A stretch of DNA of 64,000 bases, taken from Mucilaginibacter sp. L196 (GTDB lineage Bacteria > Bacteroidota > Bacteroidia > Sphingobacteriales > Sphingobacteriaceae). Position numbers and translations under genes: made by a program. Below the pieces are notes generated by a model. That model saw nothing but the letters and a program-made list of their open reading frames with translations. It did no database searches and was not told the origin of the DNA. The DNA is taken from the NCBI RefSeq assembly GCF_009765905.1, contig NZ_LMUO01000019.1, positions 1,222,292 to 1,286,291 of the forward strand. The letters are read 5' to 3'. Numbering within the stretch: position 1 is the stretch's first letter; the number at the start of each line of letters is the position of its first letter. This document shows, in pieces, positions 1-64,000 of the stretch.

Positions 1-58
1 TCAACATACCTAATGGACTAGGGGTATTAAGTATTTTTTTGCCTTAAACGGCTGATCA

Positions 59-3000
59 TTATCTTGTTGTATTATCTGTTTTACGGTATGCCCATCCAAA
101 AATTAACGGGAATACCCAAAGACTGAATAGCATGGCGCATAATATACCTCCTATAACTACCCTGGCTAACGGCCTTGAACTTTCTGAACCGATACCATGT
201 GATAGTGCTGCCGGGCATAAACCGATAGCGGCCATTAGCGCCGTCATCATTACCGGTCTGATCCTGGAGTTTACACCTAATTTTATGGCGGTATATAGCG
301 TTAACCGGTCGCCTTTTATGGATTCCAGGTTTTGTTTAAATACAGTGATGAGTAATACGCCATCCTGTATACATATCCCAAATAGCGCGATGAAACCGAT
401 ACCTGCTGATATACTAAAATTAGTCCCGGTGATTAACAATGCTGCTATACCACCAACAATCGCAAACGGTACATTCAGGAATACTAGTGCTGCATCTTTA
501 AAATTGCCAAACATGACGAATAACAGTAAAAAGATGAGTGCCAAACTAACTGGAACAACCTGGGTTAACCTTTTTTCAGCACGCTGCTGGTTCTCGAAAT
601 CACCCTGCCAAGCCATGTGGTAACCACGTTTCAGTTTAACTTTAGCATTCACTTTTTGCTGTGCTTCTTTAATGGTGCTACCCATATCCCTACCGCGAAC
701 AGAGAATTTAAGTGTTGCAAAGCGCTCGTTTTCATCCCTAAAAATTAAACATGGACCTGTTTTTTGACTAATATCGGCGATTTCCTTAATCGGAACTTTT
801 GAACCACTTTGGGTAGGAACTAACAGATTTCCAATATCTTCTGGTGTTTCCCGAAAAGCCGCCGGAAAACGTACCCTGATATCAAATGTCCTGACACCTT
901 CATATAGTGTTGATGCCGCCTGCCCGCCTATTGCCATTGATATTACTGCGTTAGCATCGCTGGTTGATACACCATATTGTGCCATTTTTTGCTGGTTCAG
1001 GCTAATATCCAGCTCTGGCAACCCGATACTTCTTAACACGCCTAAATCTTCTATACCTCTTACGCCCTTCAGTATCTTATAAATATCGTCGGTTTTTTGC
1101 TCCATATAGTTAAGCGAATCACCATATACTTTTACCACAATAGAACCCTTAACTCCTGACACAGCCTCCTCCACATTATCACTTATCGGTTGCGAAAAGT
1201 TAAGATCAGCACCAGGGAGTATGGATAGCTTTTTATTCATCTGGGCTATCAGCTCTTCTTTGGTTACCTTGGGTTTCCAATCATCCTCCGGATACATGAG
1301 CACATCAAATTCATTATTATAAAAGCCCGCTACGTCGGTACCATCATCAGGTCGCCCTGTTTGTGACACTACATATTGCACCTGTGGGAAGGTCATTAAT
1401 ATTGATCGTACCTGTTTCGCTGTTTCTACAGATTTGTCGAGTGATACGCTGTATGGTAACTGCACCCTTAGCCAAATGGCACCTTCATCAAGTTCAGGCA
1501 AAAACTCGCTGCCCAAAAACTTAAATGAAAACAGACCAACAACCATCACGATAAGCGACACCGTAACTACCAGTGTTTTATACTTGAATGCCTGGGTAAA
1601 ACCACCAAGCATAAACCGGGTTAGGTTATGCACAAAAGGATTGTGCTTTTCATGTACATCTTTCCTCAATAGCATGCTGATTAATACCGGCACTAATGTT
1701 AATGTTGTTATTAAGGCACCCAGTAATGCGAAACCTAATGTATAAGCCAATGGCGAGAATAATTTACCTTCCACTTTTTGGAAAGCGAACACCGGTAATA
1801 GCCCTGTAATGATAATTAGCTTCGCGAAGAATATGGCTTTACCTAATACGGCGCCATTGTTTTTGATCAACCCAAGTTTGGATAGTTTGTTAAAACGGTC
1901 CATCCCCATTTGTATGGCTTTATGATCCAGAATAACAAACATCCCCTCAACCATAACTACCGCGCCATCAATAATAATCCCAAAATCGACCGCGCCTAAT
2001 GATAACAAGTTGGCCGACATGCCCATTAAATGCAGGCATATAAAGGCAAACAGCAGCGCCATGGGTATTATTATAGACACAATTAGCGTAGTGCGCCAAT
2101 TGAACATGAATAACGATACAAGGAATGTAACAAGTAAAATACCTTCAATAAGATTATGCAATACGGTATGCGTAGCATAACCAATTAGATCGGAACGATC
2201 ATAGTAAGGTACGATCTTGGTATCTGCCGGTAATACATCGTTGTTTAGTTTATTTATCTCAGCCTTTAATGCGGTAACTACATCTGTTGGGTTTTCGCCC
2301 TTACGCATTACAATAATTGCTTCAACGGCATCTTCATCGTCAGTTACATGTCTTTTGCCATCTTTATCAATAGTAGCATCGCTTCTTCCTACCCAGCCCA
2401 AACGCGGTACGTTTGATATAGAAACATTAGCTACATCGCCAACCAAAACGGGTACACCATTATTATTGCTGATGACAATATTTTTAATCTGGTTGATATC
2501 CTTTATCAAACCAAGCCCCCTTACCGCAAATGCCTGGTTATTTTGGATGATCATATCGCCACCAACGTTGATATTGGTTTTTTGTACGGCCGCGAAAACA
2601 TCCAGCGGGGTAATACCTAACGTAGTTAGTTTTCCCGGATCAACCGTGATCTCATAAGTTTTAGTTTTACCACCAAAGCTGTTGATATCGCCTATACCTG
2701 GGATAGCCCTTAACCGGCGGTCAATCACCCAATCCTGTATGGTTTTAAGTTCCCGTACATCTCTGAAAGTACTTTTTAAGGTGTAGCGAAAAATTTCGCC
2801 GGTTGGCCCGGTTGGTGGTTGCACCGATGGAGTAATACCATTAGGCAAGGTAGCGTTGGCCAGTAAGAACATTACTTGCTGCCTTGCTTCCTGATCCTCT
2901 ACATGATCATCAAAAATTACTTTTACATAGCTTAAGCCGAATATGGTAGTTGAACGCAAGCTAACCTTCTTTTGAACCGGGTTTAAAGCGATTTCGATGG

Positions 3001-3211
3001 GAATGGTAACCAGTTTTTCAACCTCCTCGGCGCTTTGGCCGGGCCATTGGGTAATAATATCTATCTCGGTATTGGTTACATCCGGGAAAGCCTCAATAGG
3101 CATCTGAATAAATGTAATTATACCACCTACTATCAATGCTCCTGCTAAAAACAGGATCAGGTATTTGTTTTTTAACGAAAAGCCTATAACACCTCTAAGA
3201 AATTTTATCAT
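59..3211 (-). CDS. HME-family RND heavy-metal efflux pump, inner-membrane subunit (CzcA/CusA family)
   Basis: This is the proton-driven inner-membrane pump of a tripartite metal exporter. At 1050 residues it is full length. It starts with a first TM helix followed by the FPDVTN segment typical of RND pumps, and shows two large periplasmic halves and two TM blocks. The TM4 signature at about residues 403-415 reads DFGIIIDGAVVMVE. In the HME-RND family this DFG...DGA form marks divalent-cation pumps (Zn/Co/Ni), whereas Cu/Ag pumps of the CusA type have a different TM4 sequence, so Zn/Co/Ni export is the better inference. The gene is last in a leftward operon, 17 bases after the adaptor gene and downstream of the TolC partner and a two-component system. 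No truncation is visible and the metal itself is not proven. Confidence 0.95.
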   Translation of the reverse strand: MIKFLRGVIGFSLKNKYLILFLAGALIVGGIITFIQMPIEAFPDVTNTEIDIITQWPGQSAEEVEKLVTIPIEIALNPVQKKVSLRSTTIFGLSYVKVIFDDHVEDQEARQQVMFLLANATLPNGITPSVQPPTGPTGEIFRYTLKSTFRDVRELKTIQDWVIDRRLRAIPGIGDINSFGGKTKTYEITVDPGKLTTLGITPLDVFAAVQKTNINVGGDMIIQNNQAFAVRGLGLIKDINQIKNIVISNNNGVPVLVGDVANVSISNVPRLGWVGRSDATIDKDGKRHVTDDEDAVEAIIVMRKGENPTDVVTALKAEINKLNNDVLPADTKIVPYYDRSDLIGYATHTVLHNLIEGILLVTFLVSLFMFNWRTTLIVSIIIPMALLFAFICLHLMGMSANLLSLGAVDFGIIIDGAVVMVEGMFVILDHKAIQMGMDRFNKLSKLGLIKNNGAVLGKAIFFAKLIIITGLLPVFAFQKVEGKLFSPLAYTLGFALLGALITTLTLVPVLISMLLRKDVHEKHNPFVHNLTRFMLGGFTQAFKYKTLVVTVSLIVMVVGLFSFKFLGSEFLPELDEGAIWLRVQLPYSVSLDKSVETAKQVRSILMTFPQVQYVVSQTGRPDDGTDVAGFYNNEFDVLMYPEDDWKPKVTKEELIAQMNKKLSILPGADLNFSQPISDNVEEAVSGVKGSIVVKVYGDSLNYMEQKTDDIYKILKGVRGIEDLGVLRSIGLPELDISLNQQKMAQYGVSTSDANAVISMAIGGQAASTLYEGVRTFDIRVRFPAAFRETPEDIGNLLVPTQSGSKVPIKEIADISQKTGPCLIFRDENERFATLKFSVRGRDMGSTIKEAQQKVNAKVKLKRGYHMAWQGDFENQQRAEKRLTQVVPVSLALIFLLLFVMFGNFKDAALVFLNVPFAIVGGIAALLITGTNFSISAGIGFIALFGICIQDGVLLITVFKQNLESIKGDRLTLYTAIKLGVNSRIRPVMMTALMAAIGLCPAALSHGIGSESSRPLARVVIGGILCAMLFSLWVFPLIFGWAYRKTDNTTR

Positions 3212-3228
3212 TTTCTGTATATGTTATA

Positions 3229-4332
3229 TTAACTATTTAATGAACCGTAAATAAGTATGGCGTTTGATGCTACAACACGTTCGCCGGGCTTTAAACCACT
3301 CTGGATATAAGCGGTTATGCCATTGTTACTGATGAGCTGCACCGGCCTTATCTCTACGTTATTTTTACCGGTAAGCACCACTACATAATACTGGCTGTTA
3401 TCGAAAACCAACGATTTTGCTGATACCGAAATAGCGGTTCTGTTCTCGTTGTTCTCCAGTGTTACGGTAGCAAACATTTGTGGTTTTAATAAATAACCAG
3501 GGTTAGGCAATACAATGCGCATTTTTAATGTTTTTGTTGCCGGATCAAGCGCATCCATCATCTTATCTACTTTACCTTTAAACACTTTATCAGGATAAGA
3601 AATGGTAGTTACATCAACAGAATCGCCTTGATGTACTTTACCAATATTACCCTCGTAAACGTTGGCCTGCACCCACACATTTTTAAGATCGGATATAGTA
3701 AATAAGCCAGCGTTATTATCGGGACGAATAGCCATGCCATTGGTGATATTCATCTGTACAATAAAACCGTCTATTGGCGCTTTTATCAAATACTCGCCAT
3801 TGGTATTGTTACCGTTAATGCTTAATATCTTTTCAGCAGCAGTTTTGCCAGCTACCGCCTGTTCATAAGCAACCTCGGCGTTAGTAATATCTACTTGCGA
3901 TGCAAGCCCGCTTTTAAATAAGTCTTTTTGTTGCGAAAGTTGTTTAGCGGTAAGCTGCACATTGGTTGCCGCGGTTATTAATGCCGAATTGTAATTTGCC
4001 ACCTCGGCACTTTTCACTACGCCTAATACTTGCCCCTGTTTTACAAAATCGCCGGGTACTACATTTACTCCCTGTACATTACCGCTAACCAGCGGGAATA
4101 CGTTTACAACTTTGTCTGTATTAAAATCTACCAGTCCATTAAATTTAATGGCATCGGTTATGTTGGAGGTCTTTACTGTGTCGACAACAAGTGTTTTCAT
4201 CAGTGAATCCGGCACTACGTAAGGCGCACGCGTGTCTTCTGTTGCCTCTTGTCTGTTACATGAAAAAACAGTGAGCAGCAGCGCGAGTGACGAAAGTAGC
4301 GGAAGGCTATATTTAACGATTGATTTATTCAT
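3229..4332 (-). CDS. Efflux RND periplasmic adaptor (membrane fusion lipoprotein)
   Basis: This 367-residue membrane fusion protein bridges the RND pump and the TolC channel. The N-terminus has a lipoprotein signal with a lipobox ending at Cys25 (TVFSC), so the mature protein should be lipid-anchored. It then shows a barrel-sandwich/biotinyl-lipoyl-like segment around VVPGDFVKQGQVLGVV, a helical hairpin (about residues 120-165), a second half-lipoyl segment (YLIKAPIDGFIVQMNI), and a beta-barrel with C-terminal domain. This is the usual order for HlyD/CusB-type adaptors. There is no obvious His/Met-rich metal-binding extension at the N-terminus. It lies between the TolC gene (20 bases upstream) and the pump gene (17 bases downstream), consistent with one transcript. 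Confidence 0.93.
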   Translation of the reverse strand: MNKSIVKYSLPLLSSLALLLTVFSCNRQEATEDTRAPYVVPDSLMKTLVVDTVKTSNITDAIKFNGLVDFNTDKVVNVFPLVSGNVQGVNVVPGDFVKQGQVLGVVKSAEVANYNSALITAATNVQLTAKQLSQQKDLFKSGLASQVDITNAEVAYEQAVAGKTAAEKILSINGNNTNGEYLIKAPIDGFIVQMNITNGMAIRPDNNAGLFTISDLKNVWVQANVYEGNIGKVHQGDSVDVTTISYPDKVFKGKVDKMMDALDPATKTLKMRIVLPNPGYLLKPQMFATVTLENNENRTAISVSAKSLVFDNSQYYVVVLTGKNNVEIRPVQLISNNGITAYIQSGLKPGERVVASNAILIYGSLNS

Positions 4333-4352
4333 GGAGGTGGTTGATAGATATT

Positions 4353-5630
4353 TTATTGATTAAAAAAAGGTGTGCCCGTAACGTAGTTCAGTTGCTCAAG
4401 CGAGATAACCCTGCTTAAAAGCTGATTATTGATGAGTAACGTGTTGGTTTTGTAGGTATCATAATAATCCAGGAATTCCAGTAAACCAATATTCCTGTTT
4501 TCATAATTTTTATATACCTCTGCTATCAAGTGCGAAAACTCGGGTTTAAACTTAGGATCAAAACTATTGGCCATTTTTTCCTGTGTAAGTGCCATTTTAT
4601 AATTGGTAGCCACATCGCTTTCAACCTGGTCTTGCTGGCTTTGCAACTGCACTTTACTTTGATCGATGGCAATACGTGCCTGCTTAATGCTGCCCTGGTT
4701 GCGGTTAAAAAACGGAAGATCAAATGATATACCTCCGCCTAAATAATCATTACCATATCCACCCAATTTGTCAAAACCTAAGGAAACAGAAACATCAGGT
4801 ATAGCGGTAGCTTTTTGTAGTTGCAGATTAACATTATTGTAATCAACTGCCACCTTAGCCAATTTATAATCATAGCGGTTAACATATGCCGAATCAAGCA
4901 ATTGCTGATAAGAAACAGTTGCCAAAACATCCTGACCAGTAAGATCAGAAGATACAATAGGATTGATTGTTGTGCGTGGCGGTAATTTTAACAATAACTT
5001 AAGCTGACTTTCGGTAGTATCTATCCCGGTAATTAAACCAGTGTATTCTACCTGTAAAGAATAAAGCTGGGCTTGTATACGAAGGAGTTCCTTTTCAGCA
5101 ATATTTCCTTTAGCATATTGTTCTTTGTAGGCCACCAATGTTTTGCTTAATGAGCTTATTTCCTCGTCATAAACTTTAGCCGATTGTTGCTGATAATAGA
5201 TGGTGTAAAAATCATTTCTCAGCGTAAACTTCAGCGTTCTTAATAAATCGAAAAACTGATACCTGGATTGTGTGATGCCCAATTTAGCAAGCTGTATGTT
5301 TTTATTACGTTTACCTGCGGTGGTTAACAATTGAGAGATACCGTAAGATTGTTCGTTATAAGCAGGGCCATTACTTACATTATTGGCGTAAATACCATTC
5401 GAGAAATTAAAATTTGGATTATTAAACAAACGGGCGGTTATTAGCTGCGCGCTGGCATTATCAATATTATAATGATTGATAATTAAGCTTAGGTTGTTTT
5501 TAATAAATTGATCTTCGGCTTGTTTTACGGTAATGCTAACCGTATCAGTAGCGGTTTGCGCACGGGCAGATTGGGATAATGTTAAACACCCAAACCATAT
5601 AAATAGGATACCGATATTTTTTATGTACAT
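4353..5630 (-). CDS. TolC-family outer-membrane channel of the metal exporter
   Basis: This is an outer-membrane efflux protein of the CzcC/CusC type, with alternating helical and strand segments of the TolC fold over about 425 residues. I place the start at the ATG at 5630, giving a signal peptide (MYIKNIGILFIWFG...SARAQ). An upstream ATG at 5687 lies inside a probable promoter -7 box (5685-5692), so a start there is unlikely. It is the first gene of the pump trio and is followed after 20 bases by the adaptor gene. The promoter and a cluster of CATTAGA motifs lie immediately upstream, so the trio probably has its own regulated promoter separate from the regulator genes. Confidence 0.92.
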   Translation of the reverse strand: MYIKNIGILFIWFGCLTLSQSARAQTATDTVSITVKQAEDQFIKNNLSLIINHYNIDNASAQLITARLFNNPNFNFSNGIYANNVSNGPAYNEQSYGISQLLTTAGKRNKNIQLAKLGITQSRYQFFDLLRTLKFTLRNDFYTIYYQQQSAKVYDEEISSLSKTLVAYKEQYAKGNIAEKELLRIQAQLYSLQVEYTGLITGIDTTESQLKLLLKLPPRTTINPIVSSDLTGQDVLATVSYQQLLDSAYVNRYDYKLAKVAVDYNNVNLQLQKATAIPDVSVSLGFDKLGGYGNDYLGGGISFDLPFFNRNQGSIKQARIAIDQSKVQLQSQQDQVESDVATNYKMALTQEKMANSFDPKFKPEFSHLIAEVYKNYENRNIGLLEFLDYYDTYKTNTLLINNQLLSRVISLEQLNYVTGTPFFNQ

Positions 5631-5684
5631 GCTGCAAATTGTATAAACCGGCGGCAGTACGTTTTTGAACGCCATCCGATATAA

Positions 5685-5692
5685 CAAAGGTA
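5685..5692 (-). promoter_or_regulatory. -7 box of the efflux-trio promoter
   Basis: Read leftward, this octamer is TACCTTTG, a perfect match to the Bacteroidota -7 consensus TAnnTTTG. It predicts a transcript start near 5681 and a leader of about 50 bases to the ATG at 5630. No good -33 TTTG is seen at the expected distance, which fits an activator-dependent promoter. Confidence 0.55.
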
Positions 5693-5715
5693 CATGGCTC
5701 TTATTAGCGAATACT

Positions 5716-5763
5716 TAATCTACCATTAGAGATACATTAGATGTACATTAAAAAATTCTAATG
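5716..5763 (-). promoter_or_regulatory. Candidate response-regulator operator upstream of the TolC gene
   Basis: CATTAGA occurs at 5724-5730 and 5735-5741, and CATTA at 5746-5750. The copies start exactly 11 bases apart, as is typical of OmpR-family direct-repeat sites. The inverted form TTCTAATG lies at 5756-5763. The core TAATCTACCATTAGA (5716-5730) is nearly identical to the site at 7894-7907 upstream of the regulator gene. Confidence 0.5.
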
Positions 5764-5792
5764 TCGGCGAAAATCTTGTGTGTATAAGGGTA

Positions 5793-7133
5793 CTAATTGG
5801 GGAATATCAGGTGAAATTCAGTGCCTGTATCAACAACAGAATTTACTACAATAATCCCATTATGGTATTTTAAAACGTTTTGTGTTAACGAAAGGCCAAT
5901 ACCATGCCCCGCATAATTAAGCGCATTAGAAGCCCTGAAAAATGGCTGGAATATATTTAAAATATCCTTTTGGGTCATACCTATACCCTGATCGCGTATT
6001 TTAATGTTAATGCCGACTTCGTTGCAAAACAATTCACAAAAAACATCTTTGCCATCTGAAAATTTGACGGCGTTTTTAATCACATTATTAATGCCAATAA
6101 ATAATAACCTGCGGTTACCCATTATGGTGCATTTTAATCTGTCATTAGGAATGTTGTAATCGATCTTTACTTTATCGTTATCAAGTTCATCTACAATCTC
6201 CCAAAGTAGTTCATCCATCCTAACACTTTGAAGCTCATAATGAGCCAGGTCCATCTGCATCAGGTCCATCAGGCTATTAATAATCTCATTTAAGCCTTCA
6301 GTCTCTTTAATAATATTTACCAATGTTAGTTGATACTCTTCTTTTGGCCGTTCATGAACCAATGTGGTTTCTGCCTCGCCAAGTATAGTGGTTATAGGGG
6401 TGCGCAACTCATGCGAAGCGTTGGCGATAAATGATTGCTGGCTCTCGAATGATTGTTCAAGGTGTTCTAATAACTTGTTAATGGTAAGCGAAAGATTATC
6501 AATTTCATCCGTTTTCCGTTCAGCTACCGGCAACCTCAGATCGAGGCTTGATGCCCTTATTCTTTTCAAATTTCCCGTAATGCTTACAATTGGGTGTAAT
6601 GCGATCTTTGAAAAGATCTTCCCAATAAAAAATGTAATGAGTAGTGAAGCCATAAAAAAGAAGACCATTACAAGGCTTAGATCGTGCAGATAATGGTATC
6701 CTGCTTCATCAACTGCAGAAACGATCACAATAAAATTACCTGAGTTGTCTACATAATAAATACCTGTAACCTGACGGTTGCCTTCGGAGAAATGAATTTT
6801 TTTCTGCTCGATAACCTGTTTCAAAATGCGCCTATCCCAATGAACAGAATCCTCAGGAATAAATTTAGGCTGATAGTGATCGGTATATATCCTGATGTTT
6901 TCACTCGCTAACGATTGCGGGAATTTTTCAATGACGCTTTTGAAATTCTCCTTCGACAGGTTGTCTTCTGCCAGATAGAATTGCGCTACGTTAATGGCCC
7001 GGTCATCTAGTTTGTCAAAAAAGGTGTTAACCCTATTGTGCCCGGCAAATAGGAATACGCCTGTTAAAACCAGCAACAGCAACAGGGCAAACATAAAAGT
7101 AAACTGAAAAGATAATCTGTCTTTAACTTTCAA
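5793..7133 (-). CDS. Sensor histidine kinase of the metal-efflux locus
   Basis: This 446-residue membrane histidine kinase has TM1 near residues 10-30, a periplasmic sensor of about 120 residues, TM2 at about 150-175, a HAMP linker, and a HisKA H-box (ASHELRTP, His near residue 243). The HATPase domain shows an N-box (NNVIKNAVKFS) and G-boxes (IRDQGIGM and HGIGLSLT). All catalytic motifs are intact. It should phosphorylate the response regulator encoded immediately upstream, with a 16-base gap. The order response regulator, kinase, then efflux trio is typical of CusRS/CzcRS-type systems. Sensing of periplasmic metal is inferred from context. Confidence 0.93.
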   Translation of the reverse strand: MKVKDRLSFQFTFMFALLLLLVLTGVFLFAGHNRVNTFFDKLDDRAINVAQFYLAEDNLSKENFKSVIEKFPQSLASENIRIYTDHYQPKFIPEDSVHWDRRILKQVIEQKKIHFSEGNRQVTGIYYVDNSGNFIVIVSAVDEAGYHYLHDLSLVMVFFFMASLLITFFIGKIFSKIALHPIVSITGNLKRIRASSLDLRLPVAERKTDEIDNLSLTINKLLEHLEQSFESQQSFIANASHELRTPITTILGEAETTLVHERPKEEYQLTLVNIIKETEGLNEIINSLMDLMQMDLAHYELQSVRMDELLWEIVDELDNDKVKIDYNIPNDRLKCTIMGNRRLLFIGINNVIKNAVKFSDGKDVFCELFCNEVGINIKIRDQGIGMTQKDILNIFQPFFRASNALNYAGHGIGLSLTQNVLKYHNGIIVVNSVVDTGTEFHLIFPN

Positions 7134-7149
7134 TCTAAACCTCCCGTGT

Positions 7150-7821
7150 TTAATCTTTTATCATATAACCCATGCCGATTACCGTATGGATTAATTGACT
7201 AGGATAGCCTTTATCAACTTTGGCGCGCAAATAATTAATGTAAACATCGATAAGATTGGTGCCGCGGTCGAAATTTATACCCCAAACAGACTCCGCTATA
7301 TAAGTTCGTGATAAAACACGGTTCTTATTGTACATGAGTACTTCAAGCAAGATAAACTCTTTTACAGTTAGCAATATCAAATTGCCGCTTCTGGTAACTG
7401 TTTTTCGATAACAATCCATTTGCAGGTCAGCTACTTCATAAACAGTCCCGGGTAGTATGGCCGATCTGCGTCTGTCAAGTGCTTTTATCCTGGCAAGTAG
7501 TTCTTCAAAGTGAAAGGGTTTGGTTAGATAGTCATCGGCTCCGCTTTCCAAACCTCTAACTTTATCATCTACCGTTCCGAGGGCACTTAGCATTAATATG
7601 GGTAACTCTTTTTTAAATTGCCTTATTTGTTTGCAAACTTCAAAGCCATTTAATTCAGGTAGTACTGCGTCAAGTATAACTAATTCAAAATCTGATTCGA
7701 GCGCCATCTTGCGTCCCATGTTGCCATCATATGCCAAAGTAACTTTGTGGAATTGTTCTTCGAGGCCTTTTTTTATAAAGGCGGCAACTTTGGGTTCATC
7801 TTCAATTAACAAAATATTCAT
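7150..7821 (-). CDS. OmpR-family response regulator of the metal-efflux locus
   Basis: This DNA-binding response regulator has about 223 residues from the ATG at 7821. The receiver domain shows the acidic pair (IEDE), the phospho-acceptor Asp51 (VILDAVLPE) and the Lys of the TKPF motif. The C-terminal winged helix is complete (LTVKEFILLEVLM ... DVYINYLRAKVDKG). An upstream in-frame start would lie in the promoter region (a -7 box is at 7847-7854), so 7821 is preferred. It probably controls its own gene, the efflux trio and the outer small-protein gene through the TTAGAA/CATTAGA motifs found at all three promoters. Confidence 0.93.
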   Translation of the reverse strand: MNILLIEDEPKVAAFIKKGLEEQFHKVTLAYDGNMGRKMALESDFELVILDAVLPELNGFEVCKQIRQFKKELPILMLSALGTVDDKVRGLESGADDYLTKPFHFEELLARIKALDRRRSAILPGTVYEVADLQMDCYRKTVTRSGNLILLTVKEFILLEVLMYNKNRVLSRTYIAESVWGINFDRGTNLIDVYINYLRAKVDKGYPSQLIHTVIGMGYMIKD

Positions 7822-7846
7822 AGTGGGGTTTCTATAAAATCTTTTG

Positions 7847-7854
7847 CAAAGATA
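7847..7854 (-). promoter_or_regulatory. -7 box of the regulator/kinase promoter
   Basis: Read leftward this is TATCTTTG, a perfect TAnnTTTG match. The predicted start is near 7843, giving a leader of about 22 bases to the ATG at 7821. An inverted repeat lies about 27 bases further upstream. Confidence 0.5.
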
Positions 7855-7880
7855 CCCCAAGTATCTATGCCAGTATTATA

Positions 7881-7918
7881 AATTAGAACTTTCTAATCTA
7901 CATTAGAAAGTTCTAATT
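7881..7918. promoter_or_regulatory. 17-bp perfect inverted repeat, candidate autoregulatory operator
   Basis: The arms are 7881-7897 and 7902-7918 with a 4-base loop. Each arm is itself nearly symmetric (TTAGAA, CT, TTCTAA). The centre TAATCTACATTAGA repeats the motif found at 5716-5730. It lies between the receptor gene's stop and the regulator gene's -7 box, so it could also act as a terminator for the receptor gene. The matching motif at the other promoters favours an operator. Confidence 0.5.
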
Positions 7919-7967
7919 TGCAAACAATGGATTTAACGCTTAATCCTTATGCTACACACGCCTTAAT

Positions 7968-10448
7968 TTACTGTGTTATGACGGGTTTATTTTCTGTACT
8001 GCCAAAGGGGAATACTAATTTAAAACTGATATTTCTACCCATGTTATAAATACCCTGATTTTGCTTGGTTACAGTAACCGGCGTACCGTTGTACGATAGG
8101 AAGTATTGTGCCAGGTTCAGGTGATCAGCGTAAGCCACATTAGTTAAGTTGGTACAATTAGCGAAGAATGAACATATCACTCTGCCTGTTTTTCGGTTCA
8201 CAAAATTAGTTCCTATACCGGCGTTAAACAAAGTATATTGTGCAGCAGGCACTTCGGTATAAAGCGCGCTGTATATATTATTCTGCGCCCAATCATGCTG
8301 AACTCCGAACTTAAAGTAGGTGCCTTTTATAATTGAATTACGCCCATCGTTCAACCGTAATTTAATTTCAGAAGTTAAATGCGGGGCCGGTATCCACGGA
8401 AGATGACTGGTTGAATCAGACGCGTTGGGGATATGAGAATAGATATACGTGAAGCCATTATCTATCTCTAACCATCTTGCAGCTGCGGGATGTATATTCA
8501 GGTATCCTGAAACGCCGGTAATAATAGCGGTATTAGAAGATACATATTGGTAAACCGGGTACCCCTCCGAAACAGAATCGGTACGGTTAGCGAATATAAA
8601 GTTGCTGATGTGGTTATAAAAACCGTCTGCTTCTACACTTACATCTTTGCCATCGTAACCGTAGGCAAAATCTATCTGGTAACCTTGTTCAGCTTTCAGG
8701 TTAAGGTTACCTAATTGCACTGCATTTGAGCCAATATTTAAACCATTGCTGGTTAATTCATTAATGGCCGGTGCACGATAACTTTTTGAAATATTAAGCT
8801 TTACGTAATTATTGTCAGGCAATTGGTAGGATGCTCCAATACTTCCGGACGGGCCGGTATATTTATTATTGAAACCTGTAAATTGAACATCAGATCCAGG
8901 TGTCCCCGGTGGCACAATGTTACCGGCACTGTTCAACGACATCGGATCTCCTACAAAATCAGTCCGGTCAAAGCGAACCCCACCGCTAAGCGTTAAGTTT
9001 TTGAAATTTTTCTCCAGTACAACATACCCTCCTATCTCAAAATTGGTGTAATTAGGTATTTCATAATCAGCTATGTAAGGCGCTGGTGGCGCTGCCCCAT
9101 TATTCTGAAATTCGTAAATACCGTTAATGCCGGTGGTTAGCTTCAATCCAGAATGCTCGCCTGCTATCTGGTATTTTAAAGAGTAAGGAATATCATTAAC
9201 CAATAGATTGCCTGACCCAATGCGTCCGGTATCTATGTCATGGTGAATACTTTTGGTAAAGCCAACATCCAGGCCAATTCTGCCTTTGCCAACGTTCACA
9301 CTATTTTGCCACCAGGCTTGGTATTCGTCCAAAACCTTATCCCCGGCTATATCAGCGCTGTAGGATAAAAAGTCAGATCCTGTTGGATATATTTTACCAT
9401 TTTGAGGTGAGTCGAACATAAAACGCCCTGTACTATCGCGATTGCCATCAGGAACTTCTATCCTACGGTGCAATGCGCTTAGTGTAAGGCGCGAATAACC
9501 CCATGATTTGTTGATACCAAGTATTAAACGGGTATTAGTTTGATTCCATGCTGTTCCCCAAACATAACCATCTTTTGGATTGGAGTAACTATGTGCCTCC
9601 TCTCCGCTTGCAGTCAGTGCCCATACAAATCCATTATGATTACCTGCTACATGTACAGAGGTCCCAAGGAATCCATTATTGGTATGATATTCTGTAAGCA
9701 CGCTACCTTGTACAGTCCCATTTTCAGGTAAGGGCTCAGATTTAAAGCTTATAACCCCGGCTTCTGCACTGGCACCATATTGTAATGAAGCCGGGCCACG
9801 AATAATCTCTGCATCATAAACACCATAAGGATCAACCAGTAAACCATGATCATCCCCCCATTGAAAATCTTCTTGTGGTACGCCATCCATCAATGTTAAT
9901 ACCCTGTCAAACCCAAGTCCGTTAATCTGCGGCTTGGTGGTGCCTGCCCCCTCGGTTGTTTCACTAATACCCGGTTGTGAGGCTATTAAGTCGACAGCGG
10001 TATTGGCAACACCTTGCAAAATCATGTTGTGTGTTACCACCGATATAGGTATAGGGGCGCGCTTTTTGGTTGTTGTATTGCCCAAAGCTGTTACCACAAC
10101 ATCCGAAAGCTCATAATTTGAAGCTGATAGTTTAAAATCGACTGAGTAGGTATTGCTCAGATTAATCATTTTGGTAACACTGCCATAGCCAATTGCTGAT
10201 ACCTGCATAAGGTATTCGCCTTCCGGTAGTTGTTTTAATAAATAGTTGCCTTTTTCGTCCGTACTTGTCCCAATATTTAAATCAGGAATAAAAATAGTCG
10301 CGCCATGTATTGGCAAGCCGGTAGTTTTATTGGTTATATTTCCGGTTATGCTTCCGATGCCTGTTATGGTTTTTGCTTTAGCGAAAATGCTAATGCACAG
10401 AAACAACAGGATGTAAAATGTTCTTATAAATCGTAATTCAAATTTCAT
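7968..10448 (-). CDS. TonB-dependent outer-membrane receptor with CarboxypepD_reg-like N-domain
   Basis: This is an 826-residue TonB-dependent transporter. It shows a signal peptide, a carboxypeptidase-regulatory-like beta domain (about residues 30-115, TGNITNKTTGLPIHGATIF), a plug domain (about 130-240, with the RGPASLQYG motif), and a long beta-barrel ending in an aromatic residue region (NISFKLVFPFG). It probably takes up a metal or metal-chelate, inferred from its place between the small Cys-rich proteins and the two-component efflux genes. There is no SusD partner, so it is not a glycan SusC. A His/Asp-rich stretch in the plug (QWGDDHG) is suggestive only. Its stop is 107 bases upstream of the inverted repeat/promoter of the regulator gene. 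Confidence 0.9.
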   Translation of the reverse strand: MKFELRFIRTFYILLFLCISIFAKAKTITGIGSITGNITNKTTGLPIHGATIFIPDLNIGTSTDEKGNYLLKQLPEGEYLMQVSAIGYGSVTKMINLSNTYSVDFKLSASNYELSDVVVTALGNTTTKKRAPIPISVVTHNMILQGVANTAVDLIASQPGISETTEGAGTTKPQINGLGFDRVLTLMDGVPQEDFQWGDDHGLLVDPYGVYDAEIIRGPASLQYGASAEAGVISFKSEPLPENGTVQGSVLTEYHTNNGFLGTSVHVAGNHNGFVWALTASGEEAHSYSNPKDGYVWGTAWNQTNTRLILGINKSWGYSRLTLSALHRRIEVPDGNRDSTGRFMFDSPQNGKIYPTGSDFLSYSADIAGDKVLDEYQAWWQNSVNVGKGRIGLDVGFTKSIHHDIDTGRIGSGNLLVNDIPYSLKYQIAGEHSGLKLTTGINGIYEFQNNGAAPPAPYIADYEIPNYTNFEIGGYVVLEKNFKNLTLSGGVRFDRTDFVGDPMSLNSAGNIVPPGTPGSDVQFTGFNNKYTGPSGSIGASYQLPDNNYVKLNISKSYRAPAINELTSNGLNIGSNAVQLGNLNLKAEQGYQIDFAYGYDGKDVSVEADGFYNHISNFIFANRTDSVSEGYPVYQYVSSNTAIITGVSGYLNIHPAAARWLEIDNGFTYIYSHIPNASDSTSHLPWIPAPHLTSEIKLRLNDGRNSIIKGTYFKFGVQHDWAQNNIYSALYTEVPAAQYTLFNAGIGTNFVNRKTGRVICSFFANCTNLTNVAYADHLNLAQYFLSYNGTPVTVTKQNQGIYNMGRNISFKLVFPFGSTENKPVITQ

Positions 10449-10471
10449 ATATCTTTTCCATATAAGAATGT

Positions 10472-10486
10472 AATTACCCGGTAATT
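10472..10486. promoter_or_regulatory. Short palindrome upstream of the receptor gene
   Basis: AATTACC and GGTAATT form perfect 7-base arms around one base, about 25 bases upstream of the receptor start. It could be a regulator site and does not match the TTAGAA motif. Significance is uncertain in such AT-rich DNA. Confidence 0.25.
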
Positions 10487-10612
10487 GACCCGAGAATTAT
10501 CTTTCTATGTAATTCCTAAGCAAAAAATGGTTTGCTAATTCATGTTGTCAGCATAAATAATGTTGGCAAATTGCCGAACAAAAGATTAGGGAATATTGCC
10601 CCTATTTCTTAT

Positions 10613-10996
10613 TTAAGCTACAGATTTAGGTGGTTTGAAAATGGAAGATAAATAACGACTGGTGTATTGATAATCAAAAACCGGGAAACCTGCTGATAAT
10701 GTATCAATTATCACAGGCTCAGAAAATGTAATGCAAAACGGCTGTATAAAAGACATTTCGAGCCTGCTTGAACCATCTTTGGCAGCTTGCTTTTTATCGT
10801 TGTCTTCGGCTTGTTTAATTTTTCGCATAAAGTAGCATTTTCCGTTACAATGCAGACTGGGTTTAAACCTGTTTATGCAAAGATTAGCCGCTATATATTG
10901 CTGATTGAATTTAAAACCTACATATACAAACACCAGGGAGAAGTTAGCGGCAAAAACCGCGAAAATCAGAAACCATATGGTGAATCGTTTGAGCAT
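10613..10996 (-). CDS. Small membrane-anchored Cys/His protein with HCNGKC motif (unknown function)
   Basis: This 127-residue protein has one N-terminal TM helix (LKRFTIWFLIFAVFAANFSLVF) and a conserved core with Cys, His, two further Cys and Met: LCINR...LHCNGKCYFMRKIKQAE, about residues 43-65. A Lys-rich helix and a divergent tail follow. It is clearly a paralogue of the product of 11655-12032, sharing Y(I)AENLCIN, HCNGKC and FMRKIK. The Cys/His/Met pattern could bind a soft or borderline metal, which is inference. It lies just upstream of the TonB receptor gene, on the same strand, and 27 bases after the lipoprotein gene. I do not recognise a named family. Confidence 0.8.
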   Translation of the reverse strand: MLKRFTIWFLIFAVFAANFSLVFVYVGFKFNQQYIAANLCINRFKPSLHCNGKCYFMRKIKQAEDNDKKQAAKDGSSRLEMSFIQPFCITFSEPVIIDTLSAGFPVFDYQYTSRYLSSIFKPPKSVA

Positions 10997-11023
10997 GTGT
11001 ATGTTTAAATAGAATTGATGATA

Positions 11024-11527
11024 TTACATTTTCATCTTATGATCAAGCGCTATCGCGGCAGTAGGTTTAATATTCAATTGCTTTAAATAATCATCAGATA
11101 GCTTTAAGGCAGATTGATACAAGCTATCAAGTTTTGCAACCTTAGCTTTCTGATCAATAAAATAATCTAGTGTTTCCTGATCTGTTTTCCCTTTAAAATC
11201 GTTGTTATAGGTATGCATCCAGCTTTCCATCTGGTCGTCTGCATCGCTAAGCTCTTTATTTAATGAGATAATTTGAACCCTTACCGCAGCGGTATCCAGT
11301 GCAGGCTGGCTAACTGTTACCTTATTTAAGCCTGATTTGAGCAATGCATTAAACTGCATTTCCTTATCTTCGGCCTTACCCCCATCAGTCATTACTTTAT
11401 CATGCATGGTCAATACTTGTTTTTGGGCTTCTGTGTAATCAATTTTGTTTTTACAAGCTGAGATGAATATAAAGCTGCATACAGCTAATAAGGCCATAGC
11501 CGTGCCTTTTTTTGAAATAGTAAACAT
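11024..11527 (-). CDS. Helical lipoprotein of the metal module (unknown function)
   Basis: This 167-residue protein has a lipoprotein signal ending in the lipobox ISAC (about residue 25), followed almost entirely by predicted helices. A His-Asp-Lys-Val-Met segment (MHDKVMTDGG) and a MESWMHTYN segment give a sparse His/Met pattern, and the tail is HKMKM. In Bacteroidota such small helical lipoproteins occur beside metal-linked TonB receptors. A periplasmic metal-binding or sensing role is only inferred. It lies between the two paralogous HCNGKC genes, so the three probably act together. Confidence 0.75.
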   Translation of the reverse strand: MFTISKKGTAMALLAVCSFIFISACKNKIDYTEAQKQVLTMHDKVMTDGGKAEDKEMQFNALLKSGLNKVTVSQPALDTAAVRVQIISLNKELSDADDQMESWMHTYNNDFKGKTDQETLDYFIDQKAKVAKLDSLYQSALKLSDDYLKQLNIKPTAAIALDHKMKM

Positions 11528-11654
11528 ATTATTCGTTTAAAATGAATCCACACTTAATGCTATCGTATCGCCCGTTTATACCAGCAATGAATGCATTAAA
11601 TTAAAAATGAGATTTTTGTGCCGCTGAATATAACAGCTAAAGTCTAAAGGGTAA

Positions 11655-12032
11655 TTAAACGACTTTTGGGGGTAATAATATGGAATATGCACGCTGAATG
11701 GTTTCAGGTGTTTCAGTATCTGGATAAGATACTTTTATATTTTTTGTGGAAAATGCTATAGTTGACACAGGTTGCACTACCGGAAGTGCTTCCTGGTAAT
11801 GATTTTGTTGGTCGGCCCTACCCTGCTTTTTTTCGTTATCCTGTGCTTCTTTAATCTTTCTCATAAAGAAACATTTCCCATTGCAGTGCATCCAGGGCTT
11901 GTTTTTATTAATGCAAAGATTTTCAGCTATGTATTTTTGATTCAACTCAAAACCTGCATATATGAAGAAACGTGAAAAGTTTGAACTGATCAGTGTTACA
12001 AGCAAGCATATGGAGATTATCCGTTTGAGCAT
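11655..12032 (-). CDS. Second HCNGKC small membrane protein (paralogue)
   Basis: This 125-residue protein has an N-terminal TM helix (LKRIISICLLVTLISSNFSRFF) and the same core as the product of 10613-10996: a Cys in LCINKN, then MHCNGKCFFMRKIKEAQ. The C-terminal tail diverges. It is the first gene of the leftward module. A -7 box (12038-12045) sits almost against the start codon, so the mRNA may be nearly leaderless, and TTAGAA motifs lie behind it. Metal binding is inferred from the Cys/His/Met spacing and from context. Confidence 0.8.
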   Translation of the reverse strand: MLKRIISICLLVTLISSNFSRFFIYAGFELNQKYIAENLCINKNKPWMHCNGKCFFMRKIKEAQDNEKKQGRADQQNHYQEALPVVQPVSTIAFSTKNIKVSYPDTETPETIQRAYSILLPPKVV

Positions 12033-12037
12033 TTGCG

Positions 12038-12045
12038 CAAAGGTA
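12038..12045 (-). promoter_or_regulatory. -7 box in front of the first module gene
   Basis: Read leftward this is TACCTTTG, identical to the box in front of the TolC gene. The predicted start lies only about 2 bases before the ATG at 12032, implying a leaderless or nearly leaderless transcript. Confidence 0.45.
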
Positions 12046-12065
12046 ATTGATATAGCAAGCGATAA

Positions 12066-12096
12066 TTAGAATTGTTTCTTTTTAGAATCGTTCTAA
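12066..12096. promoter_or_regulatory. TTAGAA motif cluster upstream of the first module gene
   Basis: TTAGAA occurs at 12066-12071 and 12082-12087, and its inverse TTCTAA at 12091-12096. The cluster starts about 21 bases upstream of the -7 box, similar in placement to the clusters at 5716-5763 and 7881-7918. Confidence 0.4.
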
Positions 12097-12212
12097 ACAG
12101 TATATTTTCTATAAGAATTTGCCTGAAAATAATGGCCATTGTTAGCAAAGTAATCGTACGAAGAAAAGCAATCATGTAAAGTTTGCGGTTGCTTCATTCT
12201 TAATAAGAATCC

Positions 12213-12290
12213 TTGTCATTCTGAGAGACGAAGAATCTGTACAGTAGTATCCAATCGTGCAGATTCTTCGCTGTCGCTCAGAATGACAAT
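12213..12290. repeat. Dispersed intergenic hairpin (TGTCATTCTGA family), copy 1
   Basis: Imperfect inverted arms begin TTGTCATTCTGAG and end CTCAGAATGACAA. The arms contain GAAGAATCTGTAC and GTGCAGATTCTTC. A second, perfect copy is at 26170-26244. The 331-base gap 12033-12363 otherwise holds only the promoter of the leftward module and the E2 terminator. Confidence 0.7.
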
Positions 12291-12314
12291 TGGGAATAAC
12301 AAAAAATATTATTT

Positions 12315-12354
12315 AAAACAAAAAAGATTTCCGTGAAGAAATCTTTTTTGTTTT
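12315..12354 (-). terminator. Terminator of the E2 gene
   Basis: Perfect 17-base arms (12315-12331 and 12338-12354) enclose a 6-base loop just past the E2 stop. The leftward strand ends in a T-rich run, as expected of an intrinsic terminator. Confidence 0.8.
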
Positions 12355-12363
12355 ATGAGGAGT

Positions 12364-13836
12364 TTATATTTCTCTATTGGGATCCCAGTTCTCTAAGTAA
12401 TCGGCTACTTTCTTTACGAACATCCCGCCCAGGGCACCATCAACCACACGGTGATCGTATGATAATGACAAGAACATCATATGACGAATACCTATCATAT
12501 CACCCTGTTTAGTTTCAATTACAGCAGGCTTCTTTTTTATGGCACCTACTGCTAATATAGCCACCTGTGGCTGGTTGATTATTGGCGTACCCATTACGTT
12601 ACCAAATGAGCCTACGTTTGTGATGGTAAAAGTACCTTCTTTTACATCATCAGGTAGTAGCTTACTTGTACGGGCGCGATTTGCTAAATCATTAACCGCT
12701 TTGGTTAAACCAACCAGGTTAAGTTCATCAGCCTTTTTAATAACAGGCACTATCAGGTTTCCGTTTGGTAAGGCAGTAGCCATGCTGATGTTAATATCCT
12801 TCTTTTTAATGATTTGCGTACCGTTAACCGATACGTTTATCATCGGGAAATCTTTAATAGCTTTTACAACAGCTTCAATAAATATTGGGGTAAAGGTGAT
12901 TTTTTCGCCTTCCCTGGCTTCAAATTTATCTTTAACCCTATCACGCCATTTAACCAGTGATGTAACATCAGCTTCAACAAAAGATGTTACGTGTGGTGAT
13001 GTATGCTTGCTATAAACCATGTGCTCAGCAATCAGCTTACGCATACGGTCCATCTCGATAATTTCAATTTCACCGGAAACTGAGGTCACTTTTGGCTCAG
13101 GTTTTGGCTGAGGAGCAGGTTGGGGTTTACTTTCAGGAGCGGTGGCTTTTTGCTCTGCAACAGGTTGAGCTTGCGATTTTGGCGAGCTAAAAACAGGCGC
13201 TTGTTGAGCAGTTACGGTTGCGGCAGCAGGTTGGCTTACAGATCCATTTCCTGATCTGTTTTGTATATAAAGCAACAAGTCATCTTTGGTTAAACGACCT
13301 TCGGCGCCTGTACCGGGTATCCTATCAAGTTCAGCAACACCAATACCTTCTTGTGAAGCAATGCTTCTAACCAGTGGAGAGTAAAATCTTACATTATCAT
13401 TAACCGGTGAATGATTTACCGGAGCTGTGTTTTGATTTAATTGTTCTGTACCCGGTATAGCATCAAGGGTTGCGATTGCTGGTTCCTGTTCTTTAACTTC
13501 AGGCGCAATAGGTGCAGATTCTTTTACTGCTACAGGTTCAGCAATAACTTGTGCTGGGGTCTCAATAGCATTAGTTGCAACTGTTTCACCAGCTTCCTGG
13601 GTTTCTATTACAGCTATAACAGCACCTACCTGTACAACATCGTCTACATTATAAAGTTGTTCTACCAATGTACCTGATACAGGCGATGGAACTTCTGAAT
13701 CAACTTTATCGGTTGCAATATCCATTACCGATTCATCGGCTTCAATATAATCGCCCGGTTGCTTTAACCATTTGATTATTGTTGCTTCTGCAACACTTTC
13801 GCCCATTTTTGGTAACAATAGCTGATATTTGGCCAT
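12364..13836 (-). CDS. Dihydrolipoamide acyltransferase (E2) of a 2-oxoacid dehydrogenase complex
   Basis: This 490-residue E2 component transfers acyl groups from lipoamide to CoA. It shows one lipoyl domain (residues 2-76, lipoyl Lys in TDKVDSE), a long Pro/Ala/Gln-rich linker, a peripheral subunit-binding domain (about 150-190, SPLVRSIASQEGIGVAELD), a second flexible linker, and a catalytic domain with the SYDHRVVDGALGG active-site motif (His and Asp) near residue 460. A single lipoyl domain and this order fit branched-chain or 2-oxoglutarate type E2 as well as pyruvate E2, and sequence alone does not settle the substrate. No E1 or E3 gene is adjacent. A terminator follows it and cinA lies upstream on the same strand. 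Confidence 0.93.
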   Translation of the reverse strand: MAKYQLLLPKMGESVAEATIIKWLKQPGDYIEADESVMDIATDKVDSEVPSPVSGTLVEQLYNVDDVVQVGAVIAVIETQEAGETVATNAIETPAQVIAEPVAVKESAPIAPEVKEQEPAIATLDAIPGTEQLNQNTAPVNHSPVNDNVRFYSPLVRSIASQEGIGVAELDRIPGTGAEGRLTKDDLLLYIQNRSGNGSVSQPAAATVTAQQAPVFSSPKSQAQPVAEQKATAPESKPQPAPQPKPEPKVTSVSGEIEIIEMDRMRKLIAEHMVYSKHTSPHVTSFVEADVTSLVKWRDRVKDKFEAREGEKITFTPIFIEAVVKAIKDFPMINVSVNGTQIIKKKDINISMATALPNGNLIVPVIKKADELNLVGLTKAVNDLANRARTSKLLPDDVKEGTFTITNVGSFGNVMGTPIINQPQVAILAVGAIKKKPAVIETKQGDMIGIRHMMFLSLSYDHRVVDGALGGMFVKKVADYLENWDPNREI

Positions 13837-13882
13837 ACAAAAATTATATAGTTAGTCTGGTCAAAATTAATCAAAGAATAGT

Positions 13883-15139
13883 TTACTTTCCACTATCTTT
13901 TATTAAATTATTCAACATAATTAATGCTGAAATGGCGCTTCTTTCGATGTTTTGCGCACGCTTGTTACCAAATGTGAATTTCTTTACCTGTGTTTTACCC
14001 TTAGTTGCTACTCCTATCCAAACTGTACCTACGGGCTTATCTTCGGTGCCGCCATCCGGGCCGGCAATACCTGTTACCGCCAAGGCATAATCAGACTTAA
14101 AAGCATGCAACGCGCCTTCAACCATCTCTGTAACAGTTTGTTCGCTAACAGCGCCATATTGTGCTAAAGTTTCGGGTTTAACACCCAACATGCTTTCTTT
14201 TAATTCATAAGAATAGCTTATCGCTCCACCTAAAAACACTTTTGACGCACCCGGATGTTGGGTTATCAAATGCGATATATATCCTCCGGTGCAACTTTCG
14301 GCAATGGACAGGGTTTGGCCTTTTTTGTCCAGAATATTCAGTATAACCTTTTCAAAAGGTATATCTTCTTCGGCTACTACTACATTTCTAACACGCTCAA
14401 TTATCCGTGCTGAAAATTCATCCACTTTATGTTGTAGTAAAGTTTCATCCTCGCCATAGGCACTTAACCTTAAACGAACCTGCCCCGGTTTGGGTAAATA
14501 AGCTAATTTAACATCCGATGGTAAATCATCTTCAATATCAGCAATCCTGGTGGCTAAATAAGATTCTCCCTCTCCAGCCGTTAAAATAGTTTTATGAATG
14601 ATGAAAGGTAGTTTCAGTGTAGCCTTTAATTTGGGTATTACCTCTTCCTCTATCATATACATCATTTCGAAAGGCACACCTGGCATCGATACATAAATCT
14701 TACCTTTGTAATTAAACCACATACCCGGCGCAGTGCCATTATTGTTCAGGATAACTTCGCAATTCTCGGGTACCAAGGCCTGTTGCTTGTTAATATCAAG
14801 CATAATGGCATCTTCACCCCTGATCCGTTTAAAAATACGCTGAACATTTTCAAGAGCTTCTTTATTCTCAATTAGTCCAACACCAAAATAGGTAGCAAGG
14901 GTTTTCTTGGTAATATCATCTTTTGTTGGCCCTAGGCCGCCGGTTATCAGGATAATATCAGCCCGGCCCGCAGCTTCATCTAGCGCGGTTAAAATATGTT
15001 CACGATCATCAGATACCGATGAGATTTGCTTTACACTGATACCCGCATTGTTTAACTGACGGGCTATAAATGCTGAATTTGTATCAACAATTTGGCCTAT
15101 TAATATTTCGTCGCCTATGGTTATTATTTCTGCAAGCAT
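13883..15139 (-). CDS. CinA-family protein (competence/damage-inducible, NMN deamidase type)
   Basis: This is a 418-residue two-domain CinA. The N-terminal MoaB/MogA-like domain (residues 1-170) has ITIGDEILIGQIVDTNSAFIA and ITGGLGPTKDD. The C-terminal CinA domain (about 260-415) has SIAESCTGGYISHLIT and AVTGIAGPDGG. Characterised relatives are NMN deamidases or ADP-ribose pyrophosphatases in NAD recycling, and which activity applies here cannot be read off. It lies 4 bases downstream of lptD on the same strand, so the two are probably cotranscribed. Confidence 0.92.
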   Translation of the reverse strand: MLAEIITIGDEILIGQIVDTNSAFIARQLNNAGISVKQISSVSDDREHILTALDEAAGRADIILITGGLGPTKDDITKKTLATYFGVGLIENKEALENVQRIFKRIRGEDAIMLDINKQQALVPENCEVILNNNGTAPGMWFNYKGKIYVSMPGVPFEMMYMIEEEVIPKLKATLKLPFIIHKTILTAGEGESYLATRIADIEDDLPSDVKLAYLPKPGQVRLRLSAYGEDETLLQHKVDEFSARIIERVRNVVVAEEDIPFEKVILNILDKKGQTLSIAESCTGGYISHLITQHPGASKVFLGGAISYSYELKESMLGVKPETLAQYGAVSEQTVTEMVEGALHAFKSDYALAVTGIAGPDGGTEDKPVGTVWIGVATKGKTQVKKFTFGNKRAQNIERSAISALIMLNNLIKDSGK

Positions 15140-15143
15140 AATA

Positions 15144-17873
15144 TTATTGAGTGTTATAATAAGGGCTGCTGGTGTAATCGCTTTTCTTGCTTAATTTCAA
15201 ATCCTGCAAAATTGTTGATCTTACGCGTAAGGTTACGTTGTAGGATTTGTAATAGCCAAACGGTAACCATTGCATCGACAGATCCCAACAGTGCAGATCG
15301 CGATAAATAGAAAACGAAGTGGCGCTACCTAATTGCCTTGCCCTAATATCATAGTTGGTGGTGTATTGTATTTTCCACTTTGGGGTAAGGTTAATATCAC
15401 CGCTTAACATTAATGTATTAGCTATACTGGTTGAAGTGTATTGATTTGCATATGAGAAGTTGTAATTGAATGAAATATTCCATGGAATTTTAAAATCGAC
15501 ATATGCGGCGGGGTCACTATTTATTACTGCCAGCCTTTGCGCCTGTTGGGGGCTTTGATTTGCCACCAGGGCTCCGATCGGTGCGGTCGTGGTATGCGGT
15601 TGAAATGTGGCCGGGTTAAGGCTACCGCTTATAGATATGGAAAAAGATTGTAAGCTTGGAAGTTTACCATCCTGAAAGGTGTAATGGTTAAGCGTTTGTA
15701 CATATTTCTGTATAGTTCCGCCACCTATTGAATCGCGCACGTTGGTTACGTATGGATTTAAAGAGCCGGAAAAGCTTATATTAACTTTTTCATGAAATAT
15801 AGCTGTGTGACCAGAAAACGCGATCTGGGATAATTTAAAGGAGTCCGCGGCAAAGTTGTATGATGTAGCAAAAGTTAAGCCATCAATTATCTTTATCTTT
15901 CTAGGCGTTTGCGAAGTATCTGTGGCTTTTGGGCGCACTTTAGCTTCGATAGTGTTATCGATACTTAAGTTAAGGCCAGCTTCCCTGCCGGGTGAAGGCC
16001 CGCCATACACACCGTTCTGAAAAATGGAATAGTTGGCAACGGTGGCAGGGTATGGTATAATTGCGTTGCTAACAATGGTTTTATAATAACCAAAGCTTGG
16101 ATCAGAAAAATCGGGATGGTAGGAAAAAGACAAGGATGGTGTCATTACCTCCCTTATAGCTATTAGTTTGCTATTTTTAAAATCGGCCCTGAAGTATACT
16201 TTGGTTGATACTCCCGTACTTAAGGTATATTCCCCTGCCCTTTTAAAGCCGCTAACGGTATCAATAACCGGTAAGGTTGGATTTATAAGGTTATTACGGT
16301 CATAGTATTCCTTTATTGATTGTAAATACCATTGCTCGGTGTAATTTGCCGATGCGCTAAACTGGAAGTACTTAAGGAATGTTTGGTTAAAACCGATTGG
16401 TATCTGATGCTGTAAACCGTTTTGCATACGCTTAAACAACGTATTGCCTTTAAACAATTCATTTTCGGGTACGGCATTAATGTTGTTTTCTGCCTGTAGG
16501 CTATACCCTACGGTGATTTTTTGATACCATTTTTGTTCTCCCACCCTGTCTTTTGAATCAAACGGACTAAGGGTTGACATGTTAAAGCTGATCGTAGGTA
16601 AATCAAGCGTAATGGTTTTAGCTGTAAGATCCTGGCTATGTGACAGGGCTACGTTAAGGTTGAATGGGGTACCAATCCATTGCTTACTGTACGATATACT
16701 TGAGCTTAAGTTATTTTGCGTAAGTGCTGACAGATTATAATTTACAGCTGCCGCGTTATTTTGATAAAATGTTGATGTACCTGCATTTACCGAAGCGCTG
16801 AATGTACTACCGGGGCTGGAATTGGGGTTTTTAGTGTGCGACCAGGTGATATTAAAATCTTTTGCCGGGGGATCACCTTCGAGGCCATAGTTATGAGAAC
16901 CGTAGCTTAGTGAAAGATTACCGGAATATTCATACCTGTTTAAATAGTGAACCGTCTCGTTTAAATCATACGATCCTTTTGAATAATAAGTTCCCTGTGT
17001 GGTAAAATCAACATAATCATTCAGGGCCAGGTAATAACCGAGATTTTTTATATAAAAGCCTAATTGATTGTCCTCACCAAAAGTTGGCAATATAATTCCT
17101 GATGTTTTATGATCTGGTTTTGGGAAAAATCCAAATGGTATGGCCAATGGCAGCGGCACACCTTCAATCTCAAGATAAGCCGGGCCAGAAATGATACGGT
17201 TTTTTTCGCCGATACCCTTGGTAATCACTATACCAAAATCAGTTTCGGGGAATGGTTTATCGCAGGTACTGAAGAGTACATTGCGATAGGCGGCTTCGTC
17301 ATCATTAAGCTTTTTAACCTGCCCTCCCGATATAAAGTTACCATCCTGCTCAGAAGCGGGATTATAAATCTTTCCTTTTTTTGTTTTATAATTAAATAAT
17401 AGCGAATCTGATTCAACAGGTTTATCTTTCCCCTGTTTGGTTATTGGCCTGCCTATATATCGATGCGTTACCGGATCTGTGCTTCCGCTGGCGAATATGA
17501 GGTTGTTTTTTTGGTCGACACGGATGTAATCGGCATCCATTTCAACATCCTGGTATTTTACACGCGCTTTTCCATATAGGTACAAAATCTTGTGTACATT
17601 ATCGGTTATTGTGGAATCGTCATCACTAAATTTTAGTTCTGAATCTAAACCGTCCTTACTTTTTCGTTTAGATGTGTCAGTTTTTGCAGTTTTGACATTC
17701 TTATTACCGGCAGATTGCTTAATTTTAAGAAGTTTTTTGTCTTTTGCAGTATCGAGCTTTATAATAGTATCAATAACAGGCTTGTAATTGTTTCGGATGC
17801 CAATTTTAGAAGCAGCAGAAACATTCACTATTAACACAATTTCGAGCAGAAAAAACAGTTTAATGAATTTCAA
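15144..17873 (-). CDS. lptD: LptD-like LPS-assembly outer-membrane protein
   Basis: This 909-residue protein fits the Bacteroidota LptD form. After a signal peptide comes a Lys-rich spacer, then an OstA/LptA-like beta-jellyroll (about residues 85-200, KILYLYGKARVKYQDVEMDADYIRVD), followed by a very long beta-barrel region rich in aromatic strands. It should place lipopolysaccharide in the outer leaflet of the outer membrane. The start is divergent from the amidase gene with only 53 bases between them. cinA follows directly. The family is robust, although divergent from E. coli LptD. Confidence 0.85.
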   Translation of the reverse strand: MKFIKLFFLLEIVLIVNVSAASKIGIRNNYKPVIDTIIKLDTAKDKKLLKIKQSAGNKNVKTAKTDTSKRKSKDGLDSELKFSDDDSTITDNVHKILYLYGKARVKYQDVEMDADYIRVDQKNNLIFASGSTDPVTHRYIGRPITKQGKDKPVESDSLLFNYKTKKGKIYNPASEQDGNFISGGQVKKLNDDEAAYRNVLFSTCDKPFPETDFGIVITKGIGEKNRIISGPAYLEIEGVPLPLAIPFGFFPKPDHKTSGIILPTFGEDNQLGFYIKNLGYYLALNDYVDFTTQGTYYSKGSYDLNETVHYLNRYEYSGNLSLSYGSHNYGLEGDPPAKDFNITWSHTKNPNSSPGSTFSASVNAGTSTFYQNNAAAVNYNLSALTQNNLSSSISYSKQWIGTPFNLNVALSHSQDLTAKTITLDLPTISFNMSTLSPFDSKDRVGEQKWYQKITVGYSLQAENNINAVPENELFKGNTLFKRMQNGLQHQIPIGFNQTFLKYFQFSASANYTEQWYLQSIKEYYDRNNLINPTLPVIDTVSGFKRAGEYTLSTGVSTKVYFRADFKNSKLIAIREVMTPSLSFSYHPDFSDPSFGYYKTIVSNAIIPYPATVANYSIFQNGVYGGPSPGREAGLNLSIDNTIEAKVRPKATDTSQTPRKIKIIDGLTFATSYNFAADSFKLSQIAFSGHTAIFHEKVNISFSGSLNPYVTNVRDSIGGGTIQKYVQTLNHYTFQDGKLPSLQSFSISISGSLNPATFQPHTTTAPIGALVANQSPQQAQRLAVINSDPAAYVDFKIPWNISFNYNFSYANQYTSTSIANTLMLSGDINLTPKWKIQYTTNYDIRARQLGSATSFSIYRDLHCWDLSMQWLPFGYYKSYNVTLRVRSTILQDLKLSKKSDYTSSPYYNTQ

Positions 17874-17897
17874 AATAGATTACGAATAGTATTTTTG
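17868..17897 (+). promoter_or_regulatory. Promoter of the amidase gene
   Basis: The -7 box TATTTTTG (17890-17897) is a perfect TAnnTTTG. TTTC at 17868-17871 stands in for the -33 TTTG, with 18 bases between. The predicted start is near 17901, about 26 bases before the ATG at 17927. Confidence 0.5.
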
Positions 17898-17926
17898 CAG
17901 AAATAACTTAACAGCTCCCAAACATA

Positions 17927-18811
17927 ATGAAAAATAAAATATTGAAAAGATTGATTTGCACATTCTCCCTGATATTAGTATCCTTTTCGCTATTTTCTTT
18001 CCCTCTATATAAATTTAAAATCGATACACTCACCAGTTCAGGTTATAAGCTCAGAACTGTGATTATTGATGCGGGGCACGGTCAAAACCCGCCAGGAACC
18101 GGTGGGCATTTTTCGCTTGGTGCATCAGGCTCATATTCTAATGAAAGAGATGTAACGCTTGCAATTGCACTTAAATTGCAAACCGCTATAGAAAAAGATA
18201 TGGCAGGAGTTAAAGTAGTTTTAACACGCAGTACACCTGAGGATGTATCGTGGGAAAGACGCTCGGAAATAGCGAATGAGAACAATGGAGACGTTTTTAT
18301 CTCGATACACTGCAACTCGTTGCCTGATAAGGTTGAATACTCGCACGGACGACGTATACACGTGCCTGACCGCTCGGGTAAAGGCGTATTGTTGCTCGTG
18401 TATGGTTTCCATCGAACTAAAGAAGAAGAATCTGTTATCCGGAAAAAACTAAATGAGGATGAGGCTGTTGATGAAACCGGAAACGGTGGCGGCGACCCGA
18501 ATGACCCTACCACGGTTATTTTGATGAATGCCATAAAAACCAAATACCGAAAACAAAGCATCCATTTAGCCGATTTGATAAATACAGAATTTGTTGACCA
18601 TGATGGCAGGCATAGTGACGGTGTAATTGAGCAGGGTGTGTTGGTGCTTTGCCATAGCGCGATGCCATCGGTTTTGGTTGAAACAGGTTTTATAAATAAC
18701 CCTGATGATGAGGCTTATTTAAACTCGGAAAGCGGACAGGATGAAATTGTAGCTTCGTTAGTTAGGGCCTTAACCAATTACAAAAAAGAGGTTGAGGACG
18801 CGGCCGAGTAA
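17927..18811 (+). CDS. N-acetylmuramoyl-L-alanine amidase (Amidase_3)
   Basis: This 294-residue cell-wall amidase cleaves the bond between MurNAc and L-Ala. It has an N-terminal signal/anchor helix and then the Amidase_3 zinc motifs: first His in VIIDAGHGQ, a Glu in SNERDVTLA, the second His in SIHCNS, and the catalytic Glu in VLVETGFI. An insertion of about 60 residues between the second His and the catalytic Glu is common in Bacteroidota members. The gene is divergent from lptD, and an MCE protein gene follows after 77 bases on the same strand. Confidence 0.92.
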   Translation: MKNKILKRLICTFSLILVSFSLFSFPLYKFKIDTLTSSGYKLRTVIIDAGHGQNPPGTGGHFSLGASGSYSNERDVTLAIALKLQTAIEKDMAGVKVVLTRSTPEDVSWERRSEIANENNGDVFISIHCNSLPDKVEYSHGRRIHVPDRSGKGVLLLVYGFHRTKEEESVIRKKLNEDEAVDETGNGGGDPNDPTTVILMNAIKTKYRKQSIHLADLINTEFVDHDGRHSDGVIEQGVLVLCHSAMPSVLVETGFINNPDDEAYLNSESGQDEIVASLVRALTNYKKEVEDAAE

Positions 18812-18888
18812 CAAAGTTTACTAATTGGTGTTAGGTTTATTAAGCATTTGAATTAAATTTGACACTTGTTACAACACATATATAATTA

Positions 18889-19833
18889 ATGAAAATATCA
18901 AACGAAACAAAAGTCGGAATACTTACCACCATTGGTATTGCGGTATTAATACTAGGATACAGTTACTTAAGTGGTAATGATGTTTTCTCCAACTCAAATA
19001 AATACTATGCCGTTTATAATAGTGTTGATGGTTTATCAGTATCAAAACCGGTATTGGTAAATGGCTTTCAGATAGGCAAGGTATCAAAAATGGTTTTACG
19101 CCCTGATGGAAAAACTGTAGTTGAATTTAGAATAGATCCTCAATATAACGTGCCTTTAAATACTCACGCGCAGTTAATAAGCACCGACCTTTTGGGTGGT
19201 AAAGCGATTAAGTTTGAATATGGTGACAGCAAGCAAATGGCCCCTGATAGGGATACCCTTTCGGCTGACATACAAGGCAGTTTGGCCGAAAGCCTGCAAC
19301 CGATACAGATGAAGGCAGAGAATTTAATTTCAAAACTAGATTCATCATTGGCATCTATCAATAAAATACTGAACCCGAATTTTCAGAAAAATGTTGACCG
19401 CAGCTTTACCAGTATTGCTAACTCGTTGCAAACGCTTGAGGGTACTACCAAAAAAATTGATGCTTTGGTTGGCACACAGTCTGACCATATCAATGGTATT
19501 ATGACCAATGCCGAAGCTGTTTCAAATAACTTAAAAACCAGCACATCGCATTTAGATGCGATCTCAACCAATTTTGAAAGCTTTAGCAATCAGTTGGCAT
19601 CATCAAACATAAAACAAACTCTAGGAAGCGCCAACCTGGCTTTGGCCGATCTGCAAGCTACCATTGGCAAAATAAATAATGGCCAAGGCTCTTTAGGCTT
19701 ACTGATTAACGATAATAACATGTACAAGAATTTAAATGACGCGACTGCTAATTTAAACAACCTGTTTATCGATATTAAAGCACATCCTAAGCGTTATGTG
19801 AGCTTCTCGGTATTTGGCGGAAAGAAAGACTAA
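18889..19833 (+). CDS. MlaD-family (MCE domain) lipid-transport protein
   Basis: This 314-residue protein has one N-terminal TM helix (VGILTTIGIAVLILGYSYL), a single MCE domain (about residues 36-115, YAVYNSVDGLSVSKPVLVNG) and a long coiled-coil tail. MCE proteins form hexameric rings or tunnels that move phospholipids between membranes with an ABC transporter. No permease or ATPase gene is adjacent here, so these would have to come from elsewhere. It lies downstream of the amidase gene in the same direction and may share its transcript. Confidence 0.9.
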   Translation: MKISNETKVGILTTIGIAVLILGYSYLSGNDVFSNSNKYYAVYNSVDGLSVSKPVLVNGFQIGKVSKMVLRPDGKTVVEFRIDPQYNVPLNTHAQLISTDLLGGKAIKFEYGDSKQMAPDRDTLSADIQGSLAESLQPIQMKAENLISKLDSSLASINKILNPNFQKNVDRSFTSIANSLQTLEGTTKKIDALVGTQSDHINGIMTNAEAVSNNLKTSTSHLDAISTNFESFSNQLASSNIKQTLGSANLALADLQATIGKINNGQGSLGLLINDNNMYKNLNDATANLNNLFIDIKAHPKRYVSFSVFGGKKD

Positions 19834-19921
19834 GTTAATTTTTTGATGTATAGATATACAGATGTGTGATTGCTTACACTTCATAATTCGTTATAAATAA
19901 CAGATAATAAGCAACTTAAGC

Positions 19922-20839
19922 TTATTCACCTATAACAAAGGTTTTGCCTTCAATGGCTAATTCTGTCTTTGGGAAAACTGTTTTGGCTTCTTCAAGCAGC
20001 TCATTCAGCGTTTTGTATCGGGCTGAGAAATGCCCCAACAATAATTCATGTGCACCAACCTTTAAAGCAACTGTGGCGGCCTGGAGCGATGTGGTATGAA
20101 AGGTGCTCTGTGCCCTATCCAGCATATCATGCAAAAAAGTGGATTCATGATATAATAAGGTAACGCCTTTTATCTGATCAAAATACTGTTCGTTATAAAT
20201 TGTATCCGAACAAAAAGCATAGCTCTTGGGTTCATCCGGATCTAAAGTCAACGTGTCATTTTTGTATACTGTGCCGTCATTCGCAGTATAGTCCACTCCT
20301 TTTTTCAGCGCTGTATAATATTCGATAGGTATTTTTAATTCTTCCAGTTTTTCTTTAAGCAGTTTACGGTTACGCTTTTTTTGCTTGAATAAAAAACCGG
20401 TACAATCAATCCTGTGATCCAACGGTATGGTTTCCACAGTTACATCCTGATTGCTCAATACTATTTCGGCTTTATTTGGATTGGTATCTATATAGTTGAT
20501 TGGATACTGCAGCGTTGTTTCGGAATATTTTAGTTGCAGGTTAATGATTTCTTTTAAATGCGCCGGTGCAAAAATAGTGATGGGTTTAATACGGCCGTTT
20601 AAATGTAATGAAGATAACAAACCGACAAGGCCAAGATAATGATCGCCATGCAAGTGGCTGATAAAAATATATTCTATACGAGTGGATTTTATACCGAACC
20701 GCAACATTTGTTGTTGTGTACCTTCAGCACAATCAATAAGGTATAAGCGTTCGTTGATATTTAGCGCTTGTGATGTAGGGTTTCGGTTAAAAATGGGTGT
20801 TGCAGAACTGCTGCCAAGTATTGTTACCTCGAATTTCAT
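19922..20839 (-). CDS. rnz: Ribonuclease Z
   Basis: This is a 305-residue metallo-beta-lactamase-fold endonuclease that trims tRNA 3' trailers. The zinc motif SHLHGDH lies near residue 65, with further ligands in HESTF and the C-terminal GHFSARY. The tRNA-binding exosite arm is present between about residues 150 and 180. The length is normal for bacterial RNase Z. A STAS gene lies 22 bases upstream on the same strand. Confidence 0.93.
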   Translation of the reverse strand: MKFEVTILGSSSATPIFNRNPTSQALNINERLYLIDCAEGTQQQMLRFGIKSTRIEYIFISHLHGDHYLGLVGLLSSLHLNGRIKPITIFAPAHLKEIINLQLKYSETTLQYPINYIDTNPNKAEIVLSNQDVTVETIPLDHRIDCTGFLFKQKKRNRKLLKEKLEELKIPIEYYTALKKGVDYTANDGTVYKNDTLTLDPDEPKSYAFCSDTIYNEQYFDQIKGVTLLYHESTFLHDMLDRAQSTFHTTSLQAATVALKVGAHELLLGHFSARYKTLNELLEEAKTVFPKTELAIEGKTFVIGE

Positions 20840-20861
20840 ACAGGGTAAACAATAATTGTTA

Positions 20862-21239
20862 CTATTTTGCTTCTTTTTTTAGATCTTTTTCTATTTCTTC
20901 AGAAAATATTAAATCAATACCTTCTTCCGTACCCGGAACTATAGATAATACATTATCCAATTGTGAAATAGTTATCAGCCTTGCAACGGCATCACAAAGG
21001 CCCGAAAGTATAAATACACCACCAGCGTTTTTACATAAACGGTGACCAACTAACAGACTGCTTAAACCTGAAGAATCGGCGAACTTTACCTGCGAAAGGT
21101 CAAGTATTATATTACGCTGACCTTCAGTGTTCATCAAGATAAGTTCTGATTTTAATTGCGGGGTTACTAATGAATTTAATTTGGATTCATTAAGCTTAAC
21201 CAAAATGTATTTCTCGTGTTTGTCAACAGCAAATTTCAT
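20862..21239 (-). CDS. STAS-domain protein (anti-sigma-factor-antagonist-like)
   Basis: This 125-residue single STAS domain has the central motif ILDLSQVKFADSSGLSSLL, including the Ser that partner kinases phosphorylate in SpoIIAA-type proteins. An acidic/Lys-rich tail follows. No anti-sigma kinase is nearby, so the partner is unknown. It lies between purC and rnz on the same strand and is probably cotranscribed with rnz. Confidence 0.88.
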   Translation of the reverse strand: MKFAVDKHEKYILVKLNESKLNSLVTPQLKSELILMNTEGQRNIILDLSQVKFADSSGLSSLLVGHRLCKNAGGVFILSGLCDAVARLITISQLDNVLSIVPGTEEGIDLIFSEEIEKDLKKEAK

Positions 21240-21286
21240 TTTCGAAAATTATTTAAGCTAATATATTAACTTTAATTATAATATTT

Positions 21287-22234
21287 TTATAAAACTGAAG
21301 TTATCGCATGATTAATTGCACCTTCTACCCTTTTCAGTACCTCACCACTTTCGGGCTTTACAAATGCCTCACCTGTAATTTTCTCATAAAGCTCGATATA
21401 CCTGTCGGATATTGACTGTACAATCTCCGGTGTCATTTCAGGCACCACTTGTCCGTCTTTACCCTGGAAACCATTTTCAATTAACCATTTACGTACAAAC
21501 TCCTTTGAAAGTTGTTTTTGTGCCTCGCCTGTTGCCTGGCGTTCCTCGTATCCCTCGCTATAAAAATAGCGGGATGAATCTGGTGTATGAATCTCGTCAA
21601 TTAAAAATATCTTACCGTCGGCTTTGCCAAATTCATATTTGGTATCTACCAAAATAAGGCCTTGTTTTTTAGCTATTTCGGTGCCGCGCTGGTATAAAGC
21701 ACGGGTGTATTTCTCTAACTGGATGTAATCCTCCTCGGATACGATGCCTTTAGCCAATATCTGCTCGCGCGATATATCCTCATCATGCCCTACTGATGCT
21801 TTTGTTGTTGGGGTGATAATAGGCTCAGGCAGTTTGTCGTTTTCCTTTAAACCTTCAGGTAAACTAACTCCACAAACTTCCCTTTTTCCTAAAGCATATT
21901 CGCGGGCAGCGTGACCTGCTAAATAACCACGGATCACCATCTCTACTTTAAAAGGTTCGCATATACGGCCAATGGTAACACTTGGATCAGGTACATTAAC
22001 TACCCAGTTTGGTACAATATCGGCAGTGGCTTTCAAAAAACCTGCTGCAATTTGGTTCAATACCTGCCCTTTGTAAGGAATAGGTTCAGGCAAAACCACA
22101 TCAAATGCCGAGATGCGATCGCTAACCACCATTACCAGGTATTTATTATCTATAGTATAAACGTCACGTACTTTCCCCTTGTAAAAGCTCGTCTGTCCCG
22201 GAAAGTTAAAATGTGTTTCTTTTATTGCGTTCAT
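21287..22234 (-). CDS. purC: SAICAR synthase
   Basis: This is phosphoribosylaminoimidazole-succinocarboxamide synthase, an ATP-dependent step of purine synthesis joining CAIR and aspartate. The 315 residues show [10 protein letters not shown] at the nucleotide-binding start, [11 protein letters not shown], and LVDTKYEFG. The length is that of the longer bacterial/yeast-like form. It stands alone rather than in a pur operon. A repeat-rich hairpin (22241-22335) separates it from phoH upstream. Confidence 0.95.
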
Positions 22235-22240
22235 TTTTTT

Positions 22241-22335
22241 AGTATCAAGTAATTAGTATCAAGTCGCAAGTATTTAACTGGCTTCAAGTATTTAGTTTTT
22301 TTTGTCTTGATACTAAATACTTGATACTTGATACT
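22241..22335. repeat. Intergenic palindrome built of reiterated AGTATCAAG words
   Basis: The left part repeats AGTATCAAG and CAAGTATTTA. The right part (22306-22335) carries the complement as CTTGATACT words. Together they can fold as a long AT-rich hairpin that fills the whole purC-phoH gap. It overlaps the last codons of phoH by 2 bases. Confidence 0.7.
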
Positions 22336-23293
22336 ATTGTATATCTCCGTAGGCTGCTAGTATTTTACGCACTAATTTATGCCTTACAACGTCTTCTCCG
22401 CTCAGGTAAACTATTTCTATACCACTGATATCGGTTAGTATCCTTAAAGCCGTGTGCAAGCCTGATTGTTGTTTTTTTGGTAGATCTATCTGTGTAACAT
22501 CACCCGTAACAATAAATTTGGCTGATGGGCCCATACGTGTTAAAAACATTTTCAACTGCATATCGGTCGCATTTTGTGCCTCATCTAATATCACAAAGCA
22601 ATTATCAAGGGTACGGCCACGCATAAATGCCAGTGGTGCGATTTCGATAGTACGGTTTTCTAAATAAACCTTCAGCTTTTCAGCCGGGATCATATCATCC
22701 AGTGCATCATATAAAGGGCGTAAATACGGATCTATCTTTTCCTTTAGATCGCCGGGCAAAAAGCCCAGGTTCTCCCCTGCTTCAACAGCCGGGCGGGTTA
22801 ATATGATCCGTTTGATCTCTTTATTTTTTAAAGCACGTACCGCTAAAGCAACCGCGGTATAAGTTTTACCGGTACCCGCAGGGCCAATGGCAAAAAGTAT
22901 ATCGCTTTTGTTAATACAATCCACCATTTTGTGCTGGTTTGCCGTACGGGCCTTTACCATCACACCGTTAGGGCCGAAGACGATAACTTCGCCGCTCGCG
23001 AATTTATCAACAGTTGTTTCGGTGGTAGTTGATGAAGATGCCTTAGCGCCGAGTATCCGTTCCAGATCGGTAATATTCAGTGTTTCATATTTTTCTACAT
23101 GAGCAATTAAATGGCTAAACCGCTCCTGAAAAATCGTTATCTCGTGCTCATCACCCAATACCTTAACTTCGCTGCCACGGGCAACTAATTTAAGTTTAGG
23201 ATATTGCTTTTTAATGATCTCAAAATGATCATTATTCGGTCCCCATAAAACAGCGGGGTTAACATTTTCAATTGATAATTTAAGTTCGTTCAA
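22334..23293 (-). CDS. PhoH-family ATPase
   Basis: This is a 319-residue PhoH/YbeZ-type protein. It has an N-terminal KH-like segment, Walker A (GPAGTGKT, near residue 140), Walker B (VILDEAQNA) and the VTGDVTQIDLPK motif. Relatives work with YbeY in RNA or ribosome metabolism. The start appears to be TTG at 23293 because no in-frame ATG exists before an upstream stop. It is divergent from the SAM hydrolase gene, separated by about 100 bases. Confidence 0.92.
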   Translation of the reverse strand: MNELKLSIENVNPAVLWGPNNDHFEIIKKQYPKLKLVARGSEVKVLGDEHEITIFQERFSHLIAHVEKYETLNITDLERILGAKASSSTTTETTVDKFASGEVIVFGPNGVMVKARTANQHKMVDCINKSDILFAIGPAGTGKTYTAVALAVRALKNKEIKRIILTRPAVEAGENLGFLPGDLKEKIDPYLRPLYDALDDMIPAEKLKVYLENRTIEIAPLAFMRGRTLDNCFVILDEAQNATDMQLKMFLTRMGPSAKFIVTGDVTQIDLPKKQQSGLHTALRILTDISGIEIVYLSGEDVVRHKLVRKILAAYGDIQ

Positions 23294-23395
23294 TACAAAT
23301 TGATTTAATTAGTTGCAGATTTTTATGAATTAAAAATTGAATATTTGCAGCTGCTAATGCTTCTACAAGATTAGTAATAAAATTTTAAAATATTA

Positions 23396-24172
23396 ATGGC
23401 AATAATAACATTAACTACAGATTTAGGCGATAAGGATATTTACCAGGCCGCTTTGAAAGGCAGCATCCTGAAACTTTTGCCTTCTGTAAATATAGTTGAT
23501 ATTACTAACAATGTTTCCGCCTTTAATATACAGCAAGCAGCATTCATATTAAAAAATAGTTTTCATTATTTTCCTGAATATACGGTGCATTTAATTGGTA
23601 TTGACACTGTTTTTAATAACAACACAAAATACCTGGCCATAAAATATAAGAACCATTATTTTGTTGGGGCTGATAATGGCATATTCTCACTGATGTTTAA
23701 CGCCGACCCTGATGAAATGGTGGAAATAAACATTATGCAGGACCTTAAATTTTTGCACTTTCCGCTGGCAGATATTTTTGTTAAAGCTGCCTGCCATTTG
23801 GCGAGCGGTGGAAAACTGGAAGAAATTGGTGAGCCGATTGATACCATCGAGAAAAAAATGAACCTGCAACCTGTGGTTGAAAAAAACGTAATTAAAGGTT
23901 CTGTGATTTATATCGACTCGTTTCAGAACGTTATTACTAATATAACTAAGGAGTTTTTTAACAGCATACAGCAAGGACGCCGTTTTATTTTGTATTTTAA
24001 GCGCAATGAGACTATCAGCGATTTAAGCTGGCACTACAGTGAAGTGCCGGAAGGCGAAAAACTATGCTTATTCGGCATAAGCGATCATTTAGAAATCGCA
24101 ATTAATAAAGGTAATGCAAGCGGATTGTTAGGCTTAAATTTGGGCGATAGTGTTATATTGGACTTTCAATAA
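23396..24172 (+). CDS. SAM hydroxide adenosyltransferase (DUF62 family)
   Basis: This 258-residue protein belongs to the chlorinase/fluorinase-like DUF62 family, whose common bacterial members hydrolyse S-adenosylmethionine to adenosine and methionine. The N-terminus LTTDLGDKDIYQAALKG carries the binding Asp, with FVGADNGIFSL and SVIYIDSFQNVITNI further on. The family usually has F-G-N in the last motif where this protein has F-Q-N. A small membrane protein gene follows after 5 bases, suggesting one transcript. Confidence 0.9.
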   Translation: MAIITLTTDLGDKDIYQAALKGSILKLLPSVNIVDITNNVSAFNIQQAAFILKNSFHYFPEYTVHLIGIDTVFNNNTKYLAIKYKNHYFVGADNGIFSLMFNADPDEMVEINIMQDLKFLHFPLADIFVKAACHLASGGKLEEIGEPIDTIEKKMNLQPVVEKNVIKGSVIYIDSFQNVITNITKEFFNSIQQGRRFILYFKRNETISDLSWHYSEVPEGEKLCLFGISDHLEIAINKGNASGLLGLNLGDSVILDFQ

Positions 24173-24177
24173 AAAAT

Positions 24178-24696
24178 ATGAAAAAAATACTTTTACTTGC
24201 CCTACTCTCTTTTTTCCTGGTTAATGCTTTCGCGCAGGCTGGTAGCGATTCGGCGGCTTACCAAGCTCAGCGTGCAAAAATAAATAACATGCTGACTGTA
24301 CGGACACAAAAGTTTGGGCAATATGACCAGAGTTTGAGCCAGCATACTGGTATTTTCGGTTTACAGACTAAGAAAGATATTCGTCATTCTAATGATATTT
24401 TGATGGATATTGTCAAGACGGATAATGACATCTTTGTACAGACGAAAATATTACTGGATTATCGCGCTTTTGAGCAAAGCCAGGCGCAAAGCCACGTTGC
24501 TGAAGTGGATAATAACGCAACAGGCTACATGGCTACTATCAATAAATTGCGCGCTGATAATGATAGACTTAAACACGATGCCGAAATATCTGAGCAAGAT
24601 CATAAAAAAGTATCAACCAGGGCCCTTGCCATTGTTGTTGCACTTATTGTTATTATTTTGTTTTTACTAAGAGCCAAATACGTTAAAAAGAATTAG
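24178..24696 (+). CDS. Secreted/anchored coiled-coil protein (unknown function)
   Basis: This 172-residue protein has a signal peptide (KKILLLALLSFFLVNAFAQ), a long hydrophilic helix/coiled-coil region, and a C-terminal TM helix (ALAIVVALIVIILFLL) followed by basic residues. The layout suggests a periplasmic coiled coil anchored in the inner membrane from its C-terminus. No named family is recognised. It is 5 bases after the SAM hydrolase gene and 55 bases before the beta-CASP nuclease gene, all rightward. Confidence 0.8.
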   Translation: MKKILLLALLSFFLVNAFAQAGSDSAAYQAQRAKINNMLTVRTQKFGQYDQSLSQHTGIFGLQTKKDIRHSNDILMDIVKTDNDIFVQTKILLDYRAFEQSQAQSHVAEVDNNATGYMATINKLRADNDRLKHDAEISEQDHKKVSTRALAIVVALIVIILFLLRAKYVKKN

Positions 24697-24751
24697 TTGT
24701 TCGTTACTAATTATACCCCTATTGCAATAAGCGAACAATTAAAACGCTGAA

Positions 24752-26149
24752 ATGAAATTAACCATACACGGGGCGGCCCGGCAGGTAACCGGCAGCATGC
24801 ATTTGCTGGAGGTTGGCCAATATAAAATACTGATTGATTGTGGGCTGGATTACGAAAAAGACCGCAGTGTACAATCCAACGAAAATTTTCCATTTAATCC
24901 GGGTGAAATTGATGTTGTGGTGTTAACGCACGCGCATATTGATCACTCGGGAAATCTTCCTACATTATTACGATTGGGTTTTAACGGCCAAATACTGTGC
25001 ACCCCTCCCACTGCTGATCTTACTGAACTGCTATTGCTTGATTCGGTGAGTATTTTTATGCGGAAGGCACAGACAAAAGGCAAATACGGTAAAGGCAGAG
25101 GCAAATTTAATACCAATAGCCAACCCCTATATCTGCAAAAGCATGTGATGGATACGGTTGAACGTTTTGTAACCATTGGTTTTAACAGGCCCTTTAAAGT
25201 GAATGGCGATATTGAGTTAACCTTTATACCTGTTGGTCATTTACTGGGCGCGGCGGCGGCAGTGTTTAAAGTCAATGATCATGGGATTGAGAAATCTATT
25301 GCTTTTACCGGTGATATAGGGCGCAAAAATTACCCTGTTTTAAATGACCCTGAAGTTTTGCCACCTGTTGATTATCTGGTTTCAGAATCCACTTACGGCG
25401 GAAGATTTCATAGCAAAGGAAAATCAGTTGAAGAAACTTTGGTTGAAGTGATTGAGAAATGCTGTATTAAGGAACAAGGCCGTATGATTATCCCGGCGTT
25501 TAGCATCGGGCGTACACAATCGTTAGTTTTCGCGCTGAATAAAATATTCAGCAGCGGTTTGCTGCCGCCTGTTAAAGTTTTTGTTGATAGTCCGATGGCA
25601 TCAATGGCTACAGGCATCTTCCGGAAATATCACAGCTTGGTAAATCAGGAAGCACAAGATTTTTATAAAAACTCCGGCGATGAGTTTGAGTTTGATAATC
25701 TTACTTACGTTGAGAATTTAAAGGATAGCCGACAGGTATCTAATTATTTTGAGCCTTGCATTATTATATCCTCCGCGGGTATGCTGGAGGGTGGGCGTAT
25801 ACAGGATCACTTATTTTATAATATCCAGAATTATTACTGCACAATTCTGTTTATAGGTTATTGTGCTAAAGGTACATTAGGACACCGTTTATTGCGCGGC
25901 GATTCCATTGTACATATAAAAGACCGCGACCTTGCGGTGTATGCCACCATTAAACAAACAGATGTATTAAGCGCACACGGAGATCATGAGGATTTGATGA
26001 ATACGGTTAAACAACAGGATAAAGCATTGTTGAAAAGTGTATTCCTGGTGCATGGCGAAACAGAAAGCATGCAGGCTTTGGCTGATAGTTTGGATTTTGA
26101 AGGATATAAGACTGTTATCCCTGAAAAAGGGATTTCGTATGAGATATAG
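24752..26149 (+). CDS. MBL-fold beta-CASP/RMMBL nuclease (CPSF73-like)
   Basis: This 465-residue metallo-beta-lactamase protein has the zinc motif THAHIDHSG (near residue 58), GHLLGAAA, the FTGDIGR Asp, a beta-CASP domain in the middle (FSIGRTQSLVFAL), and a C-terminal RMMBL region with SAHGDH and VHGE. It resembles bacterial/archaeal exonucleases related to CPSF73. RNA processing or decay is the likely role. It is the last gene of a rightward set and ends at a double hairpin facing serA. Confidence 0.9.
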   Translation: MKLTIHGAARQVTGSMHLLEVGQYKILIDCGLDYEKDRSVQSNENFPFNPGEIDVVVLTHAHIDHSGNLPTLLRLGFNGQILCTPPTADLTELLLLDSVSIFMRKAQTKGKYGKGRGKFNTNSQPLYLQKHVMDTVERFVTIGFNRPFKVNGDIELTFIPVGHLLGAAAAVFKVNDHGIEKSIAFTGDIGRKNYPVLNDPEVLPPVDYLVSESTYGGRFHSKGKSVEETLVEVIEKCCIKEQGRMIIPAFSIGRTQSLVFALNKIFSSGLLPPVKVFVDSPMASMATGIFRKYHSLVNQEAQDFYKNSGDEFEFDNLTYVENLKDSRQVSNYFEPCIIISSAGMLEGGRIQDHLFYNIQNYYCTILFIGYCAKGTLGHRLLRGDSIVHIKDRDLAVYATIKQTDVLSAHGDHEDLMNTVKQQDKALLKSVFLVHGETESMQALADSLDFEGYKTVIPEKGISYEI

Positions 26150-26169
26150 TCGCATTATATATTCTCGAT

Positions 26170-26244
26170 TGTCATTCTGAACGGAGTGAAGAATCTGTAA
26201 AGCGTTTGCTACCGTACAGATTCTTCACTCCGTTCAGAATGACA
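26170..26244. repeat. Dispersed intergenic hairpin (TGTCATTCTGA family), copy 2
   Basis: The arms 26170-26199 and 26215-26244 are perfect 30-base inverted repeats, with a 15-base loop. The outer sequence TGTCATTCTGA and inner GAAGAATCTGTA are shared with the copy at 12213-12290. It sits between converging genes. Confidence 0.8.
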
Positions 26245-26251
26245 AATTGAG

Positions 26252-26288
26252 CAAACAAAAAAGGAGCATTATGCTCCTTTTTTGTTTG
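26252..26288. terminator. Bidirectional terminator between the nuclease gene and serA
   Basis: Perfect 18-base arms (26252-26269, 26271-26288) with a GGAGCAT stem and A/T runs outside it serve both converging genes. Confidence 0.85.
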
Positions 26289-26306
26289 TATATTCTTTGA
26301 AATAGA

Positions 26307-27257
26307 TTATTTCTTGAAATGCTCGATAATCAAGCTGGCAAGCTCAACCCCTATTCTTTCCTGTGCTTCGTTAGTTGCGGCACCAATGTGCGGTGTTAGG
26401 GAGATTTTAGGGTTTTTAAGTATCTCTTCGCGAGGTGTAGGCTCGTTGTCGTAAACATCAAGCGCAGCAAAAGATACCTGTCCACTGTTTAAAGCATCAA
26501 CCAAAGCTAATTCATCAATCAGGCCACCGCGTGATGCGTTAACAAGACCCACTCCTTTTTTCATTTGCGCTAATTCTTCGGCACCGATAAGCGCCTTGTC
26601 TACAAATGGTGTATGCAGGGTGATGAAATCAGCGTTTTTGATGATCTCTTCTAAAGTTGCAGTCTTTACAGATGCGTTTACTTTGATACCGCCGCCTAAA
26701 ACTAATTCAAGTTCAGGTTTGAATGGAAATAAGTCATAAGCCAAAACATCCATACCAACGCCAATAGCTATTTTAGCTACTTCGCGACCGATACGGCCAA
26801 AGCCTACGATACCTAATGTTTTACCACGTAGTTCAACACCTTTAGCGTAAGCTTTTTTCAGATCGTTAAACTTGGTGTTTCCTTCAACGGGCATTCTGCG
26901 GTTGCTATCCGCCAAAAAGCGAACGCCGCCAAACAATTGGGCGAATACCAGCTCAGCAACTGATAATGAAGAAGAAGCTGGTGTATTGTAAACGCCAATG
27001 CCTTTTTCTTTGGCATAGTCAACATCTATATTATCAACACCAACACCACCACGGCCAATCAATTTAAGATTTGGTGTAGCATCTATCAAAGCCTTACGAA
27101 CTTTTGTGGCGCTACGTACAGTGATGGCATCATAAGCCTGTAATTTAGTTAATAATTCATCCTGAGGGATGTTATTGGTATCTACTTGAAAACCGGCATC
27201 TTCCAGCATTTTTTTGCCTATCGGATCAATACCATCGTTAGCTAATATTTTGATCAT
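26307..27257 (-). CDS. serA: D-3-phosphoglycerate dehydrogenase
   Basis: This is a 316-residue NAD-dependent 2-hydroxyacid dehydrogenase for the first step of serine synthesis. The Rossmann motif GIVGFGRIGREVA lies near residue 145. The catalytic Arg (NASRGGLIDE), Glu (YDNEPTP) and His (LTPHIGA) are present. It lacks the C-terminal ACT domain, so feedback control by serine as in E. coli SerA is not expected. serC lies 93 bases upstream on the same strand, supporting the assignment over other hydroxyacid dehydrogenases. Confidence 0.92.
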   Translation of the reverse strand: MIKILANDGIDPIGKKMLEDAGFQVDTNNIPQDELLTKLQAYDAITVRSATKVRKALIDATPNLKLIGRGGVGVDNIDVDYAKEKGIGVYNTPASSSLSVAELVFAQLFGGVRFLADSNRRMPVEGNTKFNDLKKAYAKGVELRGKTLGIVGFGRIGREVAKIAIGVGMDVLAYDLFPFKPELELVLGGGIKVNASVKTATLEEIIKNADFITLHTPFVDKALIGAEELAQMKKGVGLVNASRGGLIDELALVDALNSGQVSFAALDVYDNEPTPREEILKNPKISLTPHIGAATNEAQERIGVELASLIIEHFKK

Positions 27258-27273
27258 TTTGTTATATCATTAT

Positions 27274-27345
27274 ATCATCGAGTCATTGGGTCATTGTTTA
27301 TCAGCCTAAAAGACTAATGGCACAATGATCCAATGGCTCAATGAT
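27274..27345. repeat. Palindrome of reiterated TCATTG words between serC and serA
   Basis: The 24-base arms 27274-27297 and 27322-27345 pair with three mismatches, all transitions. The left arm reads TCATCGAGTCATTGGGTCAT, a run of near-repeats. It may modulate serA expression relative to serC, or simply be a mobile palindrome. Confidence 0.6.
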
Positions 27346-27350
27346 TGTAA

Positions 27351-28418
27351 TTATTTATTTTTCTCTGCAAATTCTCTCATGGCGTCAATCAGTACGTAAA
27401 CGCTGGTGATTGGCAACGCGTTGTATATTGATGCACGGAAACCGCCTACACTTCTGTGGCCTTTTATGCCTACTATGCCTTTTTCGTCACATAGTTTAAG
27501 GAATGGTTTTTCGTGCTCAGGGTTGTTTACTACGAAGGTAACGTTCATGTCTGAGCGATCTTCGGTAGCACATACCGGTTTGAACAATGGATTGCGTTCA
27601 ATTTCTTCATATAAAACAGCCGATTTCGCTTTATTCTCTTTTTCAATCGCCTCAACGCCACCTTTTGATTTTAACCAGTTAAGGGTAAGCATTGATACGT
27701 AGATAGCAAACACCGGTGGTGTATTGTACATTGAACCACCTTCTATTTGTGTTTGATAGTTTAGCATTGCAGGTATTTTACGGCCTGTTTTGCCTAAAAT
27801 ATCATCCTTTACAATAACTAAAGTAACACCTGCAGGGCCCATATTTTTTTGAGCTCCGGCGTATATCAAACCAAAATCGGCAACGTTTACTTTACGGCTG
27901 AATATATCTGACGACATATCGCAAACCAAAGGAACCGGTGATTTTGGGAACGCGTGCATTTGCGTACCGTAAATAGTATTATTTGATGTGATGTGGAAGT
28001 AAGCGGCATCCGAAGGGATGGTGAAATCCTTAGGGATATAAGTAAAGTTACTTTCTTTTGCTGTAGCTACAACTTGAACTTCGCCAAAGTTTTTAGCTTC
28101 TTTTAAAGCTTTATTTGCCCACACACCCGACTCTACATAAGCAGCTTTGCCACCCTCAGGTAACAGGTTATAAGGAGCCATAGCAAATTGCATGCTTGCG
28201 CCACCTTGTAAAAATAAAACTGAATAACCTTCAGGAACTTCGAACAATTCCTTTACCAGTTTTACAGCCTCGTTTAAAACCGCCTCAAACTCCGGGGCAC
28301 GGTGCGAAATTTCCAGTATGGAAAGTCCTGTTCCGTTAAAATCAATTACGCCGGCAGCAGCCTGTTTTAAGACTTCGTGAGGTAAAATGCCTGGTCCGGC
28401 ACCAAAATTATGTTTCAT
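27351..28418 (-). CDS. serC: Phosphoserine aminotransferase
   Basis: This PLP-dependent enzyme converts 3-phosphohydroxypyruvate to phosphoserine. The ATG at 28418 gives 355 residues starting [13 protein letters not shown], the usual SerC start. A TTG at 28439 is possible but less likely. The PLP Lys lies in [22 protein letters not shown] and [11 protein letters not shown] are further SerC signatures. It is upstream of serA, so two serine-pathway genes stand together. Confidence 0.95.
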
Positions 28419-28707
28419 GTTATTAGGATTTATAGCCAAACACGCAATTGTTAAATTGCTACTTAGCCGCGCCGAAGTTAATTAATTCGACAAAATATAT
28501 AGAGTTTATTTGCTTTTTTTTCAAAAAAAATACAATAACCTGATAAGTCAGATTTTAAACGGGAGGTAGTTATGTAATGAATGGTATCGGTTATACCGGA
28601 ATTGTTTGACTCACCCGGCTACGCTTCGCTGGCCGTCTCTCTTTCGCCGCGCGACAAAGAGGTGATGGAAAGTCCCGGATCTATTTTTGCCGATCCTGAA
28701 ATTGCTA
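28419..28707. other. Gene-free stretch upstream of rpe stop with a GC-rich repeat-like segment
   Basis: About 289 bases. The half next to serC is AT-rich and should hold the serC promoter. From about 28600 to 28675 the sequence becomes GC-rich and contains a small palindrome (CTCTTT at 28639-28644 and AAAGAG at 28656-28661 around CGCCGCGCG). It looks like a remnant of a REP-type intergenic repeat. No gene is seen. Confidence 0.45.
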
Positions 28708-29361
28708 CTATGCTTCTTTTAAAGCTGCAATAGCTGCAAGCGGATCGGGGGATGAAAATACAGAGCTGCCCGCCACCAGGACGTTGGCGCCTGCTTCAAC
28801 CAGCTTAGCCGCGTTATTTATATCAACCCCGCCATCAACCTCAATTAATAATTCGGTGTTGTAGCGGCGTTTTAAAGCCTTAATATCGTTTAATTTTTTA
28901 TAAGTGTTCTGGATGAATTTTTGACCCCCAAAGCCTGGATTTACCGACATGATGAGCACCATATCCAAATCCAGTATAATATCTTCCAAAGAAGCCACAG
29001 TAGTATGCGGGTTTAAGGCCACGCTGGCTTTACAACCCAATTCCTTTATAAACTGTATAGTACGATTCAAATTTGGGCAAGCCTCAAAGTGAACTGTTAT
29101 GCTATCGGCACCAGCTTCTACAAATTCTTTTATGTATTTATCGGGCTCTACAATCATCAAATGCACATCCAAAAACTTTTTGGAGTACTTTTTTACCGCT
29201 TTAAGAACCGGGAAACCAAAGGAAATGTTAGGTACAAACCTGCCATCCATCACATCTACATGCATCCAGTCGCCTTCGCTTTGATTAAGCATTTCAACAT
29301 CACGCTGTAGATTAGCAAAATCCGCTGCTAAAATTGATGGGGCTACTAGGTGGGTGCTCAT
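28708..29361 (-). CDS. rpe: Ribulose-phosphate 3-epimerase
   Basis: This is a 217-residue TIM-barrel epimerase that interconverts ribulose-5-phosphate and xylulose-5-phosphate in the pentose phosphate pathway. The motifs APSILAADFANL, DVMDGRFVPN, DVHLMI, MSVNPGFGGQKF and EVDGGV include the metal ligands and catalytic Asp residues. The length is typical. It stands alone on its strand. Confidence 0.96.
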   Translation of the reverse strand: MSTHLVAPSILAADFANLQRDVEMLNQSEGDWMHVDVMDGRFVPNISFGFPVLKAVKKYSKKFLDVHLMIVEPDKYIKEFVEAGADSITVHFEACPNLNRTIQFIKELGCKASVALNPHTTVASLEDIILDLDMVLIMSVNPGFGGQKFIQNTYKKLNDIKALKRRYNTELLIEVDGGVDINNAAKLVEAGANVLVAGSSVFSSPDPLAAIAALKEA

Positions 29362-29432
29362 GGTTTCAAATATAATGTTTTAGTCGGGAAGACGGAAAGT
29401 CCGGAAAGGAATTAAACTTGAATAACTGTTTA

Positions 29433-29684
29433 CTATTGCTGAGCGTTGTTAGCCTTTACAGCTTTCCGTATATAAATAAGCCCAAGTATTGGAAGAAATC
29501 CGTACTCAAGAAAGGTATCAAACCAAAATCCCATGGCCTGATACCTTTGCCAAGATTGGAAAGAGGGAGCATGAAGAATTTCGTATGGTAGAAACAGCAG
29601 AGAGACGATACACAGTATTATAAGAAGTTTCTTATAACGTACCAAGAATGTATATAAACCTGTGTCATTTTGTAATAGCGGCAT
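29433..29684 (-). CDS. Small two-TM membrane protein (unknown function)
   Basis: This 83-residue protein has two predicted TM helices, LLIILCIVSLLFLPYEI and FLEYGFLPILGLIYI, and a short basic tail. No family is recognised. It lies alone, 71 bases upstream of rpe on the same strand, and its start near 29684 lies in AT-rich DNA. Confidence 0.6.
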   Translation of the reverse strand: MPLLQNDTGLYTFLVRYKKLLIILCIVSLLFLPYEILHAPSFQSWQRYQAMGFWFDTFLEYGFLPILGLIYIRKAVKANNAQQ

Positions 29685-29811
29685 TTAGGATAATTACGTT
29701 TGTCTAATATAGAAAAAATATTTTGTCCAAATAGCTTAATTAGGCAGTTTAGAATTTTCTTATTAAAGAATTATTAGAGTTGAACTTTGGCTGAAAAAAT
29801 ATCTATTCGAA

Positions 29812-30084
29812 TTAGTCACAATTCAAAAGCAAGTCGTAGTATTTTTTCATGAGGACGACATCGTAGTTTACTAATGAATTATAAGCTTCGGCTACCAGCT
29901 CATTCAAAATCGAAGAGCCGAGCTGCCCGCCACCATTGGGAATGGAGTCGTAATATTTTATTAATTCTTTAACCCTGATAATCTCATATAATAAATGCTG
30001 AATAATATCGGTTTGCGAACCTGACTCTATCCCGCCCGAATTATTATTAAGAAAATCTAAAGGATCATTAGTAGTAGATGTCAT
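29812..30084 (-). CDS. Small acidic protein (unknown function)
   Basis: This 90-residue soluble protein has an Asn/Gly/Ser-rich N-terminus (DPLDFLNNNSGG) followed by amphipathic helices (LLYEIIRVKELIKYYDSIP). No family is recognised. It lies downstream of pnp and beyond its terminator, on the same strand, so it probably has its own promoter in the AT-rich gap at 30085-30200. Confidence 0.6.
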   Translation of the reverse strand: MTSTTNDPLDFLNNNSGGIESGSQTDIIQHLLYEIIRVKELIKYYDSIPNGGGQLGSSILNELVAEAYNSLVNYDVVLMKKYYDLLLNCD

Positions 30085-30202
30085 TATTCTATAAAGAGCC
30101 GGGGTTTATTATTTTATCAAATGGATTTAACTCGTGTTAACATTTATAAATGCCAAAAAAACGTATTTGTTTTAAAAAATTAAAAATATTTTAATCTAAA
30201 AA

Positions 30203-30229
30203 GTAAAGCCCTCTTTTGGAGGGCCTTAC
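30203..30229 (-). terminator. Terminator of pnp
   Basis: The arms GTAAAGCCCTC (30203-30213) and GAGGGCCTTAC (30219-30229) pair with one wobble, 21 bases after the pnp stop. AT-rich sequence follows on the leftward strand. Confidence 0.75.
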
Positions 30230-30249
30230 AATTTTTATCTTCAATTAAA

Positions 30250-32373
30250 TTATTGATTTGCAGATTCTGGTTTAGGCAATAATGCTTTGCGTGAAAGCTT
30301 TAATTTGCCTTGTTTATCTACATCAAGCAATTTAACACGAACCTCGTCACCTATCTGGAATATTCCATCCATAGTTTCGATGCGGCGGTGGTCGATTTCC
30401 GAGATGTGGAGTAAACCATCTTTACCCGGCATAATTTCAACAAATGCACCAAATGGCATAATTGATTTTACTTTACCTTCGTATATTTCACCAACCTCAG
30501 GTTTTGAAGCGATGTTTTTGATACGGGTTACAGCTTTGTCAATAGCTTCTTTGTTATCAGCAAATATTTGAACTACACCCTGGTTGCCAACTTCTTCGAT
30601 AGAGATAGTAGCACCGGTTTCGCGTTGCATTTCCTGGATGATCTTTCCTCCCGGGCCGATTACCGCGCCAATGTACTCTTTATCAATACGGATGGTAATG
30701 ATACGTGGTGCATGTGGTTTGTAATCTTCGCGTGGAGCTGTAATGGTTTTAGCCATTTCGCCAAGGATGTGCAAACGGCCTTCTTTAGCCTGGTTTAAAG
30801 CGTTTATTAAAACTTCGTATGATAAACCATTGATTTTCAAGTCCATTTGAACAGCAACAATGCCATTTTTAGTACCTGTTACTTTAAAGTCCATATCACC
30901 TAAGTGATCTTCATCACCTAAAATATCAGAAAGAATAGCGTATTTAGTACCCATTTCATTAGTGATCAACCCCATAGCGATACCTGATACCGGGTTGGTG
31001 ATTTTGATACCTGCATCCATCAAAGCCAATGTACCGGCACAAACCGTAGCCATTGACGATGAACCGTTAGATTCTAAAATATCAGAAACTATACGGATAG
31101 TGTATGGGTTTGCGTCTTCGGCAGGCAATACACGTTTTAATGAACGCATAGCCAGATTACCGTGACCAATCTCGCGGCGGCCTGCTCCCCTGTTAGGGCG
31201 AACCTCACCAGTTGAGAAACCAGGAAAATTGTAATGCAATAGGAATTTTTGGTAACCGTTGATAAACGCGCCATCAATCATTTGCTCGTCATCCTTAGCA
31301 CCTAAAGTAACAGTGGTTAATGATTGCGTTTCGCCACGGGTAAATACTGCGGAACCGTGTGCAGATGGCAAATACCCAACTTCGCTCCATATCGGGCGGA
31401 TCTGGGTAGTTGTACGGCCGTCTAAGCGTTTGCCTTCATCTAATACCAGGTTACGGATAGCATCATACTCCACATCGTGATAGTATTTTTTAGCTAAGAA
31501 TTTAGTAACATCATCAATCTCGCCTAAAGTAGCGATGTATTCGTCGCGTACTGCTTTAAATTTAGCACCACGCTCGTCTTTACCTGAAGCTTCAGCAGCG
31601 ATAGCATATACTTTATCATAAGTAGCAGCGTAAATGGCTTTTTCTAGCTCATCATTACTGTGCTCATGGCTGTATGCACGTTTTTCGGTTTTGCCAACTT
31701 CAATTGTTAATTGCTTTTGTACAAAACATTGTACTTTAATAGCTTCGTGTGCAAATTTAATGGCTTCAACTAATTCAGCTTCCTGAATTTCGGCGCTTTC
31801 GCCTTCAACCATGTTAATGTCATGCTCGCTACCTGCTACAATAAATTCTAACGTTGCAGTTTGCAATTGGGTTAAAGTTGGGTTGATAACTAATTTACCA
31901 TCAACTTTAGCAACGCGAACTTCGGATATTGGGCCATTGAAAGGGATATCAGAAACTGATAATGCAGCTGATGCAGCTAAACCAGCTAAGCAATCAGGCA
32001 TGATATCTTTATCAGCTGAAATTAAAGTTATCATTACTTGTGTATCAGCATGATAATCTTCAGGGAACATTGGGCGCAATGCGCGGTCAACCAAACGAGA
32101 GATTAATACCTCATAGTCTGATAAACGAGCCTCGCGGCGTAAAAATCCACCTGGTATACGACCTGTGGCAGCGTATTTTTCTTGATAATCAACAGAAAGG
32201 GGTAAAAAATCAACGCCTTCTTTTGCATCGGGTGATGAAACCACAGTAGCCAATAACATGGTATCACCCATTTTTATTACTACTGATCCATCAGCTTGTT
32301 TGGCCAGTTTTCCTGTTTCGATCTCGATGGTGCGGCCGTCACCTAAATCGATTACTTTTTTAATTACATTCAT
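30250..32373 (-). CDS. pnp: Polyribonucleotide nucleotidyltransferase (PNPase)
   Basis: This phosphorolytic 3'-5' exoribonuclease has two RNase PH domains, a KH domain ([16 protein letters not shown]) and an S1 domain ([20 protein letters not shown]). The ATG at 32373 gives [13 protein letters not shown] and about 707 residues, the usual size. A further in-frame ATG at 32400 would add nine residues, but it sits in the loop of a hairpin (32388-32414). rpsO lies upstream on the same strand, the common rpsO-pnp order. Confidence 0.96.
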
Positions 32374-32387
32374 CTTTTTTGTGTTGT

Positions 32388-32414
32388 GATGCGCTTTCAT
32401 CTTTAGGGCGCATC
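32388..32414 (-). promoter_or_regulatory. Hairpin in the pnp leader
   Basis: Read leftward, GATGCGC and GCGCATC form a perfect 7-bp stem with a 13-base loop holding an ATG (32400). It lies 15 bases before the preferred start codon. PNPase genes of other bacteria are autoregulated through leader hairpins, and a similar role here is inference. Confidence 0.4.
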
Positions 32415-32520
32415 GATTTTATTTGTGTGTAAATATATTGTTTTTGAGCGGATATGCTGTACCTAAATAGTACAGGGGGGTATTGGTATTTTAGGGGAAT
32501 AATTTTGGTGGTTAAAGTAA

Positions 32521-32552
32521 AAAAGCCATCTCCTTAATTTGAGACGGCTTTT
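32521..32552 (-). terminator. Terminator of rpsO
   Basis: AAAAGCCATCTC (32521-32532) pairs with GAGACGGCTTTT (32541-32552) with one wobble pair. On the leftward strand it ends in a T run, 20 bases after the rpsO stop. Confidence 0.75.
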
Positions 32553-32571
32553 TATTAAAAACTTGCAGATA

Positions 32572-32850
32572 TTACTTGATGATATCCCTAAGCGCTAAGG
32601 CTTTGATGATAGCACGGTACCTGTTTATATCTTTTTTGTACAAGTATGCAAGCAACCCGCGGCGCTTACCTACTAATTTTTGAAGAGACAACTGGGTTGA
32701 AAAATCGTGTTTGTTCTTTTTTAAGTGCCCGGTTAAGTGAGCGATACGATTGGTAAATAAAGCAACCTGTGCTTCGGTTGAGCCGGAGTCGGTAGCAGAT
32801 TTACCGTGTTTTTCGAAAATCTCTGATTTCCATTCTTTACTTAAATACAT
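32572..32850 (-). CDS. rpsO: 30S ribosomal protein S15
   Basis: This 92-residue S15 carries the family core (DSGSTEAQVALFTNRIAHLTGHL and KLVGKRRGLLAYL). It binds 16S rRNA helix junctions early in small-subunit assembly. A terminator separates it from pnp, so readthrough is only partial if it occurs. Confidence 0.97.
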   Translation of the reverse strand: MYLSKEWKSEIFEKHGKSATDSGSTEAQVALFTNRIAHLTGHLKKNKHDFSTQLSLQKLVGKRRGLLAYLYKKDINRYRAIIKALALRDIIK

Positions 32851-32915
32851 TACGTGAATAATACTAAAGTGTTAATAATTTTTGTTAATTGTGGCGCAAA
32901 GATAGGGATTAAATT

Positions 32916-33043
32916 CAAAAGTAAAAAATCAAAATTCAAAAGTGATTTGCAACTTGTTATAGCCACAAATTGAGTAAACAATAATGTTAATTTTGTATTT
33001 ATTATATACAGCCGATACTTTTTGAATTATTACTTTTGAATTA
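32916..33043. repeat. Inverted words AATTCAAAAGT / ACTTTTGAATT in the rpsO-thioesterase gap
   Basis: AATTCAAAAGT occurs twice at about 32912-32943. The complements (TACTTTTTGAATTA and TACTTTTGAATTA) occur twice at about 33016-33043. The right-hand words also look like tandem -7 boxes (TACTTTTG at 33031-33038) for the thioesterase gene. Confidence 0.5.
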
Positions 33044-33048
33044 CCACC

Positions 33049-33477
33049 ATGTATAAGACCTACGAAACCGAACTACGTGTTCGCCCTGATGATATAGACA
33101 TGTTTAACCATGTGCATAACAGCAAATACTTTGACTATGTATTGGCTGCTCGATATGATCAGATGGAGCGTTGCTACGGTTTGGGTATGGAGAAATTTAT
33201 GGCACGGGGCATGGGCTGGTTGGTAAGCACGGTTTATATGGACTACAAGCGTGCCCTAAAAATGAGCGATTATTTTTTGGTGCGAACCCGTATTGATAGC
33301 ATCAACGAGAAAAAGTGTAGGGTTCATTTTGAGATACTAAGCAAAGCAACCGGCAAAATCAGCTGCGATGGTTGGTTTGATTTTGTGATGATAAACATGA
33401 CTACCGGCAAAGGAATGGCTATACCACAGGATATAATTGAGCATTATGTGGATAGCAAGAATTGTGTGGCGGAGTAA
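33049..33477 (+). CDS. Acyl-CoA thioesterase (4HBT hot-dog fold)
   Basis: This 142-residue hot-dog thioesterase has the N-terminal motif RPDDIDMFNHVHNSKYFDY, where the Asp and the His-x-x-Asn pattern match the 4-hydroxybenzoyl-CoA thioesterase family. The substrate chain is unknown. It starts 6-20 bases after tandem -7 boxes, so its leader is very short. It converges with the coiled-coil HisKA gene. Confidence 0.88.
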   Translation: MYKTYETELRVRPDDIDMFNHVHNSKYFDYVLAARYDQMERCYGLGMEKFMARGMGWLVSTVYMDYKRALKMSDYFLVRTRIDSINEKKCRVHFEILSKATGKISCDGWFDFVMINMTTGKGMAIPQDIIEHYVDSKNCVAE

Positions 33478-33540
33478 GAAAGTGGTATGTATTCCCCCTT
33501 TTTAATTTTCCGAACACCTGTGATGAAAATCGACCAAATA

Positions 33541-34242
33541 CTAAGCAATATGTCGATTGACATCCCGATCATCCGTAATAGATTGGGTAGTAAAATCACT
33601 AGCGGCTATCCCTTTCTTCTCGAGTTCACCTATAAACAAGGTGAATTCAGTTACAAACATATCCAACGACGTGGCAGACAGCTTAATATAATTTATTAGT
33701 CTTTTTAACTGAGCCGGCGAATTTATAAAATCGCCGATAATGCCAGTTAGTCCAATAATGTTGGCTACAGGCTTTCTTACCCTATGAGACGTCATAAACG
33801 TCATTTGTTCAAGGCTTTTCATATGCTCTTTTAAATATTCATCTGCTTTTCTTATTTTCTTGTAAGCCTGCTTTAATTCAAAAGCGAATTGATCTTTCAC
33901 CTCATTTTGGTAAGTAAGTTCCTGGTTAAGCATTATTAATTCCGCCGCGCGTTTCTCTTTTTCTTCATTCTGAAACGCAAGTTCAATATTGGCTACAACT
34001 AACTCCGCTGCACGTTTTTCTTTTTCGCTATTCTGAAAGGCGAGTTCAATAACCCTGTTTTCCTTCTCTTTATTTTGAAATAAAAGTTCATTATTAGCAA
34101 TGACCAATTCAGCTGCCCGCGCCTCTTTCTCCTGGTTTTGAAATAACAATTCCTTATTAGCAATGATCAATTCAGCTGCACTGGTGTCTTCTTCCTGATG
34201 CAGGGTACCTCTAAATTCTTTTGTTTTATGGGAATATGACAT
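33541..34242 (-). CDS. Coiled-coil repeat protein with HisKA-like domain but no ATPase domain
   Basis: This 233-residue protein has four to five near-repeats of about 21-23 residues (pattern AAELVIANNELLFQNxEKEKR) at residues 20-115, forming a long coiled coil. A HisKA-like dimerisation helix follows with an intact H-box (MTSHRVRKPVANIIGL, about residues 152-167), then one more helix. It ends before any HATPase domain, and no N- or G-box follows. Known histidine kinases need that domain, so this cannot autophosphorylate alone. It might act as a phosphotransfer or dimerising decoy, or be a C-terminal truncation. It is not adjacent to any kinase or regulator gene. Confidence 0.8.
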   Translation of the reverse strand: MSYSHKTKEFRGTLHQEEDTSAAELIIANKELLFQNQEKEARAAELVIANNELLFQNKEKENRVIELAFQNSEKEKRAAELVVANIELAFQNEEKEKRAAELIMLNQELTYQNEVKDQFAFELKQAYKKIRKADEYLKEHMKSLEQMTFMTSHRVRKPVANIIGLTGIIGDFINSPAQLKRLINYIKLSATSLDMFVTEFTLFIGELEKKGIAASDFTTQSITDDRDVNRHIA

Positions 34243-34457
34243 ATAAAAGGTAGGGCTAAAATGTGATGATAAAGCTGTTGCAATAACAAGTTTAGGACGA
34301 ATGCGAAATAACTTAATTTATTACGTTAAGTAGCTACAGTTATATAACAGTAAAACCATATAATGTTTTGAAATACTGCTAATTAATTATTGAAAAGCAG
34401 ACTAATTCACGTTATAAATGAGCGTAAGTATGTATCAAATAATCTTATTAAAACATC

Positions 34458-34465
34458 TATATTTG
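34458..34465 (+). promoter_or_regulatory. -7 box of the serine hydrolase gene
   Basis: TATATTTG is a perfect TAnnTTTG, with a predicted start near 34469 and a leader of about 35 bases to the ATG at 34504. It argues against the upstream in-frame TTG at 34390. Confidence 0.45.
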
Positions 34466-34503
34466 AATTAGTTGTAAGCCCTCGTAGCCATCATATTACC
34501 ACC

Positions 34504-35922
34504 ATGAAAGTTTACCATTTTTTTTTATTAATTGCTTTTGGGCTGTTCACCATCACGAACGGTTTCGCCCAAACAACTTATAAGGTTCCCTACGCTGAGC
34601 TTAAAACTTACCAGGGTATATATCAATACGAAAACAATAAAACGTTACAAATAGCGGCATCGCCTATTGATACCATGCTTTACGCGATGATTGGTACTTC
34701 GATGTATAAACTAAGACCTTACAGTAAGGATGTTTTTTTAGATGGAGGAAATACCCAGGTTCAGTTTATTCGGGATGGTGGCAATATTATTGGCTATAAG
34801 CAACAAAATGATAAACCGGATACTGTTTATAAACTGATTACTCCGAAAGTGACCTTCTCTGATAAAATGTGGTATGCAAGGCAGCTTAACGGGGAGAAAT
34901 TTGTTTACCAATACACTATACCGAAACAAAAAAACGACGGGTTACAAACAGGATCTTTGGTTAATTCGGGTTTAGATACCGCGATTATACGAACATTAAT
35001 GAACCGTATTGTTGACCATACCTATCCGGGGATCCATAGCATATTGATTATTAAGGATGGTAAACTGATTTTAGAAGAATATTTTTATGAGTACGATGTT
35101 GAAACGCTACAAGAGCTCAGATCGGCCACAAAAAGCTTTTCATCGGCATTGGTGGGTATTGCCATAAACAAGGGCCTTATCAAAAGCCTGAATACACCTA
35201 TGCTTACTTATTTACCGGAATATCACCCGGAAAACCCTGACCCAAGAAAAAATCAGATCACCATAAAAAATTTGCTTACCCAGCAGTCGGGTTTTGCTTG
35301 TTATGATTATGATCCAAAGTCGCCGGGAAACGAGAGTAAGATGTACCCTACTGAGGACTGGATTAAGTTTATGCTCGACTTGCCAATGGCAGGTAACCCT
35401 GGTGAGGCTGCTTCGTATTGCTCAGGGAATATACAATTGCTAGATAAGATCATTGAAAATGTGTCGCACCAATCGTTACATGATTTTGCCCAGCAGAATC
35501 TATTTAATAAGTTAGGCATTACTGATTTTATATGGAACTATGCACCCAACAAAAGCCACCAGGATGACTACGGACAGGTATACCTTACTCCGCGCGATAT
35601 GGCTAAATTTGGCCTATTGTACTTAAATGGCGGCGTATGGAACGGCAAACAAGTAGTACCAAAGGATTATGTAGCACAATCATTAAGCAAACAAAGTGTG
35701 GTTGATGGAATAAATTACGGTTATTTATGGTGGTGCGATGATTTGACCGCTCCTAATGGCGTAAAATATAGAGGCATCGCGGCCAAAGGTAACGGCGGTC
35801 AGCGTATTTTTATTTGGCCCGATGAAAATATGGTAGCTGTTGTAACGGCAGGCAATTACAATACGCAATCACCTGCTAATAAATTGCTGATAGAATGCGT
35901 ATTGGGTGGATTGAAGAATTAA
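34504..35922 (+). CDS. Secreted serine hydrolase (class C beta-lactamase / CubicO family)
   Basis: About 472 residues from the ATG at 34504, which opens a clear signal peptide (KVYHFFLLIAFGLFTITNGFAQ). A small beta-rich domain (about residues 25-115) precedes a beta-lactamase-fold hydrolase. The nucleophile Ser lies in the SATK tetrad (SxxK), and Tyr in YCSGN. These are intact and point to an esterase/peptidase of the periplasm rather than a proven beta-lactamase. The in-frame codons back to 34390 lie upstream of the -7 box and are probably not translated. Confidence 0.88.
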   Translation: MKVYHFFLLIAFGLFTITNGFAQTTYKVPYAELKTYQGIYQYENNKTLQIAASPIDTMLYAMIGTSMYKLRPYSKDVFLDGGNTQVQFIRDGGNIIGYKQQNDKPDTVYKLITPKVTFSDKMWYARQLNGEKFVYQYTIPKQKNDGLQTGSLVNSGLDTAIIRTLMNRIVDHTYPGIHSILIIKDGKLILEEYFYEYDVETLQELRSATKSFSSALVGIAINKGLIKSLNTPMLTYLPEYHPENPDPRKNQITIKNLLTQQSGFACYDYDPKSPGNESKMYPTEDWIKFMLDLPMAGNPGEAASYCSGNIQLLDKIIENVSHQSLHDFAQQNLFNKLGITDFIWNYAPNKSHQDDYGQVYLTPRDMAKFGLLYLNGGVWNGKQVVPKDYVAQSLSKQSVVDGINYGYLWWCDDLTAPNGVKYRGIAAKGNGGQRIFIWPDENMVAVVTAGNYNTQSPANKLLIECVLGGLKN

Positions 35923-36057
35923 ATCCATTTTAATCCATGAATAATCCTATTACTACCATCAATAGTGCATTGCGGTTTGTAAGTTGAGTGCGTTTCTTTG
36001 CATTGTATATTGTGAACATCCATAGTATGCTGCAGACATCTTATTTATCAATTTAAC

Positions 36058-37044
36058 ATGCGAATAGTTACACTTGAAGAACATATATCCTTCCCAGAGA
36101 TGGCTAACCAAATACCCAAAGAGGCTTTGGGCGGATTTGGCCAGTCGGAAGTTATGCAGCGAATAGCTCCAAAACTGGCCGATATTACCGGCGAGCGTTT
36201 AAAATCAATGGATGATAACGGCATTACAGTGCAGGTACTTTCTGTGGATAGCTCAGGCGCTAATCTATTGAGTGCACAGGAAGGTCCGGCTTTTGCGATG
36301 CAATACAATGACCTGATCGCGCAAAGGATTGCTGGTTTTGAGAATCGGTTTACAGCTTTTGCTCATTTGCCGATGACAGCCCCCCTCGCCGCGGCCGATG
36401 AATTGGAACGGGCTGTAAAAGAATACCATTTTCGTGGCGCAATGATTCGGGGACTGACACAAGATAAGTTTTTAGATCAGCCTGAATTTGCACCGATATT
36501 TGAACGGGCTGAAAAGTTGGACGTACCGATTTATTTGCACCCTGGCCTTCCCCCAAAAGGCATTGCTGACATTTACTATAGCGGACTGCCCAACTATTCG
36601 GGTATGGCGGAAGCTTTAGCCTGTTATGGCTGGGGATGGCACTCAGAAACAGCGCTTCATGTTCTACGCCTGCTTTTTTCAGGCATTTTCGATAAGTATC
36701 CCAAACTAAAATTAATTATTGGCCATATGGGAGAAATGCTGCCGATGATGATGGCAAGGTCGGAAAAAGCTTTTAAACCCGGAAACGGTGGCGCTAACCA
36801 GCGTACGCTCACCGATACTTTCCGCGATCAGGTTCACATTACTACCAGCGGCTTTTTTACCCAGCCACCATTAAAGATTGCTTTAGATACTTTTGGTATC
36901 GATAACATTATGTTTTCTGTTGATTATCCATTCAGCACAAACGAAATGGGTATTGAATTTTTGAATGCGATTGAGTTACCTGATGAACAGGTAGCGAAAA
37001 TTGCTCATAGTAATGCTGACAAACTGTTGAAATTAAAGGTATAA
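36058..37044 (+). CDS. Amidohydrolase-2 family protein (decarboxylase-like)
   Basis: This 328-residue TIM-barrel enzyme belongs to the ACMSD / gamma-resorcylate decarboxylase-like branch. The N-terminus has the EEH metal site in place of HxH, followed by the YLHPGLPP His, the IIGHMGEMLP His, and the FSVDYPF Asp. The probable reaction is non-oxidative decarboxylation or hydrolysis of an aromatic or related acid, and the substrate is unknown. A methyltransferase gene follows after 31 bases in the same direction. Confidence 0.88.
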   Translation: MRIVTLEEHISFPEMANQIPKEALGGFGQSEVMQRIAPKLADITGERLKSMDDNGITVQVLSVDSSGANLLSAQEGPAFAMQYNDLIAQRIAGFENRFTAFAHLPMTAPLAAADELERAVKEYHFRGAMIRGLTQDKFLDQPEFAPIFERAEKLDVPIYLHPGLPPKGIADIYYSGLPNYSGMAEALACYGWGWHSETALHVLRLLFSGIFDKYPKLKLIIGHMGEMLPMMMARSEKAFKPGNGGANQRTLTDTFRDQVHITTSGFFTQPPLKIALDTFGIDNIMFSVDYPFSTNEMGIEFLNAIELPDEQVAKIAHSNADKLLKLKV

Positions 37045-37075
37045 ATGGTATTATTAAACATATAGACAAGAGATT

Positions 37076-37702
37076 ATGGCAGATAAGGCCGGAAAGACCG
37101 AATTTTGGGAGTCTAATTTTATTGAGAAGCAAGAAATGTGGGGATTTGAACCAGCACATTCTGCAGTGTTGACAAGAGATTTTTTTATTCAAAAATCTGT
37201 AAAGAACATACTCATCCCCGGAATTGGTTATGGGCGCAATGCACAAATTTTCAGGGATAGTGGAATAACAGTAACAGGGATAGAAATATCAAAAACAGCT
37301 ATTGAAATGGCAGGAAAACATTACGGAACTGGTATGACTATTTATCATGGCTCCGTAACTAATATGCCATTTGATCAATGCAAATATGATGGAATATTTT
37401 GCTATGCTTTAATTCATTTATTAGACAGTAGCGAGCGGAAAAAGTTGATTGGTGATTGCTATAATCAACTCACTGATAGTGGCTATATGGTTTTTACAGT
37501 TATTTCGAAAGAAGCTGCAACTTATGGCAAAGGCAAGCTCATCAGTAAAGATCGTTATGAAATATTTGATGGGGTTAAAATGTTTTTTTATGATAGAGAA
37601 TCGATCCATGCAGAATTTGACCAGAGTGGATTATTTGAAATCACAGAGATCGATGAAAGCTATCCTTTCTTTTTGATCAAATGTAAAAAAGGGGATAAAT
37701 AA
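37076..37702 (+). CDS. Class I SAM-dependent methyltransferase
   Basis: This 208-residue Rossmann methyltransferase has motif I (ILIPGIGYGRNAQIF), an acidic end of strand 2 (VTGIEIS), and YDGIFCYALIHLL as motif IV. The N-terminal WESNF...EMWGFEPA segment resembles thiol/tellurite-type small-molecule methyltransferases, but the substrate cannot be named. It is 31 bases downstream of the amidohydrolase gene and faces gap across a hairpin. Confidence 0.86.
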   Translation: MADKAGKTEFWESNFIEKQEMWGFEPAHSAVLTRDFFIQKSVKNILIPGIGYGRNAQIFRDSGITVTGIEISKTAIEMAGKHYGTGMTIYHGSVTNMPFDQCKYDGIFCYALIHLLDSSERKKLIGDCYNQLTDSGYMVFTVISKEAATYGKGKLISKDRYEIFDGVKMFFYDRESIHAEFDQSGLFEITEIDESYPFFLIKCKKGDK

Positions 37703-37724
37703 AGAAAGTCTACGGATGAAGTAA

Positions 37725-37754
37725 CGCAGGGTTCTCTTTGAGAGAGACCCTGCG
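37725..37754. terminator. Hairpin between the methyltransferase gene and gap
   Basis: CGCAGGGT (37725-37732) pairs with ACCCTGCG (37747-37754), extended by TCTCT/AGAGA with one bulge. It lies between converging genes. The right side (37746-37763) recurs with one change at 41758-41775. Confidence 0.55.
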
Positions 37755-37776
37755 GGAACTAAACGAAAAAGCCAGA

Positions 37777-38754
37777 TTAAAGTTCCGAAACCAATTCGGC
37801 TATTCTGTTGGAAATACCTACTTCATTATCATACCAAGCAACTACCTTAACCAGTTTTCCAATTGACTTTGTAAGATTGCCATCTACTATAGAGCTATGG
37901 GTGTTGCCAAGTATATCCGCCGATACAAACTGTTCTTCGGTATATTCTAAAATGCCCTTCAACGAGTTGTCAGCATAGTGTTTTAATATGACATTCAGAT
38001 CTTTAGCCGAAACTTCTTTTTTAAGATTGATTGACAGATCAACAATTGAGCCGTCAATTACCGGAACGCGGTATGAAAAACCGTCCAGTTTTCCTTTTAA
38101 TTCGGGTAGCACATCCCCTATCGCTTTGGCTGCGCCAGTAGTGGTTGGAATGATCGAATGAGGTGCAGAGCGTGCTCTCCTGAGGTCTTTATGTGGCGCA
38201 TCCTGTAAATGCTGATCAGCCGTAAAAGCATGTACCGTTGCCATAAAACCCGATTCAATTCCAAACTCTTTATCTAATATATACAAAACCGGGGCTATAC
38301 TTCCTGTAGTACAAGAAGCTGTCGAATAAATTTGGTCGCCGCCGATTAAATGATTGTTGACGCCATGTACAATTGTTTTTATCCCACCAGTTGCCGGAGC
38401 GGAGATCAATACCTTTTTAGCACCTGCATCAATATGCGCCTGAGCGGCAGACTTATCTGTAAAACGGCCGGTTGATTCGATCACCACATCAATGCCTAAA
38501 TCTCCCCATGGCAAATTTTTAGGGTCTTTTTCACTCAGTAAAAGAATTTTCTTTCCGTTAACCATCATCGAACCACCCTCCTCCTCAACTGTACCAGGGA
38601 AACGCCCATGCGCGCTGTCATATTTCAACAGGTGGATCAGCGTTTGCAAGTCTGTAAGATCGTTGATCGCAACAACCTCTATATCAGGTTTGTTTTGCAA
38701 GGCCCTAAGCGTCATGCGCCCGATTCGGCCAAAGCCATTAATAGCTATTTTCAT
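37777..38754 (-). CDS. gap: Glyceraldehyde-3-phosphate dehydrogenase
   Basis: This 325-residue GAPDH has the NAD-binding start INGFGRIGRMTLRAL, the catalytic Cys in STASCTTGS, and the C-terminal WYDNEVGIS. It catalyses phosphorylating oxidation of glyceraldehyde-3-phosphate. It overlaps the end of the upstream GlxA-like regulator gene by 17 bases on the same strand, so translation is probably coupled. That position is unusual for the main glycolytic gene, and it may be a second, regulated copy. Confidence 0.95.
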   Translation of the reverse strand: MKIAINGFGRIGRMTLRALQNKPDIEVVAINDLTDLQTLIHLLKYDSAHGRFPGTVEEEGGSMMVNGKKILLLSEKDPKNLPWGDLGIDVVIESTGRFTDKSAAQAHIDAGAKKVLISAPATGGIKTIVHGVNNHLIGGDQIYSTASCTTGSIAPVLYILDKEFGIESGFMATVHAFTADQHLQDAPHKDLRRARSAPHSIIPTTTGAAKAIGDVLPELKGKLDGFSYRVPVIDGSIVDLSINLKKEVSAKDLNVILKHYADNSLKGILEYTEEQFVSADILGNTHSSIVDGNLTKSIGKLVKVVAWYDNEVGISNRIAELVSEL

Positions 38755-39580
38755 GTTTATGTAGTTTTAAAAGTCTTCTGTATTCAGATGGTGTAACCAT
38801 CAGGTGCCTTAAAAATAACCGCCTCATAGATACTAGTCCACCCATCCCGCAACGCAAAGCAATTTCTTCAAGCGCTTCATCAGTTTTCACCAGCAAATTG
38901 CAAGCCTCATCCACACGGAGTTTTTCAATAAATTTCGCAGGTGAAAGCCCTGTTTGTCGGGTAAATACACGGGTGAAGTTTCTAGTGCTCATATTCATTT
39001 TTTCCGCTAACAAGTTAACAGATAATGACTCGTGCAGGTGCGCTGCTAACCATCCCTTTAATTGTTCTACCAAAGGCGAACTATCAACCATATTGCCGAA
39101 CTGGATCTGATAAACCTGTCTGCTCAAATAAAAAAATACAAGTTTACTGGCTATGTGCGATGCAACCCTTTTGCCGCAGTCTTCCTCCACCATCGCCAAA
39201 GCAAGATCAATCCCTGAGGATACCCCGCCAGATGTATAAACATGTCCGTCCCTGGAATGGAAGTAGTTTCGATCGAGAGGTAGTCCTGTTTTCTCTAAAA
39301 TGGCAGAACCAACGCCTACAAAACCTATTCTGCGGATATTGTCGTGTTCTCCTCTCAGCCAGGAGAAGAAAAGTTCATAGCCCGGCTCGTCGGCATTTCC
39401 GGTTAGCAGTAAGGTATCAATACCTCCGTAAAACTCTGTCAGGTTATCAGTGGGCGAAACCAATTTTATGTCATAACAATCTCGTAGTTCATTAGCATAC
39501 GTAAAAACATCAGCCGGCCCGGAAAAATCCATCAAATGATTACGGGATAATATTACAATTACGATTTTCTTCCTGGGCAT
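38738..39580 (-). CDS. GlxA-like AraC regulator with degenerate DJ-1/PfpI domain
   Basis: The ATG at 39580 gives 280 residues (a TTG lies two codons earlier). The first part resembles the DJ-1/PfpI domain of GlxA-type regulators but is short: the segment usually carrying the nucleophile elbow (CTGA-type) reads VGVGSAIL, with no Cys. The following region jumps from TGLPLDRN to RDGHVYTSGGVSSG, missing about 25 residues. The C-terminal two-helix AraC domain (about residues 178-275, LAEKMNMSTRNFTRVFTRQTGLSP) is complete. The DNA-binding half is therefore likely active and the sensor half altered. It precedes and overlaps gap. Confidence 0.85.
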   Translation of the reverse strand: MPRKKIVIVILSRNHLMDFSGPADVFTYANELRDCYDIKLVSPTDNLTEFYGGIDTLLLTGNADEPGYELFFSWLRGEHDNIRRIGFVGVGSAILEKTGLPLDRNYFHSRDGHVYTSGGVSSGIDLALAMVEEDCGKRVASHIASKLVFFYLSRQVYQIQFGNMVDSSPLVEQLKGWLAAHLHESLSVNLLAEKMNMSTRNFTRVFTRQTGLSPAKFIEKLRVDEACNLLVKTDEALEEIALRCGMGGLVSMRRLFLRHLMVTPSEYRRLLKLHKHENSY

Positions 39581-39806
39581 ATTCAAAATTACTGTTTATA
39601 ATAGCTGTCTCAAAGGACTTAAATTATACAGTTTAGGCCACTTTTTTTGAAGAAGAGCATTTCTTTGCCTTAAGCGCAGTAGGGTGTCATACTGAGCGTA
39701 GTCGAAGTATAGGCATTGGGTTGGTGATTGTTGCTCTTCCACAAAGAGCATTGTTTTAAGGAACGAAGCAAACTCGTTGCTGTACAGAGCGAACTCACAA
39801 GCGGGA

Positions 39807-39971
39807 CGCTTGCGGTCAATGTCATTAAGTTAAGGGGGCGCCAAGCATATAGCCCCCTCTAAATCTCCCCCGGAAGGGGAGACTTTAGCTTCGCCCGCGT
39901 TTGTTTTTTTAAGTCCTCCCTACCGGGGAGGATTTAGGTGGGGCTTAACTTAATGACATTGCGCTTGCGGT
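39807..39971. mobile_element. MITE-like element with 18-bp TIRs and 10-bp target duplication
   Basis: The 18-base ends CAATGTCATTAAGTTAAG (39817-39834) and CTTAACTTAATGACATTG (39944-39961) are perfect inverted repeats. The 10-mer CGCTTGCGGT directly abuts both sides (39807-39816 and 39962-39971), as a target-site duplication would. The inside is a second imperfect palindrome (CCCCCTCTAAATCTCCCCC against GGGGAGGATTTAGGTGGGG) without coding capacity. It is a non-autonomous element whose transposase must be elsewhere. Confidence 0.8.
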
Positions 39972-40012
39972 AGCGAGGAGAGGTTGCCTGGTAATTGAAG
40001 TAACAAAACAAT

Positions 40013-40048
40013 AACAGCCGCCTCATGATTACTTGTGAGGCGGCTGTT
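40013..40048 (-). terminator. Terminator of the VOC protein gene
   Basis: AACAGCCGCCTCA (40013-40025) and TGAGGCGGCTGTT (40036-40048) are perfect 13-base arms just past the stop. A T-rich stretch follows on the leftward strand. Confidence 0.85.
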
Positions 40049-40052
40049 CATA

Positions 40053-40448
40053 TTAACTAAATTTCTCGATGGCTTTGGGTGTAACCGGAGTAAAGAAGTT
40101 TATTAAATTACCGTCCGGATCGCGGAATAGTAACGAGCGGTTTCCCCATGGCATTGTTGTTGGTTTCTGAACAACATCGCTGATTAAATCTTTAATCCTT
40201 TCATATTCAGTATCCACATCTTCAACCCGAAATTCTATAATTACACTTTTGTTACTGGCAGGCTGTGCAATTTCTCCGCCAAACAGGGCCATTGTTTTCG
40301 TACTTCCTATAGCTAAGGTCGATGTACTGGTAACTATTTCTGCGAAATCCTCCGTGTACCATGTAGCAGTTAAACCGGTTATTTTTTCAAGGAATTGAAC
40401 TAAACGCTTAATGTCGGCGGTTATAATTCTTAATGATGTTAAATTCAT
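40053..40448 (-). CDS. VOC (glyoxalase/bleomycin resistance-like) protein
   Basis: This 131-residue vicinal-oxygen-chelate fold protein has two beta-alpha-beta-beta-beta units: SLRIITADIKRLVQFLEKITG, then VIIEFRVEDVDTEYERIK and SLLFRDPDGNLINFFTP. The second-unit metal-site region (FRDPDGN) is typical. The substrate is unknown. It stands alone, with its own strong terminator. Confidence 0.85.
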   Translation of the reverse strand: MNLTSLRIITADIKRLVQFLEKITGLTATWYTEDFAEIVTSTSTLAIGSTKTMALFGGEIAQPASNKSVIIEFRVEDVDTEYERIKDLISDVVQKPTTMPWGNRSLLFRDPDGNLINFFTPVTPKAIEKFS

Positions 40449-40889
40449 GATGTGTTATTTGTTTTTCACGAAGGTAAATTGGCGTGGTGACAACAGTATG
40501 TCAGGAGGGTTGGATATATTTTTCTTCTTTTTAATTATTGGGGAATATTCGCGTGTCATTGTTGTGAGGAATAAGGCAAGCTTTTTACTGTACTGTCGTT
40601 TGACTTTCTTTGGTATCGTTGCGCTAAGCGCGCACTTTTCTTTGGCCGTCAAAGAAAAGTAACCAAAGAAAACTCCCGGCTGCGTCTGCCTCTGTTATTG
40701 TCAGTGCTTTTAGTTGGCCTGTGATAGCCGAGCCAGACGATGCCGTTTTTGGGCGGTTAACGGAGAGTTTGTGCTTTTTTCTATTCGGGTTCCTCTCCTA
40801 TTGGTTTAAGAGTTAGTGTAGCGCTCTTAAACAAAGCAGAAAATGAAGGACTCCGTCCGGTAAAGCACATAAATACTTAACAGCCTAAA
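40449..40889. other. 441-base gene-free stretch with two repeat types
   Basis: A perfect hairpin lies at 40634-40660 (ACTTTTCTTTG, GCCGT loop, CAAAGAAAAGT), followed by AACCAAAGAAAACTCCC, a common type of Bacteroidota intergenic repeat. The first REP-like unit (40801-40860) lies just downstream of the transposase gene stop. No gene is seen. Confidence 0.65.
40801..40860 (+). repeat. REP-like unit 1
   Basis: The unit runs from TTGGTTTAAGAGTTAG to GAAGGACTCCGTCCGG. Its core TTAAGAG...CTCTTAA folds as a hairpin. It lies on the downstream side of the transposase gene in the same orientation as unit 2. Confidence 0.75.
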
Positions 40890-41480
40890 CTATATTTCAA
40901 TCGGTAGTAACCCTTTGCCTTCTGAATAGTAATCGACACCACTGCTGTATTTGTAATGCTGTGGCTCCCAAACCACACCAGCTTTTACAGGGTTATTGTG
41001 CAGGTAATCTAATCGCTGATCCATCATTTCATTGGTACTTAGTTCAATTGGGTGATTATCCTGTTGCCAAAACTGGTAAGTTTCATTATTCTTATTACGT
41101 GCCCCTGCTCTTTTAAACATCCATATCAGCCAGTCTTTACGGCTTTCCTGCTCGTTTTCTGTAATGGCAGCAATAATTCGCTGGCTGGTAAACTTTTTCA
41201 TATCCCGCATAATATCAGCTAATTTAAATCCTTCTTTTGCTGACGCGATTAAATGCACATGGTTACTCATTATTACCCATGCATGCAGTCGTAAACCTTT
41301 CTTTTCAATACAAAATCGTAGGCTATCAAGTAATATCTGTGTATAGCTCTCTCTGGTAAAAACATCTATCCAGTTAACAACCGAAAAAGTTATAAAATGT
41401 GGTTTTTCATTATCGCCGAAATGGTAGCGGGTAGCCATGTAGTTTAGATTATGGCGCTGAAGGTAATAAAAAAGTTTCAC
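40890..41480 (-). CDS. REP-associated tyrosine transposase (RAYT, Y1-Tnp family)
   Basis: This 196-residue Y1-type single-strand transposase shows the HUH motif HVHLI (near residue 75) and the catalytic-Tyr region RLDYLHNNPVKAGVV. Preferred starts are the TTG/ATG region near 41480 or the internal ATG opening MATRYHFGDNE (41438). RAYTs are domesticated relatives of IS200/IS605 transposases that copy REP palindromes. Here matching palindromes sit immediately on both sides, so this copy probably mobilises them. All core motifs are intact. Confidence 0.88.
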   Translation of the reverse strand: MKLFYYLQRHNLNYMATRYHFGDNEKPHFITFSVVNWIDVFTRESYTQILLDSLRFCIEKKGLRLHAWVIMSNHVHLIASAKEGFKLADIMRDMKKFTSQRIIAAITENEQESRKDWLIWMFKRAGARNKNNETYQFWQQDNHPIELSTNEMMDQRLDYLHNNPVKAGVVWEPQHYKYSSGVDYYSEGKGLLPIEI

Positions 41481-41540
41481 TGGTTTAAGAGTTAGCGCAG
41501 CGCTCTTAAATCCAAGCAGGAGATGAAGGACTCCGTCCGG
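41480..41540 (+). repeat. REP-like unit 2
   Basis: The unit runs CTGGTTTAAGAG...GACTCCGTCCGG. The hairpin core pairs TTAAG (41485-41489) with CTTAA (41505-41509) and AGCGC with GCGCT (41494-41504). It abuts the transposase start. Confidence 0.8.
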
Positions 41541-41589
41541 GTAAAATAACAGAATGTTTGTTTATTGGAAAGCTTTTCGTTTTATACAC

Positions 41590-41650
41590 CAGACGGAGTC
41601 CTTGTTTTTCATGGTGGATTTAAGAGCGCGTTGCTAACTCTTAAACCAGT
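41590..41650 (-). repeat. REP-like unit 3 (inverted)
   Basis: This is an inverted copy: CAGACGGAGTCCTTG at the left, ACTCTTAAACCAGT at the right. It forms an inverted pair (REPIN-like) with unit 2. The 304-base stretch 41481-41784 holds only units 2-4. Confidence 0.75.
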
Positions 41651-41692
41651 GAGGGAATATTTGGTATACCACAAAATTTTCGTTTCATAAGC

Positions 41693-41753
41693 CAGACGGA
41701 GTCTTTGTTTTTCATGGTGGGTTTAAGAGCGCTGCGCTAACTCTTAAACCAGT
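41693..41753 (-). repeat. REP-like unit 4 (inverted)
   Basis: CAGACGGAGTCTTTG to ACTCTTAAACCAGT, the same orientation as unit 3 and about 90% identical to it by eye. Confidence 0.75.
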
Positions 41754-41784
41754 GGGGGACCCTGCGGAAACTAAAAAATATCAG

Positions 41785-41985
41785 CTATATAGCGACCACT
41801 GGTCTATTATCATGATCACTGTTGGATAAAACATATGTTACTGATCTTTCCCTTGCTATAACATTTTGAATTTTATAACCCTCTGCCAAAATTTTATTTA
41901 GTTCAACATGTTCATCCACATTAAAGTTTTCAGAATTGTTTGAATGTGTAAAACCGGTGTCTGATATAGTAATGACTCTTTGCAT
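41785..41985 (-). CDS. Small DUF4177-like protein (unknown function)
   Basis: This 66-residue protein has the segment VELNKILAEGYKIQNVIARERSV...YVLS, which recalls the 'LN..L.EGW.V..V....V.YVL' pattern of DUF4177-type small proteins. It is the last of three leftward genes and starts 86 bases after the NDT-like effector candidate. No function can be assigned. Confidence 0.6.
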   Translation of the reverse strand: MQRVITISDTGFTHSNNSENFNVDEHVELNKILAEGYKIQNVIARERSVTYVLSNSDHDNRPVVAI

Positions 41986-42071
41986 AATTATTGATATATA
42001 TTAATTAAATTAAACTAAATTAGTTAGTTATTGGATGTTGTAATTGTTATAAAAAACACTTTTAATAGAAA

Positions 42072-43328
42072 TTATTTTTGAGCCTCTCTTCTCAATATCT
42101 TCATATAAGACATTTCACTATCTCTATTATCCCAAGCCGCTCTAAAATGTTCTTTTAATTCGGGAACGTCTTTTTCTATTGTTGATTTCCAAAGGTTTGG
42201 ATTATATTCATAAACCCGAAGCATATTGTCAACGTCAAATATTCGCCCCGTATCTTTACTTTTTATTAATGCAACAGGTTTGTCAGCAGCCATCCTTACA
42301 CCTAACTCGAAAAGTACATTAGGATTATGGTCGGTTAGGTCAGCAATTACTAAATCTGCTTCAAGTAAATCATTTATAATAGTAGATTGGATTACATCCG
42401 AACCTTGTTTATTCGCAGTTTCTATTGTAAAGTCAGCGTCAATTCCAGCTGGAATTAATAGACTATCTAAAACTTCTTTAAAAAAACCTAAAGGCCGCTT
42501 ATTATCTCTTTCTACAAAAGGCATTATTACAAAAGCCTTCAATTTTCCTTTTTTCGTTTCTCCGACAACTATTGTGGTTGGGGTAAATCTAGATACACCA
42601 TTTGAGGTATTACTTAATTTACCAGTTAAATTTTCCCCAGTTGTTATACCTAAATATCTGCAGTTCTCGTTAAAAACTCGCGAAAACTCTTCATGAAAAT
42701 CAGGACTTAGTTTAAATTGATGTTCAAGTGTATTACTTAAATATTTCATTTCAGGAAGCATACTTCCTTTATAATATTCAAGTACATTTTTAAAAATTGG
42801 TATATTTAAAAATGCCTGAATCTTATTATTTCTTTCGACATCAGGATTAGGTGCATATACTATAGCTCTGCCAAATTCTGTTAATTCAATTTGTTTTGCA
42901 CTACTTGTACCGACGGTTAATCCAAAATCTCTGGAGGAAGATGTTGTATAAAAGAAATCCATTGTGCCCTTAACGTTGATTGCCTGAGAGACTTCTTTAG
43001 GCGTCCAAGGATTTCCACCATTCAACTCTTTTATTTTCAATGCTATATTTAGGCATTTTTCTAAAGTTACAGAAGGATAGTTTTTTTGAGGTTTTTCTAT
43101 TTTACTTTTATTCTGAGGCTTTGAGGCATCTTTTTTGATCGTAATATTTGCTTTATTAGTTGCTTTGGAAATTATCTTAGAATCCTTGGATTTTATTTTT
43201 TTAACAACTTTTTTTTTCTCTATTGGTGTTATAATTTCGTCAGCCATATTCATTGCATATATATATTCAAATATATTGACTAATTCACTATTGCTATTTT
43301 TATTAGCGTTATTTTTATCAACATTCAA
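42072..43328 (-). CDS. Candidate defence effector: DUF5343-like middle and nucleoside-deoxyribosyltransferase/TIR-like C-terminus
   Basis: This 418-residue protein has a Lys-rich N-terminus (residues 35-80, KKKVVKKIKSKDSK). A middle winged-helix/DUF5343-like region follows (about 90-240, with LTEFGRAIVYAPNPDVERN and a following helical part). The C-terminal domain (about 265-400) reads KAFVIMPF, then ADLVIADLTDHNPNVLFELG. That pattern is found in nucleoside 2-deoxyribosyltransferase-like and TIR-like domains that cleave nucleotides or NAD in anti-phage systems, and the Asp and Glu residues are present. The gene is clearly more AT-rich than its neighbours, suggesting recent transfer. Stress or phage-defence function is inferred. 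The middle domain name is my best resemblance, not a search result. Confidence 0.7.
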   Translation of the reverse strand: MNVDKNNANKNSNSELVNIFEYIYAMNMADEIITPIEKKKVVKKIKSKDSKIISKATNKANITIKKDASKPQNKSKIEKPQKNYPSVTLEKCLNIALKIKELNGGNPWTPKEVSQAINVKGTMDFFYTTSSSRDFGLTVGTSSAKQIELTEFGRAIVYAPNPDVERNNKIQAFLNIPIFKNVLEYYKGSMLPEMKYLSNTLEHQFKLSPDFHEEFSRVFNENCRYLGITTGENLTGKLSNTSNGVSRFTPTTIVVGETKKGKLKAFVIMPFVERDNKRPLGFFKEVLDSLLIPAGIDADFTIETANKQGSDVIQSTIINDLLEADLVIADLTDHNPNVLFELGVRMAADKPVALIKSKDTGRIFDVDNMLRVYEYNPNLWKSTIEKDVPELKEHFRAAWDNRDSEMSYMKILRREAQK

Positions 43329-43393
43329 AAAACATTAAAATAGCTATATTTATTAGCAATAATACACTTGACTATGAGCACCTTATGCTAATG

Positions 43394-44509
43394 TTAGTAA
43401 TTTACTCGCTTTATTACCCGATTAACCGTACTCGCCGATAAATTCAACTCCACAGCAATCCTCCGAATACTCATCCCCTGTTTACTCAAAGCCATTACCT
43501 TCGCTTCCACAGTTTCCCGATACTTTTCATTATTTCGCTGCAAATGCGCAGTTTCTAAATCATAACCATCAAAATTAAAACGCAGGAAATTACCGGACTT
43601 TTCAATTTTACCGAGGCAGATATTTTCGGGGCCGTAGTGTTGTTTGGTACTGCGTTGTTTGATCTGTTTGAGGTAGCGGATGCCGGGCTGGGTTTGGCTT
43701 TCGCCGATGGCGAAGGCGCTGTCGCAAAAGTTGATGAGCATTTTACTGCCTTGCAAGTCATTTTTGGTGATGGGTTTTACGGGGTTGCGTTTGGGAGTAT
43801 GTGCCAGCACCAAAATGGAGATGTTGTATTTGGCTTTGATGGTTTGCAGGCTGCGCACCAGGTTTAGGGCGCCGGTGGCGTGGTGAGCATCGTAATTGAG
43901 GCAGGTGATGTTATCGATAATGAGCACTTTGGCTTTGGCGATGAGCAGGGAATTTTCGATCTCGTTTTCGAGATATTGCTGGTATGTACTAAACTTATAC
44001 ATTTTATTAGCCTGCGGATTGGTGACCGCTCGACAAAATTTATTGCTGAATTTATAGTTCCAGTTATTTTTGGTACAGTAACGCTGCTGAAATTGCTTAT
44101 CGCTCAGTTCATAGTCAATATATAACACGCCACATGGCGCAGCCGTCATTTGCAGTGGTGCAATGGGTTCGCCTTTGCTGATGCTATCCCCTATCTGCAC
44201 CGCCAGTACCGACTTGCCTGAGTTGGTGTCGGCAAACATAATACACAGCTCACCCTCGAACCAAAAACGATCGAATAGCATTTTGGGTTCGGGTAGTTTA
44301 GCGCCATCTCTGAGCCATTTGCCTGCGCGTTTGATGATAAACTCGGGTTCGGAACCATTGATCTCTTTTTTAGGATGCTTGAGCTGCCAGGCGGTTGGCT
44401 TGGGCTGATTAGGTTTGGTAATTGGGTGAATGCCACGGATAGCATCGCGAATTTCTTCGATCACAGCGGGGCGTTCCACGTAATGGTCGGGCTTATTAGA
44501 ATAATACAT
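43394..44509 (-). CDS. AAA/RecA-like ATPase with C-terminal HTH (mobile-element type)
   Basis: This 371-residue RecA-fold ATPase of the AAA_25/RepA-helicase type has Walker A (ADTNSGKSVLA, near residue 100), Walker B (KVLIIDNIT), and a sensor region (LVLAHTPKR). A Hin-like helix-turn-helix lies at the C-terminus (SKQGMSIRRIAVELNLSASTVNRVIK). Such proteins occur on plasmids and integrative elements of Bacteroidota beside primase genes, but none is seen here. Base composition is more GC-rich than the gene that follows after 65 bases, so the two probably have different origins even if cotranscribed. Palindrome-ended repeats lie upstream (44609-44759). Confidence 0.8.
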   Translation of the reverse strand: MYYSNKPDHYVERPAVIEEIRDAIRGIHPITKPNQPKPTAWQLKHPKKEINGSEPEFIIKRAGKWLRDGAKLPEPKMLFDRFWFEGELCIMFADTNSGKSVLAVQIGDSISKGEPIAPLQMTAAPCGVLYIDYELSDKQFQQRYCTKNNWNYKFSNKFCRAVTNPQANKMYKFSTYQQYLENEIENSLLIAKAKVLIIDNITCLNYDAHHATGALNLVRSLQTIKAKYNISILVLAHTPKRNPVKPITKNDLQGSKMLINFCDSAFAIGESQTQPGIRYLKQIKQRSTKQHYGPENICLGKIEKSGNFLRFNFDGYDLETAHLQRNNEKYRETVEAKVMALSKQGMSIRRIAVELNLSASTVNRVIKRVNY

Positions 44510-44608
44510 GAAGATAAATTTGGGAGCCGGTAAAACTGTATCAGAACGGAACAGTTATAGGCTTCTGGTGTATTCAAATATCGGAAAAAACCTTAAAAAA
44601 TGCAAATA

Positions 44609-44759
44609 TTTTTAGCATTTTTGGTCGAAATAGCGGCTAAAACAAGCGTTTTTTGATACTTTTCAGGGCAAAAACAGTCATTTTTAGCTCGATTTCAGTC
44701 GAATTATAGATCTAAAAACGGCCTTTTTAGTACCTTTTAGGGCGATTTTGGGCTAAAAA
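44609..44759. repeat. Three tandem TTTTTAG...CTAAAA units upstream of the AAA ATPase gene
   Basis: The units at 44609-44642, 44681-44718 and 44724-44759 are each 34-38 bases long, begin TTTTTAG and end CTAAAA(A). The middles share CGAAA/CGATTT words. They could be iteron-like or operator repeats for the ATPase with its HTH. The gap 44510-44807 holds no gene. Confidence 0.55.
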
Positions 44760-44760
44760 G

Positions 44761-44803
44761 TGTACCAAATGTACCACCTGTTTCAATGCACCATGTTGGT
44801 ACA
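44761..44803. promoter_or_regulatory. TGTACCA half-site cluster beside the ddl stop
   Basis: TGTACCA occurs at 44761-44767 and 44770-44776, and the inverse TGGTACA at 44797-44803. A DNA-binding dimer site is possible, as part of the upstream region of the ATPase gene. Confidence 0.35.
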
Positions 44804-44807
44804 GTAC

Positions 44808-45791
44808 TTAGAAAGCCCCTTCTATCAGGTCGCCGTAAAACTCCATTAAATCCATACCAGCTGCCCTCACCTGCTGTGGTATCAGGCTGGCTGAAGACTG
44901 GCCGGGCGTAGTGTTCACCTCGATGAAATAGAAATCCTGCGTATCATCCAACAAAATAAAATCAATACGTACCATGCCCTTGCAGTTTAGTCGCAGGTAG
45001 ATCTCGGTTAGGATTTCGGCTATTTCGTCGCTTTTTTCAGGGCTCAGATCAGCCGGGGTTATCTCGTGCGAAACGCCGGGGGTATACTTGGCTTCATAAT
45101 CAAAAAACTCTTTAGTACTAATGATCTCGGTACCAGGCAGCACGGTAATCTTACCCTTAATACGTGCTATACCACGACTAAACTCGCGGCCTTTGATAAA
45201 CTCTTCGACCAATACTTGATCATCTTCGTGGAAAGCTTTCTCGATAGCTTCTGGCAGTCCGGCAATGTTATGTACCTTGCTCATGCCTACGCTGCTACCA
45301 CCGTTATTCGGCTTAATAAACAGTGGGAACTTAAGGTTAGCAGCAATAGTTGCTACATCGTGGCCATCCTTGCGGTGCAGTTGCATACTACGAGCGGCGT
45401 GCAGCCCGTGTATACCATGTACTATGGTTTTGGTGTAGGCTTTGTTCATGGTAATGGCGGATGTAGTTGCATCGCAAGTGTTGTAGGGAACGCCCATCAT
45501 ATCCAGGTAACCTTGCAGTTTGCCGTCTTCGCCGGGAGTGCCGTGCACGGTTATAAAGGCGAAATCGAACTTAATCTTCTCACCTTTTATAGTCAGGCTG
45601 AAATCGTTTTTGTCTATGCTGATGTGTTCGTGGCCGGTATCGTGAAACCAGCTGTCGCGGTTAATGAGCACGGTATAAACCTTGTACTTAGCGGGATCGA
45701 GGTTAGCGGCGATATTTTTGGCGCTGTTGATAGATACTTCATACTCCCCGGTATAACCACCGGCACAAAGGGCGATATTTTTAACTGTCAT
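44808..45791 (-). CDS. ddl: D-alanine--D-alanine ligase
   Basis: This is a 327-residue ATP-grasp ligase for the D-Ala-D-Ala end of the peptidoglycan precursor. It shows the N-terminal GGYTGEYEVSINSAKN, the ATP-grasp loop FIKPNNGGSSVGMSKV, and the Mg-binding FIEVNTTPGQSSASLIPQQ. The length is a little short but complete. It is divergent from the PASTA gene, an arrangement of cell-wall genes. Confidence 0.95.
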   Translation of the reverse strand: MTVKNIALCAGGYTGEYEVSINSAKNIAANLDPAKYKVYTVLINRDSWFHDTGHEHISIDKNDFSLTIKGEKIKFDFAFITVHGTPGEDGKLQGYLDMMGVPYNTCDATTSAITMNKAYTKTIVHGIHGLHAARSMQLHRKDGHDVATIAANLKFPLFIKPNNGGSSVGMSKVHNIAGLPEAIEKAFHEDDQVLVEEFIKGREFSRGIARIKGKITVLPGTEIISTKEFFDYEAKYTPGVSHEITPADLSPEKSDEIAEILTEIYLRLNCKGMVRIDFILLDDTQDFYFIEVNTTPGQSSASLIPQQVRAAGMDLMEFYGDLIEGAF

Positions 45792-45908
45792 GATAAATCA
45801 AAGATATTTGTTTGTTGTTATAATTCTTATTTGGAAGTATTAAAATTTAATTGGTTCTGTTAATCAGCAAATTCCGGCATCGATAAATCCAAATTCCGAA
45901 ATATTCAC

Positions 45909-45916
45909 TATGTTTG
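45909..45916 (+). promoter_or_regulatory. -7 box of the PASTA/MltG operon
   Basis: TATGTTTG is a perfect TAnnTTTG, with a predicted start about 20 bases before the ATG at 45940. No clear -33 TTTG is seen. Confidence 0.45.
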
Positions 45917-45939
45917 GTACGCTAATATCCTACTGATAC

Positions 45940-46725
45940 ATGAACAGATTTTGGGCTTACTTAAAAACTACATCATTCCGTAATACATTTTTCGCGGCAA
46001 TTGGTTCCGTATTGTTATTGGTTTTTATAGCTTATTTAAGCTTAGATTATTATACCCGTCATGGTTCGGGTGCACCTGTACCACTTGTAAAAGGGATGTC
46101 GGTAGACAAGGCCATCAGTACCTTAACCGACCAGGGATTTGGTTACCAGATAGATTCCGTTTATGTACCAGATCAACCACCCGGAACCATTGTTGAGCAA
46201 GATCCGGATGCAGGTACCATGGTAAAAGCTAACCGTATTATTTACCTGACTATGGTTACCCGTTTAGCACCTAACGTAGCCCTCCCCGATCTGGAAGATC
46301 AGAACTATATGGAGGCTGTGGCTACGCTATCAAACTATGGCTTAAAGGTTGGCGATACCACCACAAAATCAGATATTGCTAACCATATATTAGAAGTTCA
46401 TTTTGCCGGGCAGATCATCAAACCGGGCACGAAACTGCCAAAAGGCTCAAAGGTTGACCTTGTAATAGGTAATGGTGCCGGTGCAAGTGAAGTAGATATA
46501 CCGGATTTGGTAAATCAAGACCTTGATGCCGCTAAATTTGTGATAAAAGGTGCGGGCTTAGGCGTTGGAACGATTACCTACGAGGGAACGATTACTGATT
46601 CGAGCAGTGTAGTGGTTACAGCCCAATATCCTGCAAAAACAGATTCTACCAGTAAAACCAGTTTAGGTACAAGGATAAATCTTACGGTTTCCCAAGCTAA
46701 AAAATCAGATGTCCCTGCCAATTAG
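45940..46725 (+). CDS. Membrane-anchored PASTA-domain protein (three PASTA repeats, no kinase)
   Basis: This 261-residue protein has a short cytoplasmic tail, one TM helix (FFAAIGSVLLLVFIAYLSL) and three PASTA repeats (about residues 45-110, 115-180 and 185-255, with VPLVKGMSVDKAI, LPDLEDQNYMEAV and IPDLVNQDLDAAK). PASTA repeats bind peptidoglycan or muropeptides, usually at the end of Ser/Thr kinases or PBPs, and here they stand without such a domain. It heads a rightward operon of rhodanese, mltG, thioesterase and BrkB genes beside divergent ddl, suggesting a cell-wall role. Confidence 0.88.
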   Translation: MNRFWAYLKTTSFRNTFFAAIGSVLLLVFIAYLSLDYYTRHGSGAPVPLVKGMSVDKAISTLTDQGFGYQIDSVYVPDQPPGTIVEQDPDAGTMVKANRIIYLTMVTRLAPNVALPDLEDQNYMEAVATLSNYGLKVGDTTTKSDIANHILEVHFAGQIIKPGTKLPKGSKVDLVIGNGAGASEVDIPDLVNQDLDAAKFVIKGAGLGVGTITYEGTITDSSSVVVTAQYPAKTDSTSKTSLGTRINLTVSQAKKSDVPAN

Positions 46726-47014
46726 TGCTGTTGAAGTTTATTCCCGATTACAAAACGGAGATGCTATTAATCTTTTGGATGTTCGGGAAGTAATTGAGTT
46801 TTCGACCTATAATATTGGTGGCCAAAACATACCTTTATCTAAACTACCCAGCAGTATAGATCAATTGGATTATAACAAAACTGATGAAATTGTTGTTATA
46901 TGTAAAATTGGTATGCGCAGCGAAACCGCATGTAAATTATTACAGGAAAAAGGCTACCAAAATGTTCGGAATTTAGCTGGTGGCTTAATAGCTTTACAAA
47001 AAATTAAACAATAA
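46709..47014 (+). CDS. Single-domain rhodanese-like sulfurtransferase
   Basis: This 101-residue rhodanese domain has DVREVIEFSTYNIGG at its start and the active loop CKIGMRS, in which the Cys should carry the persulfide. It may move sulfur or bind a redox partner. The start overlaps the PASTA gene by 17 bases, implying translational coupling, and mltG follows after 19 bases. Confidence 0.9.
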   Translation: MSLPISAVEVYSRLQNGDAINLLDVREVIEFSTYNIGGQNIPLSKLPSSIDQLDYNKTDEIVVICKIGMRSETACKLLQEKGYQNVRNLAGGLIALQKIKQ

Positions 47015-47033
47015 AAAAAAATCGTTATCTACT

Positions 47034-48086
47034 ATGGCTGAGAAAAAGTCAAACGGGAGTTTATTAAGAAAATTTATAATCACCCTGATACTTATAATTG
47101 TAATAGCCCTTGGCGTTACCTGCGTTATTTATTATTTGAATTACTTCGGGCCAAATGTTACCGATAAACAGGAGTTCTTATATATACATACGGGTGCTAC
47201 TTATGATGATGTTTACAAAACCATTCGAGAGGAAGGTATAGTAAAAGACACCACAACATTTAATTGGGCTGCGCAAAATATGAAATATACTACCCGTGTA
47301 AAAGCAGGTAGGTATCATCTTCATGCCGGGATGAGTAACAGGAAATTAATCAATATGCTGGCTTCAGGCACGCAGACCCCGGTTACATTAGCGTTCCACA
47401 CCATGCGGTTAAAAACTGATTTTGCAGGATTTTTAGGCAAAAAGATCGAACCGGATTCAGCCAAAATTATCAACTTGCTTGATTCTGCTGATTTTGTAAA
47501 AAAATATGGGTTTACGACGGATGACGTTTATACCATGTTTTTGCCGAATACCTATCAATTGTACTGGAATACATCGCCAGAGAAATTCTTTAAAAAGATG
47601 TATGGCGCTTATCTCAAATTTTGGACACCCGAGCGCACACAAAAAGCCAACGAATTACATTTAAGTCCGGTACAGGTATCCATATTAGCTTCAATTGTTG
47701 ATGCAGAAGCATTGCATGACGATGAAATGCCAACTATAGCCGGATTGTACTTAAATCGTTTAAGAAAGGGTATGAAACTGGAATCAGATCCTACAGTGAT
47801 ATTCGCAGAAAATGATTTCACCATTCATCGCGTACTAAATAAATATTTAACCATTAACTCACCCTACAATACTTATTTGCATACCGGGTTGCCTCCGGGG
47901 CCGGTAATGATGCCTTCAATTAATGCAATTAACTCGGTACTTGATTACAAAAAGAGCGATTATATCTACATGTGTGCTAAAGCAGACTTCTCGGGATACC
48001 ATGCATTTGCTACAAATGTTACCGATCATTTGAAAAACGCGCATGCTTTTCAACAGGCACTTAACGAGCGAAATATTAAACACTAA
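47034..48086 (+). CDS. mltG: Endolytic murein transglycosylase MltG
   Basis: This 350-residue YceG/MltG protein cleaves nascent glycan strands at the inner membrane. It has an N-terminal TM helix, a LysM-like N-domain, and the catalytic region ASIVDAEALHDDEMPTIAGL followed by LYLNRLRKGMKLESDPTVIFA. Most relatives read V-E-K-E or similar where this has V-D-A-E, so one of two conserved acids is changed to Asp. The stop overlaps the thioesterase start by one base (TAATG). Confidence 0.92.
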   Translation: MAEKKSNGSLLRKFIITLILIIVIALGVTCVIYYLNYFGPNVTDKQEFLYIHTGATYDDVYKTIREEGIVKDTTTFNWAAQNMKYTTRVKAGRYHLHAGMSNRKLINMLASGTQTPVTLAFHTMRLKTDFAGFLGKKIEPDSAKIINLLDSADFVKKYGFTTDDVYTMFLPNTYQLYWNTSPEKFFKKMYGAYLKFWTPERTQKANELHLSPVQVSILASIVDAEALHDDEMPTIAGLYLNRLRKGMKLESDPTVIFAENDFTIHRVLNKYLTINSPYNTYLHTGLPPGPVMMPSINAINSVLDYKKSDYIYMCAKADFSGYHAFATNVTDHLKNAHAFQQALNERNIKH

Positions 48087-48493
48087 TGTTTGAGTTCACT
48101 ACTAAAATCCGTGTCCGTTATGGCGAGACTGATCAGATGGGTTATGTTTACTACGGTAATTATGCTGAGTTTTATGAGGTAGCACGTGTTGAAATGATGC
48201 GTAGTTTAGGCATGACTTATAAATCTATGGAAGATCAAGGTGTGATGATGCCTGTAGTGGAGTTGCACTGTAAATATCTAAAACCGGCATTATACGATCA
48301 GGAGATTAGTATAAAAGTTATTATTGCCGAAATGCCACGCGCACGCATGAACTTTACATATGAACTAACCAATGAAGCCGGAGAACTGATTAATACTGGG
48401 GAAACGTTATTGGTATTTGTTAATATGAAAACTAATCGTATTTGCTTTATTCCAACAGAGTTAGCTAATAAATTAAAGCCATATTTTAAGTAG
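48086..48493 (+). CDS. YbgC/FadM-like acyl-CoA thioesterase
   Basis: This 135-residue hot-dog thioesterase has the motif RYGETDQMGYVYYGNYAEFYE, with the catalytic Asp as in YbgC-type enzymes. The role is acyl-CoA hydrolysis of unknown chain type. Its start codon shares one base with the mltG stop, and the BrkB gene follows after 11 bases. Confidence 0.9.
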   Translation: MFEFTTKIRVRYGETDQMGYVYYGNYAEFYEVARVEMMRSLGMTYKSMEDQGVMMPVVELHCKYLKPALYDQEISIKVIIAEMPRARMNFTYELTNEAGELINTGETLLVFVNMKTNRICFIPTELANKLKPYFK

Positions 48494-48504
48494 ATTTGAG
48501 GTAA

Positions 48505-49482
48505 ATGAGATGGCTGAACCGCTTTTTATTACGATTTAAATTTTACAAATCATTTATACAGTGGACTCAATCCATTAAGCCCGCTGGCTTTGGTTCGCTT
48601 TCGTTATATTCTGTAGTTGTTTTTTTTGTTGAGGAATTTCTTACCGGCACGTTGGTAAATAAGGCATCGTCTTTAGCTTATAGTTTTATGCTGGCTATTT
48701 TTCCGGCAACTATATTTATGTTCACGCTCATCCCCTACATCCCTATTCATAATTTTCAGCAAAACCTCATCGACCTTATTTCATTGGTATTGCCCAACCA
48801 AAAAGCTACCCAATTCTTCAATTCAAATATTGTTGATATTATTAAAAACCAAAATGGAAAATTGCTTTCATTCGGTTTTTTATCAGCTTTAATTTTTGCC
48901 ACAAATGGGGTCGCCAATTTGATGCGGCAATTCAACAGGTCTTCTTTAGTATTAGAAACCCGTACGTGGCTTAAAAGGCGTTGGGTAGCCCTTGTGCTTA
49001 CTATCTACATAAGCATATCTTTATTGATAGCTATTCTTATTATGATTGGTGGCCAGGTAGTACTTAGTTTTTTGCAAGCTCATATATTCACCAAACATCA
49101 TTTTTGGATTTATATTTTTACTTTAATAAGATGGATTATTGTAGTTACTATATTTTTTGTAACAGTATCCATATTATATCGCTATGGCCCTGCCCATAAA
49201 CAACGCTGGAATTTTCTAAATCCAGGATCTCTTTTAGCAACTGGCCTGGCTATAGTAACATCATTGGGATTTACTTATTATATTAACCATTTTGCTTCCT
49301 ATAATAAGATATACGGTTCGATAGGTACCCTCATCGTTGTGATGCTTTGGTTGTACTTAAACTCGTTAATTATTCTGATGGGATTCGAATTAAACGCCAA
49401 TATTGACTTCGCTAAGCGTAATATTAAGGTCGTAAAACCCAATTTTAACGCTTTTCGCATCGAAAAAGGGCATAAATTGTAA
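48505..49482 (+). CDS. BrkB/YihY-family membrane protein
   Basis: This 325-residue integral membrane protein has six or so TM helices and the family signature of a short amphipathic start, ASSLAYSFMLAIFPATIF, then NSLIILMGFELNANI near the end. The function of the family is not settled, and it is often misnamed RNase BN. It is the last gene of the PASTA-MltG operon. Confidence 0.88.
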   Translation: MRWLNRFLLRFKFYKSFIQWTQSIKPAGFGSLSLYSVVVFFVEEFLTGTLVNKASSLAYSFMLAIFPATIFMFTLIPYIPIHNFQQNLIDLISLVLPNQKATQFFNSNIVDIIKNQNGKLLSFGFLSALIFATNGVANLMRQFNRSSLVLETRTWLKRRWVALVLTIYISISLLIAILIMIGGQVVLSFLQAHIFTKHHFWIYIFTLIRWIIVVTIFFVTVSILYRYGPAHKQRWNFLNPGSLLATGLAIVTSLGFTYYINHFASYNKIYGSIGTLIVVMLWLYLNSLIILMGFELNANIDFAKRNIKVVKPNFNAFRIEKGHKL

Positions 49483-49551
49483 AATTAATTATGTCATTAT
49501 CACGCACTTAATCGACTATTTTCCCCGTATTAAAAAAAAAGCAATATCATA

Positions 49552-49582
49552 TTTGCCAATTCAGCCCGGATTTGTACTTTTG
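49552..49582 (+). promoter_or_regulatory. Promoter of tRNA-Ser
   Basis: TTTG (49552-49555), 19 bases, then TACTTTTG (49575-49582) is a perfect match to the Bacteroidota promoter. The expected start is within a few bases of the mature tRNA 5' end at 49588, so the primary transcript has almost no 5' leader. Confidence 0.75.
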
Positions 49583-49587
49583 TCCCC

Positions 49588-49677
49588 GGAGAGCTGGCAG
49601 AGTGGTCGATTGCGGCAGTCTTGAAAACTGTTGAACTGTGAAAGGTTCCTGGGGTTCGAATCCCTAGCTCTCCGCCA
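49588..49677 (+). tRNA. tRNA-Ser (anticodon UGA)
   Basis: The 7-bp acceptor stem GGAGAGC (49588-49594) pairs with GCTCTCC (49667-49673), followed by discriminator G and encoded CCA. The anticodon TGA lies at 49622-49624 in loop CTTGAAA, with a long variable arm as in tRNA-Ser, and the T-loop is GGTTCGAATCC. At 90 bases it is normal for serine tRNAs. Confidence 0.97.
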
Positions 49678-49680
49678 AAA

Positions 49681-49716
49681 AAATAAAGCCTTGTAAATAT
49701 TTACAGGGCTTTATTT
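49681..49716 (+). terminator. Terminator after tRNA-Ser
   Basis: AAATAAAGCCTTGTAAA (49681-49697) pairs with TTTACAGGGCTTTATTT (49700-49716) with one mismatch. It lies 3 bases after the CCA end and is followed by T residues. Confidence 0.8.
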
Positions 49717-49875
49717 TTGATGAGTCTTTCCGAAAAGCCTTAACGCCGAAAATGGCGCAGTTCGTCAACTAATGACTTTGTAAAATATTAAAGCTAACTC
49801 TTTGCAATAGTCAAGATACTGATGAAATAATGTACAGTACAGCTTTTGAGATGGATTTGTTAAAATGACTATGAT

Positions 49876-50064
49876 TTAAACTGCAAATTTAAGCTTCATA
49901 ACATAAGCTTCGACCGCAGCTGCAACTGTACCACCGTGTTTAAGTACTGCTAATAACTCTTCTTTAGCTATGCCAAATTCTTCAGACCAATAGTTTAATT
50001 CCTGCTCATCATCAGATAAATGTGAGTTACTTTGTTGTTCCTGAAATTGATTTGAACTTTCCAT
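49876..50064 (-). CDS. DUF3606-like small protein
   Basis: This 62-residue protein has the core YWSEEFGIAKEELLAVLKHG, matching the pattern of DUF3606 small proteins (a WxxxFG-xxxx-EL-xxAV motif) common in Bacteroidota and Proteobacteria. The N-terminus is Gln/Ser-rich. Function is unknown, and the family is often stress-linked. It is alone on its strand, 160 bases beyond the tRNA terminator. Confidence 0.7.
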   Translation of the reverse strand: MESSNQFQEQQSNSHLSDDEQELNYWSEEFGIAKEELLAVLKHGGTVAAAVEAYVMKLKFAV

Positions 50065-50574
50065 AATAATTACATTTTTAAGTGTTTATAAAATTAGCCT
50101 ATAATTAAAGCATTAATGTAAAGTTAATGTTAACAAAATAACAATTTATTAACCATCGACGTATTGAGCTGTCTTGCAAAACACATATCGGATTAAGATC
50201 AGAAAGACCTGAGTTAGTTGTAAATGATCAAAGTGTAGTTGTTGGTTTTGAGCGGATAACTTACAACTTTTGGTAATATTAAAGCTGATGTATGTGCCTT
50301 TATGATACCTAATTTCCATAGGAAGAATTTTTGCGATTGCATTCTGCTTGGAGCGAATAAGCTGCCAGCGAATGCTAATCCCCAATAAAGTTCTTAACTA
50401 TTGATCTTATCTTTAAAAAAATATATGATTGGCATAAATGCATATTTAACAGATGATAAAATAGCTAAACAGAAAAGGTAAATTCGAATGGTGGAATTAA
50501 ATAACCAATCAAAAAAGGTCGCATTATATGAGTTTACGGATAAGATTGTCAAAAAATATACGACTACAACATTG
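50065..50574. other. 510-base stretch without a convincing gene
   Basis: AT-rich, with short open frames on both strands that have no recognisable composition or domain. The part next to 50575 should hold the promoter of the DUF6377 regulator gene, but no strong -7 box is seen. It lies inside the possible island that starts at tRNA-Ser. Confidence 0.5.
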
Positions 50575-52221
50575 ATGTGCACACGATATTTTTCAATCAT
50601 ACTCATTGTCTTTACCACTTTACTTTTCCAAAATACCTATGCGCAAACCATTGCTTTAAACTCCCTCAATTTGGCTATTGGTCAAAAAGCTGAGTTTGCG
50701 GTACAAAAAGAGGCGCGCATTGAAGTCATTAAAAAAATGACCCTACGAGCCTTATCCCCTACCAATCAGTATCAGGCTAATAAATTGCTATACGAGGAGT
50801 ATCAAAAATTCCGGATCGATTCCGCTGTAATTTATGCAACCAGGAACATAAATATAGCACAACAGCTCAATAGAGGCGATCTGTTGGTTGAATCCAAATT
50901 GCAGTTAACCAATCTTTATTCGTCTTCAGACCGATACCTTGAAGCCAAAGACTTGCTGAATTCCATAAACCGGGTTACTTTATCCGGACAGAATTTAATT
51001 GACTTTTACCAATCTCAGATACAACTTTATGAACATTATAATTCCGGCACTTATACCCAGACAAACCGGAACCGCATAAAATCTTATCGTGATTCTTTGT
51101 TAAAAATATTGCCACGTTCCTCAACAGCGTATGATATTAATCTTTCACAACAATATATTAACTCCGACAGTTTCAAGGCTGCCGATGATCTATTGAAGCC
51201 TATGCTTCTTACCAAAGGGAAAAGTCTTGCCGACTATGCTATGGCTAGCTACCTTTTAGGATCCAGTTATCAATCACAGAATAAACCAGATTCCGCCATA
51301 AGGTATTACGCATTATCAGCAATTGTGGACGTGCAAAACGCTATTAAGGATAACGCCTCCATGCAGGCATTGGCATTAGCCTGCTATCAAACCGGTGACA
51401 TCAATCATGCTTATATATTTACCCAGTCGGCAATTCAGGATGCAATCTTTAGCAATGTGAAATTTCGCACAGCGTATATGTCCGAACTGTATACCATAAT
51501 TAACTCCGCTTATCAGAAGAAAGAAGAAAAAGGAAAATCAGAACTAAAATTCTATTTGTCGTTGATTAGCATCCTGTCTGGCTTTCTTATAATAACCGTT
51601 ATTTACCTTTATAAGCAAATGAAGAAAATATCCGGGATAAAGGAGGAACTGGATGAAACCGGAAAGCAGTTAAGCGCGCTAAACAAAGAAATAAGTGAGA
51701 AAAATGTACATCTGAATGATATTAACGGAGAATTATCGGAAGCTAACAAGGTTAAGGAAACATATATCGCGCAATTTTTCGATCTCTGCTCCACGTACAT
51801 CAATAAGTTGGAAGACTACCGTAAGCTCTTGAATAAAAAGGCGCAGGATAAACAGTTGGAAGACCTGTTCCGGATGTTGCGTTCTACCCAAATGATCCAC
51901 AATGAGGCTGATGAACTCTATAAAATATTTGACAATATCTTTTTAAGCCTATACCCGAATTTTGTTTGTGAATTCAATTCATTGCTGATGCCAGAGGAGA
52001 AAATAATAGTAAAAGCCAGCGAGTTTTTAAACACTGAATTACGAATCTACGCTTTAATCCGGTTGGGCATCACTGATAGTGTTAAAATCGCATCCTTTTT
52101 GCGCTATTCTCTAAGTACAATCTATAACTATCGCACAGCAGCGCGTAATAAAGCGGCGGTATCCCGTGATACGTTTGAGTCACAAGTGATGAAAATAGGC
52201 AGCATCGATTTCCAGCCGTAA
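50575..52221 (+). CDS. DUF6377-domain membrane regulator of the GH3 genes
   Basis: The ATG at 50575 gives about 548 residues and opens a signal peptide (CTRYFSIILIVFTTLLFQNTYAQ). Codons from the earlier ATG at 50488 are less likely. A periplasmic TPR-like helical region follows, then one TM helix (LISILSGFLIITVIYLY), a coiled coil, and a C-terminal DUF6377 domain with an HTH-like segment (KIASFLRYSLSTIYNYRTAARNKA). Bacteroidota proteins of this form sit beside glycan-use genes and are thought to act as one-component membrane transcription regulators. Here it reads into two GH3 genes. Confidence 0.85.
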   Translation: MCTRYFSIILIVFTTLLFQNTYAQTIALNSLNLAIGQKAEFAVQKEARIEVIKKMTLRALSPTNQYQANKLLYEEYQKFRIDSAVIYATRNINIAQQLNRGDLLVESKLQLTNLYSSSDRYLEAKDLLNSINRVTLSGQNLIDFYQSQIQLYEHYNSGTYTQTNRNRIKSYRDSLLKILPRSSTAYDINLSQQYINSDSFKAADDLLKPMLLTKGKSLADYAMASYLLGSSYQSQNKPDSAIRYYALSAIVDVQNAIKDNASMQALALACYQTGDINHAYIFTQSAIQDAIFSNVKFRTAYMSELYTIINSAYQKKEEKGKSELKFYLSLISILSGFLIITVIYLYKQMKKISGIKEELDETGKQLSALNKEISEKNVHLNDINGELSEANKVKETYIAQFFDLCSTYINKLEDYRKLLNKKAQDKQLEDLFRMLRSTQMIHNEADELYKIFDNIFLSLYPNFVCEFNSLLMPEEKIIVKASEFLNTELRIYALIRLGITDSVKIASFLRYSLSTIYNYRTAARNKAAVSRDTFESQVMKIGSIDFQP

Positions 52222-52244
52222 AAGTACTCCTTCATACTACTTTT

Positions 52245-52296
52245 TGTGCACCTACAAATCTTATAAATAATTGATTATAAGACTTGTAGGTACACA
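52245..52296. promoter_or_regulatory. 22-base inverted repeat between the regulator and the first GH3 gene
   Basis: The arms 52245-52266 (TGTGCACCTACAAATCTTATAA) and 52275-52296 pair with two mismatches across 8 bases. It ends 106 bases before the GH3 start. It could be the terminator of the regulator gene or an operator for its HTH. Confidence 0.5.
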
Positions 52297-52402
52297 AATC
52301 CACTACTATTTTTATAGCGCTATTTAACCTTCCAACCTATCCCGCTAATTTTACACTCGGTTGTCTCACGGCAACCAAACTATATAAACCCAAAACTATA
52401 CC

Positions 52403-54685
52403 ATGCCGAAAAAATTATTAGCCACGCTCCTGGCGTGCGCCATTGCTGTGACGCTGCATGCCCAGCAACCCAAAGATGCCAAAATGGATGTGTTCGTTAC
52501 GCAGCTGATGAAAAAGATGACCATCGATGAAAAAATCGGTCAACTAAACCTTCAGACGGAAGGAGACATCGTTACCGGTGTAGGCGGTAACAGCCTAAGT
52601 ACAGAAAGGCTAAAAAAGGGTCTTGTTGGCGGGATGTTTAATATAAAAGGCGCGGCAAAAATCAGGGCCATACAGAAGATAGCAGTTGAGCAGAGCCGCC
52701 TGAAGATACCGGTGCTATTCGGCATGGATGTGATTCATGGTTATGAAACGATCTTTCCTATTCCTCTTGGCCTGGCATGTACCTGGGATATGCCAGCAAT
52801 TGAGCAATCCGCGCGTATTGCGGCAATTGAAGCAAGTTCAGACGGCATTTGCTGGACCTTCAGCCCGATGGTTGATATCACCCGTGACCCGCGTTGGGGC
52901 CGCGTGGCGGAAGCTGGCGGCGAAGACCCATATCTTGGCGGCCGGATCGCCGAAGCGATGGTGACCGGATACCAGGGTAAAGACAACTTTTCCTCAAACA
53001 CGGATATTATGTCATGTGTTAAGCATTTTGCGTTATATGGGGCTGTAGAAGCAGGTCGTGATTATAATCCAGCGGACATGAGCACTTTCCGTATGTTCAA
53101 TGATTACCTATACCCTTACCAGGCTGCAGTAGATGCCGGTGCCGGTAGTGTAATGGCTTCCTTCAATTCGGTAAATGGCACCCCCGCCCATGCTAACCGC
53201 TGGCTGTTGACAGACGTGCTGCGAAAGCAATGGCACTTTAACGGGTTCACAGTGGCAGATTATGGCGGCGTAGGTGAACTTGTTAACCACGGCCTTGGAA
53301 ATATTCAGCAAGTTTCCGCACGTGCCCTGAAAGCCGGCCTTGATGTGGATATGGTTTCGGAGGGGTACTTGTCTACCTTGAAGAAATCTTACCAGGAAGG
53401 AAAAGTTACTTTGGCAGAAATCGATGCAGCCTGTCGCAGAATGCTGGAAGCAAAGTACAAGCTGGGTCTCTTCGCTAATCCTTATAAGTATTGTGACGAA
53501 AGCCGCGCGAGTAAATCCATTTACACGCCTGAACATTTAGCAATTGCCCGTAAAACCGCGGCAGAAAGTTTTGTACTGCTTAAAAACGAACAACACCTGC
53601 TACCCCTGAAGCCAGGAAAAACAATAGCTGTAATCGGCCCCCTTGCAAACACACGCTCAAACATGGTTGGCACCTGGAGCGTTGCAGCTGATCTTACTAA
53701 ACCGGCAACCGTTGTGGAAGGCTTGCAAGCTGCCGCCGGACCGGACACCAAAATTATTTACGCTAAAGGCTCTAATCTATTTGCCGATTCAACCATGGAA
53801 GCCAATGGGACAATGTTCGGGCGAAAACTGGATCGCGACAATCGCACCGATAACCAACTCAGAGCGGAGGCTATCAAGGCTGCTGAAAAGGCAGATGTAA
53901 TTGTGGCGGTTATGGGTGAAGCTTCGGAAATGAGCGGCGAATCCAGCAGCCGCACGGACATCTCTATTCCCGATGTGCAGGAAAACTTGCTTAAAGAACT
54001 GGTAAAAACCGGCAAGCCTGTGGTATTGGTGCTCTTTACCGGCCGGCCGCTGACACTAGTATGGGAAGATAAAAATGTCCCTGCCATATTGAACGTTTGG
54101 TTTGGCGGCAGCGAAGCCGCAAATGCTATCGGCGATGTTGTATATGGTAAAGTTAGCCCCAGCGGAAGATTAGTGTCTACCTTTCCACGGAGCGTTGGCC
54201 AGATACCGCTGTATTACAATAACTTCAGCACTGGCCGTCCTGCCTCCGATCACGGATTTGAAAAGTTCAGGAGCAATTACATGGACGAAAAAAACGCACC
54301 GCTTTATCCCTTTGGCTATGGTTTAAGTTATACCCATTTTTCCTACGGCGATATAAAACTAAGCGCTTCGGAACTTAGTACTAAAAGTAACGTTACCGCC
54401 GCTATCGAAGTAAAAAATGACGGCAAGGAAGATGGTGACGAAATTGTTCAATTATATATCCATCAGCGTGTAGGTTCTACTGTACGCCCAGTTAAGGAGC
54501 TAAAAGGATTCCAAAGGATCCATTTAAAAGCGGGCGAGGCAAAAACAGTACGCTTTACCATCGATAACGACATGCTTAAGTACTATAATGCAGACCTGGC
54601 CTATAAGGCCGAACCTGGAGATTTCGATGTCATGATCGGTACCAATAGCCGGGATGTAAAATCTACAAAATTGACTCTTAAATAA
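52403..54685 (+). CDS. bglX: GH3 beta-glucosidase BglX
   Basis: This 760-residue periplasmic GH3 enzyme has a signal peptide (KKLLATLLACAIAVTLHAQ), the N-terminal TIM barrel with MDVIHGYETIFPIPLGLA, and the catalytic nucleophile Asp286 in FTVADYGGVGEL. The C-terminal alpha/beta domain and a fibronectin-III-like end domain (KNDGKEDGDEIVQLYIHQRV) follow. The size and motifs match BglX (about 765 residues). It releases glucose or other sugars from the non-reducing end of beta-glucosides, and the exact linkage is unknown. The second GH3 gene follows after 8 bases. Confidence 0.94.
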   Translation: MPKKLLATLLACAIAVTLHAQQPKDAKMDVFVTQLMKKMTIDEKIGQLNLQTEGDIVTGVGGNSLSTERLKKGLVGGMFNIKGAAKIRAIQKIAVEQSRLKIPVLFGMDVIHGYETIFPIPLGLACTWDMPAIEQSARIAAIEASSDGICWTFSPMVDITRDPRWGRVAEAGGEDPYLGGRIAEAMVTGYQGKDNFSSNTDIMSCVKHFALYGAVEAGRDYNPADMSTFRMFNDYLYPYQAAVDAGAGSVMASFNSVNGTPAHANRWLLTDVLRKQWHFNGFTVADYGGVGELVNHGLGNIQQVSARALKAGLDVDMVSEGYLSTLKKSYQEGKVTLAEIDAACRRMLEAKYKLGLFANPYKYCDESRASKSIYTPEHLAIARKTAAESFVLLKNEQHLLPLKPGKTIAVIGPLANTRSNMVGTWSVAADLTKPATVVEGLQAAAGPDTKIIYAKGSNLFADSTMEANGTMFGRKLDRDNRTDNQLRAEAIKAAEKADVIVAVMGEASEMSGESSSRTDISIPDVQENLLKELVKTGKPVVLVLFTGRPLTLVWEDKNVPAILNVWFGGSEAANAIGDVVYGKVSPSGRLVSTFPRSVGQIPLYYNNFSTGRPASDHGFEKFRSNYMDEKNAPLYPFGYGLSYTHFSYGDIKLSASELSTKSNVTAAIEVKNDGKEDGDEIVQLYIHQRVGSTVRPVKELKGFQRIHLKAGEAKTVRFTIDNDMLKYYNADLAYKAEPGDFDVMIGTNSRDVKSTKLTLK

Positions 54686-54693
54686 TTCATCTT

Positions 54694-56910
54694 ATGTTCA
54701 AAAAATTTATTGTTTTACTCTTTATTTCTGTAGTTGCCACTACAATCAGCAAGGCACAAAATCATGTCCCGGTTTATCTGGATGACAGCCAGCCAATCAA
54801 TGTGAGGGTCGACGACGCCTTATCACGAATGACTTTACAGGAAAAAATTAATATGATCCACGCACAATCCAAATTCAGCTCACCAGGTGTTCCTCGCCTT
54901 GGCATTCCTGAAAACTGGGCCGATGACGGGCCTCACGGTATCCGGCCGGATGTACTGTGGGATGAGTGGACACAAGCAGGGCAAACCAATGATTCTTGTA
55001 TGGCTTTTCCGGCGCTTACCTGCCTGGCCGCGACCTGGAACCGGGATATGTCCCATCTATACGGCAAATCACTGGGCGAAGAAGCCCGCTATCGCAATAA
55101 AAATATACTACTCGGACCGGGTGTCAATATTTACCGCTCCCCATTGAACGGTCGAAACTTCGAATATTTTGGTGAAGATCCGTTTCTTACTTCCAAAATG
55201 GTTGTCCCTTATATCAAGGGGATTCAGGAAAATGGTGTCGCAGCGTGTGTAAAACATTTTGCACTGAACAATTCGGAAAGTAACCGCAATACAGTTAATG
55301 TAAATGTTGATGACCGAACTCTTTACGAAATTTACTTACCTGCATTCAAGGCCGCAGTCCAGGAAGGCGGAGCATGGGCAATAATGGGCTCTTATAATAT
55401 GTACAAAGGGGAGTATTGTTGCCAGAATGAATATCTTCTTAATGATATTCTACGCAAAGAATGGGGATTTCAAGGTGTCGTCGTATCCGACTGGGGCGGT
55501 ACTCACGACACCAAGCAAGCTATATTTAACGGGCTGGATATGGAATTTGGTAGCTGGACAAATGGCTTGAACTTTGGGAAAAGCAATGCCTATGACAACT
55601 ATTACCTGGCTGCGCCATACCTAAAAATGATTCAATCCGGTGAGGTAGGCACCAAAGAACTGGATGATAAAGTCCGCCACATTCTCCGTTTGTGCTTCCT
55701 AACAACCATGAATAAGAACCGTCCTGTAGGATCACTGGGGTCGGAGGAACATTCGCTTGCAGCGCGCAAGATTGCCGAAGAAGGAATCGTACTGTTAAAG
55801 AACGATAAGCATGTACTGCCAATCGATGTGCATAAAGTAAAACGAATCGCGGTTATCGGTGAAAATGCGATCAAATGGATGACAGTAGGCGGCGGTAGCT
55901 CGTCTCTGAAAGCAAAGTACGAGATCTCGCCGATTGAAGGACTCAAAAAAAGAATCGGTAATCAGGCCGAAATTGTTTACGCACGCGGCTACGTTGGCGA
56001 TACAACCGGAGACTATAACGGAGTGGTAACGGGGCAGCACCTCACTGATAACAGGACACCGGCCCAACTCATCGATGAAGCTGTACGTGTAGCAAAAGAC
56101 GCGGACGTCGTGATATTTGTAGGCGGCCTGAACAAGAGTCCTCATCAGGACGATGAGGGTTTCGACAGGCTCGGTCTAAACCTTCCTTATGGGCAGGATG
56201 ATGTAATTGCGGCAATTGCCAGGGTTAACAAAAATGTGGTCTATGTAAATATTTCCGGTAATGCCGTTGCCATGCCATGGGTTAATCAGGTACCAGCTAT
56301 TGTTCAGGGATGGTTCCTGGGATCAGAGGCGGGCAATGCCCTTGCAGCAATCCTGTTGGGTGATGTAAACCCTTCGGGAAAGCTCACTTTTACCTTCCCG
56401 GTAAAACTTGATGATAATGGTGCGCAGGCTTTAGATGCCTTTCCGGGGACAAACCAGGTCACTTATAAAGAAGGCATTTTTGTAGGTTATCGCTGGGCGG
56501 AAGAAAAACACATCAAGCCGTTGTTCGCCTTTGGGCATGGGCTCAGCTATACTACCTTTGAATATGGAAAAGTGACAAGTGACAAAAAAAGCATGTCATC
56601 GTCAGATCAAATTACCTTTTCGGTCAAAGTGAAAAATACAGGAACTCGGGCTGGGGAAGAAGTCGTTCAGCTGTATATTAGCGACCTCAAAAGTTCCGTC
56701 CCAAGGCCTGTTAAAGAATTAAAGGGATTTGAAAAAATCACGCTTCAGCCAAACGAGGAGAAGACAGTTACTTTCACAATTGACAAATCAGCATTAAGTT
56801 ATTTTGATATTGCTAAACATGGCTGGGTTGCCGAACCGGGCGACTTCACAGCACTTGTAGGGGCCGCATCGGATGATATCAGGACAAAAATCTTATTCAC
56901 CCTAAATTAA
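54694..56910 (+). CDS. GH3 glycosidase (second copy)
   Basis: This 738-residue secreted GH3 enzyme has a signal peptide (FKKFIVLLFISVVATTISKAQ). The nucleophile Asp266 lies in VVVSDWGGTH, and the typical KHFALNNSE, GSYNMY and GLSYTTFEY motifs are present. A fibronectin-III-like domain is at the end. It is only distantly related to the BglX gene before it, so the pair likely has different substrates, for example beta-glucoside against beta-xyloside or cello-oligomers. It is followed after 16 bases by a truncated acyltransferase gene. Confidence 0.94.
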   Translation: MFKKFIVLLFISVVATTISKAQNHVPVYLDDSQPINVRVDDALSRMTLQEKINMIHAQSKFSSPGVPRLGIPENWADDGPHGIRPDVLWDEWTQAGQTNDSCMAFPALTCLAATWNRDMSHLYGKSLGEEARYRNKNILLGPGVNIYRSPLNGRNFEYFGEDPFLTSKMVVPYIKGIQENGVAACVKHFALNNSESNRNTVNVNVDDRTLYEIYLPAFKAAVQEGGAWAIMGSYNMYKGEYCCQNEYLLNDILRKEWGFQGVVVSDWGGTHDTKQAIFNGLDMEFGSWTNGLNFGKSNAYDNYYLAAPYLKMIQSGEVGTKELDDKVRHILRLCFLTTMNKNRPVGSLGSEEHSLAARKIAEEGIVLLKNDKHVLPIDVHKVKRIAVIGENAIKWMTVGGGSSSLKAKYEISPIEGLKKRIGNQAEIVYARGYVGDTTGDYNGVVTGQHLTDNRTPAQLIDEAVRVAKDADVVIFVGGLNKSPHQDDEGFDRLGLNLPYGQDDVIAAIARVNKNVVYVNISGNAVAMPWVNQVPAIVQGWFLGSEAGNALAAILLGDVNPSGKLTFTFPVKLDDNGAQALDAFPGTNQVTYKEGIFVGYRWAEEKHIKPLFAFGHGLSYTTFEYGKVTSDKKSMSSSDQITFSVKVKNTGTRAGEEVVQLYISDLKSSVPRPVKELKGFEKITLQPNEEKTVTFTIDKSALSYFDIAKHGWVAEPGDFTALVGAASDDIRTKILFTLN

Positions 56911-56926
56911 ATTTAAAACAAAAATA

Positions 56927-57277
56927 ATGCTGGACGCAAATTCTATAAAATCCAAACCACATTACCCGATACTGGACGGGCTCCGTGGGGTTGCCGCCAT
57001 GATTGTTGTACTATTCCATATTTGTGAAGCAAATTCCACCGGCCCATATGACCAGCTGATTAATCACGGTTATCTGGCAGTCGATTTCTTCTTTGTTCTA
57101 TCGGGGTTTGTGATAGGTTACGCTTACGATGACCGATGGGGTAAGCTCACTATAGGAGGATTTTTTAAACGCCGCCTGGGGCGGTTGCAGCCAATGGTTA
57201 TAATGGGAATGCTTATTGGCGCAGCCTGTTTTTATTTTGGAGACTCTCATTATGATGAACCTGTCAGGGCGTGCTAA
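56927..57277 (+). pseudogene. Truncated acyltransferase-3 family protein
   Basis: Only 116 residues remain of a membrane acyltransferase usually 350-400 residues long. The conserved start (ILDGLRGVAAMIVVLFHI, then YLAVDFFFVLSGFVIGYAYD and FFKRRLGRL) is intact. Reading stops after the third helix (YFGDSHYDEPVRAC), and the sequence beyond no longer resembles the family. Deletion at the island's right side is the likely cause. In the intact state it would acetylate a sugar or glycan. Confidence 0.8.
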
Positions 57278-57789
57278 AGAAAAGATGGAAATAAATAGTG
57301 TTGGATAACGAAAAAAATAAGGCTTTTTTGGGGGGGTATATGATTTATCGTTTGTGGTAAATGTCCTTGAATACAAAGCAGTACGGGTTTTACATTGGCG
57401 ACAATTAGACGGAGAATATTTACTATTACAATCCAGCATCCATAAATCAAACGAATAATGGCCTAAGTAGATATTGAGAGAAGCTTAACCAGGCAGTTCC
57501 AAGTTACAATAAATGCGTAAAATATCTCGTTTATATCAAGGTTCGAAATCCTCTAACTCTCCGCTGGTATCAATATCAAAACATATTAAAAACCTGCAAA
57601 TAAAACGATTACTGGCTTTTTATTTGCCCCCATCCAAATTATGCATCTTTTCTCAAATAAAAGGTAAGTGATTCGATGAGTAGATTTATCTCAACTTATC
57701 ATTAAATAAACATTACTTAACTAATTGATTACAAAGACTATATAAACAATATAATTTATATTTTATTTACTCATTCAATCAATTTCTAT
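57278..57789. other. 512-base decayed stretch with a tRNA 3'-end-like fragment
   Basis: No gene is seen. At 57540-57564 the sequence GGTTCGAAATCC...CTCTCCGC resembles the 3' end of tRNA-Ser (49653-49675) at 21 positions with two mismatches and two one-base insertions. It may be the far attachment site of a lost or decayed integrative element. The rest is AT-rich. Confidence 0.5.
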
Positions 57790-59883
57790 TTATAAATGAT
57801 AAAGAACTTTTCTATCAATATTGGCCCAATCACCCTTATCACTTTTCCATCTCAGCTTTAATTGCGGTGATATTCCTTTTTGCAACAAATAATTTAGTTT
57901 TATGGCATGATAGCCAGCTTTTAGATAAGCATCCTGTGTGATTTCTGAATTCGACTGATAGTTAAAATCCTCATCAATTAACGTGGCTTCATGTAAGCGT
58001 AAATAAGCTTTTCCTGTTGTTTGCATGGAGAAAGTGTAGATACCATCGGCCGGTACCTTTATAAACCCCTGATAACAGATCATACCTTCTTTTTTATCAT
58101 CTTCTTTTCCAGCTACATTATCCGTTAATCCTTTCTCATTCGGGGTCAAATTCTTTTCAGAAATTACCCAGGGAAAGTTTCCCTTGTAAAACTTCCTGTT
58201 AACTCCCGGCATTAATTCCCCTGCAACCGTATCCGCCGGGATCAGTACGTTATCATAAGGGCGGGGCGCTTCAGCATCTGTATGGCGCACCTGCAATACC
58301 TTGGTTTTCATTTGCGCCTGTATTTTCTCATACCCGAGTTTCAGCGCCAGGTTATCTGCTTCTTTTGGGTCTTTAACTACATTGTATATTTCAAAATCAT
58401 CATCGGCAGATTCAATTTGGTACCGTACACCAACCAGATCGTCCATTCGTATCATTTGCATCTGGTCTCTTTTTCTGTTACGTCTGCTGGCTTCAAACTC
58501 TTTAAAATCCGGAGTTCTTCCGCCTTCATAATACTCTACATAAACCAAGCTATTTTGTTGTTTTTCTTTACCGGTTAAATCAGGCAGCAAGGAAACACCA
58601 TCCGTTCTGGCCGGAGGCTGAATGTGTGCTACGTCGGCAAAAGTTGCCATCCAGTCTGACAGCATGCTGGGTGTGGCAATTGTTTTCCCGGGTGCTATAT
58701 GATTAGGCCATTCAGCCAGTGTTGGCATTCTCAGGCCACCTTCCCAACAATCTCTTTTTATACCGTCAAAAGGCCCGTAACTTCCAAAAAAGGTGGGATG
58801 ATTGGGTATATAGGAAGCTGGCAAATAAGATTCAATAGACGGACCGTTATCAGAGGTAAAAATGACCAGCGTATTATCATCTATCTTTAAATCGACCAAT
58901 AGTTGCATAATATCTCCCACAGCATCATCTATTCTGCGGTTAGCTGTGGCGTATCTTTTATAAGTTTCGGGCCAGGCTACTTCGGAGGTAGCAGGATTAC
59001 TGTCATTATCATAAGTAGCATTGGCATATTCGGGATACATATATGAATCAACCTTGCCGCTTGCTGTATTGATCATGTGCCCTGACTCGCCCAGCCATTG
59101 CATGCCGCCTTTTAATCCCCCACCTTGTGGATAGGCCTGGGTAGGCAATTCTATAACCGCATGCGGTGTGTCATAAGCCAGGTACATAAAGAAAGGTTTG
59201 GCAGCATCTTTACCTCTTTCATGTGCTATTATATATTTTTTTGCGGCCGCAGTCCACAAATCTGCCGTGTAACATTTACTTAAACCAGCCGACACTTCTT
59301 TATAATCGCTCCAAACTTCTTTTTTTCCATCATAAATACCTTCAAAGGGGTAATGTTCGTGCCCATCTTTGTGCCGCATGTACCCATAATAAGTATCAAA
59401 TCCTCTTTTTAGGGGATGTGCGGGCCAATTTGGGCCTTCTTCTTTAACACCTTGCAGCCCCCATTTTCCAATTGCTACCGTATTATAACCGGCCTGCTTC
59501 AATACTGTGGCCAAAGTATGGTTGTTTTCCAGTTCTTTATCAAATTGATTATCCCTAACACTCGCATTTCCCTGGTTAACACCTGTTAATAAAGATGCCC
59601 TGGATGGTGCACAAACGGGCGCGTCGCAATATTGCTGGGTAAATTTCGCGCCCTTTTTTGCCATTATATCTAAATTGGGAGTTAGCTCATAAGGCTTGCT
59701 CCTATCGCCTGATTCTTGCCGCTGTTTTTGAAAGAATACACCCACATCTCCATAACCCATATCATCTGTCAGGATAAATATGATGTTGGGCTTCTGTTGT
59801 GCCTGAGTTGTTAAATTAAAGAAAGTCAACAGCAATACATTTATGATGATAATAGCGGCATATTTTTTTTTCATCCAATTCAT
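57790..59883 (-). CDS. Sulfatase with C-terminal PA14-like domain
   Basis: This 697-residue secreted sulfatase has a signal peptide, the metal-site ILTDDMGYGDVG near residue 38, and the formylglycine site Cys91 in CAPSR. The second metal site (FTSDNGPS) lies near residue 345. After the sulfatase core, residues from about 590 to 697 form a beta-rich segment with FIKVPADGIYTFSMQT and LKLRWKSDKG, like PA14-type carbohydrate-binding domains. Desulfation of a glycan is the likely role. It is last in a leftward set with GH2 and two more sulfatase genes. Confidence 0.92.
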   Translation of the reverse strand: MNWMKKKYAAIIIINVLLLTFFNLTTQAQQKPNIIFILTDDMGYGDVGVFFQKQRQESGDRSKPYELTPNLDIMAKKGAKFTQQYCDAPVCAPSRASLLTGVNQGNASVRDNQFDKELENNHTLATVLKQAGYNTVAIGKWGLQGVKEEGPNWPAHPLKRGFDTYYGYMRHKDGHEHYPFEGIYDGKKEVWSDYKEVSAGLSKCYTADLWTAAAKKYIIAHERGKDAAKPFFMYLAYDTPHAVIELPTQAYPQGGGLKGGMQWLGESGHMINTASGKVDSYMYPEYANATYDNDSNPATSEVAWPETYKRYATANRRIDDAVGDIMQLLVDLKIDDNTLVIFTSDNGPSIESYLPASYIPNHPTFFGSYGPFDGIKRDCWEGGLRMPTLAEWPNHIAPGKTIATPSMLSDWMATFADVAHIQPPARTDGVSLLPDLTGKEKQQNSLVYVEYYEGGRTPDFKEFEASRRNRKRDQMQMIRMDDLVGVRYQIESADDDFEIYNVVKDPKEADNLALKLGYEKIQAQMKTKVLQVRHTDAEAPRPYDNVLIPADTVAGELMPGVNRKFYKGNFPWVISEKNLTPNEKGLTDNVAGKEDDKKEGMICYQGFIKVPADGIYTFSMQTTGKAYLRLHEATLIDEDFNYQSNSEITQDAYLKAGYHAIKLNYLLQKGISPQLKLRWKSDKGDWANIDRKVLYHL

Positions 59884-59904
59884 TTTTGCAGGGGCTTTAT
59901 TTGA

Positions 59905-61929
59905 TTATTCTAAAAATGATTTTTGAGTTGTGATATAACCGAGTGGCGTAACTATTGTTACAATGCCTTTACCACCAAATAAATTATCCACTTCAAAATC
60001 TATTCTTTGTCCGGGCTTTATTTCAGGTAAGTCGTACACTTTATAGGAGGAATAATTATCTGTTTTATCAGAAACATATAATTTATATCCTCTTGCAATA
60101 TACTGCGGAAGCCCAATACTTCCATAAATCCTTAAACTCAATTTATTGCCCTTTTTAGACATTTGCTGTACTTCAATAGGGGAAGACAACTCTCTTAATA
60201 CAGCCATCGATGGCTTGGGTTTTCCATACATATCATAAACGCCATGAATACGTCTTCTAAACTTAGTGGTATCCGAAGTACCCGGATAATGCGTCCTGTA
60301 ATCTGTTAAATCAAAATAAATGGCACCTTGTATGTAAGGCTTCGTCTCGTATACAGCCATATGATAGATCAGATCTTCTATGCGCTTTTCATCTCCTCCT
60401 TTAAAATTAGGGCCGCATAAACCAAATTCTGATATAAAGAAGGGTTTGTCAGGATAGGAAACGTGAATACTATCCAGATAATTCGACAATTTACCAACTG
60501 GTATATCCCACCAGGTTCCGGCATATTCGTTCATCATCAAATAATCACCCTGGCTACCAGCATCTGCAACAAAACCGGGATCATTAATAAAGCCACTTTT
60601 TAATGTATTGCTTACATAGCTTACCATACGTGTTGGGTCCAGTTGGCGCGCTTTGTTTATAAGGGCCTGGATCATCGCTTTCATTTTTTCGTTCCGGCCA
60701 TTTAATTCATTACCTACTCCCCAAGCGAAAATACATGGATGGTTGTAATGATTGCGGACCATTTCACCGAGTTGTTTATTGGCGATGGTATGAATAGTAT
60801 CATTTACAGGCGTTTCTGCCCCCCATAATGGAATTTCCTCCTGTAAAAGAATACCATTACGGTCGCAAAAGTCATAAAAAACATCATCTTGCTGAAAATG
60901 CACACGACTGAAGATCGCATTCACATCTTTCATTAATTTACAATTGCGAAGTATCTCTGCTTTGGTCTCCGCAAGCCCAAAATTGGGATTAGAGCCCGCA
61001 GTCCACTCTATACCCATCAACTTTACCTTTTCACCATTCAAAAAAGTTTGACCATTTATAAACTTTAGTTCCCGGAAACCAAAATTGGCGCTAATTTTAT
61101 CTACCGCTTTTTTACCATTTAAAATAGTTACATCTATGTGATAAAGATTTGGAAAGTCAAAATGCCATGCGTTTACTTTAGGCAGAGTATAATTAACAAT
61201 AGCCTCACCATTTTCCCAAACTGGTTGGGTGGTTGTTTGTAAAACAACTTTCCTGGTGGGTTGGTTCTCTTCTGAGATAGAAACCAGTAATTTAATATTT
61301 TTATTAACGGTTTGATCGAAATCTATTCTGATTTTTAATTTTCCGGATTGATGATCAGGATTTAAAACCGGCTCTGCATTTAAATAACTTGCTGCCGGTT
61401 TGCCACTAACGATAAGATTAACCGACCTGATTATTCCTCCATCGTTTGGCCAATCAAATGAATCTCCAAAAGGTACTTTATTACGCCCAAAATCATTATT
61501 GCAAGCTACAGTAATAGTATTTTCAGCTCCGTATCTGACCTGGTCATCTAAATTAATAAAGATCTTGTTAAACCCATCTCCAATATTCTCCTTAACCTTT
61601 TTCCCATTGATGTAAATAAATGAAGTATGGTTAATGGCGCCAAATTGTAAAACAATATGCTTATTTTTCCATTGGGCGGGTATCATAATTTTTCTTTGAT
61701 ACCATGCCCAGCCATAATAATTTTGAGTGTTTTTATCTACATTCCAGGTATGCGGTATTTTCACATCGGCACCATTCTTCAAGTCTTTTTTATACCATTC
61801 TCCGGTCAGCCCTTCTGTTTTTTTATCGATACAGAATTTCCATGAATCATTCAGGTTAATGGTATCCCGTTGAGCGAAAGCCGCATGGCTTATTAAAAAA
61901 AAGAATAGGGCAGTATAAACAAATTTCAT
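59905..61929 (-). CDS. GH2 family glycosidase (beta-galactosidase/glucuronidase-like)
   Basis: This 674-residue secreted GH2 enzyme has a signal peptide (KFVYTALFFFLISHAAFAQ), an N-terminal jelly-roll sugar-binding domain (WAWYQRKIMIPAQW), an Ig-like domain, and a TIM barrel. The acid/base Glu lies in WGVGNELN and the nucleophile Glu in FFISEFGLCGP. It is 21 bases upstream of the PA14 sulfatase gene, so it likely acts on the same desulfated glycan. Galactoside or glucuronide specificity cannot be decided by eye. Confidence 0.92.
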   Translation of the reverse strand: MKFVYTALFFFLISHAAFAQRDTINLNDSWKFCIDKKTEGLTGEWYKKDLKNGADVKIPHTWNVDKNTQNYYGWAWYQRKIMIPAQWKNKHIVLQFGAINHTSFIYINGKKVKENIGDGFNKIFINLDDQVRYGAENTITVACNNDFGRNKVPFGDSFDWPNDGGIIRSVNLIVSGKPAASYLNAEPVLNPDHQSGKLKIRIDFDQTVNKNIKLLVSISEENQPTRKVVLQTTTQPVWENGEAIVNYTLPKVNAWHFDFPNLYHIDVTILNGKKAVDKISANFGFRELKFINGQTFLNGEKVKLMGIEWTAGSNPNFGLAETKAEILRNCKLMKDVNAIFSRVHFQQDDVFYDFCDRNGILLQEEIPLWGAETPVNDTIHTIANKQLGEMVRNHYNHPCIFAWGVGNELNGRNEKMKAMIQALINKARQLDPTRMVSYVSNTLKSGFINDPGFVADAGSQGDYLMMNEYAGTWWDIPVGKLSNYLDSIHVSYPDKPFFISEFGLCGPNFKGGDEKRIEDLIYHMAVYETKPYIQGAIYFDLTDYRTHYPGTSDTTKFRRRIHGVYDMYGKPKPSMAVLRELSSPIEVQQMSKKGNKLSLRIYGSIGLPQYIARGYKLYVSDKTDNYSSYKVYDLPEIKPGQRIDFEVDNLFGGKGIVTIVTPLGYITTQKSFLE

Positions 61930-62002
61930 ATGCGGGTATTACGTTCAATAAATTACAAGAATGTTTGTATTACGCGTATTTGATAGTGCAACGCTATAAT
62001 TT

Positions 62003-63536
62003 CTATTTACCTTGTACCATTAAAGCTAATAAGGCTTTCAAATCTTTCACCTTTTCGGGATATTGGGCGGCAAGATTATGCTTTTCTCCAATATCATTGT
62101 TCAAGTTATACAATTGAGGCTCTGTTGAATTTCCTGTTTCTATCTCTACTAAATTATTATAAGGTGCACCATTGTTCGGCGTAATATATTTCCATCCATC
62201 CCTAACAATGGCAAGCGCCCCTCCCTGCTCTATATATACCGAACGCCCTTTATCAGATCTGCCCAGGAAAGCATCTATTAAGTTCTCGCTATCGGTTGCA
62301 TCACCGGCTGGAATAGGTTGTTTAAGAAACACGGAGAAAGAAGCGAGCATATCCATTTGGGATACCAGAGCATCTGAAACTTGCGGTTTGATTTTCCCCG
62401 GCCAACTGATAATAAACGGAATACGTGTACCACCTTCTAAAGCACTGTATTTCCCGCCTCGCATCGGGCCTGCCGGTGTGTGCCCGTTCAGTTTTGCCAC
62501 AGCTTCATCCTGATAGCCATCATTCAATACCGGCCCATTATCACTGGTAAAAATAACTATCGTGTTTTTTTCCAGGCCCAGGTATTTAAGCTGCTTCATT
62601 ATTTCCCCCAACTGCCCAATCCAGTTGTAAAATAACATCGCCCCGCAAACCTAAACCACTTGTGCCTTTAAAACGGGTCGCGGGCATCCGGGGCACGTGC
62701 GGTTCCGTCATAGCAAAGTATAAAAAGAATGGTTTATGCTGATTCTCCTCTATAAAACCCTCCGCTTTTGCTAAAAAGGTTGACGATACTTCTTCATCCA
62801 CCCATCGCGCTAATTTGCCACCACTCATATAGCCAATCCTGCCTATTCCATTTACAATAGTCCCATCATGGCCTTGCCCTGGCGATGATTTTAATTTCAG
62901 CAACTCCGGATGTTCTTTTCCTGTAGGGTCATTGCCTATCTTTTTGGTATAATCTACCGCAATGGGGTCATTAGGGTCTAATGCTACTATATGGTGATTT
63001 TCTAAAAACACAGTTGGCACTCTGTCTGCTGTTGCCGGGAAGATGAAAGAATAGTCAAAGCCTACCTCATTTGGCCCCGGTTTAACTTCTCCATTCCAAT
63101 CTTTTGCCACGGCATTTCCCAAACCCAAATGCCATTTACCTACAATCCCGGTTTTATACCCGGCTTTTTTAAACATATTGGGTAAGGTGGTACTGTCAGT
63201 AGGAATAATTAAAGCTGCATCACCAGGTAAAATGCCTGTACCTTTTTTGCGCCAGGGATATTCGCCCGTCATCAGGGCATACCGGGATGGCGTACACGTT
63301 GCCGAGGTACAATGCCCGTTAGTAAAACGGATACCTGCCGCGGCTATCTTATCCACATTTGGCGTATGAATTTTAGTAGCCCCATAACAGCTTAAATCGC
63401 CGTAGCCCAAATCATCAGCATAAATGTATATAACATTTGGGCGATTGGCTTTTGATTTTGATGGGCTTTGCCCGGCCGCAGTAAATGCGGTTACAATAAA
63501 CAGCAAGGATAGTAGGTTTCTATTCATGATAAACAT
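62003..63536 (-). pseudogene. Sulfatase interrupted by a one-base frameshift
   Basis: The two frames together make one normal sulfatase of about 510 residues. The first (63536 to about 62605) has a signal peptide, YADDLGYGD near residue 40 and the formylglycine site Cys81 in CTPSR. The second (about 62610 to 62003) has FTSDNGPVLND and the C-terminal fold. The frames meet at a run of five C (62605-62609). Removing one base joins LDWAVG to GEIMKQLKYLG, the usual sequence. It is either a real frameshift or a base-call error in the run. Confidence 0.85.
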
Positions 63537-63582
63537 TTATAGTATTAGAAATTACTTGTTATGACAATTTAAACTTATAAAC

Positions 63583-64000
63583 CTATATGATACTTTTACC
63601 ATTTATCAATATTTGTCTCGCGTCATTGTCATCAAACTTATCTATCTGTTGATTTAATTCTGCTTTTAACTGCCTGGTAAGGTTTTCATATCCTTTTTTG
63701 CCATAAATATTATTCATTTCGTGAGGATCAGCTTGCAGGTCATAAAGCTCCCAGTTATTTACCCGGGTATAAAAACGTATAAGTTTATAGCGTTTGGTTT
63801 TGATGCCAAAATGCGGTGATACAGCATGCTCTCCATTTTCATAATAGTGATAATAGATCACGTTCCGACCTTTAGCTTTGTTTTTTGCAAACAATGGCAG
63901 CATCGACTCGCCCTGCATATCTTTTGGTATAGCCACGCCGGCAGCATCTAAAACAGTAGGGGCGATATCTAAATTCAGCACAAAATCGCTTGATTTTGTT
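63583..64000 (-). CDS. Sulfatase C-terminal part (gene cut by the window edge)
   Basis: The visible part is the C-terminal 130-odd residues of a third sulfatase: SDFVLNLDIAPTVLDAAGV, then a domain with IYYHYYENGEH, RYKLIRF and WELYDLQADPHEMNNIYG, a typical end of formylglycine sulfatases. Coding continues past 64000, so the formylglycine site is not in view. A GTG at 63981 is only an internal codon. It is 46 bases upstream of the frameshifted sulfatase gene, on the same strand. Confidence 0.88.
   Translation of the reverse strand, partial: TKSSDFVLNLDIAPTVLDAAGVAIPKDMQGESMLPLFAKNKAKGRNVIYYHYYENGEHAVSPHFGIKTKRYKLIRFYTRVNNWELYDLQADPHEMNNIYGKKGYENLTRQLKAELNQQIDKFDDNDARQILINGKSII

Follow-up and report, generated by a model that had tools for sequence, protein, structure and literature searches.

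AgrR of C. metallidurans is described, on the basis of footprinting, as binding a 6-4-6 repeat to which further direct half-sites are added in phase, and as acting by type II activation (PMC7380067). For the AgrR/CopR/CusR/PcoR box of C. metallidurans, Pseudomonas and E. coli, an inverted repeat of 16 bp (6-4-6) is reported together with additional direct half-sites in phase, and autoregulation is combined with control of an efflux or resistance operon (PMC7380067, PMC11195947). PhoB is reported to bind the Pho box as 11-nt direct-repeat units arranged head to tail (PMC4415409).

The locus analysed here lies in a window of 64,000 nucleotides from Mucilaginibacter sp. L196 (Table 1). It shares with the first group the 16-bp repeat of the 6-4-6 hexamer type, which occurs three times here, in-phase direct half-sites and an efflux operon with predicted autoregulation; with the Pho box it shares the 11-nt direct-repeat units. 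Unlike the heavy-metal regulator box (ATTACA-N4-TGTAAT), whose hexamer ATKACA/TGTMAT was not found at these repeats, the half-site is ATTAGA/TCTAAT, with C replaced by G. A further difference from the AgrR/CopR/CusR/PcoR systems is the strict 11-bp register of the half-sites, of which there are five or six, and instead of -10/-35 promoters the array would dock on the TAnnTTTG element of the Bacteroidota sigma factor. Compared with the Pho box, regulator and half-site are different, and the array starts with an inverted repeat.

The locus is probably an autoregulated regulon for the export of a zinc-type metal, and the adjacent TonB cassette is probably under separate control, since the third of the three promoter sites is a different kind of switch. 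Overall, we are fairly confident that the response regulator controls tolC-cusB-cusA and its own gene, with the cassette under another, likely Fur-family, regulator.

Table 1. Genes and promoter elements of the metal locus (positions in the window)
Feature	Position	Strand	Remarks
RND pump gene, cusA/czcA type	59-3211	-	TIGR00914, 877.5 bits (cut-off 701.45)
Periplasmic adaptor gene, cusB/czcB type	3229-4332	-	PF16576, TIGR01730 above cut-off
tolC-type outer-membrane factor gene	4353-5630	-	PF02321; ORF 4353-5687; start inferred
-7 box TACCTTTG, tolC promoter	5685-5692	-
Half-site array, 11-bp register	5703-5763	-	half-sites 5703-5707, 5714-5718, 5725-5729, 5736-5740, 5747-5751
6-4-6 inverted repeat ATTAAAAAATTCTAAT, 16 bp, distal end of array	5747-5762	.	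one mismatch to ATTAGAANNTTCTAAT
Sensor histidine kinase (HK) gene	5793-7133	-	PF00512, PF02518
OmpR/PhoB-family response regulator gene	7150-7821	-	PF00072, PF00486
-7 box TATCTTTG, regulator promoter	7847-7854	-
6-4-6 palindrome, promoter-proximal, 16 bp	7882-7897	.	exact ATTAGAANNTTCTAAT match; 27 nt from box
Second 6-4-6 palindrome, 16 bp, 20 bp further up	7902-7917	.	exact ATTAGAANNTTCTAAT match
TonB-dependent receptor gene, import cassette	7968-10448	-	PF00593, PF07715, PF13715
Small protein 2 gene (HCNGKC type), cassette	10613-10996	-	no Pfam/NCBIfam match at E 0.001
Lipoprotein-like gene, cassette	11024-11527	-	named from first residues; no Pfam/NCBIfam match at E 0.001
Small protein 1 gene (small1, HCNGKC type), first of cassette	11655-12032	-	no Pfam/NCBIfam match at E 0.001
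-7 box TACCTTTG, small1 promoter	12038-12045	-	5 nt from ATG in 7/7 small1 orthologues, own included
17-bp box TTTAGAATCGTTCTAAA, TTTAGAA-N3-TTCTAAA type, candidate Fur-like site	12081-12097	.	spacer 3

The pump module and its metal

The receiver and Trans_reg_C domains of the response regulator both scored above cut-off, which places the protein in the OmpR/PhoB family. Its top NCBIfam match was the heavy metal response regulator model TIGR01387, at 248.8 bits versus a cut-off of 279.2, and that of the HK was the heavy metal sensor kinase model TIGR01386, at 162.6 bits versus 292.55. As a difference from CzcCBA/ZneCAB systems, both proteins remain below the NCBIfam cut-offs of the metal subfamilies. 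As in those zinc-type RND exporters, a three-gene RND pump stands behind a two-component system; the pump passes the CusA/CzcA heavy-metal RND model (Table 1), and its closest solved structure by sequence is ZneA (726 bits; CusA 527). In the tolC ORF an in-frame TTG is present at 5687, and no Rfam family reached the gathering threshold in window positions 1-20000.

In the copper/silver pump CusA the Met triad is reported as M573-M623-M672 (PMC8092243). The residues aligned to it here, in an alignment read by eye, are L, N and E, and copper is disfavoured as the exported metal because the triad is missing. The acidic proximal-site residues of ZneA are E136, D602, E610 and D654; all four appear conserved in the pump (alignment read by eye). 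Judged from the TIGR00914 match, the closeness to ZneA and the missing Met triad, the exported metal is probably of the zinc-type divalent class rather than copper.

The half-site array in front of tolC

The first-pass annotation had placed perfect TAnnTTTG boxes, two of them identical, at the promoters of tolC, the regulator gene and small1. All three are present, and TACCTTTG occurs at both tolC and small1. When eight module genes were scanned, a box stood no more than 150 nt from the start of these three, and none was found in that range for cusB, the HK, TonB receptor, small protein 2 and lipoprotein-like genes. The window contains 73 TAnnTTTG motifs on both strands, and a box alone is weak evidence.

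At tolC, the 11-base spacing of CATTAGA elements recognized earlier is real, although only about half of the array had been seen: five half-sites follow each other in register, and an inverted partner ends at 5762. The cluster had been located 20-30 bases upstream of the box, whereas the nearest half-site is 10 nt away. Conservation was followed in 16 HK-tolC spacers, i.e. the own one, those of 14 genus orthologues and that of a paralogue system of the own genome (L040). TAA was found at 74 of the 80 in-register positions, compared with a maximum of 11 in 2000 shuffles; for spacers with two candidate boxes (G033, G166) whichever box had a half-site where one was expected was chosen, and the shuffles were scored without such a choice. 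Just three of the five half-sites are retained in two of the 16 arrays (G117, G023). Used as a gene-blind pattern, the layout matched in 104 of 149 genus genomes, among them those from which the pattern was derived, and the reversed control matched in none. Of the matching places, 30 were inspected; tolC follows in 16 of them, and a further one is located after the HK gene. Outside the genus, Pedobacter orthologues retain five of five half-sites in 4/4 cases, and at six of the more distant named loci the array is down to two or three of five. The OmpR-type array proposed before tolC is thus supported and conserved with its gene.

Clusters of this kind could in principle arise by chance in AT-rich intergenic DNA, given that the half-sites are short and AT-rich, the boxes abundant in the window and the palindrome pattern at two mismatches no more frequent than its reversed control (see below). 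We reject this explanation, whose probability we consider negligible, because the shuffles and the reversed controls of the array and tandem patterns fall far short. Register and spacing are moreover conserved across species, and this conservation refutes chance for both the tolC and the regulator sites.

The half-sites in 11-bp register and the fixed 10-nt distance to the -7 box are the layout of a PhoB-type class II array. In E. coli, PhoB likewise keeps a 10-nt distance to the -10 element. The geometry of the tolC promoter may represent a Bacteroidota form of PhoB-style activation. In the proposed mechanism, a rise of a periplasmic divalent metal, zinc-type rather than copper, would lead the kinase to activate the response regulator, which would then bind ATTAGA-N4-TCTAAT inverted repeats as well as half-sites in phase. 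On the tolC promoter it would fill five or six half-sites, the last of them 10 nt from TAnnTTTG, replace the -33 element and recruit RNA polymerase in the manner of PhoB-type class II activators, by which tolC-cusB-cusA would be switched on.

We lean slightly towards a more general reading, in which OmpR/PhoB regulators follow one docking rule throughout the Bacteroidota: an 11-bp register in which the final half-site, 10 nt from TAnnTTTG, stands in place of -33, and a half-site spelling specific for each regulator. The spelling would be TCTAAT before metal pumps, while TonB-receptor and Pho-like genes would have a TAACAT-like one. Searches of open-licence papers turned up no account of how activators are placed on the unusual Bacteroidota TAnnTTTG promoter. 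If the rule is true, the raw sequence would suffice to predict two-component regulons, with few false positives, in a phylum with few mapped ones, and the 10-nt distance offers a direct spacing test of regulator contact with the Bacteroidota RNA polymerase.

Tandem palindromes at the regulator promoter

For the regulator promoter a 17-bp perfect palindrome had been annotated. The site is indeed palindromic but consists of two 16-bp palindromes; taken together, they read as one perfect inverted repeat whose arms (7880-7897/7902-7919) are 18 bp long and flank a 4-bp centre. In the 5.3-Mb genome these are the only exact matches to ATTAGAANNTTCTAAT, and allowing one mismatch adds two further ones, the repeat at the tolC array and a match at contig C8:916647. 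With up to two mismatches, the pattern was not above the reversed control in the own genome (44 versus 61 per strand). In the window there are two exact matches and three within one mismatch; 100 dinucleotide-shuffled versions averaged 0.01 and 0.06, respectively.

Regulator orthologues were counted at a threshold of E 1e-95, resulting in 18 regulator-bearing genomes, own included; close relatives among them do not count as independent. A palindrome ATTAR-N6-YTAAT was present 26-28 nt from the box in 15 of them (exactly 27 nt in 13) and was not found near the box in the other three (G103, G104, G007). Relaxed tandem palindromes were found in 10 of the 18 and were missing in eight; in G115, G026 and G029 the distal palindrome has 17 bp, its spacer being one base longer. 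The tandem pattern with at most three mismatches occurred at 12 places in 10 of the 149 genomes (control, 1). In two orthologues from Elizabethkingia (65% identity), the gene is likewise preceded, at a distance of about 65 nt, by an exact ATTAGA-N4-TCTAAT. The prediction of an autoregulatory-type site before the regulator gene is thereby borne out, and for both the tolC and the regulator sites the motif is conserved next to orthologous genes in related genomes. Binding of the regulator to its two own palindromes, 27 nt from the box, would provide the autoregulation. In G123, a genome without a regulator orthologue at E 1e-95, the tandem pattern occurs with two mismatches before the gene of a 425-aa protein.

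The nearest regulator paralogue in the own genome (56% identity) belongs to another pump on contig C8. Since an array of this kind also precedes its tolC, both arrays may be bound by more than one metal regulator, with cross-regulation through a common 11-bp TCTAAT code. This reading, which would add to the best explanation and is compatible with it, appears possible but rather doubtful to us. It is in line with there being just two matches of the array pattern in the own genome, one at the tolC promoter of each system, and with the precedent from Pseudomonas, where three regulators are reported on one palindrome (PMC11195947). However, the paralogue's own locus has no ATTAGAANNTTCTAAT match within two mismatches, and the bases flanking the half-sites differ between both arrays.

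A different box at the import cassette

One motif had been proposed for all three promoters. This holds for tolC and the regulator gene and not for small1, because the third site has another spacer, of three bases instead of two, and different outer bases. Among the seven small1 orthologues, own included, the third box is exactly TTTAGAANNATTCTAAA in five, has one mismatch in one and is a 16-bp variant in another; its distance to the TAnnTTTG box is 35-37 nt throughout, and the box is kept also where small1 sits away from the regulator. An extra half-site at 12064-12071 is absent from all six other small1 orthologues.

The first-pass annotation had predicted a single autoregulated regulon for import, binding and export together, so that one regulator would occupy the third site as well and govern the TonB/small-protein cassette. 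The autoregulatory and export parts are supported by their sites, whereas inclusion of the import/binding cassette is not, its promoter having a different box that travels with small1 in other genomes. The half-site TTAGAA/TTCTAA is common to all three sites, the cassette adjoins the regulator both here and in G131, and the pump module is present in six of the seven small1-bearing genomes; four of these six (own, G131, G114, G009) are close relatives, and the seventh, G148, has only a paralogue-type system. The spacer alone does not rule out the regulator at the third site either, because the distal palindromes of three regulator orthologues have 17 bp as well. Against this, the third site keeps its own spacer, outer bases and box distance even when small1 is elsewhere. 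Counting the own genome, 7 of the 149 genomes of the genus have a small1 orthologue (at least 72% identity). Among the 18 regulator-bearing genomes, small1 is next to the regulator in 2, and in 13 no orthologue of small1 was found at E 1e-45. Furthermore, boxes similar to the third one precede nuoB in genomes without a regulator orthologue at E 1e-95, e.g. G067, G069 and G072. Spacer, outer bases, box distance and orthologue context led us to reject the single regulon for the third site, and we regard it as improbable. Look-alike motifs at adjacent import and export genes thus need not mean one regulon.

In the preferred explanation, the small-protein/TonB cassette would be a separate unit with its own regulator, in all likelihood a Fur-family protein, that reads TTTAGAA-N3-TTCTAAA. 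In the own genome the third-box pattern was not enriched (9 versus 8 in the control; 4+5 versus 5+3), nor was a relaxed pattern (18+14 versus 20+14); therefore, the argument rests on other genomes and on orthologue conservation. A Fur-family regulator is suggested because, across the genus, similar boxes precede respiratory and iron genes, namely nuoB, sdhC, cytochrome and hemA genes. Boxes of this family (Fur, PerR, Zur) are 7-1-7 inverted repeats with an AATNATT core. In three of the seven orthologues the third site fits the consensus NNNNAATNATTNNNN, being TTAGAATNATTCTAA or one mismatch away. Unlike the Fur-family box, the sites of the own genome, G131 and G009 have a central AAC in place of AAT, and that of G148 is shorter; the core is absent from these four and present in G023, G114 and G115. 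The own genome contains three Fur-family genes.

The efflux module and its likely metal

In this 5.3-Mb Mucilaginibacter-type genome, the minus-strand genes are transcribed in the order small1, lipoprotein-like gene, small2 and TonB-dependent receptor gene (hereafter the cassette), followed by response regulator and histidine kinase, and then by tolC, cusB and cusA. Among named contigs, the nearest regulators were found in a Bacteroidetes MAG and in Mucilaginibacter strains. The pump is a CusA/CzcA-family exporter above the curated NCBIfam cut-off, and regulator and kinase matched heavy-metal subfamilies best, yet stayed below their cut-offs. By sequence, the closest solved structure to the pump was the zinc exporter ZneA (726 bits; CusA, 527 bits), and the four acidic residues that we take to form the ZneA site are all conserved. 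In our reading of the sequence alignment, L, N and E occupy the three Met positions of CusA given in an excerpt of PMC8092243. Together, these features favour zinc or a comparable divalent metal over copper as the predicted substrate.

Half-sites at the tolC and regulator promoters

The first-pass annotation had reported CATTAGA repeats 11 bp apart before tolC. The repeats are present, but the array is longer, with five half-sites, the farthest of them one arm of an inverted repeat (see table), and the nearest half-site lying 10 nt from its TAnnTTTG (-7) box, TACCTTTG. Nineteen loci were tested, those of the 18 regulator-bearing genomes (L196 among them) and the paralogous system of L196; 16 had both kinase and tolC, and their spacers were aligned on the box, whereas no tolC match adjoined the kinase in G083, G064 and G070. 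Of the 80 in-register positions, 74 read TAA, against a maximum of 11 in 2000 shuffles, and ten other phases gave 0 in eight cases, 13 at +3 and 2 at +4, which bears out the proposed OmpR-type spacing of 11 bp. The box was present in 15 of the 16 spacers (G166 reads TACCTTCG), and half-sites were down to 3/5 in G117 and G023.

Promoter features and related sites
Feature	Position	Remarks
tolC array, half-site starts	5703, 5714, 5725, 5736, 5747	plus strand; sequence reading
Inverted repeat ATTAAAAAATTCTAAT	5747-5762	farthest tolC half-site is one of its arms
Two 16-bp regulator palindromes	7882-7897, 7902-7917	jointly one perfect inverted repeat, arms of 18 bp
Fourth site, regulator-type tandem	C8:916637-916697	contig C8 of L196; 27-nt spacing as at regulator promoter
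small1 box TTTAGAATCGTTCTAAA	12081-12097	35 nt from box TACCTTTG
TonB-receptor-like loci with 11-bp/10-nt geometry	L178, L184-L186, L188, L193, L194, L196, L199, L200	individual loci of the genus search (L196 is here a locus label, not the strain)

Before the regulator gene a palindrome had likewise been seen correctly, but instead of a single one of 17 bp there are two of 16 bp, 27 nt from box TATCTTTG. In the whole L196 genome the exact 16-mer pattern occurs at the regulator promoter only; one-mismatch copies lie at the tolC site and at C8:916647, and two-mismatch copies showed no excess over the reversed control. An ATTAR-N6-YTAAT palindrome 26-28 nt from the box was found in 15 of the 18 regulator-bearing genomes (L196 included), at exactly 27 nt in 13; the tandem was kept in relaxed form in 10 and in strict form in 8, and the distal palindrome measures 17 bp in G115, G026 and G029. 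No regulator palindrome was kept in G103, G104 and G007, yet their tolC arrays are intact. Among the first 50 of 80 named regulator relatives, which were tabulated, ATTAGA-N4-TCTAAT was present within 200 nt before the gene exactly in 10, including two Elizabethkingia (65% identity) and a Sphingobacterium MAG (61%), and with one mismatch in 6.

With up to three mismatches, the tandem pattern occurred at 12 places in 10 of 149 genus genomes (reversed control, 1 match). The C8 tandem is one of them, and G131 has a similar site. At L041:8638-12067 (equal to C8:916637-920066), this tandem precedes two outer-membrane-like proteins, 539 and 545 aa long, the first of which, the only one scanned, had no Pfam or NCBIfam match. 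In G123, where no regulator orthologue was detected at E 1e-95, a regulator-type tandem palindrome (L089:8548-8583) precedes a 425-aa protein. Upstream of the paralogous regulator of L196 (locus L040, about 7806) a presumably transposase-like short reading frame takes the place of the palindrome, as if the paralogue's promoter had been replaced by an insertion.

Array pattern beyond the module and known systems

Searched without gene information and with zero mismatches, TAAT-N7-TAA-N7-YTAAT-N10-TAnnTTTG matched 104 of the 149 genus genomes, which include those used to derive it, and the reversed control gave 0. One place per genome was inspected in the first 30 genomes given loci: 16 places precede tolC with the kinase gene directly upstream, one (G083) follows the kinase with tolC absent, 10 precede TonB-receptor-like genes (TAACAT half-sites in 7) and 3 precede unrelated genes. 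The geometry before the TonB-receptor-like genes possibly marks a Pho regulon. Class-wide, 26 of 395 genomes contained the pattern (reversed control, 3 places). Twelve of 30 class places inspected matched tolC by BLAST (7 in the same genus including L196, 4 in another genus of the same family, 1 in another family), three a response regulator (about 30% identity) and one cusA, and one precedes a PBP-domain (PstS-like) gene; the TolC match at locus L290 is under the cut-off, L291 starts similarly, and the other places received no assignment. Among the tabulated relatives, the full 5/5 array was found in all 4 Pedobacter loci and in 8 of 11 Mucilaginibacter loci. Most of these Mucilaginibacter loci come from genomes already represented in the spacer alignment. 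L241 (57% identity) has 4/5 half-sites, and just 2-3/5 are left in six more distant MAG loci (L221, L222, L229, L231, L232, L236). TAnnTTTG is absent from the spacers of L220 and L244, and no tolC match lies beside the kinase in the Elizabethkingia and Myroides loci shown.

A metal two-component system with a 6-4-6 box and a PhoB-type array is of a kind already known. According to excerpts of the respective papers, AgrR of Cupriavidus metallidurans was footprinted on a 6-4-6 inverted repeat plus in-phase direct half-sites and acts by positive autoregulation and type II activation (PMC7380067), CusR of E. coli and of Pseudomonas binds palindromes (PMC11195947), Pho boxes consist of 11-nt direct-repeat units (PMC4415409), and the Flavobacterium sigma-A consensus is TAnnTTTG at -12 to -5 (PMC9723704). 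The AgrR hexamer is ATTACA and ours ATTAGA; the tolC array shares the 11-nt unit of Pho boxes. For the half-site spelling, the array length and docking on TAnnTTTG, no description was found in searches of open-licence papers. Taking the AgrR box, the Pho-box units and the sigma-A consensus jointly, we infer that the regulator would line up along the tolC array from the inverted repeat to the half-site closest to the -7 box (10 nt away), where it would act in the role of a -33 element.

The cassette promoter

The first-pass annotation had predicted one autoregulated regulon for import, binding and export of a metal. Inclusion of the cassette is not upheld: the promoter types are unlike in spacer, outer bases and box distance, and conservation of each tracks its own gene set. 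Orthologues of small1 (at least 72% identity) were found in seven of 149 genomes, L196 included, and all were inspected. TTTAGAANNATTCTAAA is exact in five, has one mismatch in G114 and is a 16-bp variant in G148; all seven copies lie 35-37 nt from the box. An additional TTAGAA lies at 12066, and this extra half-site, TTCTAATT, was seen in L196 only. In G114, G115 and G023 small1 is located away from the regulator and the site is still conserved; G009 carries the cassette and the pump genes (98-99%) on separate contigs, with the kinase truncated at the end of the pump-gene contig. In all seven, 5 nt separate the -7 box from the ATG (12032-12045 for box and start in L196), which makes a leaderless or nearly leaderless small1 transcript probable.

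A small1 orthologue adjoins the pump module in 2 of the 18 regulator-bearing genomes (L196, G131), and 13 have none at E 1e-45. No cassette genes were found in the examined loci around other regulators, which in G146, G064 and G070 cover about 1 kb upstream. A functional link is possible, since 6 of the 7 small1-bearing genomes also hold the module, a co-occurrence that represents three lineages at most because L196, G131, G114 and G009 are close relatives; G148 has a paralogue-type system only.

The small1-box pattern with one mismatch occurred in all 149 genomes and exceeded the reversed control in many; in L196 there was no excess (9 vs 8). Of the thirty places given loci, all inspected, six each precede nuoB and sdhC, three a cytochrome c gene, and one each a TonB receptor and small1; at least three lie at a hemA/MauE-like pair, and the remainder lie before various genes or within ORFs. 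For nuoB, sdhC, cytochrome, hemA and TonB receptor, the domains of a single example were checked, the others being assigned from similarity at the N-terminus. NuoB and SdhC passed NCBIfam cut-offs, and cytochrome, hemA and receptor domains those of Pfam; the best NCBIfam match of the receptor, a siderophore-receptor model, was under its cut-off. A related copy of the box lies 55 nt before another such receptor in L196. From its sequence and neighbours, this class is read as a putative Fur-family box. The Fur-family consensus has a 7-1-7 form, and the L196 box departs at one base from what we take to be its core, AATNATT.

Both small proteins (10613-10996 and 11655-12032) are of membrane type with a conserved C..N...HCNGKC motif, and neither matched Pfam or NCBIfam. 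Relatives of small1 at E 1e-5 occur in 93 of 120 genomes searched, and the proteins possibly form an uncharacterised metal-binding family beside TonB receptors. The TonB-receptor leader (10449-10560), which had no Rfam match, contains by eye in five genomes a block resembling TTAGAATT..AAATAAGA that is followed, across a GC-richer stretch, by TTCTTA. At 12214-12290, also by eye, an inverted repeat centred around CATTCTGAGAGACGAAGAATCTG / CAGATTCTTCGCTGTCGCTCAGAATG looks like a dispersed REP-type element.
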